Assembly: GCA_944368945.1 (NCBI GenBank)
Contig: CALVXH010000006.1
Location: 1 to 39,123 of the forward strand
DNA from: an uncultured Bacilli bacterium
GTDB taxonomy: Bacteria > Bacillota_I > Bacilli_A > RFN20 > CAG-826
Direction: 5' to 3'
Length of the DNA stretch: 39,123 nt
Shown: positions 1-39,123 of the stretch, one piece after another
How positions within the stretch are numbered: position 1 is the stretch's first letter
How the letters are laid out: the number at the start of each line of letters is the position of its first letter
The notes under the pieces: generated by a model
The model's input: only the letters and a program-made list of their open reading frames with translations
What the model was told of the DNA's origin: nothing
Database searches by the model: none
Position numbers and translations under genes: made by a program

Positions 1-37
1 TTCATAAAAAGTTGACGAGAATAATCAAGATAAAAAA

Positions 38-51
38 TGTAAGCGCTTCCA
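38..51. promoter_or_regulatory. cre-like operator (CcpA/LacI family) upstream of the GH3-GH16 operon
   Basis: TGTAAGCGCTTCCA matches the cre consensus TGWAAGCGYTWWCA except at one position. It lies about 90 bases upstream of the GH3 start. A second, perfect site precedes the other glycan operon at 28627, which supports carbon-catabolite control of both. No convincing -35/-10 pair could be placed here. A TTGACG at 12-17 and a TATGCT at 54-59 are too far apart to belong to one promoter. Confidence 0.7.
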
Positions 52-142
52 ATTATGCTAAAAAAATGACAACTTATTCTTAAAGTTATTAAAAAATATT
101 TTCTTTTTATATATGGTAATAGTGATAAAAGGAGTAAATTAC

Positions 143-3100
143 ATGAAATTTAAAAAATCAAGAATAATTGGAATTGGTTTTTCAGCCTTTGGAATTGCTG
201 CTTTAATTACCTTTACTGCGGTAGCAAATACAATTGCTGAAGGATTTGGAGACACTTTACAAGCTGCTTTAGGTGACTTAGGTAAAGGCCATACTAATGT
301 AAGTTATGATGGTGTAAATCCTACTTATTATGAAAACGAATTTACTGATGAAAAAGAAAAAGAAGAATATCAAAAATCTGTTTCTTATAACATTGTAAAG
401 GAAGGAATTACTTTACTTGAAAAAGGAAATATCCCATATGCCAAGAACACTAAAGTATCATTATTTAGCAAGTCTTCTGTAAATTTTATCTTTGGTGGAA
501 CTGGTAGTGGAACAGCTTCAAGTAGTTTAAATCTTAAAGACGTATTTGAAGAAAATGGTTTTGATGTAAACGATTCTTTATGGAACTTCTATAAAGATGG
601 CGCTGGTAAAAAGTATCAAAGAGGTGCTGGATCAATTAATTATGGTGATAGTGATGACTATAGCATTAATGAATGTCCTTTACCTGTAATTCAAAGTGAT
701 TCAAAAGTTACAAATTCTTTTAAGGAATATGATACAGCAGTTTTTGTTTTATCTAGAACTGGTGGTGAAGGTAATGATCTTGCTAGAGGTATGAATGATT
801 ATGTTGATACTTCTAAAGATTTATCAAAAGGTTATCATGTTGATGCTGAAGGAGATAAAAAGAAGAGTTATCTTGAACCAGATTCAATAGAACTTCAAAT
901 AATTGACTATTTAAATAAAAACTTTAAAGATGTTATCTTAATCGTAAATTGTAATAATTCAATAGAACTTGGTTGGACTAAAAATTATGATAAGATTTCT
1001 ACAGTTTTAAGTGTTCCAGGAACTGGAAGTTATGGTCTAGAAGCTTTACCTCAAATATTAAATGGTGAAGTCACTCCAAGTGGGCATTTAACTGATACAT
1101 ATGCTTATAATGCATTCTCTTCACCAGCTATGATGAATATGGGTGACTTTGAATATTTAACTGATGGAAAGAAAGTTCCTAATTATGAAGGCCAATCATG
1201 GGCTGATGGATATTATTATGTCACATATAATGAAGGAATTTATGTTGGATATAGATATTATGAAACCCGTTATGAAGACCAAGTTTTAAATAAAGGTAAC
1301 GCTAAAAAGATGAGTGATTGGGAAGTTAGTGCTTCTAAAGAACTTGGTGATGATGAATGGAACTATGCTAATGAAGTAATGTATCCATTTGGCTATGGAC
1401 TTTCTACAACTGAATTTGAGTGGAGTGAATTTACTGTAACTGAAGAAGAAGATACATTTATTTGCACAGTCAAAGTAACAAATATTGGTAATGTTGCAGG
1501 AAAAGATGTCGTTGAACTTTATGCTCAAACCCCATATGGAGATTATGAAAAAGAACATAAAATTGAAAAGAGTTCAATTCAACTTGTTGATTTTAAGAAG
1601 ACTACAAAAGAACTTGAACCAAATGAAAGTGAAGTTGTCACATTATCTTTTGATAAAAAAGATCTTGCTTCATATGATTATTTAAATAAGAAAACATATG
1701 TTTTAAGTGAAGGGCAATATTACTTTACAGTTGCTAAAGATGCTCACGCTGCAATTAATAATATTTTAAGAGTTAAGGGCGTTTCTGCAGGAGATTTAAT
1801 TGCTTCACCTAGTGAAACTACTGCTGGAGATCCTTCTTTAGTTAATAATTCTTTTGTTAATGATACATTAGAATATACCTCATTTAGCAAAGATGAAACT
1901 ACTGGAAAAGATATTACTAATATATTTGATGGCGCTGATTTAAATACATATGGCGAAAATATTACTTATTTAAGTAGAAACGATTGGGAAGGTACCTATC
2001 CAAAGACTTATGGAGATGTAAGTACAATTAAGAGTATTCATAGTGAAAGAATAAATGGAACTGATAAAAATGGTGAACCAGTTGGTTATGAATACTATAA
2101 AGAATTAAGTAAAGATAGTGAAATTTATAAATTATTACAAAGTTATGATTCATTAAATCCTTTAAAAGAAAGTGATATTACTGAAGACATTACTTGGGAT
2201 AATAAGGATGTCGAACTAGACTTAATTGATTTAAGAGGTAGAGATTATAGTGACCCATTATGGAATCTATTAATTTCTAAAATGAGTGTTAAAGAAGCTA
2301 GTGCATTAATTCAAAATGGTGGTTATAAAACAGAAATGGTTGAATCAATTAGTAAACCTGAAACTAGTGATAAAGATGGCCCAGCTGGACTTAACTCAGT
2401 TGCAGGACACTTTGCTTTAGGCCCTACATATCCTTGTGGATTAATTATTGCTCAAACTTGGAATCCTGAATTGGCTAATGAAAAAGGTAATTCAATTGCT
2501 TTAGATTGCTATGCAAATAATGTTACAGGTTGGTATGGACCTGGTAATAATATTCATAGAACTCCATTTGGTGGAAGAAACTTCGAGTATTATAGTGAAG
2601 ATCCAGTTATTTCAAGTAATATGGCAAAAGAGGAAACAATTGGAGTCGCTAAAAAAGGAATCTTTGTTTACCTTAAACACTTTGCATTAAATAACCAAGA
2701 AATTCATAGAGAAAAAGAAAGTGGACTTTGCACATATTCAAATGAACAAGCAATTAGAGAAATCTACTTAAAAGCATTTGAAGATGTTATTAAAGGAAAC
2801 GAAGTCGATGAAACTTATTATGAGGTTGAAATTGATAATAGTGGAAAACTTGTTAAAGATGAAAACGGAAATTATAAGTTTACTAAAAAGACAACAAAAG
2901 TTAATGCTTGCTTAGGAGTCATGTCTTCATTTAACCGTATTGGACCTGTCTGGGCTGGTGGAAACTACAATTTAATTACAAAGCTTTTAAGACAAGAATG
3001 GGGGTTCGAAGGTGCAGTTTTAACTGATTATTACCACACATGGTTTATGGATACAAAACAAGCTGTTATGGCTGGTGGTTCAATGAGCCTTGATCCTACA

Positions 3101-3379
3101 AATGAAAGTTTCTTAATCGATACAAACGATAAAGTTTATGAATACCAAGCTAGGGAAAGTGTAAAATCAACTTTATATATGGTAGCAAATAGTTATGCTA
3201 TGGACGGGTATATTCATGGCGTAAAACCTACTGCTGTCATTCCAGTTTATAGAATAATCTTATATGTCTTAGATGGAGTTTGTGTTGTTGGATGTTTAGC
3301 ATTATTGTTCTTGATTTATAGAATGGTAAGAAAGCAAATAAAAGAAAATAATAATGCCATAAAAGTAGAAAATAATTAA
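143..3379 (+). CDS. Membrane-anchored GH3 glycosidase with permuted domain order (probable beta-glucosidase)
   Basis: Likely hydrolyses terminal beta-linked glucose from glucan oligosaccharides outside the cell. The first in-frame ATG is at 113, but AAAAGGAG at 127-134 sits eight bases before the ATG at 143, giving 1078 residues. Domain order is inverted: an N-terminal hydrophobic anchor (about 8-30), then the GH3 alpha/beta domain, where Glu209 in SRTGGEGND is the likely acid/base, then a fibronectin-III-like domain (about 430-540), and last the TIM barrel. The barrel carries SDKDGPAGL, KHFALNNQE and the probable nucleophile Asp962 in GAVLTDYYHTW. A second transmembrane segment near the C terminus is followed by a basic tail. 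This B-A order is known from Ruminococcus albus and Butyrivibrio beta-glucosidases; both-end anchoring is inferred from hydrophobicity. It forms an operon with the GH16 gene 17 bases downstream. Exact sugar specificity is not shown. Confidence 0.9.
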   Translation: MKFKKSRIIGIGFSAFGIAALITFTAVANTIAEGFGDTLQAALGDLGKGHTNVSYDGVNPTYYENEFTDEKEKEEYQKSVSYNIVKEGITLLEKGNIPYAKNTKVSLFSKSSVNFIFGGTGSGTASSSLNLKDVFEENGFDVNDSLWNFYKDGAGKKYQRGAGSINYGDSDDYSINECPLPVIQSDSKVTNSFKEYDTAVFVLSRTGGEGNDLARGMNDYVDTSKDLSKGYHVDAEGDKKKSYLEPDSIELQIIDYLNKNFKDVILIVNCNNSIELGWTKNYDKISTVLSVPGTGSYGLEALPQILNGEVTPSGHLTDTYAYNAFSSPAMMNMGDFEYLTDGKKVPNYEGQSWADGYYYVTYNEGIYVGYRYYETRYEDQVLNKGNAKKMSDWEVSASKELGDDEWNYANEVMYPFGYGLSTTEFEWSEFTVTEEEDTFICTVKVTNIGNVAGKDVVELYAQTPYGDYEKEHKIEKSSIQLVDFKKTTKELEPNESEVVTLSFDKKDLASYDYLNKKTYVLSEGQYYFTVAKDAHAAINNILRVKGVSAGDLIASPSETTAGDPSLVNNSFVNDTLEYTSFSKDETTGKDITNIFDGADLNTYGENITYLSRNDWEGTYPKTYGDVSTIKSIHSERINGTDKNGEPVGYEYYKELSKDSEIYKLLQSYDSLNPLKESDITEDITWDNKDVELDLIDLRGRDYSDPLWNLLISKMSVKEASALIQNGGYKTEMVESISKPETSDKDGPAGLNSVAGHFALGPTYPCGLIIAQTWNPELANEKGNSIALDCYANNVTGWYGPGNNIHRTPFGGRNFEYYSEDPVISSNMAKEETIGVAKKGIFVYLKHFALNNQEIHREKESGLCTYSNEQAIREIYLKAFEDVIKGNEVDETYYEVEIDNSGKLVKDENGNYKFTKKTTKVNACLGVMSSFNRIGPVWAGGNYNLITKLLRQEWGFEGAVLTDYYHTWFMDTKQAVMAGGSMSLDPTNESFLIDTNDKVYEYQARESVKSTLYMVANSYAMDGYIHGVKPTAVIPVYRIILYVLDGVCVVGCLALLFLIYRMVRKQIKENNNAIKVENN

Positions 3380-3396
3380 CTTTTGGAGGGAATTTT

Positions 3397-6288
3397 ATGA
3401 AAAATAGGCTTTTTAAATCGGGATTACTAATTATCAGTGGGCTTATGCTTTCATCTTGTTTTGGACAAGATTTAAGCAACGCCCCAGCGTTTATGTCTAA
3501 TACAATTGAAACATTTGATGATGAATCTAATATATTCACTGCATCAAATGGTTGGACTAATGGAAGTCCGTTCGCCTGCTATTGGAATGCTGATAATGTT
3601 ACTTATTCTAATGGTGAAGTTGCTTTAGAGTTAAGTAAAGATGGCGATAAACTTTATGGTGGAGAACTTAAGAGTAATGATCATTTTAGCTATGGTTATT
3701 ATTCAGCGAAAATGAAGCCATCAAATGTAACTGGAACTTGTAGTGCATTCTTCTTATATACTGGACCAAGTGAAGATAATCCATGGGATGAAATTGATAT
3801 CGAATTTTTAGGATATGATACTACTAGAGTTCAATTTAATTATTTTTCAAATGGTAAAGGCGGTAATGAGCACTGGTACGATTTAGGCTTTGATGCTAGC
3901 CAAGAATACCATGAATATGGTTTCTATTGGAGCGAAGAAGAAATCATTTGGTACGTTGATAGTGAACCAGTTTATAAGGCCACTAATGATATTCCAACTA
4001 CTCCAGGAAGAATTATTATGAATACATGGAGTGGTGACAATACAGCAGAAGCATGGATGAAAAAGTTACCTGATGATTTTACTACTTCTAAGGCATACTA
4101 TGATGAAGTTAATTATACTCATTTAGATGGAAGTAAATATGAACCAGTTATTGTTACTCCAGATTCATCGATTGATCCTACTGAATTTACTTGGAGCGAT
4201 TTGCCTGTTGATTTTACATCTGCAGATAGCTATTTAATTACTAAAGAAGATGACTTAATTAATGTTACTTATAGTGACATTGGTGGTAGTTCATATAAGA
4301 ATATGAGTACAAATCTTCCAAATGCAGCTAAATATGCTGATGCAATTAGCTTCAAGGTTAAAAACAATGGAACAAAAGATGTTAACTTAAGAGTTGATGT
4401 TAATGCAACAGTCAATAATGCTCCAAAAGCAGTTAACTTAGTAGCTACTCAAGATGGCAAAGATATAAGAACAGATCTTGAATGGGGTGGAAGTTTTGCA
4501 ACTATTAAGCCAGGTAAAGAAAGTGAAGTTATTGTCAAATATGATGGAGATGCAACAAGTTTGATGTTTATGATTGATTCTTCAATTAATGACAATTCCG
4601 TTAATAGTGGAGATGTAACATTTAGTCAATTTAAACTTGGCGATTTAGATTTAACTGATAACCCAGCTGAACCAGACAATCCAGGTGAAAGTGATGATAC
4701 AATTGATGTAACAAATTTACATTGGTCAGCTATGAATACAAGTTTTACACCTTCAGTTGATGCCTATACATTAAATGAAGAAAGCGGAAAACTTACTGTA
4801 AGTTATGAAGATATAGCAGGAAATTCATATGCAAATATCAATTCAAACTTACCAACAAACGCAAATTTAGCAAATGCAGTCAAATTCAAAATTAAAAATA
4901 ATGGTACCGAAAGCGTTAGCTTAAGAACTGATGTTAATGCGGTGAATAATGGAAGTGCAAAGGCCTTAAATTTAAGCGCAACTCAAGATGGAACAACTAT
5001 TAGAACTGATCTTGAATGGGGTGGAAGTTTTGCTACCTTAGAGTCAGGACAAGAAAGCGAAATTATTGTTACATTTAAGGGTGAAGCAAACAATTTAATG
5101 TTTATGATTGACTCATCAGTTGCTTATGACGATGAAACTTTAAGAAGTGGAAATGTTACATTCAGTTCATTCGAAATCGGCTATAAAGAAGATATTAAGC
5201 CAGAATATCCAAATGAACCTGAAAATCCTGGTACAACAGACCCAGAAGAACCTGATACTGAAGATCCAGACACACCTACTACACCAGTTACTCCAACTGA
5301 AGGAGAATGGGTTGATTTTGAAGGAACATTTACAAATAATGAGGTATATCAAGTCACTAAGGATGAAGAAAATAATTCTTATAATGTAACATATACAAAT
5401 ATTGGTGGACAAAGTTATCAAAATATTGCTTTCAATTTGCCAGATGTTGATGGATATAATCATGTAAAGTTCACTGTAAAAAATAATGGCGAAAAAGTTG
5501 TTCAAGCAAGAACTGATGTTAATACTTCTGTTGCTGGTGGAGGAACCAGTGAAAAAACAACTTCATTAAATTTATCAGCTACTCAAGACGGCACTGCCAT
5601 TAGAACAGATACTGAATGGGGTGGAAGTTTCTATAACATTGATGCTGCTCAAGAAACTACTGTTGAAATTGTATTCTCAGGTGATGCTAGTATATTAAGT
5701 TTCTTTTTTGATAGTTCAACAAGTGATACAGAACTTAGAAGTGGAAATTTAACAATTAGTAATATCCAACTCGCTTATATTAAAGAAAATGAAAGTGAAG
5801 ATACTCCAATAGAAACTCCTGATGAAACCGGTGAAGTTGCTGTTAACCCTAATTTTTATAATCCATTACCAGATAAGTACATATTAACAACTGAAGATGG
5901 AGTAATTACTGTTGATTATAAAGATGTTTATGCTCAAACATATCAATGCTTATCTTATTCCTTTACTGAAAATGTTACAGGTAAGACAAAATTCTCATTT
6001 AAAATAAAGAACAACAAAGAAACAGTTTCTAATTTAAAATTTGATTTATTAGGCGAAAACGATGCAAAAATAAATGCTTCTGCTACATTTAACGGATCAG
6101 AACTTTACACAGATTTTACTAATGGTGGCTCAAGTTTAACCTTAGAAGGTAATGCTGAAGGGACAGTAGTAATTGTAGTAAGTGGAGAAATGAAAGTATT
6201 AAATATCTTTATTGACACAGTTTATATGGAAGATAAAGACACTCCACGTAGTGGAAATATCTCATTCTCAGAATTTAAAGCTTATTAA
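3397..6288 (+). CDS. GH16 lichenase-like endo-beta-glucanase lipoprotein with four C-terminal repeats
   Basis: Probable endo-beta-1,3-1,4-glucanase on the cell surface. The signal peptide ends in the lipobox LSSC (Cys21). The catalytic domain spans about residues 30-250. DEIDIEFLG supplies nucleophile Glu132, helper Asp134 and acid/base Glu136, and the following DTTRVQFNYFSNG and the later TPGRIIMNTWSG closely resemble Bacillus lichenases. Then come four related units of about 150 residues (about 263-418, 438-597, 635-797, 817-963). The first three share a TDxEWGGSF-type core and all four share an RSG/NSG-(N/D)-(V/L/I)-(T/S)-F/I ending. The last is divergent. Acidic, Pro/Thr-rich linkers join units 1-2 and 2-3. 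I do not recognise the repeat family; a beta-sandwich carbohydrate-binding role is inferred. GGAGGG precedes the ATG. It is co-transcribed with the upstream GH3 and followed by a strong terminator. Confidence 0.92.
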   Translation: MKNRLFKSGLLIISGLMLSSCFGQDLSNAPAFMSNTIETFDDESNIFTASNGWTNGSPFACYWNADNVTYSNGEVALELSKDGDKLYGGELKSNDHFSYGYYSAKMKPSNVTGTCSAFFLYTGPSEDNPWDEIDIEFLGYDTTRVQFNYFSNGKGGNEHWYDLGFDASQEYHEYGFYWSEEEIIWYVDSEPVYKATNDIPTTPGRIIMNTWSGDNTAEAWMKKLPDDFTTSKAYYDEVNYTHLDGSKYEPVIVTPDSSIDPTEFTWSDLPVDFTSADSYLITKEDDLINVTYSDIGGSSYKNMSTNLPNAAKYADAISFKVKNNGTKDVNLRVDVNATVNNAPKAVNLVATQDGKDIRTDLEWGGSFATIKPGKESEVIVKYDGDATSLMFMIDSSINDNSVNSGDVTFSQFKLGDLDLTDNPAEPDNPGESDDTIDVTNLHWSAMNTSFTPSVDAYTLNEESGKLTVSYEDIAGNSYANINSNLPTNANLANAVKFKIKNNGTESVSLRTDVNAVNNGSAKALNLSATQDGTTIRTDLEWGGSFATLESGQESEIIVTFKGEANNLMFMIDSSVAYDDETLRSGNVTFSSFEIGYKEDIKPEYPNEPENPGTTDPEEPDTEDPDTPTTPVTPTEGEWVDFEGTFTNNEVYQVTKDEENNSYNVTYTNIGGQSYQNIAFNLPDVDGYNHVKFTVKNNGEKVVQARTDVNTSVAGGGTSEKTTSLNLSATQDGTAIRTDTEWGGSFYNIDAAQETTVEIVFSGDASILSFFFDSSTSDTELRSGNLTISNIQLAYIKENESEDTPIETPDETGEVAVNPNFYNPLPDKYILTTEDGVITVDYKDVYAQTYQCLSYSFTENVTGKTKFSFKIKNNKETVSNLKFDLLGENDAKINASATFNGSELYTDFTNGGSSLTLEGNAEGTVVIVVSGEMKVLNIFIDTVYMEDKDTPRSGNISFSEFKAY
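4183..6285 (+). repeat. Four tandem ~150-residue protein repeats in the GH16 lipoprotein
   Basis: Units start near 4183, 4710, 5300 and 5845. Units 1-3 share 'GGxSYxN/Q', 'FKxKNNG', 'TQDG' and 'EWGGSF' blocks. Unit 4 keeps 'FKIKNN', the GGS block and the final SGNISFSEF block but has lost most of the rest. The nucleotide sequence is also close around the EWGGSF block in units 1 and 2, which fits fairly recent duplication. Confidence 0.85.
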
Positions 6289-6293
6289 GTATT

Positions 6294-6326
6294 AAGAGGT
6301 TTAAAATTTACTTAAACCTCTTTTTT
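6294..6326 (+). terminator. Rho-independent terminator after the GH3-GH16 operon
   Basis: AAGAGGTTTAA (6294-6304) pairs with TTAAACCTCTT (6312-6322) across a seven-base loop and runs into a T tract. It separates the enzyme operon from the regulator pair. Confidence 0.9.
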
Positions 6327-6330
6327 ATCT

Positions 6331-6366
6331 ATTTAATTATAATTTAAGTTATTTATAATATAAATA
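6331..6366 (+). promoter_or_regulatory. Promoter for the first LytTR/GHKL pair, apparently giving a leaderless mRNA
   Basis: A perfect TATAAT lies at 6354-6359, with a weak -35 candidate (ATTTAA, 6331-6336) 17 bases upstream. The ATG of the regulator starts at 6366, seven bases after the -10 box, which is where transcription would be expected to begin. No Shine-Dalgarno sequence is present. Confidence 0.6.
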
Positions 6367-7061
6367 TGATAAAAATTGGAATACTTGATGATTCTCAAGA
6401 TGCGATTAATGAACTAGAAAGTTATCTTGATAAGTTTTTCAGTGAAAAAGAGATTCCTTTTTCTATTGATAAATTTACCCAAGGCTTTAATCTACTCGAT
6501 AATATTAAAAGTAAATATCAAATTATTTTTCTAGATATTGATATGCCAGGCATAAATGGGCTAGATGTCGCAAGGAAAATTAGAGAAGTTGATTCAAGTG
6601 TTTTAATTGTTTTTGTAACAAATATGGCTGGATGTGCCATTAATGGTTATGAAGTTGCTGCTATTGATTTTCTTGTTAAACCAATTAAGGAACAACAATT
6701 ATATTTTTGTCTTTCTAGATGCTTAGATAAATTAGAAAATATAAACTATAAGAAAATTACTATTAAAACTGGTGATAAATATATTGTTATAAGAGATGAC
6801 AAGATAATTTATGTTGAAGTAAGATTACATTCTTTAATTTATCATACAGTTGATGGCGATTATGAAACTTATGGAACATTAAAAGAACTAGAAAGTTTGC
6901 TTGATGAAAAGAAATTTGCTCGTTGTAATAATTGCTATTTAGTAAATTTAAATTTTGTAGAATCTATTAATGGAGACTTATGTAATCTAAAAAATGCAAA
7001 ACTTCCTATCTCTAGAAATAAGAAAAAAGCTTTCGTTGAAAAGTTTGTGAAAAATATTTAA
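6366..7061 (+). CDS. LytTR-family response regulator (first copy)
   Basis: A cytoplasmic DNA-binding regulator of 231 residues. The receiver domain (about 1-120) has acidic residues Asp8-Asp9, phospho-acceptor Asp57 in FLDIDMPGING, and Lys105 in the VKP motif. The LytTR domain (about 130-228) shows the family pattern: a 'YVEVRLHSLIYHT' strand, 'YGTLKELESLL', 'CNNCYLVNLNFVESI' and a basic end. The sensor kinase follows after one base, so this is a matched pair. It lies just downstream of the GH3-GH16 operon and upstream of a surface lipoprotein, so these are likely targets (inference). The start has no ribosome-binding site and coincides with the predicted transcription start. Confidence 0.93.
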   Translation: MIKIGILDDSQDAINELESYLDKFFSEKEIPFSIDKFTQGFNLLDNIKSKYQIIFLDIDMPGINGLDVARKIREVDSSVLIVFVTNMAGCAINGYEVAAIDFLVKPIKEQQLYFCLSRCLDKLENINYKKITIKTGDKYIVIRDDKIIYVEVRLHSLIYHTVDGDYETYGTLKELESLLDEKKFARCNNCYLVNLNFVESINGDLCNLKNAKLPISRNKKKAFVEKFVKNI

Positions 7062-7062
7062 T

Positions 7063-8319
7063 ATGCAATTTATTTTAGATCATGAATATGTTTTAACTTT
7101 ATTTGCTTCATTAGCGATTTTTTTATTTTGCTTCCCTAAAAGAAAGCTTTTTTATTTGACTTTTGCATTAAGTTTCTTCTTAATTGAGCTTTATTGGCAT
7201 TTTAGACCATTGCCAGGTCCATTAGATTTTTTAATAATTTATTTATTGTTAATTGGCTCTGCTTACTTAACTTTTAACACAAATATTTTTGGTGTTTTGT
7301 TTATTGTAACGACTACATTTTGTGTACAACACATTGCTTATAAAGGAACGATGATATTAGTTACATTAATTGACTATAATTTAAGAGGACAAATTTTCTA
7401 TGTTTTAATGGAACTATTCATTATTGTTGTGATGAATGCAATAATGTATTTTACTTTTTTAAAGAAGTTTAAGATGGAAAATGATTTACAAATTAATAAC
7501 GGATATTTGCTTGCCGTAGCAATTTTAATTATTTTATTCGATATTGTTGTTAGTTATTTTGTTGAAGATCCATTAATTGAAGATAAAAACTATGTGATTT
7601 ATTCTTTGGTTAATCTATATTCAATTATAAGTTCTTTAGCTGGAATTGTTATTTTATTTATGAGTAGTAATGAGACTAAATTAGAAAATGACAATAAGAC
7701 TTTAGAAGTTATTTTAAAAAATGATGAGAAGAAGTATGAACTTGCAAAAATTACCCAAGAACAAATTAATATTAAATATCATGATTTAAAGCATTATATC
7801 CAAGAGAACAAGTTAAACGAGGATGATGTATTAGAAATTGAGCAGAATGGAAAAATATTTAAATCGATTTACTATACTGGAAATAAAACATTAGATACTG
7901 TTTTATTAGAAAAAAACCTTGCATGTCTTAAATTAAATATCCATTTCTTGACGATTGCTGATGGAACTTTGCTTAATTTTATGAAGATTAATCATCTTTA
8001 CTCTATGTTTTCAAATTTGATTGATAATGCTATTGAATGCGCAAGTAAAATCGAACAAGTTGATCGAAGAATAATTAGACTTATGGTTTCTAAACAACGT
8101 AACTCGGTTTTGATAGATTTGGAAAATACATGTTTAGTTGCCCCAATATTTAAAAATAATGAAATAGTTACTTCAAAAGAAGATAAAGAAAATCATGGCT
8201 TTGGAATTAAATCTATTAAAAGCATTGTAAATAAATATAATGGACACTTATATATGAGTTATGAAAATAGTAAGTTCATTTCTAAAATAGTTTTTCCACT
8301 TTCTGACGAAAATAAATAA
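7063..8319 (+). CDS. GHKL-family membrane sensor histidine kinase (AgrC-like, first copy)
   Basis: A 418-residue sensor. The first ~200 residues hold about six hydrophobic segments and a short motif, QHIAY, near residue 90. A helical linker follows. The phospho-acceptor is probably His240 in KYHDLKHYI. The ATPase domain has an N box (LFSNLIDNAIECA) and a G box (NHGFGIKSIKSI) near the end. This is the HPK10/AgrC-type layout usually tied to peptide sensing, but no signal-peptide gene was seen next to it. It begins one base after the regulator stop with no clear Shine-Dalgarno, so translation is probably coupled. An AT-only hairpin overlaps its stop codon. Confidence 0.92.
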   Translation: MQFILDHEYVLTLFASLAIFLFCFPKRKLFYLTFALSFFLIELYWHFRPLPGPLDFLIIYLLLIGSAYLTFNTNIFGVLFIVTTTFCVQHIAYKGTMILVTLIDYNLRGQIFYVLMELFIIVVMNAIMYFTFLKKFKMENDLQINNGYLLAVAILIILFDIVVSYFVEDPLIEDKNYVIYSLVNLYSIISSLAGIVILFMSSNETKLENDNKTLEVILKNDEKKYELAKITQEQINIKYHDLKHYIQENKLNEDDVLEIEQNGKIFKSIYYTGNKTLDTVLLEKNLACLKLNIHFLTIADGTLLNFMKINHLYSMFSNLIDNAIECASKIEQVDRRIIRLMVSKQRNSVLIDLENTCLVAPIFKNNEIVTSKEDKENHGFGIKSIKSIVNKYNGHLYMSYENSKFISKIVFPLSDENK

Positions 8320-8334
8320 ACGCTTATTTATTTT
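8309..8334 (+). terminator. AT-only hairpin overlapping the sensor kinase stop
   Basis: AAAATAAATAA (8309-8319) and TTATTTATTTT (8324-8334) are perfect 11-base arms around the loop ACGC. The stop codon lies inside the left arm. The stem has no G-C pairs, so it may be a weak terminator or an mRNA 3'-end structure. Confidence 0.45.
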
Positions 8335-8432
8335 AAAAATATTGCATTATATCGAATCTTTTGAGACTTTTTAATTTTTTTAATTGCTAAAAATTATACT
8401 GCATTTAAAATGAAATAAAGGAGATTGATAAT

Positions 8433-11069
8433 ATGCTTAAAAGAAAGAAAATTTTATTTGTATTAGGTTTATCTTTTCTTTTAGTGGGATGTCAAAAAAC
8501 AACCATCAATGATGATAATGTTAATACGCCTCCTACACCGAGTGATCCTGATGGTGAGACACCAGAAAATCCAGGAACTACACCAGAAGAACCTGATACA
8601 CCTGATGATGAACCAAGTGCACCAACATTTAATTCTGATGATATTTTAGAATTTAGTGGAACCTATTTTGACAAAAATCAAACTCTTACGATAGATGATA
8701 ATGGAGTTAAATTAGGAACAAATAAAAGTCTAACAATTACAAATATTCAAAAAGAAAAAGTTGGAGGTCTTTTAGGTTTAAGAGAGCAAACAGTTGCTTA
8801 TTTAAAAGATGATGCAGGACTAGAATATAGAATGTTATATTCTTCTAGTTTAATGTACACACTTGAATTAGAGGTTAAAGAGGATAATAAATATACAGTT
8901 GTTAATGATTTCCAACCAGGGAATGAAGCATTAAAAGGTGTATTTAGTGCTTATGGCGATGGAGATGACTATAATTTTAATTTCTATTTCGGCAATGAAT
9001 TTGATAATACTTATGGAGCCTTCCGCTTAAATTATGGAAGTAAATCACTTTCTAAATCAGCTGATTCATTTTATTATAAAACAAGCTTTTTCGATTTAAA
9101 TGGAACTAAATCATTTGCTTTATCTATCTATGATTATTCAGATAATTATTTATATGGAAACTATGTATATCAATTAATGAGTGATGGTAGTGCCATTTTA
9201 TATGATATTGATAATAAAATGGATGGATATTATAGCGATCCTGCTGCTTTAAAAGATGACTACTTTTTTGAAGATGGCACAGTTGTCAATCTTCAAGCTG
9301 ATGTTGATTCTAAAACTTTAACTTATAAGGATGTTACTTATAACTATACATATACATTTGATGGAGAAGGACAAGTATTTACTTTAACAAGCGAAGGACA
9401 TGAAAATGTAGTTATTCGTCCTGATATTTATGGCGCTACATTTATTGAGGGTGATGAAACAAAGTATGCTGCCTTTGATACATTAAACTATTTTGAAAAT
9501 TATACATTTAGTAATGAGGATTTTTCATTCGCTTATGAATATGATTTGTGGGAAGATAATTATAGTTTATTAGTTAATGGAGAACTCACTGATTATAAAT
9601 TTGTAATTTTTGATGGAAGAAAATCTTTTGCTCTTACTCTTAATGGAATTGAATATACTATAAGTCCAGAAAAATATACTGTTGCTTTAAAGGTTACAAC
9701 AGCAGATGGAACAACTAAATATTTAACAAATGAAACTCTCTATAAGAGTCAATTCGTTAATTCATTTATTAGTTTGACTGATGGTACTTTAGGTTCTCTT
9801 TCAATTGATGATACTTTAGCAGTAAAACTAAATGAAAAGACTGCAAAAGGCGCTTTAAAATATGAACCTGGGATGAATAATCCTACATTAGCATTTAGTA
9901 TAGATTCGACTAACTATGAATTAAAAACACTCAATAGTACAAGTGGAATTTTTGAATTAAGTGATGGAACAACTTCGACTCATTTCTTTGAAAAAGAATT
10001 CATTGAAAATGGCTATGGAGACTATACAAAGAAAGTAGATAAAGATATTAAATTAGAGGCAACTACAATTACTTATTATGGCGATAAAGTTAATTATGAT
10101 TTAGTTGCTGAATATGATAGTAGTTCATTTAGTTACATACTTAAGATTTTATTTACTATTGATGGAGTAACTCATAAATTAGGCTTTCATACAAGTTATG
10201 TTTTAAGCGAAGATATGTTAGATGCTAGTGGGGAACTCATTGATCAAACAACTTATATTCCTTATGAATATTACGAGGATTTAATTGGAACATATTATTT
10301 TGATGGTGCTTATGGCCCAGAAAAATTTAAATTAACTAATGATGGTCATTTCTTTGCCGATACGTTAAATAAAGAAACAGGAGAACTTAAAGAGGTTGAG
10401 TACGCTTATAGATTAACTATGATACGTAATACCACAACTGGTTTATTACAAGCTGTAATTGGATTTGAAGCAGTAGAAAATACATTCGTTCTTTTGTATA
10501 AAGTTGAAAATGGATTGCTTTCATTTAGCTCAGTCTATACTAGAGAAGATTTATTTAATGTTCGTGGTGTTTATGCTACAAGTGATAATTCTACAGTAGT
10601 TCACATGGTTGATAATGTTGTCTATATTAATGGTGATGAATATTCAATTACAAATGTAGAAACATTAACTAATGGTGTAAAATTCGATACTGCTTCTGGT
10701 GGATTTAGTTTAAGTATTTTAGAAGATGGAACTTTAACTCTTAATGACGGAACTAGCGAATCATCATTAACAAAGATTGATTTTGACTTTAGTTCTTTTG
10801 TTGGCGATTATTCATCTCAATCGACTTCAGGTGCGACAGTAAAATTTGAAGCAGTAGTCGATCCAATGACTAATGTTACTACATATAAGCTTAATAAAAA
10901 TGGCATGGCTCTAAGTTATGTTATTACTTCTTACGAAGGACATGTAGCTCTTAAGTTTACTGACATAAGTGGTACTTATTATTTATATAATGATGGTACA
11001 AAGGTTGTTTATGTAGAGGAAGCTGGTGGCTTATTACCTCCACCTCCACCACCTCCACCATTAATGTAA
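8433..11069 (+). CDS. Large surface lipoprotein ending in eight prolines, unknown function
   Basis: An 878-residue predicted lipoprotein (signal peptide, lipobox LVGC). A Pro/Glu/Asp/Thr-rich spacer covers about 28-65. The rest is beta-rich, with recurring 'GTY/GDY...L.. DG' units, for example FSGTYFDKNQTLTI, LIGTYYFDG, FVGDYSSQS and ISGTYYLYNDG, which suggests several related beta-barrel or sandwich modules. I recognise no catalytic domain. The C terminus reads GGLL, eight prolines, then LM: the prolines come from alternating CCT/CCA codons and should make translation depend on EF-P. AAAGGAG lies before the ATG, and a TATACT at 8395-8400 may be a -10 box. It sits next to the GHKL sensor, so it may be a glycan-binding or signalling surface protein (inference). 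Confidence 0.8.
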   Translation: MLKRKKILFVLGLSFLLVGCQKTTINDDNVNTPPTPSDPDGETPENPGTTPEEPDTPDDEPSAPTFNSDDILEFSGTYFDKNQTLTIDDNGVKLGTNKSLTITNIQKEKVGGLLGLREQTVAYLKDDAGLEYRMLYSSSLMYTLELEVKEDNKYTVVNDFQPGNEALKGVFSAYGDGDDYNFNFYFGNEFDNTYGAFRLNYGSKSLSKSADSFYYKTSFFDLNGTKSFALSIYDYSDNYLYGNYVYQLMSDGSAILYDIDNKMDGYYSDPAALKDDYFFEDGTVVNLQADVDSKTLTYKDVTYNYTYTFDGEGQVFTLTSEGHENVVIRPDIYGATFIEGDETKYAAFDTLNYFENYTFSNEDFSFAYEYDLWEDNYSLLVNGELTDYKFVIFDGRKSFALTLNGIEYTISPEKYTVALKVTTADGTTKYLTNETLYKSQFVNSFISLTDGTLGSLSIDDTLAVKLNEKTAKGALKYEPGMNNPTLAFSIDSTNYELKTLNSTSGIFELSDGTTSTHFFEKEFIENGYGDYTKKVDKDIKLEATTITYYGDKVNYDLVAEYDSSSFSYILKILFTIDGVTHKLGFHTSYVLSEDMLDASGELIDQTTYIPYEYYEDLIGTYYFDGAYGPEKFKLTNDGHFFADTLNKETGELKEVEYAYRLTMIRNTTTGLLQAVIGFEAVENTFVLLYKVENGLLSFSSVYTREDLFNVRGVYATSDNSTVVHMVDNVVYINGDEYSITNVETLTNGVKFDTASGGFSLSILEDGTLTLNDGTSESSLTKIDFDFSSFVGDYSSQSTSGATVKFEAVVDPMTNVTTYKLNKNGMALSYVITSYEGHVALKFTDISGTYYLYNDGTKVVYVEEAGGLLPPPPPPPPLM

Positions 11070-11077
11070 AAAACAAA

Positions 11078-11105
11078 AAAGTGGCAGTTTTGCCACTCTT
11101 TTGTT
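11078..11105 (+). terminator. Terminator after the polyproline lipoprotein
   Basis: GTGGCA (11081-11086) pairs with TGCCAC (11091-11096) across GTTT. It is flanked by an A run and followed by TCTTTTG. Confidence 0.8.
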
Positions 11106-11486
11106 GTAATTAAGATACTTTTTGTTAATTATTCTAAATTTTGACTTTTTGATTAATAATAAAAAATAAATAAGATTCTTATTAAATAAGTCTTCTTTAT
11201 TTATACTTTAATACATTCATAGATTACATAAATAAAAAAAGAAATCCAATAAGGATTCCCATATAATCTAAATTGTTTTGTGATTTAACCGCAGAATTAA
11301 GAATTTATCCTAACCTGTGTCGTATTGAAACAATTAAATCACTTACAAGCAATATATTAGTCTATTTATAAATATTTGCAATAGAAAAATGAATGATTTA
11401 CATTTTTTTAACAATTTTGCGAATTACTTTCGAAATTAATATTGAAAATTAAATTAGTTTCATTTGAAAGAAAAAATAGTTATTTA
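11106..11486. other. Gene-free AT-rich stretch with a structured core
   Basis: No ORF worth calling lies here. The middle holds two interleaved inverted repeats and, on the minus strand, a terminator-like hairpin (listed separately). The remainder is AT-rich, with scattered TTTCGAAA-like words near 11429 and no other clear structure. Confidence 0.6.
11234..11342 (-). ncRNA. Candidate small structured RNA with pseudoknot-type pairing and a terminator
   Basis: Two complementary pairs are interleaved: AATTGTTT (11271-11278) with AAACAATT (11328-11335), and GTGATTTAA (11280-11288) with TTAAATCAC (11334-11342). The order a-b-a'-b' is that of an H-type pseudoknot; the second elements share two bases. 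On the minus strand the element is followed by a hairpin (GGGAATCC/GGATTTC, 11241-11260) and a run of seven T (11234-11240), as a terminated small RNA would be. It could instead be a plus-strand leader of the ECF gene. No known RNA family was recognised. Confidence 0.35.
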
Positions 11487-11552
11487 TTTTCGTTTCGTTA
11501 AAAATTATTTGACAAAGTGTAAGTAGTAGTATTTTAATCGTAATTGAGAGGA
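11487..11552 (+). promoter_or_regulatory. Promoter, candidate DeoR-type operator and RBS of the ECF gene
   Basis: TTTTCGTTTCGTTAA (11487-11501) resembles operators of AgaR-like DeoR regulators, which contain repeated TTTCRTTT words. It abuts a TTGACA -35 (11509-11514), with TTTAAT (11533-11538) as -10 at 18-base spacing. GAGAGGA (11546-11552) is the ribosome-binding site. Confidence 0.6.
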
Positions 11553-11559
11553 ATAAAAT

Positions 11560-12201
11560 ATGACAAAAACACAATTACAAATTAACAAAATATGTTTAGC
11601 AGCTTTATTTCTTGCTTTAGGATGGCTGATGCCTTTTTTGACGGGACAAATTAAGGAATTTGGAAGTATGCTTTTACCAATGCATTTACCAGTAATGATT
11701 TCAGGGTTTGTACTTGGACCAATTTATGGTGCTTTTATTGGATTTATTACGCCATTAACTAGATCATTAATCTTTGGCATGCCTAACTTATTGCCAACAG
11801 CTTTAGCTATGTGCTTTGAACTTATGACTTATGGATTTATTTGTGGGGGATTATTCATATTCTTATCTAAATATGTTAGAAAATTACCTACAATTGTTAA
11901 TATCTATATATCATTAATTAGCGCAATGATTATTGGTAGATGTATTTGGGGCTTGGCTTATTTCTTATTTAATTTTGCGGTTGCTGATGCGGCACCTTTT
12001 ACTTTAAACTATTTCTTAGTATCTGGATTTGCTAATGCATGGCCTGGAATTATTCTTCAATTAGTTTTAATTCCTTCTTTAATTCAATTACTATATTCAC
12101 AAAAATTAATTCAAAAGATGTTACCTGATTATGCAAGAGTGTTTAAAAAGTGGAGAAATAAAGAAGTTAGTAGCGAAGATTCAATCAATACTCAAGAATA
12201 A
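11560..12201 (+). CDS. ECF-transporter S component, substrate unknown
   Basis: A 213-residue integral membrane protein with about six hydrophobic helices. The first helix contains ALFLALG, like the small-residue motif S components use to dock on EcfT. It also has LLPMHLPVMISGFVLGP followed by GAFIGFITPLTRS, typical of vitamin-type substrate-capture proteins. It would use a shared EcfA/A'/T energy module, which is not in this window. The tail is basic and hydrophilic. The reading frame of a P-loop kinase overlaps its last 71 bases, so uptake is probably followed by phosphorylation. The substrate could be a vitamin, nucleoside or precursor; I cannot tell which from sequence alone. The candidate DeoR-type operator upstream suggests co-regulation with the sugar genes. 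Confidence 0.85.
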   Translation: MTKTQLQINKICLAALFLALGWLMPFLTGQIKEFGSMLLPMHLPVMISGFVLGPIYGAFIGFITPLTRSLIFGMPNLLPTALAMCFELMTYGFICGGLFIFLSKYVRKLPTIVNIYISLISAMIIGRCIWGLAYFLFNFAVADAAPFTLNYFLVSGFANAWPGIILQLVLIPSLIQLLYSQKLIQKMLPDYARVFKKWRNKEVSSEDSINTQE

Positions 12202-12703
12202 AAAAGATTGTATTATTGCTATCGATGGAATGTGTGCTAGTGGAAAAACTACCTTAGCTAGTGAACTAGCACACTTTTTTGATTGTAATATAGTTCATAT
12301 GGATGATTTTTATTATCCAAGAGGAATAATTGATTTATCTAAATCAAATGATGGAAATATTAATTTAATAAGATTAAGAGAAGAAATTATAAATAAAATT
12401 CATGATGATAGTTTTATTTATAATGTTTTTTCTTGTAAAGAACAAAAAATAGTTTCATCAAAAATAATAGAACATAAAGAATTAACTATTGTTGAGGGTA
12501 GTTATTCATTGAATCCTTTCTTGGGTCATTATTATGATATAAGTATCTTTTTAAAAGTAGATGAAGACGAACAATTAAGAAGACTAAAAGTAAGAAATCC
12601 ACGTAACTTTAATGACTTTACAAATAAATGGATTATACTAGAAAAACGTTATAATAAATACTATTTAATAGAAAAAAATGCAAATATTTTAATGCACTCA
12701 TAA
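12131..12703 (+). CDS. Uridine-kinase-like P-loop kinase, substrate unknown
   Basis: Up to 190 residues. The Walker A loop GMCASGKTT (residues 33-41) follows CIIAID. HMDDFYYPRG matches the substrate/Mg loop of the uridine kinase/phosphoribulokinase family. ELTIVEGSYSLNP is the 'E-G' strand, and RRLKVRNPRNF looks like the lid region. It probably phosphorylates a small hydroxyl compound in the cytoplasm, plausibly the one imported by the adjacent S component. The annotated ATG has no Shine-Dalgarno sequence and lies 71 bases inside the ECF gene. The next in-frame ATG falls inside the P-loop, so the true start is at or near 12131, or at a rare codon shortly after. Smaller than type I pantothenate kinase, which belongs to the same superfamily. 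Confidence 0.82.
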   Translation: MQECLKSGEIKKLVAKIQSILKNKKDCIIAIDGMCASGKTTLASELAHFFDCNIVHMDDFYYPRGIIDLSKSNDGNINLIRLREEIINKIHDDSFIYNVFSCKEQKIVSSKIIEHKELTIVEGSYSLNPFLGHYYDISIFLKVDEDEQLRRLKVRNPRNFNDFTNKWIILEKRYNKYYLIEKNANILMHS

Positions 12704-12731
12704 TAAATAATTTCAATCGAAAGTTTTTTAC

Positions 12732-12750
12732 ATTATATTCGAAATATAAT
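12732..12750. promoter_or_regulatory. Palindrome upstream of the TIM-LarA-NagB-ABC operon
   Basis: ATTATATT and AATATAAT are perfect eight-base arms around CGA. TTTCG words also occur at 12777 and 12798 in this 136-base gap. A transcription-factor site is likely; which factor binds is unknown. Confidence 0.45.
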
Positions 12751-12823
12751 TCGATAAAAAATATAAATAATCAATGTTTCGTATATTGCTTTATTAGTTT
12801 CGAGGCTATATGATTTAAGTAAA

Positions 12824-12837
12824 TGTAAGGGCTTACA
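12824..12837. promoter_or_regulatory. cre-like palindrome overlapping the RBS of the TIM-like gene
   Basis: TGTAAGGGCTTACA has perfect TGTAAG/CTTACA arms and fits the cre consensus except at one central base. The AAGGG within it is also the Shine-Dalgarno sequence for the GTG start at 12840. A bound repressor would sit inside the transcribed leader and act as a roadblock. Confidence 0.5.
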
Positions 12838-12839
12838 CA

Positions 12840-13658
12840 GTGAAAAAAATTTATTTAAATCTAAAAAGATTTGATATACCAAAAAGTTTCGATGGTATAT
12901 CAAAATTTGAAAGAAACGAAACTTATGGATCTACGATTACAACTGGAATTGAAAAAATGAATCTCAATTTACCAGTAACAATCTATTTTCAAGAATCAAA
13001 TCTTTTGCCAGCTTTAAGTGTGGCAAAAAACGTTAGAATTGGATGCCAAAGTGTTCACTTTGAAGATGTTAAAAAAGGTGGTAGCTTTGGTGCTTTTACC
13101 ACATTTAGAACTGCTAAAGCGATGAAGGCTATTAATGTTAGTGACACTATAATTGGCCATTGTGAAGAAAGAAAATATTTATCATATTTATTATCTTTAG
13201 GTGGTCCAAATGGCGATATAAATAAAATTCTAAATGAAGAAATTAAAAGAGCTCAAGAAGCCGGTTTAGAAGTTTTATATTGCATTGGCGAAAAGGCTGA
13301 AGAGCAAGAACATAAATATGATGTACTAAGACATCAATTAGAAGTCGGGTTAAAAGATGTTGATTTATCAAAAATTACAATTGCTTATGAACCTGTATGG
13401 GCAATTGGACCTGGAAAAGTACCTCCAGGAAAAGAATATATAGAGGATATTGCAAAATTTGTAAAAAGTGTAGTTGATTGCCCTATTGTCTATGGCGGGG
13501 GATTAAAAATGGAAAATGCTGAAATGATTGCATCAATTCCAGAAGTAGATGGTGGATTAATTGCGTTGACTAAATTTGGAGCAGACTTTGGATTTACGTT
13601 AGAAGATTTTGAAAAAATAGTATTAACTTACGAGAAAGGATTAAAAAATGAAGGTTAA
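12840..13658 (+). CDS. Triosephosphate-isomerase-like enzyme with altered phosphate-binding loops
   Basis: A 272-residue TIM-barrel protein starting at GTG, eight bases after AAGGG. The three catalytic residues of triosephosphate isomerase are present: Lys9 (LNLKRF), His107 (IIGHCEER) and Glu184 (AYEPVWAIGPGK). Changes lie in the phosphate grip: loop 7 reads YGGGLKMENA where YGGS is usual, loop 8 reads DGGLIALTKFG where the GLVGGASL-type motif is expected, and loop 6 continues PGKVPPG. It is therefore probably a paralogue acting on another ketose/aldose pair, as seen with the TIM-like isomerases of erythritol catabolism, and not the glycolytic enzyme. First gene of a six-gene operon; its end overlaps the LarA-like gene by 11 bases. 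Confidence 0.85.
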   Translation: MKKIYLNLKRFDIPKSFDGISKFERNETYGSTITTGIEKMNLNLPVTIYFQESNLLPALSVAKNVRIGCQSVHFEDVKKGGSFGAFTTFRTAKAMKAINVSDTIIGHCEERKYLSYLLSLGGPNGDINKILNEEIKRAQEAGLEVLYCIGEKAEEQEHKYDVLRHQLEVGLKDVDLSKITIAYEPVWAIGPGKVPPGKEYIEDIAKFVKSVVDCPIVYGGGLKMENAEMIASIPEVDGGLIALTKFGADFGFTLEDFEKIVLTYEKGLKNEG

Positions 13659-15078
13659 ATTAGAATATGGTGATGGCCAAGTTGAAGTAGAAGTCCCAGA
13701 GGGTAGTGATATTTTTGAAACTGGTGTCACTGTAAAGGATCCTGAAGGAATTAAAGATGTAAAGAAGGCTACTCTAGATGCTTTAACTCATCCACTCGAT
13801 ATGGAACCAATTAATAAACTTGTTCATAAAGGAAGCAAAGTTACAATTGTTTTCCCTGACAAGGTTAAGGGTGGCTTCCAAGAAGACTCACATCGTAAAA
13901 CTTCAATACCATTAATTATTGATGAATGCTTAAAGTGTGGTGTTGATGAAAAAGATATTTTATTAATATGTTCAAATGGCTTACATAGAAAAAATAAGCC
14001 TGAAGAAATAAGAAGAATTCTAGGAGATGCTATCTTTGATAGATTTTATCCAAAAGGACAAATTATTAATCATGATAGTGAAGATTGGGATCATCTAGTT
14101 GATTGTGGTTATGAACCAAAATATGGAGCAAAGGTTGTATTAAATAAATATGTTTATGATAGCGATGTTTGCTTCTTAATTGGACATGCACAAGGAAATC
14201 CTTATGGCGGATATAGTGGAGGATATAAGCACTGCGCCACAGGAATTTCTAACTGGGAATGTATCTCTTCACATCACTGCCCAGCTGTTATGCATCAACC
14301 AGACTTTGTACCAGTTTCATCTCATTCATTGATGAGAAAGAAATTTGATGCAATTGGTGAATGGATGGAGCATAGCATGGGCAAAAAATTCTTCTGTGTC
14401 GATGCAGTTTTAGATTCATTTTCACATCAAATAGCTGTTTTTGCAGGAGAAGCTCATAGAGTTCAAGAAGAATCCTGGAAAATTGCTGATAAACGTACTT
14501 ATGTCAAATGGGCAAAGAAAAAATATGATGTTATTATCTTTGGTTTACCAAATGATTTCCAATATGGTACTAGACAAGGTAGAAATCCAATTCTTGTTGA
14601 GCAAGCTATATCAGCTCAAGTTATTAGACTTAAAAGAGTAATGAGCGAAAATCCAGTTATTATCGCTTTAGCTCAATGTGATGGTGACTTTGGAGATGAA
14701 GAGTTCCCAGCTATGAAAGATGTTTATGACTATTTCCAAAAAGCCGGTAACACTCTTCCAGAAATTGAAAATTATTATCCAAAAATGGATAACGCTAAAT
14801 ATATTGAGATGTATCGTCATCATTATGCATTCCATCCATATCATGCTTTCTCAATGATCTCATGTGCACATATTGCCGAAAGAGATTGTAAGGCTGTTTA
14901 TATCGTTGGTGCTAAAGCTCCAGGAACAGCAAGGGAAATGGGAATGAAAACAAGAAGCACAGTTATGGAAGCATTCAAAGATGCTAAGAAGTTTGTTGGC
15001 GAACATCCTAATGTACTTGTTCTTCCAATGACATTTAAAAGACCATCAGTACATTTATGTATGGAGGATGAAAAATAA
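13648..15078 (+). CDS. LarA-family protein (nickel-pincer racemase/epimerase-like) with an altered catalytic histidine
   Basis: Full length, 476 residues, somewhat longer than lactate racemase. The family signatures are visible: an FPDKVKGG segment (D-x-x-R region, with Lys for Arg), CSNGLHRKN (the histidine corresponding to His108), GGYSGGYKH with Lys194 where LarA attaches its nickel-pincer cofactor (Lys184), and a downstream SSHH near the nickel-ligand His200 position. In the GHAQGNPYGGYSGG segment, Asn184 occupies the place of the second catalytic histidine (His174). LarA relatives include epimerases of several 2-hydroxy acids, including sugar acids. No larB, larC or larE cofactor genes are in the window. 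AAAGGA precedes the start; it sits between TIM-like and NagB-like genes, so a sugar-acid or related substrate is plausible (inference). Confidence 0.85.
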   Translation: MKVKLEYGDGQVEVEVPEGSDIFETGVTVKDPEGIKDVKKATLDALTHPLDMEPINKLVHKGSKVTIVFPDKVKGGFQEDSHRKTSIPLIIDECLKCGVDEKDILLICSNGLHRKNKPEEIRRILGDAIFDRFYPKGQIINHDSEDWDHLVDCGYEPKYGAKVVLNKYVYDSDVCFLIGHAQGNPYGGYSGGYKHCATGISNWECISSHHCPAVMHQPDFVPVSSHSLMRKKFDAIGEWMEHSMGKKFFCVDAVLDSFSHQIAVFAGEAHRVQEESWKIADKRTYVKWAKKKYDVIIFGLPNDFQYGTRQGRNPILVEQAISAQVIRLKRVMSENPVIIALAQCDGDFGDEEFPAMKDVYDYFQKAGNTLPEIENYYPKMDNAKYIEMYRHHYAFHPYHAFSMISCAHIAERDCKAVYIVGAKAPGTAREMGMKTRSTVMEAFKDAKKFVGEHPNVLVLPMTFKRPSVHLCMEDEK

Positions 15079-15896
15079 TGGAAGAAAAGATTTTACATAT
15101 CAAAGGTGATGATCTTAAAAAAGGTAAAGTACCTATTGATATTTATAAAGATAAAGAATCAACATTTAAAGCAATGGCTGACTTAATGTGTGATACAATT
15201 GTTGAAAATAATAAAAAACAACGCAAAACCTTATTTATTTGTCCGTTAGGACCTATTGGCCAATATAAATATTTTGCAGAAAGAGTTAATAAAGAAAAAA
15301 TTAATTTAAAAGAAGTAACATTCATAAATATGGATGAATACATGTTAGATGAACATACAATTGCTGGAACAGACTTTAAATTATCTTTCAAAAAAACAAT
15401 GTATGAACTCTGTTACGATAAAATTGATAAAGAGTTAGTAATGCCAGAGAGTCAAAGAATATTCCCAACTCTTGATAATGCAGATTATATTGATGAGGTA
15501 ATAAAAAAACATGGTGGAGTAGATATATGCTTTGGTGGAATTGGAATTACCGGACATATGGCATTTAATGAACCTCCATTCGAAGATGAAAAAGTTTCTG
15601 AAAAAGAATTTGTATCATCAAGAACAAGAGTAGTCAAAATTACTGAAGCTACAAGAGTTGTCAATTCTATGGATGACTTTGATGGAGCATATTACATGAT
15701 GCCAAAATATGCAATTACAATTGGCTTAAAAGAAATATTAGAGAGTAAAAAAATTCGTTTATATTGCTTTAGAAATTGGCATAGATCAGTCGTTAGACGT
15801 GCAAGTTTTGGAGAATGCAGCATAGATTTTCCTGCCTCCTTGCTCCAAAAGCACAAAGATGCAAGAATCGGAATTAGTGAAGAACTCGCTAAATAG
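15078..15896 (+). CDS. NagB/6-phosphogluconolactonase-superfamily isomerase-like enzyme, divergent
   Basis: A 272-residue relative of glucosamine-6-phosphate deaminase. Recognisable blocks are FINMDEYML (Asp86, equivalent to NagB Asp72), GGIGITGHMAFNEP (His160 and Glu165, equivalent to His143 and Glu148), SSRTRVV, AITIGLKEIL and PASLLQKH. Two departures stand out: Thr158 replaces the Asp141 of the DGH motif, and CPLGPIG replaces the usual phosphate-binding GSTP-type loop. Substrate and perhaps reaction probably differ from classic deamination. The start ATG shares its A with the LarA stop (TAATG), so the two are translationally coupled. The permease follows after nine bases. It could supply the isomerase or deaminase step after the neighbouring NagA, but it lies in a different operon. 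Confidence 0.85.
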   Translation: MEEKILHIKGDDLKKGKVPIDIYKDKESTFKAMADLMCDTIVENNKKQRKTLFICPLGPIGQYKYFAERVNKEKINLKEVTFINMDEYMLDEHTIAGTDFKLSFKKTMYELCYDKIDKELVMPESQRIFPTLDNADYIDEVIKKHGGVDICFGGIGITGHMAFNEPPFEDEKVSEKEFVSSRTRVVKITEATRVVNSMDDFDGAYYMMPKYAITIGLKEILESKKIRLYCFRNWHRSVVRRASFGECSIDFPASLLQKHKDARIGISEELAK

Positions 15897-15905
15897 GAGA
15901 AAATT

Positions 15906-16883
15906 ATGAAGGGAAAATTTAATCTTGATGAAAAAATGGATAGATTTGAGCGTGAGCTTAAAGAAAAAATTCGTGCGCTTAAGGTAAAATTAACTCCTAA
16001 ATTTGTCAAAGAAAATAGAAAGAAAAAGGAAGAAGCAATAGATGCAATTGATTTAACTACCTTAACAAAGCCAGTTAATGATGCTGCTACAAGCGGTCCA
16101 AAGAAGATGAAAGATTTTTCTGCCTGGGCTGGATGGAAAAATATTGCTGTAGGAATTATAGGTGTTATTGCTGTTATTGGTATTTGGTGGATTTATGCAG
16201 CAGTTACTGAAGCTTCAGGACACACAAGTTGGCTTTCATCTCCACCTGCAGTTGTTGAAAGATTCTACAAAACAGCCATTAAAAGTAACATCTTATGGAT
16301 TCACTTATGGTATTCGGTTCAACGTATTTTAGTTGGCTATGCTATAGCTATCGCTGTTTCTATTCCAGTAGGCTTCATTATGGCTTGGTATAAACCATTT
16401 AGGGCATTCTTAGATCCATTTATTCAATTCTTAAGATGTATACCACCAATTGCATATGTTCCAATCGTTGCAGCTGCAATGGGACCTTTCGAACCTGCTA
16501 AATACTTTATTATTTTCTTAGCTTGTTTCTTAACAATGACAGTCACAATTTATCAAGGTGTTAAAAACGTTGATTTAACTCTTGTTAAAGCAGCATATAC
16601 ATTTGGTGCAAGAGATAGAAACTTATTCACTGGTGTCATCGTACCAAGTGCATTCCCATTTATTTTAACAGCTATGAGACTTGGTATTGGCGCAGCTATG
16701 ACAACACTTATTGCAGCTGAACTTACAGGTACAACTTATGGTTTAGGCTCATTTATCAATACACAAGCATCGCAACTTAGAATGGATAATGCAATACTTG
16801 GTATTCTCGTTCTTGGTATATTTGGTATCGTTTTTGACAAGGCACTATTATTAGTAGAAAAACGTTTAACTAGATGGAAATAA
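15906..16883 (+). CDS. NitT/TauT-type ABC transporter permease with a long charged N-terminal extension
   Basis: Membrane subunit of an importer resembling SsuC/TauC, 325 residues. The first ~76 residues are hydrophilic and Lys/Glu-rich, with coiled-coil character, and are absent from typical members of about 250-270 residues. Transmembrane segments begin at WKNIAVGIIGVIAVIG. The BPD_transp_1 region includes the ATPase-contact (EAA) loop, recognised as AAYTFGARDRNLFTGVIVPSAFPFI, followed by AAELTGTTYGLG. TAGGAG lies seven bases before the ATG. Family members import sulfonates, taurine, nitrate, pyrimidine vitamin precursors and other small anions or heterocycles; the operon's enzymes suggest a sugar-derived acid here (inference). 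Confidence 0.9.
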   Translation: MKGKFNLDEKMDRFERELKEKIRALKVKLTPKFVKENRKKKEEAIDAIDLTTLTKPVNDAATSGPKKMKDFSAWAGWKNIAVGIIGVIAVIGIWWIYAAVTEASGHTSWLSSPPAVVERFYKTAIKSNILWIHLWYSVQRILVGYAIAIAVSIPVGFIMAWYKPFRAFLDPFIQFLRCIPPIAYVPIVAAAMGPFEPAKYFIIFLACFLTMTVTIYQGVKNVDLTLVKAAYTFGARDRNLFTGVIVPSAFPFILTAMRLGIGAAMTTLIAAELTGTTYGLGSFINTQASQLRMDNAILGILVLGIFGIVFDKALLLVEKRLTRWK

Positions 16884-16896
16884 TGTGAGGTAGTTT

Positions 16897-17796
16897 ATGA
16901 GTAACGATAACGAAGTAGTCATTAAAATAGACAATGTTAAAAAGATTTATCCAGTTGAAAAAGGTGATGATGTTATTGCTCTTAATGGAGTAAATCTTGA
17001 AATTAAGAAAAATGAATTTATATGTGTTGTTGGACCTAGTGGATGTGGGAAAACAACATTACTTAACATTATTGCAGGACTTGAACAACCTACAAGCGGA
17101 AGTGCAACAATTCATGGTCGCCCAATTTTAGGACCTGGACCTGATAGAGGAGTTATTTTCCAACAATACGCTTTATTTCCTTGGTCAACAGTTAAAAAGA
17201 ATGTTATGTATGCAACAAAATTTATTAAGCATGAAGTTCCTATGACTGTTAAGAATAAAGAAACTGGTGAGATGGAAACTGTTTATACAACTGATGAGCA
17301 TGGCAATCGTGTTCCAAAGATGAAAACAGTTAAATATACTAAGCTTGAAAGAGAAGCTATTGCTAAAAAATATATTAAGATGGTTCAACTTAATGGATTT
17401 GAGAATAAATTTCCAAAGGAACTATCTGGTGGTATGAAGCAAAGAGTTGCTATTGCTAGGGGATATGCATTAAACAGTGAGGTTCTTCTTCTTGACGAAC
17501 CATTTGGTGCACTCGATGCTCAAACAAGATCACAATTGCAAGAAGATTTATTAAAAACTTGGGAAAAAGAAAGAAAGACATGTTTCTTTATTACCCATGA
17601 TGTTGATGAATGCGTTTTATTGGCTTCTAGAGTAATTATTATGAGTGCTAGACCAGGAAGAGTAAAAGAGATTTTAAATATTGATTTACCTTATCCAAGA
17701 ACGCAAGCAACTAAACTCGATCCAAAATTCCAAGAATATCGTAACTACATCTGGGATGTTGTTTACAAGATGTATCTTGATAGCGGAGTTCATTAA
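16897..17796 (+). CDS. NitT/TauT-type ABC transporter ATPase with an insertion before the signature motif
   Basis: Energy-coupling ATPase of 299 residues. Walker [10 protein letters not shown] (46-54), Q loop FQQYALFPW (about 88-96), signature LSGGMKQR (176-183), Walker [11 protein letters not shown] loop ALDA, and switch histidine in FITHD. Between the Q loop and the signature, roughly residues 108-152, there is an extra Lys/Thr/Glu-rich insertion compared with SsuB/TauB, which are about 250 residues. The region lies where the helical subdomain contacts the permease, and the partner permease has its own unusual extension, so the two may interact. GTGAGG precedes the ATG. The binding-protein gene follows after 50 bases. 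Confidence 0.92.
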
Positions 17797-17846
17797 TTAG
17801 GACTAAACAAATGAAAATTTGTAAATAATAACAAAGGAGAATTACA

Positions 17847-18950
17847 ATGAAAAAATTTAGTTTATTTGGAGCACTTGCAGCAGTAGCTGTCTTAGGTGTT
17901 ACATCGTGTGGCAGTAGCGGATCTACTGTAAAAGTTGGTTTACATGCAAACTTAGGAGCAGGTGCTGGCTATAGTGCAATTAATCAAGGATTTATGAAAG
18001 ACGAAGGCATTACTGCTGAAGCAGTCGTCGGTGATGGTTCATCATTAGCTACTCAAGTCATTGCAAACCAAATCCAAGTATCATTTATGGGTGGTGGTGT
18101 TGCATGGAACTACTTTACTGAAAATTCAGACATTAAGATTGTCGCTTTAGATAATTTAACAGATGATGATAGATTAATTGCTAGAAAAACTGGTAAAGGT
18201 GCAAGCTTAACAATTAATTCTTCATTAGAAGATATTGGTGAAGCATTAAAAGGATCAACTGTTGCTCTTGACCAAACAGCTACTCCAGCAACTTTCTGGA
18301 CAAGTTTAGTAACAGAAGTTAACAAAGTCTTAGAACCAGGTGATAAGATTTGGTATAAACAAGATGATGCAAAACTACCAGAAGGATTAACTGATGCTGA
18401 TTATGTCGCTGCTAATGAAGTTAAGGTTGAAAATGTTAAGAATACAAATATTTCTACATCAGCACAAACAGCTAAGTGGGATTTCGTAATCGCATTTGCA
18501 CCAGTTGCAACACAACTTGAAAAAGATACAGCAAATTGGAAAACAGTTTGTAAGACATCTACTCATATGGCAGATTCATACGCTCCATCAACATGGGCTG
18601 TTAATACTACTTGGTTAAAAGACAATGAAGAAACCTTCAAGAAATTCATGGTTGCTTTAGTCAAAGGTATGAATTATAGAAATCAACATGTTGCAGAAAC
18701 ATGTAAGGATATCGAAGCAGTTACAGCTGGACAAGTTGCTGCTGATAGTTTAACAACAGATATTGCAGTTTGGTTAAGTGCTGAACAACAATTAGAATTA
18801 GATAGCAGTGGCAAGATGATGAAATATGTTGAAAACATTAGAAATGGACAACTTGCTGGTGCTAATGCCGATAAGATTGTCAAATCAGCAAAAGATGCAT
18901 GTGATTTCTCATATTTAATCGAAGCTTGTAAAACAGTTTTAGGTAAATAA
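17847..18950 (+). CDS. Substrate-binding lipoprotein of the NitT/TauT-type ABC transporter
   Basis: A 367-residue extracytoplasmic receptor, anchored by a lipidated Cys21 (GVTSC). The mature part has the SsuA/NMT1 type II periplasmic-binding fold signature: VKVGLHANLGAGAGYSAINQGFMKDEGI at the start, then VIANQIQVSFMGGG and the second-lobe segment DFVIAFAPVATQLEK. The ligand cannot be read from sequence. AAAGGAGA precedes the ATG, and a terminator follows the stop, so this is the last gene of the operon that begins with the TIM-like enzyme. Confidence 0.92.
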   Translation: MKKFSLFGALAAVAVLGVTSCGSSGSTVKVGLHANLGAGAGYSAINQGFMKDEGITAEAVVGDGSSLATQVIANQIQVSFMGGGVAWNYFTENSDIKIVALDNLTDDDRLIARKTGKGASLTINSSLEDIGEALKGSTVALDQTATPATFWTSLVTEVNKVLEPGDKIWYKQDDAKLPEGLTDADYVAANEVKVENVKNTNISTSAQTAKWDFVIAFAPVATQLEKDTANWKTVCKTSTHMADSYAPSTWAVNTTWLKDNEETFKKFMVALVKGMNYRNQHVAETCKDIEAVTAGQVAADSLTTDIAVWLSAEQQLELDSSGKMMKYVENIRNGQLAGANADKIVKSAKDACDFSYLIEACKTVLGK

Positions 18951-18969
18951 TAAAAATTGAAGCCCTTAG

Positions 18970-18999
18970 GAGGAAGCAAAAAGCTTCCTCTTTTAATTT
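18970..18999 (+). terminator. Terminator of the TIM-LarA-NagB-ABC operon
   Basis: GAGGAAGC (18970-18977) pairs with GCTTCCTC (18983-18990) across five A, followed by TTTTAATTT. Confidence 0.9.
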
Positions 19000-19111
19000 G
19001 CTTAAATATATCACTATATTTTGATAAATTTAGAGAATATTTATTACCATACGAATGCTAATAAATTTATGAATAGTAATGCAAATTAGTAATTACTTTT
19101 TAAAATAACAT

Positions 19112-19141
19112 AATAAAAGGCCATCACTTAAAGCGATGACC
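19112..19141 (-). terminator. Terminator of the TauE/SafE-type gene
   Basis: Read on the minus strand, GGTCATCGC pairs with GTGATGGCC (one G-T pair) across a five-base loop and is followed by TTTTATTA. Confidence 0.8.
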
Positions 19142-19162
19142 ATAATTTTAATAAATTTATTT

Positions 19163-20005
19163 TTAGGCTAGTGAGATGGCTGAAGAAATTATTAAATAAA
19201 TATTTATTGCAATGATCGCAATAGTAGTTGCCATATATACTATTTGGACACCTTTATTTGACATCTTTTTATTAAAGTAAGTCCCTAGTAATGAGCCAAT
19301 TATTGAAATAGGTACTAAGATAATTAAAAATATCCACCATGATTGATCAGCGGTAGTAGGTAATTGATTTATTGTAAATAATGTAACAAATGTTCCATCA
19401 ATTCCGGCCATAACTATTTTTGCAAGTTGTGAGAAGATAATTGTAATTAAAGAATTAATTGCGGCTTGTTTCATACTCATTCCAAAGAATAATAATAAAA
19501 CTGCTACGTTAATTGGACCTCCACCGATTCCTAAGAATGTTGAACAAATTCCTAAGAATACACCGATTATGAGCGTGACTATGAAGTTATTGATATGAAG
19601 TTGCTTACCTTTTGGAAGAAAGAGTTGCATATAAATTAAAACAAATATTAATAATGCAATAAGGATTGCTGATTGAACAATAATTAAGATATTCCCGTTT
19701 GATGAATCTTTAACGAACTGGAATAAAAATTGTCCAATAACTCCGCCTACCACAGCTCCAATTCCTAAATAGACAGCTGTTTTCCAATTTTCAATTTTGC
19801 TTTTAGAAGCAACATGTCTGATGATGGAAGTTGAAGTGCCAAAAACAACGCACATTGTTGAAATCATGTTAGTGATTTCTGGGGTTGAGAAGTAATTAAA
19901 AGCGTCAAGTACAGGCCTAATTATAACCCCGCCACCTATACCTGCAATCGCCCCAATAATAGATGCAATTATAACTACTATTGGAAATAAAAAATAATAT
20001 ACCAT
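19163..20005 (-). CDS. TauE/SafE (DUF81)-family membrane permease
   Basis: An eight-helix-type membrane protein of 280 residues. It has the two glycine-rich half-repeats expected of the family: GAIAGIGGGVIIRPVLDAF near the N terminus and GICSTFLGIGGGPINVAVLLLFFG in the second half. Family members export sulfite, sulfoacetate and other organosulfur anions, or move other small anions. It is divergent from the DeoR regulator and has its own terminator, with the TauT-type ABC operon ending just beyond. Together these make an anion-handling role in the same pathway plausible, but the family is broad. No good Shine-Dalgarno sequence is visible before the ATG. The shared intergenic region carries strong palindromes. 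Confidence 0.88.
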   Translation of the reverse strand: MVYYFLFPIVVIIASIIGAIAGIGGGVIIRPVLDAFNYFSTPEITNMISTMCVVFGTSTSIIRHVASKSKIENWKTAVYLGIGAVVGGVIGQFLFQFVKDSSNGNILIIVQSAILIALLIFVLIYMQLFLPKGKQLHINNFIVTLIIGVFLGICSTFLGIGGGPINVAVLLLFFGMSMKQAAINSLITIIFSQLAKIVMAGIDGTFVTLFTINQLPTTADQSWWIFLIILVPISIIGSLLGTYFNKKMSNKGVQIVYMATTIAIIAINIYLIISSAISLA

Positions 20006-20164
20006 AACTATATTTTACTATAAACGAAACTTTATTTAAATAATGTATTACTGTGTAATACATTATATACTTTAGTATAAAAAGTAAGAAAATTTATTAA
20101 AAAAGTTTCGTTTCGCTTAATAAAACGAAAATATTATGATAAAATCGTAAGTGAGGTTATAAAG
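20006..20164. promoter_or_regulatory. Divergent regulatory region with nested palindromes (DeoR operators)
   Basis: TAATGTATTAC (20041-20051) and GTAATACATTA (20055-20065) form a perfect inverted repeat around TGT. It is flanked by AAACGAAACTTT (20022-20033) and its exact reverse complement AAAGTTTCGTTT (20102-20113), with further TTTCG/CGAAA words to 20132. TGATAAAAT (20137-20145) is an extended -10 for the DeoR gene, and GAGG (20153-20156) its ribosome-binding site. Looping between distant operators and autoregulation are likely (inference). Confidence 0.65.
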
Positions 20165-20920
20165 ATGAAAATTAATAAAAGACAAAGTGAAATAGTTGAA
20201 ATGGTAGACTCTGAAAAACAAGTTACAGTTAAAGAACTATCAGAAAAACTTGGTGTTAGCGAGGTTACTATTAGAAAAGACCTTGATACTTTAAGTGAAT
20301 ATGGCATTTTAATTAGACATCATGGCTATGCTTTAAAAAAGAATACAGCAGATATTGTAAATAGACTTTCGATTAATTATGATTCAAAATGTAAAATCGC
20401 TAGAAAAGCAAATGCCCTAATTGGTTTTAATGAAACAATATTAATTGGTAGTGGTTCAACTTGTGCTTTATTAGCAGAAGAAATTGTTAGAACTAAACCA
20501 AATGTTACAATTATTACCCATTCAATTTATATTGCGGAACATGCTTCAAGATTAGGTAATAATAAAATTATTTTGCTTGGAGGAGAATATCAAAGAGACG
20601 CCCAAGTTATGGTTGGACCTTTAGTTAGATCTTCAGTTAGACAATATTATGTAGATAAAATATTTCTAGGAACTGATGGATTTGTCAAAAATGTTGGTTT
20701 TATGGGAAGTGATGTTTTAAGAACTGAAGCAGTAAAAAATATGGCTGAAAGTGCAAGACATATAATTATCATTACAGATTCAACCAAATTTTCAAAAAGA
20801 GGACTTTTAGTTCAATTTTCTCAAAAAGAACCAACTAGGATAATAACTGATAAAAAGCTACCAGAAGATTATATAGAATTCTTTAATTCTTTAGGTGTTC
20901 CAGTCACCTTAGTTGACTAA
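20165..20920 (+). CDS. DeoR-family sugar-phosphate-responsive transcriptional regulator
   Basis: A 251-residue regulator. The N-terminal winged helix-turn-helix (about 5-57) reads VTVKELSEKLGVSEVTIRKDL, the DeoR signature region. The DeoRC effector domain contains GSGST (95-99), the phosphate-gripping motif, then LLGGEY, IFLGTDGF and IIITDSTKFSKRG, all typical. The effector is therefore probably a phosphorylated sugar intermediate. Operator-like TTTCGTTTCG words in front of this gene and of the ECF gene, and a related word near the aldolase, suggest its regulon. Its 3' end overlaps the convergent epimerase gene by four bases. Confidence 0.93.
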   Translation: MKINKRQSEIVEMVDSEKQVTVKELSEKLGVSEVTIRKDLDTLSEYGILIRHHGYALKKNTADIVNRLSINYDSKCKIARKANALIGFNETILIGSGSTCALLAEEIVRTKPNVTIITHSIYIAEHASRLGNNKIILLGGEYQRDAQVMVGPLVRSSVRQYYVDKIFLGTDGFVKNVGFMGSDVLRTEAVKNMAESARHIIIITDSTKFSKRGLLVQFSQKEPTRIITDKKLPEDYIEFFNSLGVPVTLVD

Positions 20921-21756
20921 TTGTTTTTAAATGTATATGAGTAAGAAAATGAAGCTACTTCATTTTCTTTTAATTTATTAATTGCAACTCTACTAGGAAG
21001 ATCTTTTGATTCATTAATATAATTTGAAATTCCCCACCAGGGTTCAACACAAACAAAGTCACCAGTTTTAGCATTTGACCATATAGCAAAATATGGTGCA
21101 TTAAAATTGTAAATAGCTTTAATATCATCAAATCCAGTAAATAAAGTTAACTCTTCATTCTCGCCTTTATAAACTAATGTATCTAATTTTTGGAAGGTAG
21201 ATTTTTTTAAATCTACTGAATTCATTGATAAGTTTTCTTTGTTTTCTACATCAATAAGTCCGCAATTTAAAGGTAAAAATTTAAAATCTTTGTTAAACTT
21301 TATATATCCAGATTCGCTACTTGCCTTTAATGCAGTGTGAGAACCATAACTAAAACATAATTCTTCTTTTCCTAAATTTTTAACACTTGTAGAGACAACA
21401 AGTTTATTTTCATTTAATGCATAAGTGATAGTAAAAGCAAAATTAAATGGGTAAACTTTTAATGTTTCTTCGTTTGCTTTTAAGCCTAAAGTAATTGAAT
21501 CTTTTGTTGAATTTAAAATATCTAATGTACATGTTCTTAAAAATCCGTGTCTAGTCGAAAATGTATAATTTTGATTTTTATATTCATAGTTACCTGCTCC
21601 AACTAAAGGGAATATAACAACATCTTGAAACGCCCATGAATCCTTTTGAATTTGATATTGGACTTCTTTATTAAGTGGCTTATAAATGATTGAATTTAAG
21701 ATCGCACCTTTTTCGTTAATAGCCGCTTTTAAATATTTATTTTCAATAATTTGCAT
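20917..21756 (-). CDS. Aldose-1-epimerase-like protein (galactose mutarotase superfamily)
   Basis: A 279-residue beta-sandwich enzyme of the LacX-like branch. Motifs include STRHGFLR (substrate histidine), SYGSHTAL (catalytic-type histidine) and CVEPWWGISN (catalytic-type glutamate). It would interconvert the alpha and beta anomers of a hexose, supplying the right form to a kinase or permease. The stop overlaps the DeoR stop convergently by four bases, and the start faces the NagA promoter region. A Shine-Dalgarno AAAGGAG is present on the minus strand. Aldose epimerases also accompany sulfoquinovose and amino-sugar clusters, so the exact sugar remains open. Confidence 0.88.
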   Translation of the reverse strand: MQIIENKYLKAAINEKGAILNSIIYKPLNKEVQYQIQKDSWAFQDVVIFPLVGAGNYEYKNQNYTFSTRHGFLRTCTLDILNSTKDSITLGLKANEETLKVYPFNFAFTITYALNENKLVVSTSVKNLGKEELCFSYGSHTALKASSESGYIKFNKDFKFLPLNCGLIDVENKENLSMNSVDLKKSTFQKLDTLVYKGENEELTLFTGFDDIKAIYNFNAPYFAIWSNAKTGDFVCVEPWWGISNYINESKDLPSRVAINKLKENEVASFSYSYTFKNN

Positions 21757-21873
21757 ATAAAACTCCTTTTGCTTTCTAATGAAATCTAAAACATCAGTTT
21801 TTACTTATAAAGTAAAAAAATGATTTTTATATATGTTATAATTTTAGATAAATAAAGGAGTTTTTTAAACAAT

Positions 21874-23001
21874 ATGAAGAAAGAATTTAAGAATATAAAG
21901 ACTCTTCTAGAGGACCGTTACGAGTTTTGTGATGTCGTAATTGATAATGGTAAGTTTTCAAGCGTTAAGAAAAGTAGCAATGGTGATACAACTTATGAAG
22001 ATAAGTTTATGATTCCTGGTTTTATCGATGAGCATACTCATGGCGGCGATGGGAAAGATTTTACTACTTGTAAAGATATTTTTGATGTCGAACATATTCT
22101 TAAATTTTACATTAAACATGGCGTGACAAGTGTTTTACCTACTTTATTGACAGAAAGAGATGAAATTGTTTTTAAACAACTTGAATTAATTTATAAAGCA
22201 AGTTTAAAAAACCCAATTATTAAGGGAGTGCATCTAGAAGGTCCATTTTTATGTAAAGAATATAAGGGTGCGCAATTAGAGAGTTGTCTTCAAAAACCTT
22301 CTGTTGAGAAAGTTAAAACTTTTATTGATAAATCCCATGGCCTATTAAAGTTAATGACAATTGCACCTGAAAATGATGGGAGCGAAGAGACTATTAAATA
22401 TTTAGTTAGTCATGGTGTAAGAGTTTCTTTAGGACATAGTGCAGCTAGTTTTGATGATTGTACTAGAGCTTTAAGAGCCGGTGCTAGTGATATAACTCAT
22501 ATTTTTAATGCTATGAAAGGGATTCATCAACATTATCCATCTATATTAAGCGCAGCCTTATATTATGATGATTTTTATTGTGAAGTTATTTTAGATGGCA
22601 TCCATGTAAAACCTGAGATGGTAGAATTTGTTCGAAAAATTAAAGGTAATGATAAAGTGATTGGTATTACAGATTCATTAATGGCAGCTGGTTTACCTGA
22701 TGGAAATTATTTTATTGGTGAGACTCCAATAACAGTTAAAGATCATGATTGTGTTATCACTGAAACTGGTGTTAGAGCTGGCTCAACTTTAGATATGAAA
22801 AGAGCCTTTGATAATGTTAAAAAGTTTTGTAGTTTAGATGATGTTGTCGCTAGCCACATTTGTTCATTAAACTGCGCTAAAATGCTTGGAATTGATGATA
22901 AAGTTGGCTCGATTAAAGAAAAAAAGAATGCAGATTTCTTAATTTTAAATAAAAATTATGAGATTGAAGAAGTATATATTAACGGAGAAAAAGTTTTATG
23001 A
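21874..23001 (+). CDS. nagA: N-acetylglucosamine-6-phosphate deacetylase (or a related N-acetyl-hexosamine-6-P deacetylase)
   Basis: Removes acetate from an N-acetylhexosamine 6-phosphate in the cytoplasm. At 375 residues it has the family's length and the amidohydrolase landmarks: PGFIDEHTHGG (His54, His56), HLEGPFL (Glu122 metal ligand), SLGHSAA (His188), THIFNAM (His209), DGIHV and ITDS with catalytic Asp267. AAAGGAG lies 13 bases before the ATG, a longer gap than its neighbours show. The PFK gene overlaps its end by four bases (ATGA), so they form one operon. A true NagB is not adjacent; the divergent NagB-like protein at 15078 may take that place. Whether the substrate is GlcNAc-6-P or GalNAc-6-P (as AgaA) cannot be decided from sequence. 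Confidence 0.92.
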   Translation: MKKEFKNIKTLLEDRYEFCDVVIDNGKFSSVKKSSNGDTTYEDKFMIPGFIDEHTHGGDGKDFTTCKDIFDVEHILKFYIKHGVTSVLPTLLTERDEIVFKQLELIYKASLKNPIIKGVHLEGPFLCKEYKGAQLESCLQKPSVEKVKTFIDKSHGLLKLMTIAPENDGSEETIKYLVSHGVRVSLGHSAASFDDCTRALRAGASDITHIFNAMKGIHQHYPSILSAALYYDDFYCEVILDGIHVKPEMVEFVRKIKGNDKVIGITDSLMAAGLPDGNYFIGETPITVKDHDCVITETGVRAGSTLDMKRAFDNVKKFCSLDDVVASHICSLNCAKMLGIDDKVGSIKEKKNADFLILNKNYEIEEVYINGEKVL

Positions 23002-24158
23002 TGAAAAATGTTTTAATAGCTCATGGAGGAGCTCCAACTGCCGTAATTAATGCCTCACTTTATGGTGCTTTAATGGAATTAAAAGAAAGTGGATTTAATG
23101 GAAAAGTATATGCTCCTAAATTTGGTTCAGATGGTCTTTATAATGAAGAGTTTATTGATTTAACTAACTTAACTGATCATGAATTAGAAGTATTAAAAAA
23201 CACTCCTGGAAGTGCTATTGGCAGTTCAAGATTTCCACTTTATGAAAAAGAATATGAGAAAATTGTAAAAATACTTGTTAAGTATGACATTGGATATGTT
23301 CTTTTTACTGGTGGAAATGGAACAATGGACACAATTGGTAATATTTATAAATACGCAAAAAAAGCAGGAGTTGAAGTAACTTGTGTTGGAATTCCTAAAA
23401 CGATTGACAATGATATTGGTGTAACTGATCATGCCCCAGGATTTGCTAGTTGCGCAAATTACATTGCTCAAACTGTTGCATGTTGTGCTCAAGATGTTAA
23501 AGGACTACCAATTCACGTTTGTGTTATTGAAGTTATGGGAAGAAATGCAGGATGGCTTGCTGCTAGTAGTGCATTAGCAAGAAGTAAAACAGGTGATGCG
23601 CCACATTTAATTTATTTTCCTGAAATACCATTTGATGAAGATGAGTTTATTGAAGAAGTTAGAAAGGCTTGGGAAAAAAGACATGGGGTGATTGTTGTTG
23701 CAAGTGAAGGATTAAAGTATGCTGATGGAACACCAATTGTTGAACCAATTTTCAAAACCGATAGAGCAACATATTTTGGTGATGTTTCAACTCACTTAGC
23801 TACCTTAATTATTAAAAGACTTGGGATAAAAGCTAGAAGTGAAAAGCCTGGTTTGATTTGTCGTTGTGATAGAAGTTTAGTTTCTAGAGTTGATCAAAAT
23901 GAAGCTATATTAATGGGAAGAACTGCGATGAAAGCAGCCCTTAATCATACTAATGGAGTAATGGCAGGAATAAAAAGAGTTTCAACTAAACCATATGTTA
24001 TTGAGCCTATTTTAATTCCTATTGAAAAGGTTATGTTAACAGAAGCCACTTTCCCATTAAAATATATTAAAAATAAACACGATGTTACTGATGAATTTAT
24101 TGAATGGTTAAAACCTCTTGTAGAAGATACTCCAGAAAATATTTCATTTTTAGATTAG
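22998..24158 (+). CDS. 6-phosphofructokinase-family enzyme with mixed ATP/PPi signature
   Basis: Phosphorylates a ketose 6-phosphate, probably fructose- or tagatose-6-phosphate, to the 1,6-bisphosphate. It has 386 residues and the layout of the PPi-type clade. TGGNGTMDT (Asn107, Gly108) aligns with the donor loop, where PPi enzymes carry Asp and ATP enzymes Gly at the second position. PKTIDND (Lys134, catalytic Asp137) carries the lysine typical of PPi enzymes, and EVMGRNAGW is the sugar-phosphate motif. The phosphate donor is therefore uncertain. Two adjacent ATGs occur at 22998 and 23001; the first overlaps the NagA stop. A bidirectional terminator follows. With NagA upstream and an aldolase facing it, it fits the lower half of an amino-sugar route. 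Confidence 0.9.
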   Translation: MMKNVLIAHGGAPTAVINASLYGALMELKESGFNGKVYAPKFGSDGLYNEEFIDLTNLTDHELEVLKNTPGSAIGSSRFPLYEKEYEKIVKILVKYDIGYVLFTGGNGTMDTIGNIYKYAKKAGVEVTCVGIPKTIDNDIGVTDHAPGFASCANYIAQTVACCAQDVKGLPIHVCVIEVMGRNAGWLAASSALARSKTGDAPHLIYFPEIPFDEDEFIEEVRKAWEKRHGVIVVASEGLKYADGTPIVEPIFKTDRATYFGDVSTHLATLIIKRLGIKARSEKPGLICRCDRSLVSRVDQNEAILMGRTAMKAALNHTNGVMAGIKRVSTKPYVIEPILIPIEKVMLTEATFPLKYIKNKHDVTDEFIEWLKPLVEDTPENISFLD

Positions 24159-24203
24159 TTTTGCAAGGTTATTAATTGTTTTTATTAAATTTATTAATAA
24201 ATG

Positions 24204-24239
24204 AAAAAGGCCATCATTCAATGGAGTGATGGCCTTTTT
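24204..24239. terminator. Bidirectional terminator between PFK and the aldolase
   Basis: AAAAAGGCCATCA (24204-24216) and TGATGGCCTTTTT (24227-24239) are perfect 13-base arms. Both strands end in a T run, so the hairpin serves both convergent genes. Confidence 0.92.
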
Positions 24240-24256
24240 ATGGCTAGACAATTTAA

Positions 24257-25360
24257 TTATTTTTTGTAGATATAATAGGCATCTCCTATTGAGCCAAATT
24301 CTACATTAGCTGTTAATACTATTTCTTTAACTGCTTTTTCCATTAATGGAATAATATCAACTAACTCACCAGTAATATTTTTATTTGTTTCAAGAGCATC
24401 GATATAATCTTTTAAATAATATCTATATTCAAATGAATCTCTTTTTTCAACAAGTAAAGGATAGATTTTACTTGCTTCTCTTTTTTCTGGATGAGCTTCG
24501 AAATATTCTAAGATGTTACGAGTAGTTGCTAGTCTAATATCGGTATCCATATTAATTTTAGAAATACCACATGGAATGACTTCCCTTAATTGTTCAATTG
24601 GAATTCCATGTCCTTTGACTTGTCCACCTAAAGCATTTATTTCGTTAACAATATATTGAGGGACTAAACTTGATCCATGTGAAACTAATACAGCATCGAC
24701 ACCTTCATGTCTCATATTTTCCATTGTAGCAATTGCAATTTCTTTTCTTAAAACTACATTATCGCCTTTTACAGCACCATGCTTTGTTCCATAAGAAATA
24801 GCTAATAAGTCTACTTTTGTTCGTTTTAAGAAGTCTATGGCTGTCATTGGATTAGTATAAGTAGAACTAGCAGCAAAAACATGGTCTTCTTGGCCTGCTA
24901 AAACGCCAAGTTCGGCTTCTACAGAGACATCGTGTTTATGAGCAAATGTAGCAACTTTTTTAGCAAGAGCAACGTTTTCTTCGTATGGAAGAGAACTTCC
25001 ATCAATCATAACGCTATTGAATCCAGCATTAATACAAATTTTGCAAGTTTCAAAACTTCTACCATGATCAAGATGAAGTGAAACTGGAATAAATGTGTTT
25101 TCGGCTAATTTTTTAACATAAGTAGCAATGCGCTTTGCACCTAGTTTCTTTTCTTCTATTGTTCCATGAAGAAAATCTGGATTGCCACCTATAAAAGCAA
25201 GTCCAGGTTCAGCGACTTGAATGATAGCAGCGCAACGTAATTCTTCACATGCTTCGATTACAGCTTTTGCTTGACATAAAGCGTTGACGTTAAAGGCACC
25301 ATGAGCAATTTTATGATCACGTGCATAAGTTAAAATATCTTTTGATTTTATATATGGCAT
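24257..25360 (-). CDS. Class II (metal-dependent) fructose/tagatose-bisphosphate aldolase with a long C terminus
   Basis: Cleaves a ketose 1,6-bisphosphate to dihydroxyacetone phosphate and glyceraldehyde 3-phosphate. Zinc ligands and catalytic residues are in place: LHLDHG (Asp98, His99), VEAELG, SYGTKHG (His194), VSHGSS (His228) and SKINMDTD. It has 367 residues against about 285 for Bacillus FbaA or KbaY. The extra length is mostly a charged C-terminal region after the barrel, including a YRYYLKDYIDAL segment. AAAGGGGA precedes the ATG on the minus strand. It faces the NagA-PFK operon across a shared terminator. Glycolytic FbaA or a tagatose-bisphosphate enzyme are both possible. Confidence 0.9.
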   Translation of the reverse strand: MPYIKSKDILTYARDHKIAHGAFNVNALCQAKAVIEACEELRCAAIIQVAEPGLAFIGGNPDFLHGTIEEKKLGAKRIATYVKKLAENTFIPVSLHLDHGRSFETCKICINAGFNSVMIDGSSLPYEENVALAKKVATFAHKHDVSVEAELGVLAGQEDHVFAASSTYTNPMTAIDFLKRTKVDLLAISYGTKHGAVKGDNVVLRKEIAIATMENMRHEGVDAVLVSHGSSLVPQYIVNEINALGGQVKGHGIPIEQLREVIPCGISKINMDTDIRLATTRNILEYFEAHPEKREASKIYPLLVEKRDSFEYRYYLKDYIDALETNKNITGELVDIIPLMEKAVKEIVLTANVEFGSIGDAYYIYKK

Positions 25361-25511
25361 TTTTATTTCCCCTTTAACATCATTATCATATATTAAATAT
25401 TCTTTTACTAACGGAAATAGTGTGAAAAGTTAGGAAATATCAAAATCGCGTTTCGATAAAAGCAAAATTAAATTTCATATGAAATAACATTTGTTATTAT
25501 TTGCGATTTAT
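25361..25511. promoter_or_regulatory. Aldolase upstream region with palindromes
   Basis: ATTTCATATGAAAT (25472-25485) is a perfect palindrome and overlaps a second inverted repeat, AATAACA/TGTTATT (25483-25498). The latter could act as a weak terminator of the ATPase gene or as an operator. GCGTTTCGATAAA (25448-25460) resembles half of the candidate DeoR operator. TATGAT on the minus strand, near 25384-25389, is a possible -10 box for the aldolase. Confidence 0.45.
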
Positions 25512-28136
25512 TTAATAAAGTTCTGATTTTTTAAGATATAATTTTTTAGCAATTATTACTAAAGTTATATATAAAATAATGACTACAAATATATATAAGT
25601 AATATAAAGGCGAGATAGTTTCCAACAAAAGTATTTTATTTAAAGGTGAATAAATTAATATAAATACAACGCAAATAGAGACAACAAATGAAATCAACAT
25701 CATGATTGATGGTCTAGATTTTAATAGATTATTACCTGTTCTTAAGGAGATTATTACAATTAATTGACTAATGAATGATTCGAAGAACCAAAGTGTTTGG
25801 AATGCTAATATAAATGTAGAAGTATCACTTAATGAATTAAATGAACTATTAAATAAGTAAGGCAAGAAAATAAAATAATTAAATAAGAAAGTAGTTATAT
25901 CAAATATTGTTGATATTGGACCAAATATTAACATAAAAGGAATAATGCCTTTTGTTGAAAAGCTAACTGGTTTAGTAAGTAGTGCTTTATCGACATTATC
26001 ATTAATTAACGCTAAGCAAGATAAATCATAGATAATATTTAATAATAAAATATGGGTTGGTAAAATTGGGAAAAATGGTAAAAATATTGAAGCAAATAAA
26101 ATAGATATAATATTACCAAAGTTACTACTTATTGTAATTTTAATATATTTCATCATATTAAAATGAGTTTTTCTTCCTTCAATAATTGCATCAACCAATA
26201 TAGATAAATCTTGATTAAGCATAATTGCTTTTGAAGATTCTTTAGCAATATCACTAGCATTATTAACTGATATGCCAATATCACTAGCTTTTAAAGCTAA
26301 AGCATCATTAATTCCATCACCAATAAAGCCAACTTTATTGCCTAATTTTTTTAATGAAATAATAACTCTTTCTTTATTATCAGGACTTAATTTAGCAAAA
26401 ATATTTACGTTTTGCACAATTTTTAATAATTCTTCATCACTTAATGAATCAATATATTCTCCATCAATTACTTTAGGATCTTTAATATTTAATCTTTTTG
26501 CCAATGTTAAAGACACATTTTTATTATCACCAGTCAGTATTTTTAATTCGACTCCCAATTCTTTTAATTTTGTAATTGTTTCTAAAGAACTTTCTTTTAA
26601 TGGGTCATAAAAAGCTAAAAATCCAAGTAGAGTTAATTCTTGCTCATCATCTAAGGAAATAGTTTCATTAGTTACATTTTTAATTCCAACAAGTAATAAG
26701 CGATAGCCTTCTTTATTATATCTTTCATTGTCTTTTAAAATTTTTGATTTAATTTCTTCATCTATGTTAATTACTTTATTGTCTTTATAAATAGAAGAGG
26801 AGACTTTTAACATATCTTCAACACTTCCTTTTGTTATTAAGACATTTTGATTATTTTCTTTGATTAAAATTGAAAGTCTTCTTCTAGAAAAATCAAATGG
26901 AATTTCATCTAGTTTAGTGACGCCAATTAAATTAACTTGATCATTTGTTTCGTATTCATTAATGGCTTTATCAATTTGATTTTTTAATCCACTTTGAAAA
27001 TAAGAATTAAAGTAGGCGTATTTAAATAGAATCTCTTCATCGTTGTTAAATGAAATAATTTTCTCTAGTTTTGAAGCGTTTTCTGTAATAGTACCTGTTT
27101 TATCACTACATAAAATATTTATCGAACCTAAGTTATTAATTGATGAAAGATCTTTTATGATTAACTTTTCCTTCGCTAATTTTTTCCTTCCTTTAGCTAA
27201 GCAAGAAGCAACGATCATTGGAAGAAGTTCAGGAGTTAGACCAAGTGAAATAGTTAAAGCAAAAGCAATAGAATCAAGAATAGATTTCTTTGTTAAAATG
27301 TTAATAATAATTACTAAAGGAACAATGATTAATATCATTATGATAAATAATTTTGATATTTGATTAACACCTTTGTCAAAGGCGGTTTTTTCTTTTTTGC
27401 GTTTAGATTTAGTAATTTCACTAAAATATGTTTCGCTTCTAGTAGCAATTGTTAATACTTTTGCATTTCCACTAACAACACTAGAACCTTTAAAAAGGAT
27501 ATTGTTTATTTCAATTAAAGAATTTGTATTCTTATATACTTCACTTTTTTCTTTTGGAATATTTTCTCCAGTTAAACTTGACTCATCAATAAATAGGTCT
27601 TTACTATTTAATATTATTGCGTCTGTAGAAATAATATCTCCTTGAGAATAATAAATTATATCTCCTTTAACTAATGACGATATATCAGTTTCTTCTTTTA
27701 TTGAATCTCTTAAAACTGTAGAAGTAGAACTTACTTCTTTTAATAATTTATTAGTAGCAAAATATGAAGATAGTTCGTTAAATAAATGAATAATTCCACT
27801 TAAAATAATGATACCTAAAATAGTGGAGCATTCTAAATATGACCTTTCTTCTGGAGCACTAAAAATTACATCACTTAAAAAAGTAAATATATCAATTACA
27901 ATAAGAATTAAGCTAAATGGGTTGAAAAAAGAAGATATGATAATTTTTATTACATCATATTTATGTGTTTTTAACTTATGCTTTTTTAAATAATCTTCTT
28001 CTCTAGATTTAGCTTCTTCAATAGTTAAGCCTTTAGAAGTGTCAACATTAAATTCTTTTTCTAATTCTTTAATAGATAATTTACTTAGTCTTAAGTAATT
28101 TTCTTTAATCGTTATCTTTTTAACCTTTTTTGTCAT
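25512..28136 (-). CDS. mgtA: MgtA-type magnesium-transporting P-type ATPase
   Basis: P3B-type ATPase of 874 residues, in the family's size range, that imports Mg2+ at the cost of ATP. Features in order: N-terminal cytoplasmic region, two helices around 65-120, actuator domain with SSLTGENIP, helices with SLGLTPELLPMIV (close to the MgtA TPEMLPMIV motif), phosphorylated Asp345 in CSDKTGT, the nucleotide domain, then LTGDNK, GFIGDGINDALAL and a last hydrophobic block with LPTHILLLNIIYDLSCL. AAAAGGAGG lies upstream of the ATG. An M-box riboswitch and terminator precede it, which independently supports magnesium as substrate. Confidence 0.94.
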   Translation of the reverse strand: MTKKVKKITIKENYLRLSKLSIKELEKEFNVDTSKGLTIEEAKSREEDYLKKHKLKTHKYDVIKIIISSFFNPFSLILIVIDIFTFLSDVIFSAPEERSYLECSTILGIIILSGIIHLFNELSSYFATNKLLKEVSSTSTVLRDSIKEETDISSLVKGDIIYYSQGDIISTDAIILNSKDLFIDESSLTGENIPKEKSEVYKNTNSLIEINNILFKGSSVVSGNAKVLTIATRSETYFSEITKSKRKKEKTAFDKGVNQISKLFIIMILIIVPLVIIINILTKKSILDSIAFALTISLGLTPELLPMIVASCLAKGRKKLAKEKLIIKDLSSINNLGSINILCSDKTGTITENASKLEKIISFNNDEEILFKYAYFNSYFQSGLKNQIDKAINEYETNDQVNLIGVTKLDEIPFDFSRRRLSILIKENNQNVLITKGSVEDMLKVSSSIYKDNKVINIDEEIKSKILKDNERYNKEGYRLLLVGIKNVTNETISLDDEQELTLLGFLAFYDPLKESSLETITKLKELGVELKILTGDNKNVSLTLAKRLNIKDPKVIDGEYIDSLSDEELLKIVQNVNIFAKLSPDNKERVIISLKKLGNKVGFIGDGINDALALKASDIGISVNNASDIAKESSKAIMLNQDLSILVDAIIEGRKTHFNMMKYIKITISSNFGNIISILFASIFLPFFPILPTHILLLNIIYDLSCLALINDNVDKALLTKPVSFSTKGIIPFMLIFGPISTIFDITTFLFNYFIFLPYLFNSSFNSLSDTSTFILAFQTLWFFESFISQLIVIISLRTGNNLLKSRPSIMMLISFVVSICVVFILIYSPLNKILLLETISPLYYLYIFVVIILYITLVIIAKKLYLKKSELY

Positions 28137-28189
28137 ATTCGTACCTCCTTTTAATAGAAGATAGATTTATGCAAAGTTTGTATAAGGTT

Positions 28190-28239
28190 ATCTATTCTTT
28201 GATAGGTAAATAAAAAACCTATCAAAGAATAGATAGGTT
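28190..28239 (-). terminator. M-box expression platform: intrinsic terminator plus a mirrored overlapping hairpin
   Basis: On the minus strand AACCTATC (28239-28232) pairs with GATAGGTT (28223-28216) across eight bases, followed by a T run (28217-28212). The right half of this hairpin is also part of a larger 18-base perfect inverted repeat (arms 28218-28235 and 28190-28207) whose loop contains the T run. It could form only in read-through RNA and lies about 55 bases before the mgtA start. Confidence 0.8.
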
Positions 28240-28242
28240 CAA

Positions 28243-28410
28243 ATTTAAAAGTAATAAAAGTACAAACTTTAACTTTATTAGGCGGTGAAACTATGTTATT
28301 TTTGGCCTTAATACGACCAAAACTTTTCAAACCGATTTTTAAAGTCTCCTTTAAAGTCGGCAATAGTCCGTATCCCAATATGAGCCTCATCTACCTTTTA
28401 GACTCCTTCA
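28243..28410 (-). promoter_or_regulatory. M-box (ykoK) magnesium riboswitch
   Basis: Minus-strand sequence contains GATGAGGCTC, then GGGATACGGACTATTGCC and, near the 3' end, ACCGCCTAATAAAG. These resemble, in the same order, the conserved M-box blocks GGUGAGGCUCC, GGAGAUACGCUGCUGCC and GCUAAAGCUC. It is directly followed by a terminator and the MgtA gene. At high magnesium the family folds to favour termination. A short ORF overlapping this region on the same strand is spurious. Confidence 0.85.
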
Positions 28411-28626
28411 TATTAACTGTTATTTATATAGTTGTAAAGAGATGTAATAAAAATTAAGGTTTATTTGATTTTGAACTTTTATAAATTTAAATTAGTATTA
28501 CTTAGGGGTTAAAAGTTAAATAAATATCATAATAAGAGCTTATAATTTCATTTTGAAATATTCTTTGTCTTATTGTAAGCAAATTTACGCTTTAAAAATG
28601 CAAGTTTAAGTAAAAAATAAAAAAAT

Positions 28627-28640
28627 TGAAAGCGCTTTCA
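28627..28640. promoter_or_regulatory. Perfect cre palindrome (CcpA/LacI family)
   Basis: TGAAAGCGCTTTCA is a perfect 14-base palindrome and an exact match to the cre consensus, about 108 bases before the lipoprotein start. It indicates carbon-catabolite control of the second glycan operon. Confidence 0.82.
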
Positions 28641-28669
28641 TTATCATAAAAATAAAGTAAAAGCGCGTG

Positions 28670-28699
28670 TTTACTTAATTAATAATATTTCATTATATG
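28670..28699 (+). promoter_or_regulatory. Candidate promoter of the second glycan operon
   Basis: TTTACT (28670-28675) and TTATAT (28693-28698) at 17-base spacing. The match is moderate; an alternative -35 is TTGAAA at 28626, inside the cre site. Confidence 0.35.
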
Positions 28700-28748
28700 T
28701 AAATTAAATGAAAAGCAAATTATGCATTAGGAGGATAATTGCGAAAAT

Positions 28749-31664
28749 ATGAAACGTATGAAAAAAATATCAGTCGCCTTATTAAGCGTAGCAATGGTTT
28801 GTTCACCAATTTTATCATCATGTGGTGGAAACGAACAACAAGAGGAACCTGCTGAGGTTACACTTAAAAGCATTGCTATTACAACACAACCTAATAAGAC
28901 TGATTATGAAGTTGGTGACATTTTTGATCCAACAGGAATGGTAGTTACTGCTAATTATAGTGATGGCAGTAGTGAAGTTGTAACAGATTATAGTTATTCT
29001 AAATTACCATTAGATGAATCAGATACAAAAGTTACAATTTCTTATAAAGGAAAGAGTGCAACTGTAGCTATTACAGTTAAATTTGTTTTGAAAGTAAAAA
29101 GTATTGAAGTTGAAACAATGCCTACAAAAACAAATTATGTTATTGGAGAAACATTTGATCCAACTGGTATGAAAATAACAGCTCGTTGGACTGATGATAC
29201 TAAAACAACTGTCTCAGATTATACTATTGATAAAACTGGACCTTTAACAAAAGAAGATACTACAATCACTATTTCATATGAAGGATTTTCTACAACTATT
29301 AATATTACTGTAGAAGATGAAAAAGTAGTTGGCCTTGAAATTACTAAAAACCCTACAAAAATGGCATATTTAGTAGGAGAAACATTTGATCCAACAGGCA
29401 TGGAAATTTCTACAGTTTCTAATGCAGGGAATAAAGTTGCTGTTGATATGAGTACTGTTAGCTATGATAAAACTGAACCTTTAACCTTAGAAGATACTAC
29501 AATCACATTCACATACAATAGCACAATGACAGTACAATTAACAATTTCTGTAAGTGAAGCAAAACTTATTGGAATTAAAGTAATTAGTATGCCAACAAAA
29601 ACTGAGTATAGAAGTGGTGATTACTTTGACCCAAGTGGTATGAAAATTGGCGCTGTATATGAAGGTGATAAAGTTGAAGAAATACAAAGCTTTACATATG
29701 ATAAAAAATCTCCATTAACTGTAGAAGATACAGTAGTAACGATTAGTTATGGTGGTTTCACTTGTGAAGTAGAAATTACTGTTAATGCAAAAATTGTTAG
29801 TGTTGATGTTGATGCTATTGAAACTATTAGAGTTGAAGCTGAGGATTTAGATACTAGTAATGCAACATTAAGAGATGATTTTATTGCCGCAGGAAGAGGA
29901 TTTATCGAAAATGGCGCAGATGCAAGTAATGGACAAAACATTTGTGGATATAATCCAGGAAGTTATTTTGAAATTCCAATTTCAAGTGATAAAGATTGCG
30001 AAATTATTATTGTTGCAAGAATGAGTGATACAAATCTTAATTACAAAATTAATGATGGACTTGAATTCAAAGTTGATGATGATGTATTAACTGCTGATGA
30101 TGTTCAATTTGAATATAATGGTGGCCAAGATTATTGGAATTGGAAAGAATTTAAAGTTGGAAAAGTAAACTTAAGTGCTGGTAAGCATACATTTAGAATA
30201 ACTTCAAAAGCTGAAAGACCAAACTTAGATTGCTTTGATTTCATGGTTGTAAAATATGGTGATGATGTCGCTGAGAAAAAGGCAACAAAATTAACATTAA
30301 AGACAGAACCTACAAAATTAAATTATGAAGTAGGTGAAACTTTTGATCCAACTGGTATGGTAATTGAAGCTACTTATAATGACTATACTACAAAAGAATT
30401 AACATCTGATGAATATACTATAGATAAAACAGGACCTTTAACAGAGGCTGATGATAAAGTCACTTTATCTTATGATGGATTGACATTGGAAATTCCAATT
30501 GTTGTTGGAAAGGAATATGACGTTAAAATTAATGGCTTAGGTGATAAGAGATTTGAAGCAGAAGATTTAGATACAACTGATTTTATAATGAGACCAGAAT
30601 ACTCTATTGACCAAGGATATGTTGTAAATAGTTCTGATTCAAGTGATGGCAAATCAATTGAGAGATTTGATGTTGGTTCAAAAACTTCAATGGACATTTA
30701 TGTTGGTGAAGATAGCAAAGTTAATTTAACAATGAATGTTTCTTATTATGATAATGCCGTTTTTGATGATTTAGTAACTGTAAAACTTGATGATGAAGTT
30801 TTAACATCAAATAATCCAGAACTTGGACATAGATATGATGGTGATTATTATAATTGGCAAATTGTAAATTATGGTATTCTTGATTTAGCAAAAGGAGATC
30901 ACACATTAACTATTGAATTTACTGGTGGTTACCCAAATCTTGATTATATTAATTTCAATACAATTCAATATGGTGAAGAAGCTACTGAACATACATTAGA
31001 GTCGATGTATGTAAAAGAAAATCCTGCAAAAGTTACTTATTTAGCCGGAGAAACTTTTGATCCAACTGGAATGGTTATCATAGGAAAATTTAGTGATTCT
31101 TTAGAAGAAGAAATTAAGGATTATACAATATTAAATGAAGAACCATTAACCACTGAAGACAAAAGTGTAACTATTAAAAGCGGTGAAATTACATGTGAAG
31201 TCACAATCAATGTAAGAAGTGATGTTGATTTTAAAATTGCAGAAGCAACTGAATATAAATTCGAAGCCGAGAATGTTGATAAAACATTTATTACAAGTGA
31301 TGGTGGAGATTTTGTTGAAGTAAGTGGAGCTGTTAGTAGCAATGAAAGAAATTTAGGACACGTTGCTGGCGGACATACTGAAATATTATTTTCAACAAGT
31401 GAAGAATTTAATCTAACAATTGATGTATTAATTGCTCATCCTGAAGCTAAAAAAGTTTCAGAACAAGTTAAAAACTTTATAGTTGATGGAAAAGTTATTA
31501 CTTATGAAGATCAAACTTTGGGCGCAACTGATGGTAACCAATATTGGAACTATAAGACCGTTACATTAAACGTTGGAAAATTAGAAAAAGGAAACCATAC
31601 ATTCGAAATTGAATTTAATGGTGGTGGTAATTACGATTACTTCAACTTTAAATTTACAAAATAA
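28749..31664 (+). CDS. Surface lipoprotein with six Ig-like and three CBM6/35-like domains
   Basis: A 971-residue lipoprotein (lipobox LSSC, Cys25) without a catalytic domain that I can recognise. Bacterial Ig-like modules carry the recurrent 'P-K-x-x-Y-x-x-G-E-x-F-D-P-T-G-M' phrase at about 37-114, 116-192, 193-271, 272-351, 514-590 and 750-825. Between and after the last ones lie three beta-sandwich modules (about 355-506, 595-745, 830-971), each opening with a 'xxxEAExxD' strand and holding the 'YWNWKEF / YYNWQIV / YWNYKTV' motif and a 'GxHTFxI/GDHTLTI' strand, as in CBM6/CBM35 galactose-binding-like folds. It likely holds a polysaccharide near the cell for the GH3 encoded 49 bases downstream. 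A second ATG (residue 4) is an alternative start. Confidence 0.85.
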   Translation: MKRMKKISVALLSVAMVCSPILSSCGGNEQQEEPAEVTLKSIAITTQPNKTDYEVGDIFDPTGMVVTANYSDGSSEVVTDYSYSKLPLDESDTKVTISYKGKSATVAITVKFVLKVKSIEVETMPTKTNYVIGETFDPTGMKITARWTDDTKTTVSDYTIDKTGPLTKEDTTITISYEGFSTTINITVEDEKVVGLEITKNPTKMAYLVGETFDPTGMEISTVSNAGNKVAVDMSTVSYDKTEPLTLEDTTITFTYNSTMTVQLTISVSEAKLIGIKVISMPTKTEYRSGDYFDPSGMKIGAVYEGDKVEEIQSFTYDKKSPLTVEDTVVTISYGGFTCEVEITVNAKIVSVDVDAIETIRVEAEDLDTSNATLRDDFIAAGRGFIENGADASNGQNICGYNPGSYFEIPISSDKDCEIIIVARMSDTNLNYKINDGLEFKVDDDVLTADDVQFEYNGGQDYWNWKEFKVGKVNLSAGKHTFRITSKAERPNLDCFDFMVVKYGDDVAEKKATKLTLKTEPTKLNYEVGETFDPTGMVIEATYNDYTTKELTSDEYTIDKTGPLTEADDKVTLSYDGLTLEIPIVVGKEYDVKINGLGDKRFEAEDLDTTDFIMRPEYSIDQGYVVNSSDSSDGKSIERFDVGSKTSMDIYVGEDSKVNLTMNVSYYDNAVFDDLVTVKLDDEVLTSNNPELGHRYDGDYYNWQIVNYGILDLAKGDHTLTIEFTGGYPNLDYINFNTIQYGEEATEHTLESMYVKENPAKVTYLAGETFDPTGMVIIGKFSDSLEEEIKDYTILNEEPLTTEDKSVTIKSGEITCEVTINVRSDVDFKIAEATEYKFEAENVDKTFITSDGGDFVEVSGAVSSNERNLGHVAGGHTEILFSTSEEFNLTIDVLIAHPEAKKVSEQVKNFIVDGKVITYEDQTLGATDGNQYWNYKTVTLNVGKLEKGNHTFEIEFNGGGNYDYFNFKFTK
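28857..31215 (+). repeat. Six Ig-like protein repeats, four in tandem
   Basis: Units begin near 28857, 29094, 29326, 29563, 30289 and 30990, each about 75-80 residues. The GETFDPTGM block is recoded with different synonymous codons in places, so the repeats are not freshly copied. Confidence 0.8.
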
Positions 31665-31665
31665 T

Positions 31666-31689
31666 AAGTAGGAAGTTCGCTTCCTACTT
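31666..31689 (+). other. Intercistronic hairpin with a TTCG loop
   Basis: AAGTAGGAAG and CTTCCTACTT are perfect ten-base arms around TTCG, starting just after the lipoprotein stop. No T run follows, so it is more likely an mRNA-stabilising or processing hairpin than a full terminator. Confidence 0.7.
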
Positions 31690-31713
31690 AGTTAATTAAA
31701 GAAAGGATAATTT

Positions 31714-34659
31714 ATGAAAAGAACAACGGCAGTTATAAGCTTTTCTGCAATGATATTATTAGCTTCAATTGTGGCAGTTGGAAACACTGTTGCATTTGCA
31801 AATGGGGGTGTTATTGACTTATATTTATCTAACTCGTCAATAAATTATGATAGTGAAGAAGCTCAACAAGCTTTAACTCTTGGCAAAAATCTTGCTCAAG
31901 AAATATGTGAGAATGGAGACGTTTTATTAAAGAATAATGGTACTTTACCATTAGCAACTGATGATAATACTTTTAAAGTAAATATCTTTGGTTGGGGTGG
32001 ATCTGATAATGGATTTATGTATCAAGGCGGAGGAAGTAGTGAAGGAGGATACTCTGGAGATAAGGTATCCTTATATCAAGCTTTTAGAAACTATGGCTTC
32101 GAAATTAATGAAGATTTAGCTAATGCATATAATTCTTTATCATATCGTAGAGAAGGTGCTCCAGATTCTAATCAACATTCAACTTATTATAGAACATATG
32201 AACCAGGAGAGGATTTTTATACTGAAGATAGAATGAAAGATGCAGTGAACTTTAGTGATACTGCAATTATAGTAATTTCAAGAAGAGCTACTGAAGGTGA
32301 TGATTTACCAAAAGTAAGTTATGATGAAAATGGTAACGCTGATGAATCAAGAAACTATTTAGCATTAACCAAAAAAGAGGAATTACTCGTCGAAAAAGTT
32401 ACGGAAAATTTTGATAAAGTAATTTGTTTAATTAATACACCATCAACAATGGAATTAGGCTTTTTAGATAATCCAAAAATTGATGCTGCAATGTTTATTG
32501 GCTATCCAGGATATTATGGCACAGCAGCAATTCCTGAGATTTTAACTGGAGAAGTTAATCCTAGTGGACATATGGTTGATACCTCTGCTTATTCTTTAGC
32601 GAGTGCCCCAAGTTATGTTAATTCTGGTAGTGATGCCTCACAAACATATAGCGGAAAAGGTGGCCACTATAAAGATTATGCCGAAAATATTTATGTTGGA
32701 TATAAATGGTATGAAACAGCAGATGAAGAAGGGTATTTTGATGATGTCACATTAGAACAATATGGAGAAACAAAGACTGGTTATGATGCTGTTGTTCAAT
32801 TCCCATTTGGCTATGGGTTAAGTTATACAACATTTAGTTGGACTTTGGATTCTGTTAAAAATCAAGACGGCAAAGATGTTTCTATTAATAGCACATTAGA
32901 CAAAGATGAAGTTTTAAAATTTAGTTTATGGGTTGAAAATACTGGAGATGTAGCTGGAAAAGATGTTGCACAATTATATTACTCAGCTCCATATACTAAA
33001 GGAGGAATTGAAAAAGCCTCGCAAAACTTAATTGGTTTCCAAAAAACTGAGTTACTTGAACCAGGTAAAGGACAATATTTAACCTTTGAAGTTAAGGTTA
33101 GTGATATGTCAAGTTATGATACTTATGATAGTAACAACAATGGTTTCATGGGATATGAATTAGAAGAAGGAAATTATACATTATCATTTAGAACTGATTC
33201 TCATACAGTAAAAGAAGATAGTGTTTTAGGTGGACTTTCATATAGTTATAAAGTGCCTGAAGGTGGTTATAAATATGAAACAGATACAACTACTAATAAT
33301 GAAGTAAAAAACCGTTTTACAACTTATACTAATAAAATTAGTGGTGCTTCATCAACTAGTAGTGAATCACAAAGCTTATACGCAATGTCAATTGATGGAA
33401 ATGATGCAGATACTGACTATAATCAAAATATAACATATTTATCTAGAAGTGATTTCGAAGGTACATTCCCACAAAGAACTGAACAAAGAAATATGTCTGA
33501 CAAAATGTGGAATAATGTTTTCTTAGTTCATGATCCAATTAATAACGAAGATGATGTTATGCCAAAAGTTGGTTCAAAAGACACTTCTTGGACATTAGAT
33601 GATGTTAAAGGCTTAGATTATGATGATCCAAAATGGGATGAACTAATTTCGCAATTAACAATTGAAGAATTACAAAATTTGAGCGCAAATGGTGGTTTTG
33701 GAACTATTTCTATTCAATCGATTAACAAAGGTCGTTGTGTTGATAGTGATGGTGGAACTGGATTTACAAGTGGTGTTGCTACAGGAGATGGTGGACACGC
33801 TACAAAATATCCAGCTGCAAACGTGCTTGCTTCAACTTGGGATTGGAAAGAAGCATATAAATGGGGACATGCTATTGGTGAAGAAGGAAAAGCTCTTGGC
33901 ATTAATGGGTGGTATGCTCCAGGATGTAATATTCATAGATCTCCATTAGGTGGAAGAAACTTTGAGTACTTCAGTGAAGATGGTTATATGGCAGGTGAAT
34001 TTGTTGCTAATACTGTCAAGGCTTGTACTGAAAATGGTGTTTATGCTTATTTAAAACATTTTGCTGGAAATGATACAGATGAAGGTAGAAACGGTCAATT
34101 TATTTGGATGACTGAACAATCATTAAGAGAAATTTGGGCTAAACCAGGTGAAATCGCAACTAAAGAGGGCAAAGCTAACGCAATGATGATTTCCGTTGAT
34201 AGAGTTGGTGGAACAAGAGCTACAGGTAGTTATTCTTTATTAACATCATTATTAAGAGATGAATGGGGATTTAGAGGAAGTACAATTACTGACTACTATC
34301 AAGCTGGTAATGTTAATGATCTTGATGAAGGCATAAGAGCTGGAAATGATTTAGCTTTATTACCAAATGGATCAAGAACAGTATTTGCTGATTGGAGCAA
34401 TCCAAGTGCAACAAGTGTAATAGCTTTACAAAATGCTGCTCATAATATTCTTTATACATATATAGATACAATTTATAGAACAGAAAAATTTACTGGTATT
34501 GATATGAGTGAAGAAATTGGATCAAGAACCGAAGACAATAGTGGTAAATGGTGGAGATATGTTCTTATTGGATTAGATTCAGCAATTGGTGTTGGATTCG
34601 CAACATGGGCTGGATTATGTATCTATTTAACATGGTTTAAGAAAAAGAAGGTAAACTAA
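31714..34659 (+). CDS. Second membrane-anchored GH3 glycosidase with permuted domain order
   Basis: A 981-residue relative of the GH3 at 143, with the same inverted order. An N-terminal hydrophobic anchor or signal (about 6-29) precedes the alpha/beta domain with the likely acid/base Glu194 (SRRATEGDD). A fibronectin-III-like domain (AGKDVAQLYYSAPY) follows, then the TIM barrel with the probable nucleophile Asp860 (GSTITDYYQAG). After the barrel comes a transmembrane helix in WWRYVLIGLDSAIGVGFATWAGL and a KKKK tail. The barrel's substrate loop reads KHFAGNDTDEGRN, against KHFALNNQEIHRE in the first enzyme, so specificities probably differ. AAAGGA precedes the ATG. It lies between the Ig/CBM lipoprotein and a small membrane protein one base downstream, all one operon. 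Confidence 0.9.
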   Translation: MKRTTAVISFSAMILLASIVAVGNTVAFANGGVIDLYLSNSSINYDSEEAQQALTLGKNLAQEICENGDVLLKNNGTLPLATDDNTFKVNIFGWGGSDNGFMYQGGGSSEGGYSGDKVSLYQAFRNYGFEINEDLANAYNSLSYRREGAPDSNQHSTYYRTYEPGEDFYTEDRMKDAVNFSDTAIIVISRRATEGDDLPKVSYDENGNADESRNYLALTKKEELLVEKVTENFDKVICLINTPSTMELGFLDNPKIDAAMFIGYPGYYGTAAIPEILTGEVNPSGHMVDTSAYSLASAPSYVNSGSDASQTYSGKGGHYKDYAENIYVGYKWYETADEEGYFDDVTLEQYGETKTGYDAVVQFPFGYGLSYTTFSWTLDSVKNQDGKDVSINSTLDKDEVLKFSLWVENTGDVAGKDVAQLYYSAPYTKGGIEKASQNLIGFQKTELLEPGKGQYLTFEVKVSDMSSYDTYDSNNNGFMGYELEEGNYTLSFRTDSHTVKEDSVLGGLSYSYKVPEGGYKYETDTTTNNEVKNRFTTYTNKISGASSTSSESQSLYAMSIDGNDADTDYNQNITYLSRSDFEGTFPQRTEQRNMSDKMWNNVFLVHDPINNEDDVMPKVGSKDTSWTLDDVKGLDYDDPKWDELISQLTIEELQNLSANGGFGTISIQSINKGRCVDSDGGTGFTSGVATGDGGHATKYPAANVLASTWDWKEAYKWGHAIGEEGKALGINGWYAPGCNIHRSPLGGRNFEYFSEDGYMAGEFVANTVKACTENGVYAYLKHFAGNDTDEGRNGQFIWMTEQSLREIWAKPGEIATKEGKANAMMISVDRVGGTRATGSYSLLTSLLRDEWGFRGSTITDYYQAGNVNDLDEGIRAGNDLALLPNGSRTVFADWSNPSATSVIALQNAAHNILYTYIDTIYRTEKFTGIDMSEEIGSRTEDNSGKWWRYVLIGLDSAIGVGFATWAGLCIYLTWFKKKKVN

Positions 34660-34660
34660 T

Positions 34661-35188
34661 ATGAAGAAAATAAATGAAAACCTTAAATTAACAATATTTC
34701 AAGGAATTGCATCGTTATTAGGAATTTTAAGTATTGTATTTACTTTCATACCTGCTTACTTTGAAGAAAGTCAACCTGATATGTCTATCTTTCAAATAGC
34801 ACTTGGCAATGAAAGAATTCAAACTTCCCCATTACTATTATTTGGATTTGTATTATTGGTTGTTGGTGTCGTTTTATCTCTTAGCTTAGTGGTTATTCTT
34901 TTATTAAAAAAAGGTAATGATTTAATCGAAACTATTTTAGGAGTATCAAGTATTGTATTAATTTTAGTAGGAGCTGTTATATTAACTTGTGCAGTATTTG
35001 TTGCTGGGCTAGATAAATTAAATAGTGAAATAGGATTTGTACAAGGAAGTTGGGGATTTTTAGTTGGCAATTATTTAGTTCCAATATTCGCTTTATTAGC
35101 AATAGGATTTACATACCCATGTGCAATGATTATATTGCATCATAAAGATCTTGAAGATAAAAAGAAGGTTAGTGAAGTAAATAAATAA
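34661..35188 (+). CDS. Small four-helix membrane protein, unknown
   Basis: A 175-residue protein with four predicted transmembrane helices (about 10-32, 55-83, 87-113, 128-152) and a hydrophilic, lysine-rich end. I do not recognise a family. It starts two bases after the GH3 stop, with AAGAAGG inside the GH3 coding end as the ribosome-binding site, so it is co-translated with the glycosidase. A role as partner of the anchored GH3 or as a link to the sensor kinase downstream is conceivable, but nothing in the sequence shows it. Confidence 0.8.
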   Translation: MKKINENLKLTIFQGIASLLGILSIVFTFIPAYFEESQPDMSIFQIALGNERIQTSPLLLFGFVLLVVGVVLSLSLVVILLLKKGNDLIETILGVSSIVLILVGAVILTCAVFVAGLDKLNSEIGFVQGSWGFLVGNYLVPIFALLAIGFTYPCAMIILHHKDLEDKKKVSEVNK

Positions 35189-35194
35189 ACTTAA

Positions 35195-35223
35195 AAGAGC
35201 CCTAGAAAGTTTCTAGGGCTCTT
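35195..35223 (+). terminator. Long hairpin after the second glycan operon, without a T run
   Basis: AAGAGCCCTAGAAA (35195-35208) is complementary to TTTCTAGGGCTCTT (35210-35223), giving a stem of over ten pairs with a tight loop. The plus-strand tail is GCTAGT, not T-rich, so some read-through into the regulator pair is likely. Confidence 0.65.
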
Positions 35224-35268
35224 GCTAGTAAAATATTTATTTGATTAAATTAAATAAGGGCATTAAAA

Positions 35269-35976
35269 ATGATAAAAGTTGCGCTAATTGAAGACGAAAA
35301 ACAAGAACAAGATAAAGAAAAGGAATTTTTTGACCTATTTTCAAAGGAAAATAACATAAAATTTTCTATATCTTCTTTTGAAAATGGAGATCAATTTTTA
35401 TTTAACTTTCAATATGGAAAATTTGATTTAATTTTAATGGATATTGAATTGTCAAGTAACGATAATGGAATACAAGTATCAGAGAAATTAAGACAAATTG
35501 ATAAAGAAGTTATATTGGTTTTTATGACTAATCTTGCTCAATATGCTATAGAAGGCTATAAAGTAAATGCATATGATTATATCGTTAAGCCATTTACATA
35601 TTTTGATTTTAGTCAAAGAATGAGACTGATTGTCGATAATATTAATAGTAAGAGAACAGAAAAAGTATTAATTCAAACTGATGGAGTAAAAATAGTTGTT
35701 GCTATTAAAGATATTTATTATATAGAAGTGGCTAATCATCAAATTATTTATCATACAAGTAAAGGTGATTTTAAAACGTATGGAGCTTTAAAAGATTTAG
35801 AAAAAGATCTTAAATCTTTCAACTTCTCATTATGCAATTCTTGTTTTTTAGTTAATTTAGAGTATGTAGAACGTATTGATGGGTATAATGTTATCGTAAA
35901 TAATACAAAATTACTTATATCCCATCCAAAGCGTAAAAACTTTTTAAAAGAATTAAGTTTATATTTAGGACAATAG
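35269..35976 (+). CDS. LytTR-family response regulator (second copy)
   Basis: A 235-residue paralogue of the regulator at 6366. Receiver domain: Glu8-Asp9, phospho-acceptor Asp58 in LILMDIELSSNDNG and VKPF. LytTR domain: DIYYIEVANHQIIYHT, TYGALKDLEKDL and CNSCFLVNLEYVERIDG. Unlike the first copy it has a recognisable ribosome-binding site (AAGGG, 35256-35260) eight bases before the ATG. The kinase gene begins one base after its stop. It lies right after the Ig/CBM-GH3 operon, the same arrangement as in region A, so that operon is its probable target (inference). Confidence 0.93.
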   Translation: MIKVALIEDEKQEQDKEKEFFDLFSKENNIKFSISSFENGDQFLFNFQYGKFDLILMDIELSSNDNGIQVSEKLRQIDKEVILVFMTNLAQYAIEGYKVNAYDYIVKPFTYFDFSQRMRLIVDNINSKRTEKVLIQTDGVKIVVAIKDIYYIEVANHQIIYHTSKGDFKTYGALKDLEKDLKSFNFSLCNSCFLVNLEYVERIDGYNVIVNNTKLLISHPKRKNFLKELSLYLGQ

Positions 35977-35977
35977 T

Positions 35978-37324
35978 ATGGAATCTCTTTATCCAATAAA
36001 TGGTTTATTTTTCTACAAATTAATTTTCATGGCAGTGCTTTTACTTGGTGAAAGTATGTTCGTTTTTAAACTTGAAAAAAGAAATCATTTTTATCTTAAA
36101 GCTATTATAAGTATTTTTTCGTGTTTACTTTTAGCGTTGGCTTTCCCTATTCCTACAGGGAATGAATTTTACTCAATGATGATGTTCTTTGTTTTATTTG
36201 CTTTTACTTATGCATTTGCTTTTTGGATGTTTAAAGCTGATTGGAGAATGCTTTTATTTTGTTTAATCTGTGGATACACAACAGAGCACATTGCATATGA
36301 AGTATATAGTACATTAACTAGCTTTTTAATTTCTGGTGATTCTAAACCTGGAGGATTATACGACTATAATTCGATTAATATGTTTGATGGACCTCTTGAT
36401 TTTTGTTTATGGATTATCTCATACATTAATATTTATTGGATAATTTTCATTTGTTTCGCTAGAAGGATAGTAAAAGGGCAAGTATTTAGAAGTAATGATG
36501 GATTAAAAGTATTATTAATTGGTGCCTTTTTCATTGTGGTTGATATTGTTATAAATAGTGTAGTTTCGTATTATAGTTCAATTCATTACGAAAGAATATA
36601 TGTAGGTTTTGCAAGTTTATTAAATGTAATTTGCTGTGTATTTGGATTATTATTTATCTTTGAAATGTATTATAGAAGCAATTTAACTCGTGAATACGCA
36701 ATAATGCAAGAAATTAGAAAAGAAGAAAAGAATCAATATGCTGTGTCTAAAGAAACCATTGATCTAATAAATATTAAATGTCATGACTTCAGACATCAAA
36801 TTCGAAAACTAGGTAAAGAACAAAATATCGACGAAAATGCTATTAATAATATTAATAAGTTAATTAAAATTTATGACTCATCCATTAAGACATCTAATAA
36901 TGCATTAAACGTTATCTTAAGTGAAAAATCTTTAACTTGTTCAAAATATGGCATTAATTTTTCATGTATAGCAAATGGAGAATTACTATCTTTTATGAGT
37001 GATGAAGATATCTATTCTTTATTTGGCAATATTTTAGATAATGCGATTGAGGCAGTTAAAAATTTAGATAATGATAAGAAAATAATAACTATCAAAATAA
37101 AATCTGTTGGTAATATGATTTCAATATCTGAAAGAAATGCTTATGAAGGAAACTTGGAATTAGTTGATGGTTTACCTAAATCAAAAAAGCCAAACAGCAG
37201 ATATCATGGCTTTGGCTTAAAGTCGATAAAATTAGTTACTGAAAAATATAATGGAACAATGGAATTATCTATTGATGATAATATGTTTTCTATTAACTTA
37301 CTATTTATAATTAGCAATAATTAA
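35978..37324 (+). CDS. GHKL-family membrane sensor histidine kinase (second copy)
   Basis: A 448-residue sensor paralogous to the one at 7063. The N-terminal half has about six hydrophobic helices and the motif EHIAY near residue 104, matching QHIAY in the first copy. A loop around residues 118-140 (GDSKPGGLYDYNS) is longer than the matching region of the first sensor and may help set ligand choice. The phospho-acceptor is probably His269 in IKCHDFRHQI. The ATPase domain shows LFGNILDNAIEAV and RYHGFGLKSIKLV. It is coupled to its regulator. It ends two bases from a convergent small gene. Confidence 0.92.
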   Translation: MESLYPINGLFFYKLIFMAVLLLGESMFVFKLEKRNHFYLKAIISIFSCLLLALAFPIPTGNEFYSMMMFFVLFAFTYAFAFWMFKADWRMLLFCLICGYTTEHIAYEVYSTLTSFLISGDSKPGGLYDYNSINMFDGPLDFCLWIISYINIYWIIFICFARRIVKGQVFRSNDGLKVLLIGAFFIVVDIVINSVVSYYSSIHYERIYVGFASLLNVICCVFGLLFIFEMYYRSNLTREYAIMQEIRKEEKNQYAVSKETIDLINIKCHDFRHQIRKLGKEQNIDENAINNINKLIKIYDSSIKTSNNALNVILSEKSLTCSKYGINFSCIANGELLSFMSDEDIYSLFGNILDNAIEAVKNLDNDKKIITIKIKSVGNMISISERNAYEGNLELVDGLPKSKKPNSRYHGFGLKSIKLVTEKYNGTMELSIDDNMFSINLLFIISNN

Positions 37325-37326
37325 AA

Positions 37327-37725
37327 CTAGGCTTCAGGGAAATTATTTCCGTTTTTCTTATTAAAAGTAAGCAAATCTAAAGTATTTTCATCTAGATTCT
37401 CTTGTAAGAGGTCATCAAGTTCTTGTTTTGAATTAACTACTTTAAAGTCTATTGCATCTAATTTATTTGGATGAATTAGATTTAAAGAAAAAGCTTCATC
37501 GACTGTTAATTTATCATTTTCTAATATATCAAAATATATAACAATGTTAGGATCTTCTTTTTTCCATTTTGTGAACTCTAAAAAAAGATCAGTCATTTTA
37601 GTGGTTTCGATTGATTTTCCATTTTCCCTTCCATTTAAATAATTGTCATCAAAGGCAACATATTTTCCACTTGGAAGTTCATTGATTCCTTGTAGTATTT
37701 GACTTAAAAAATCTTCCTTATTCAT
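37327..37725 (-). CDS. Small acidic protein of unknown function
   Basis: About 132 residues, no signal peptide, no transmembrane segment, rich in Asp, Glu and Asn. I do not recognise the family. I chose the ATG at 37725, which has a weak AAAGTGA upstream, over an in-frame GTG at 37734 with none. The gene is convergent with the second sensor kinase (two-base gap) and divergent from the dTDP-glucose dehydratase. It may be a lineage-specific protein unrelated to its neighbours. Confidence 0.65.
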   Translation of the reverse strand: MNKEDFLSQILQGINELPSGKYVAFDDNYLNGRENGKSIETTKMTDLFLEFTKWKKEDPNIVIYFDILENDKLTVDEAFSLNLIHPNKLDAIDFKVVNSKQELDDLLQENLDENTLDLLTFNKKNGNNFPEA

Positions 37726-37834
37726 AATGTTCACTTTGATAATACACTAATTTTTATTTCTTGCAATGTAATAAATTACTTTTAATCCTAATTATTAAAT
37801 ATTAGAATAATAAAGAAAAGAAAAGGGGATGCTT

Positions 37835-38848
37835 ATGGCGAAATTTTTAGTAACTGGCGGAGCAGGCTTTATTGGAGGCAATTTCCTTCACATTATGGTT
37901 AATAGATATCCTAATGATGAATATGTTTGCCTTGATGCCTTAACTTATGCTGGTAATATGGAAACTCTTGAACCAATTTTAAATAAACCTAATTTTAAAT
38001 TTGTTCATGAAAACATTTGTAATAGAGAAGGTGTTTTTAAACTCTTTGAAAAAGAACACTTTGATTACGTTATTAACTTTGCAGCTGAAAGTCATGTTGA
38101 TAGAAGTATTGAAGATCCAGAAATCTTTTTAAGAACAAACATTTTAGGAACAGCTGTTTTAATGGATGCATGTAGAAAATACGGAATTAAAAGATTCCAC
38201 CAAGTTTCTACTGATGAAGTTTATGGAGATTTGCCTTTAGATAGAAAAGATCTTTTCTTTACTGAATCAACTCCATTACATACTTCGAGTCCATATAGTG
38301 CTTCAAAAGCAAGTGCTGATTTACTTGTTTTAGCATATCATAGAACATTTAAGTTACCTGTAACTATTTCTAGATGTTCAAATAACTATGGACCTTACCA
38401 ATTCCCTGAAAAGTTAATTCCATTAATGATTCAAAAAGCTTCTAGAGATGAAGCTTTACCAGTTTATGGAAACGGAAGTAATGTTAGAGATTGGCTTTAT
38501 GTTGGAGACCACTGTAACGCAATTGATTTAATTGTTCGTAATGGTAAAGATGGTGAAGTCTATAACGTTGGTGGACATAACGAAAAAACTAATCTTGAAG
38601 TTGTTAAAACAATTTTAAGTGCATTAAATAAACCAGAAACTTTAATTAATTATGTAAAAGATAGACCAGGTCATGATTTAAGATATGCAATTGATCCTAA
38701 AAAGATTGAAACTGAACTTGGCTGGAAACCAGAACATAACTTTAAAACAGGTATTGCTGCTACGATTAAATGGAACCTTGAAAATACAAAATGGTTACAT
38801 AATGTCGAAAGTGGTGAATACATGAATTGGATGAAAAAGCATTATTAA
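37835..38848 (+). CDS. rfbB: dTDP-glucose 4,6-dehydratase
   Basis: Converts dTDP-glucose to dTDP-4-keto-6-deoxyglucose, the second step of dTDP-rhamnose synthesis. Extended SDR fold: NAD motif GGAGFIGG at the N terminus, NFAAESHVDRS, STDEVYGDL, YSASKAS (Tyr/Lys pair), SRCSNNYGPYQFPEKLIP and RDWLYVGDH are characteristic of RmlB/RfbB. At about 338 residues it has the normal length. AGGGG ends directly before the first ATG (37829), so the ATG at 37835, six bases further on, is the likely start. The other rhamnose genes are not in the window. A terminator follows, so it appears to end its transcript. Confidence 0.93.
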   Translation: MAKFLVTGGAGFIGGNFLHIMVNRYPNDEYVCLDALTYAGNMETLEPILNKPNFKFVHENICNREGVFKLFEKEHFDYVINFAAESHVDRSIEDPEIFLRTNILGTAVLMDACRKYGIKRFHQVSTDEVYGDLPLDRKDLFFTESTPLHTSSPYSASKASADLLVLAYHRTFKLPVTISRCSNNYGPYQFPEKLIPLMIQKASRDEALPVYGNGSNVRDWLYVGDHCNAIDLIVRNGKDGEVYNVGGHNEKTNLEVVKTILSALNKPETLINYVKDRPGHDLRYAIDPKKIETELGWKPEHNFKTGIAATIKWNLENTKWLHNVESGEYMNWMKKHY

Positions 38849-38866
38849 TTGTTATTTTAAAGATTT

Positions 38867-38899
38867 AGACTATCGACAACTATGTTGGTAGTCTTTTTT
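38867..38899 (+). terminator. Terminator after rfbB
   Basis: AGACTATC (38867-38874) pairs with GGTAGTCT (38887-38894) with one G-T pair, followed by five T. Confidence 0.8.
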
Positions 38900-38987
38900 A
38901 TTAGCAAATTAACTAACTAAAAGTGCCTAAATTATGTTAAATTATTAATACTTAAGTTTCGCTACTCAATATAAGTAATAATCAAAA

Positions 38988-39011
38988 AAAAGCCCGATTT
39001 TATGGGCTTTT
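38988..39011. terminator. Bidirectional hairpin near the right edge
   Basis: AAAAGCCC (38988-38995) and GGGCTTTT (39004-39011) flank an eight-base loop, with A and T runs on both sides. On the minus strand it would end a gene lying beyond the window. The remaining bases to 39123 show no gene; a TATAAT near the end (39113-39118) may be a -10 box of the next gene. Confidence 0.65.
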
Positions 39012-39123
39012 AAAAATGGTTTGTCGGAATTGGCTTAGAGAAAACGTGTATACGTCAAAAAATTACACATATAAAAAAGAAAAAAGATAATCAGTTTAGT
39101 TATAGTTTAGTACTATAATTTCT

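Follow-up and report, generated by a model that had tools for sequence, protein, structure and literature searches.

A LarA-linked bacterial locus as a candidate parallel glycolytic route for N-acetylhexosamines with a non-phosphate C6 anion

The window analyzed here, a stretch of 39,123 nucleotides from an uncultured Bacilli bacterium, carries genes for a TIM-like isomerase, a LarA-like enzyme and a NagB-like enzyme, followed by those of an ABC importer. This raises the question of the substrate and of the pathway that such a gene set serves. A first reading, made from the sequence alone (the sequence-only reading), had described a unit of six genes. An ORF check and a terminator search indeed place six ORFs, all on the + strand, ahead of a single strong terminator. 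The borders of that unit were, however, too narrow, and NagA-, PFK-, aldolase-, mutarotase-, TauE- and DeoR-type genes also belong to it. The functionally linked genes span about 11560 or 12840 to 25360, and the six genes make up half of the following locus.

11560..12201, + strand: ECF transporter S component (ECF-S; Pfam ECF_trnsprt), genus-associated, role uncertain
12131..12703, + strand: nicotinamide-riboside/uridine-kinase-like P-loop kinase (NRK-like), role uncertain; best solved relative nicotinamide riboside kinase 1 (E 1.3e-6)
12840..13658, + strand: TIM-like isomerase, overlapping the LarA-like gene by 11 nt
13648..15078, + strand: LarA-like enzyme of the single-histidine (Asn) subfamily; 1-nt overlap with the NagB-like gene
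15078..15896, + strand: NagB-like amino-sugar isomerase/deaminase; 9-nt gap to the permease gene
15906..16883, + strand: NitT/TauT-type ABC permease (Pfam BPD_transp_1; best NCBIfam match TauC, 142.6 bits); 13-nt gap to the ATPase gene
16897..17796, + strand: NitT/TauT-type ABC ATPase (Pfam ABC_tran; NCBIfam ntrCD 259.9 bits, taurine ATPase 233.7 bits); 50-nt gap to the binding-protein gene
17847..18950, + strand: substrate-binding lipoprotein (SBP) of the importer (Pfam NMT1)
18968..18992, + strand: strong intrinsic terminator 3' of the SBP gene (10-pair stem, T tail)
19163..20005, - strand: TauE/SafE-family transporter, candidate sulfate/sulfite exporter (Pfam TauE, 122.7 bits)
20165..20920, + strand: DeoR-family regulator (Pfam DeoRC/HTH_DeoR)
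20917..21756, - strand: mutarotase, aldose-1-epimerase-like (Pfam Aldose_epim, 52.7 bits)
21874..23001, + strand: NagA-like N-acetylhexosamine deacetylase with an altered C6-anion site (TIGR00221 nagA, 270.9 bits)
22998..24158, + strand: PPi-dependent phosphofructokinase-like protein (PPi-PFK-like; PRK14072, 400.6 bits)
24257..25360, - strand: class II ketose-bisphosphate aldolase-like protein (FBA; Pfam F_bP_aldolase, 249 bits)

The importer combines an NMT1/TauA-type SBP with a TauC-type permease and an NtrCD-type ATPase. A sequence search of the SBP against solved structures gave no match, and in a fold search with its AlphaFold2 model (pLDDT 87.7) the nearest solved folds were TauA, SsuA and NrtA. 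This search only groups the SBP with these three proteins.

The available genomes suggest that the locus encodes a dedicated and conserved pathway for an imported substrate, as first proposed, which now takes the form of an anionic-sugar catabolic route whose aldose-ketose and triose isomerases are divergent. The gene neighbourhood occurs in several phyla and is thus not peculiar to this genome. The TIM-like gene lies at most 0.4 kb from that of LarA in 62 of 75 loci and in 22 of 29 lineages (Bacilli, Clostridia, Spirochaetes, Chloroflexi); this gene order is not due to chance, and LarA is the constant partner of the TIM-like protein across phyla. Within the window's family, a TIM-like copy is found in 8/8 genomes with LarA and in 0/7 genomes without it. 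Three spirochaete operons (L029, L036 and L106) each unite genes for LacI/DeoR, PFK, NagB, NagA, FBA, TIM, LarA and a NitT ABC system, parts of the same enzyme set recur in operons of Clostridia and Bacilli, and mutarotase, GPI-like and transketolase genes are present in several pathway operons. Moreover, the TauE gene is kept next to the operon across the genus, being co-directional and located after the SBP gene in L013; in L013 and L014, the DeoR gene immediately precedes the TIM-like gene and is transcribed away from it. The view that this combination had never been described was partly pre-empted by the observation of TIM, aldolase and glucosamine-6-phosphate isomerase genes next to the Blautia wexlerae LarA homologue (PMC12611868); neither a pathway nor a substrate was given there. 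On the whole, the sequence-only reading is partly supported.

Comparison with the parent families indicates that phosphate-contact residues are replaced in several of the pathway enzymes, with their catalytic residues intact, and the replacements are independently visible in PDB alignments. In the NagA-like proteins, the metal and catalytic residues E131, H195, H216 and D273 are kept in 29/29 sequences and the conserved Arg facing the 6-phosphate (E. coli R227) is a His in all 29. This Arg is essential in mycobacterial NagA, and NagA tolerates GlcNAc-6-sulfate with a Km 7-fold higher (PMC6016474). The NagB-like protein, for which a profile search gave no Pfam match, reaches 106 bits with TIGR00502 nagB, under the cut-off of 236.9. 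It belongs to a set in which D72, H143 and E148 are kept (26/26), Lys208 is His (26/26), R172 is found in 0/26, D141 is Thr or Asn and the TGGTP loop is shortened, so that the phosphate contacts of NagB (TGGTP loop, R172, K208) are lacking. In the PFK-like proteins, Arg162 is replaced by His (34/34), and in the aldolases Ser61 is replaced by Ala (14/14) next to intact metal ligands and an intact Ser267/Asn286/Asp288 group. It should, however, be noted that Arg243 and Arg252 of the PFK-like proteins and R331 of FBA are kept, showing that anion binding is not fully remodelled there, which counts against the proposal. The TIM-like protein (Pfam TIM, 120 bits) falls far under the TIM equivalog cut-offs. 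Its catalytic residues His95, Glu97 and Glu167 are kept in 61/61 sequences, and a Lys-containing N-terminal motif N[x]K is recognized by pattern in 52/61, at least four of the remainder having NFKRF. The phosphate grip of TIM is lost: the Gly-Gly of loop 8 is Ala-Leu and Arg98 is Glu, each in at least 60/61, and the Ser of loop 7 is Gly in 61/61. Both the Gly-Gly and the Ser are retained by the genus's canonical TIMs.

These replacements bear on a rival explanation, namely a second, ordinary GlcNAc-6-phosphate catabolic set made of NagA, NagB, PFK, FBA and TIM paralogues, in which LarA would be an unrelated passenger. The NagA-like and PFK-like proteins do pass the curated thresholds set for their parent families (225.65 and 273, respectively). 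However, the invariant phosphate-binding Arg/Lys are gone from all NagA and NagB copies, and on these losses we rejected the explanation. It is also hard to reconcile with the constant pairing of LarA and TIM, with the canonical TIM encoded elsewhere in the window genome, which always accompanies the TIM-like copy in the genomes compared within the family, and with the supply of a 6-phosphate: apart from the PFK type, no sugar kinase, hexosamine kinase or PTS was recognized in pathway operons such as L029 and L036. We therefore regard it as very improbable.

A parallel EMP-type pathway for a sugar carrying a non-phosphate anion X at C6 appears highly likely. As a whole, we propose (probability slightly below 0.6) that the locus is dedicated to an imported N-acetylhexosamine in which X is most likely a retained sulfate ester, as in GlcNAc-6-sulfate or a relative. 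The substrate would be imported by the NitT/TauT-type ABC system, undergo mutarotation and be deacetylated by the NagA-like enzyme. Then, the NagB-like enzyme (SIS- or GPI-like enzymes in other operons) would give a 6-X-ketohexose, which the PPi-PFK-like enzyme would phosphorylate at C1, X taking the place of the 6-phosphate of ordinary glycolysis. Cleavage by the class II aldolase would yield DHAP and 3-X-glyceraldehyde. From there the chemistry is speculative. The TIM-like enzyme, which we infer to act on the three-carbon fragment, may form its enediol(ate) and then either isomerize the fragment or eliminate X. The LarA-like nickel-pincer (NPN) enzyme, with its single acid/base histidine, probably handles the same fragment and may complete a redox-neutral hydride shift, for instance by turning methylglyoxal hydrate into a single lactate enantiomer, or by acting on dihydroxyacetone-X with release of X. 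Finally, sulfate or sulfite would be exported by TauE or, in other lineages, by CHR or SulP proteins.

What, then, is X? The replaced Arg/Lys sites by themselves could also fit a phosphonate or a carboxylate. That X contains sulfur is nevertheless probable. Transporters of the TauE family occur next to LarA more often than expected (6 observed against 0.39 expected, P ~3e-6), and in other lineages CHR pairs and a permease that is SulP-like by sequence are found by LarA loci. The choice of a sulfate ester over a sulfonate is close to an even call. If X were a sulfonate, the sugar would be a 6-deoxy-6-sulfo compound such as sulfoquinovose or an amino analogue, and the locus would encode a variant of sulfoglycolysis in which the aldolase would give sulfolactaldehyde, the TIM-like and LarA-like enzymes would release sulfite and TauE would export it. 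In sulfonate metabolism, TauE is known to export sulfite (cited in PMC12421959), the importer is TauT/SsuA-like, and the mutarotase, GPI-like and transketolase genes of several operons also fit. Moreover, LarA accompanies an HIBDH-like dehydrogenase in TIM-less loci (L017, L022, L034, L039, L044, L046) that suit C3 sulfonates at least as well; with their TRAP or NitT transporters, L017 and L039 fit a conversion of dihydroxypropanesulfonate to sulfolactaldehyde. We did not retain the HIBDH neighbours as proof of sulfolactaldehyde, their 'LGRP' motif being found in further dehydrogenases too. On the other hand, the NagA- and NagB-like enzymes presuppose an N-acetylated amino sugar as the substrate, and we know of no abundant 6-sulfonated N-acetylhexosamine. 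In one genome (G699), the pathway adjoins mucin glycosidases (GH2, GH20C, GH29 and a GH101/129-like protein) and a sulfatase. In addition, the PF07221 isomerase, PF00294 kinase and PF01791 aldolase of known sulfo-EMP pathways (PMC12421959) were not found among the window's pathway genes. A sulfonate substrate thus seems rather unlikely. Proximity of sulfatases was not taken as proof of sulfate: because some genomes carry at least 40 of them, they are not enriched near LarA overall (4 loci against ~2.6 expected by a hand estimate), which counts against the proposal. That no clear sulfatase was found in the window genome speaks for it.

The LarA-like protein (Pfam Lar_N, 118 bits) is close to the homologues of S. 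plurextorum (LarA_Sp, PDB 9q2u; 609 bits) and B. wexlerae (LarA_Bw, 9q3j; 578 bits). In all 67 members of the subfamily examined, the window's included, the equivalents of the catalytic H115, the NPN lysine K195 and the Ni ligand H211 are kept, as is the dimer Arg431 in 66/67. Two-base racemases of the LarA type use His108 and His174; here, Asn occupies the second position (N185 in LarA_Sp) in 67/67. Having only one of the two catalytic histidines, the protein is not expected to perform standard racemization, and LarA_Sp gave no lactate racemization (Gatreddi et al., 2025; PMC12611868). The hydroxy-acid epimerization initially assigned to it is thus not supported. This weighs on two further explanations. 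In the first, X is a carboxylate and an N-acetylhexosaminuronate or uronate would lead to tartronate semialdehyde, converted by the TIM-like enzyme to hydroxypyruvate for the LarA-like protein, an alpha-hydroxy-acid enzyme by descent. Tartronate semialdehyde reductases do occur among HIBDH relatives, and alpha-hydroxy acids are the substrates of the LarA superfamily (PMC7583248). However, a two-base epimerization needs the missing histidine, and the TauE enrichment and the CHR and SulP-like neighbours are left unaccounted for; this route is improbable. The second, the model of the sequence-only reading, consists of separate LarA epimerization and NagB- and TIM-type isomerizations of a sugar acid, with no kinase or aldolase step. 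Family resemblances speak for it, but the single histidine and the presence of kinase, aldolase and deacetylase genes make it hardly tenable. Under the sulfate-ester proposal, the boldest version, a glycolysis of 6-O-sulfated N-acetylhexosamine without desulfation in which the TIM-like/LarA-like pair frees the C3 fragment of its sulfate through a redox-neutral hydride shift at the nickel pincer, is tentative, and to our knowledge such a reaction type has no precedent among LarA enzymes.

The supply of the NPN cofactor counts against an NPN-enzyme pathway, since in the window genome and genus LarC is absent and LarE has no match above the cut-off. LarC/LarE are found in about a third of the genomes carrying the single-histidine subfamily, and their apparent absence from many LarA carriers raises a separate question of cofactor salvage. 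Most members of the genus have the ECF-S gene upstream of the operon. Salvage of NPN by ECF-S and the NRK-like kinase was attractive because the best solved relative of the kinase is nicotinamide riboside kinase 1 and because ECF-S homologues adjoin LarC1 in Vallitalea and Halanaerobium. The idea is weakened by one genome that keeps ECF-S and the kinase without LarA (G367) and by another that has LarA with neither ECF-S nor a convincing kinase homologue (G282), and serves as a lead only.

The proposal gives a testable pathway to a LarA subfamily whose structures (9q2u, 9q3k, 9q3j) were solved in 2025 with no substrate assigned (PMC12611868). Gut bifidobacteria free GlcNAc-6-sulfate from mucin, and B. 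bifidum does not assimilate it (review PMC11186840). No described consumer was found in the literature searched, and the locus is a concrete candidate for one working without sulfatases, which could account for the use of sulfated mucus sugars by gut microbes lacking these enzymes. A non-stereochemical hydride shift at the LarA step, if real, would add to the reactions known for the nickel-pincer cofactor.

Among known systems, sulfo-EMP sulfoglycolysis (Yih pathway) shares with the proposed route a mutarotase, an isomerase, C1 phosphorylation, an aldolase giving DHAP and an anionic C3 aldehyde, and export of a sulfur anion. It differs in that the isomerase, kinase and aldolase at the window are NagB-like, PF00365 and PF01116, in the additional deacetylase step, and in the fate of the C3 fragment, handled by an SLA reductase or dehydrogenase in sulfo-EMP and by the TIM-like and LarA-like enzymes here. 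Literature searches gave no report of LarA, TIM or NagB in sulfosugar pathways. With Nag/Aga amino-sugar catabolism (NagA, NagB or AgaS, PFK, aldolase), the locus has in common the reaction order and the enzyme superfamilies; unlike there, the phosphate-binding residues of NagA and NagB are replaced, PTS and 6-kinase are missing, and TIM and LarA are added. The LarA lactate racemase superfamily (Desguin et al., 2020) has the same N-terminal domain and NPN-binding residues, with two catalytic histidines instead of one. Finally, LarA_Bw and LarA_Sp show the same Asn-for-His exchange, NPN lysine and Ni histidine, and their gene neighbours also include TIM, PFK-, GPI-, FBA- and NagB-type genes. 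The window protein differs from them by a Gln in place of His306, seen only in its genus among the 67 members compared, and its genus by the lack of LarC and LarE. What is new relative to the published work on these two proteins is the complete pathway setting, together with the replaced residues and the link to sulfur-anion transporters.

The six open reading frames of the core (TIM-like, LarA-like, NagB-like, permease, ATPase and binding protein) lie exactly where the sequence-only reading had placed them, at 12840-18950 of the + strand, close-packed and followed by a single strong terminator. The family names agree with family searches, though the enzymes are divergent. Against Pfam TIM the TIM-like protein reaches 120 bits, but with the TIM equivalog models it gets no more than 101 bits, far short of their cut-offs. 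For the LarA-like protein the match is Lar_N; the NagB-like protein gives a sub-threshold nagB match only, and a Pfam search with it returned no match. The borders drawn at six genes were too narrow. Neighbourhood clustering of related loci shows that genes beyond the terminator have single-operon counterparts elsewhere, and TauE-, DeoR-, mutarotase-, NagA-, PFK- and aldolase-type genes join the locus:

18968-18992, + strand, strong intrinsic terminator ending the six-gene run
19163-20005, - strand, TauE/SafE
20165-20920, + strand, DeoR
20917-21756, - strand, aldose-1-epimerase-like protein
21874-23001, + strand, NagA-like deacetylase (TIGR00221, 270.9 bits, exceeding the cut-off)
22998-24158, + strand, PPi-PFK-like kinase (PRK14072, 400.6 bits, exceeding the cut-off)
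24257-25360, - strand, class II aldolase

Elsewhere in the window, 113-3379 encodes a 1088-aa glycoside hydrolase family 3 match, permuted such that the C-terminal domain precedes the N-terminal one, and 8433-11069 encodes an 878-aa protein without Pfam match, 3' of a LytTR/GHKL two-component pair.

In three Spirochaetales loci (L029, L036, L106), the genes form a single operon, LacI-PFK-NagB-NagA-FBA-TIM-LarA-permease-ATPase-SBP, and in Clostridia variants NagB is replaced by GPI-like or SIS-type isomerases. No more than 0.4 kb separates the TIM-like gene from LarA in 62 of 75 loci and 22 of 29 lineages (defined at 80% LarA identity). All genomes tested in the window's family carry a canonical TIM, and the second, TIM-like copy occurs in 8/8 LarA-positive versus 0/7 LarA-negative genomes. 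In a tree with the canonical TIMs of the same genus, the TIM-like proteins group apart from them, as a clade with full support. The dedicated route that had been proposed holds, and the locus is a real, conserved, undescribed pathway. In six further loci (L017, L022, L034, L039, L044, L046), an HIBDH-like dehydrogenase stands in place of TIM beside LarA; four of them (L022, L034, L039, L044) carry an AlkP-superfamily phosphodiesterase-like gene, and L039 a TRAP transporter.

The key test compared residues touching the 6-phosphate in the parent enzymes with those of the pathway copies. All 29 NagA-like proteins carry His where the parent enzyme has the conserved Arg227, while E131, H195, H216 and D273 are retained. 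All 26 NagB-like proteins have His for Lys208, have lost Arg172 and have a TGGTP loop shorter by 2 residues, with D72, H143 and E148 retained. Arg162 is His in 34 PFK-like proteins. Of 61 TIM-like proteins, at least 60 have Ala-Leu instead of the loop-8 Gly-Gly and Glu instead of Arg98; His95, Glu97 and Glu167 are retained. These replacements are seen also in alignments to solved structures. The E. coli references used for numbering are supported because known catalytic residues fall at the expected numbers (NagA, NagB, TIM), for PFK and FBA after a one-residue shift. The roles given to NagB R172 and K208, the TIM loops and the PFK and FBA residues are those known in their families. From these residues, the C6 group of the substrate is predicted not to be phosphate. 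PFK R243 and R252 and FBA R331 are retained, which argues that an anion would still be bound. NagA is reported to lose its function when the conserved Arg is mutated, and to accept GlcNAc-6-sulfate as a substrate with a 7-fold higher Km (PMC6016474).

The window LarA-like protein falls in one subfamily with the Streptococcus plurextorum and Blautia wexlerae proteins, which it matches at 609 and 578 bits, respectively. The first structures of this subfamily, in which Asn replaces one catalytic His, were published in 2025; LarA_Sp showed no lactate racemisation, and TIM, PFK-, GPI-, FBA- and glucosamine-6-phosphate isomerase-type genes were reported as neighbours, with no substrate given (Gatreddi et al., 2025; PMC12611868). 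A different hydride-mediated reaction had been suggested as a possibility for proteins of this kind (Desguin et al., 2020; PMC7583248). All 67 members compared share the Asn, the lysine of the nickel-pincer cofactor (NPN), the nickel histidine and one catalytic His; a change of His306 to Gln is confined to the window's genus. Given this Asn, hydroxy-acid epimerisation, the chemistry earlier assigned to the LarA-like step, is not supported.

LarC was not found in the window genome, nor in 27 of 38 genomes with this LarA, and 36 of 50 genomes, a complete Breznakiella genome included, have no LarE above cut-off. In the window's genome and genus and in Breznakiella, LarA keeps all cofactor-binding residues although LarC, and LarE above cut-off, are missing from these genomes, and these absences do not fit the invariant NPN residues. 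Most of the genus carries an ECF-S component and an NRK/uridine-kinase-like gene 5' of the operon (11560-12703). Cofactor salvage, which this pair suggested, is weakened by a distribution that does not track LarA: the pair is kept in a LarA-negative genome (G367, locus L139) and missing from a LarA-positive one (G282). ECF-S homologues adjoin an orphan LarC1 with DUF3842-like and DUF1893-like genes (labels assigned by eye) in Vallitalea (L142, G404:C15), and LarB-LarC1 in Halanaerobium (L143, G415:C8).

Several observations favour sulfate as the C6 group. Outside the window's genus, 6/35 genomes have a TauE-family gene no further than 6 kb from LarA, versus 0.385 expected (Poisson P 3e-6). Other lineages have chromate/sulfate-type CHR proteins (one Pfam-checked, the rest by sequence similarity), and L039 has a permease judged SulP-like by sequence. 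The binding protein is of the NitT/TauT type, and among solved structures its fold comes closest to TauA and SsuA. In one genome (G699), the pathway adjoins a GH2 beta-galactosidase, GH20C hexosaminidase, GH29 fucosidase, GH101/129-like protein and Cys-type sulfatase, a mucin O-glycan set. A bifidobacterial sulfoglycosidase frees GlcNAc-6-sulfate in the gut, and B. bifidum, according to a review, does not assimilate it (PMC11186840). The window genome has no clear sulfatase, and sulfatase proximity to LarA shows no overall enrichment. The GH/sulfatase run is contiguous with the pathway operon at L097 and L160 (G699:C26), which also hold an APH-type, possibly N-acetylhexosamine, kinase. A sulfonate at C6 is a possible alternative to the favoured sulfate.

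Whichever non-phosphate anion X is carried at C6, the most likely scheme runs from import to export. An N-acetylhexosamine would be imported and mutarotated, deacetylated, then isomerised or deaminated, and phosphorylated at C1 with PPi as donor. Aldol cleavage would give DHAP and 3-X-glyceraldehyde, which the TIM-like and LarA-like enzymes would process, and the freed anion would be exported. Transketolase or HIBDH genes replacing aldolase or TIM (L040, L056, L017, L039) fit a shared node at the X-bearing three-carbon fragment. The single acid/base histidine of LarA would suit a directed hydride shift; one may speculate that, following enediol elimination of X, methylglyoxal hydrate is turned into one lactate enantiomer. 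The proposed pathway follows the same logic as sulfo-EMP sulfoglycolysis but, unlike it, would use other enzyme families and give the three-carbon fragment another fate.
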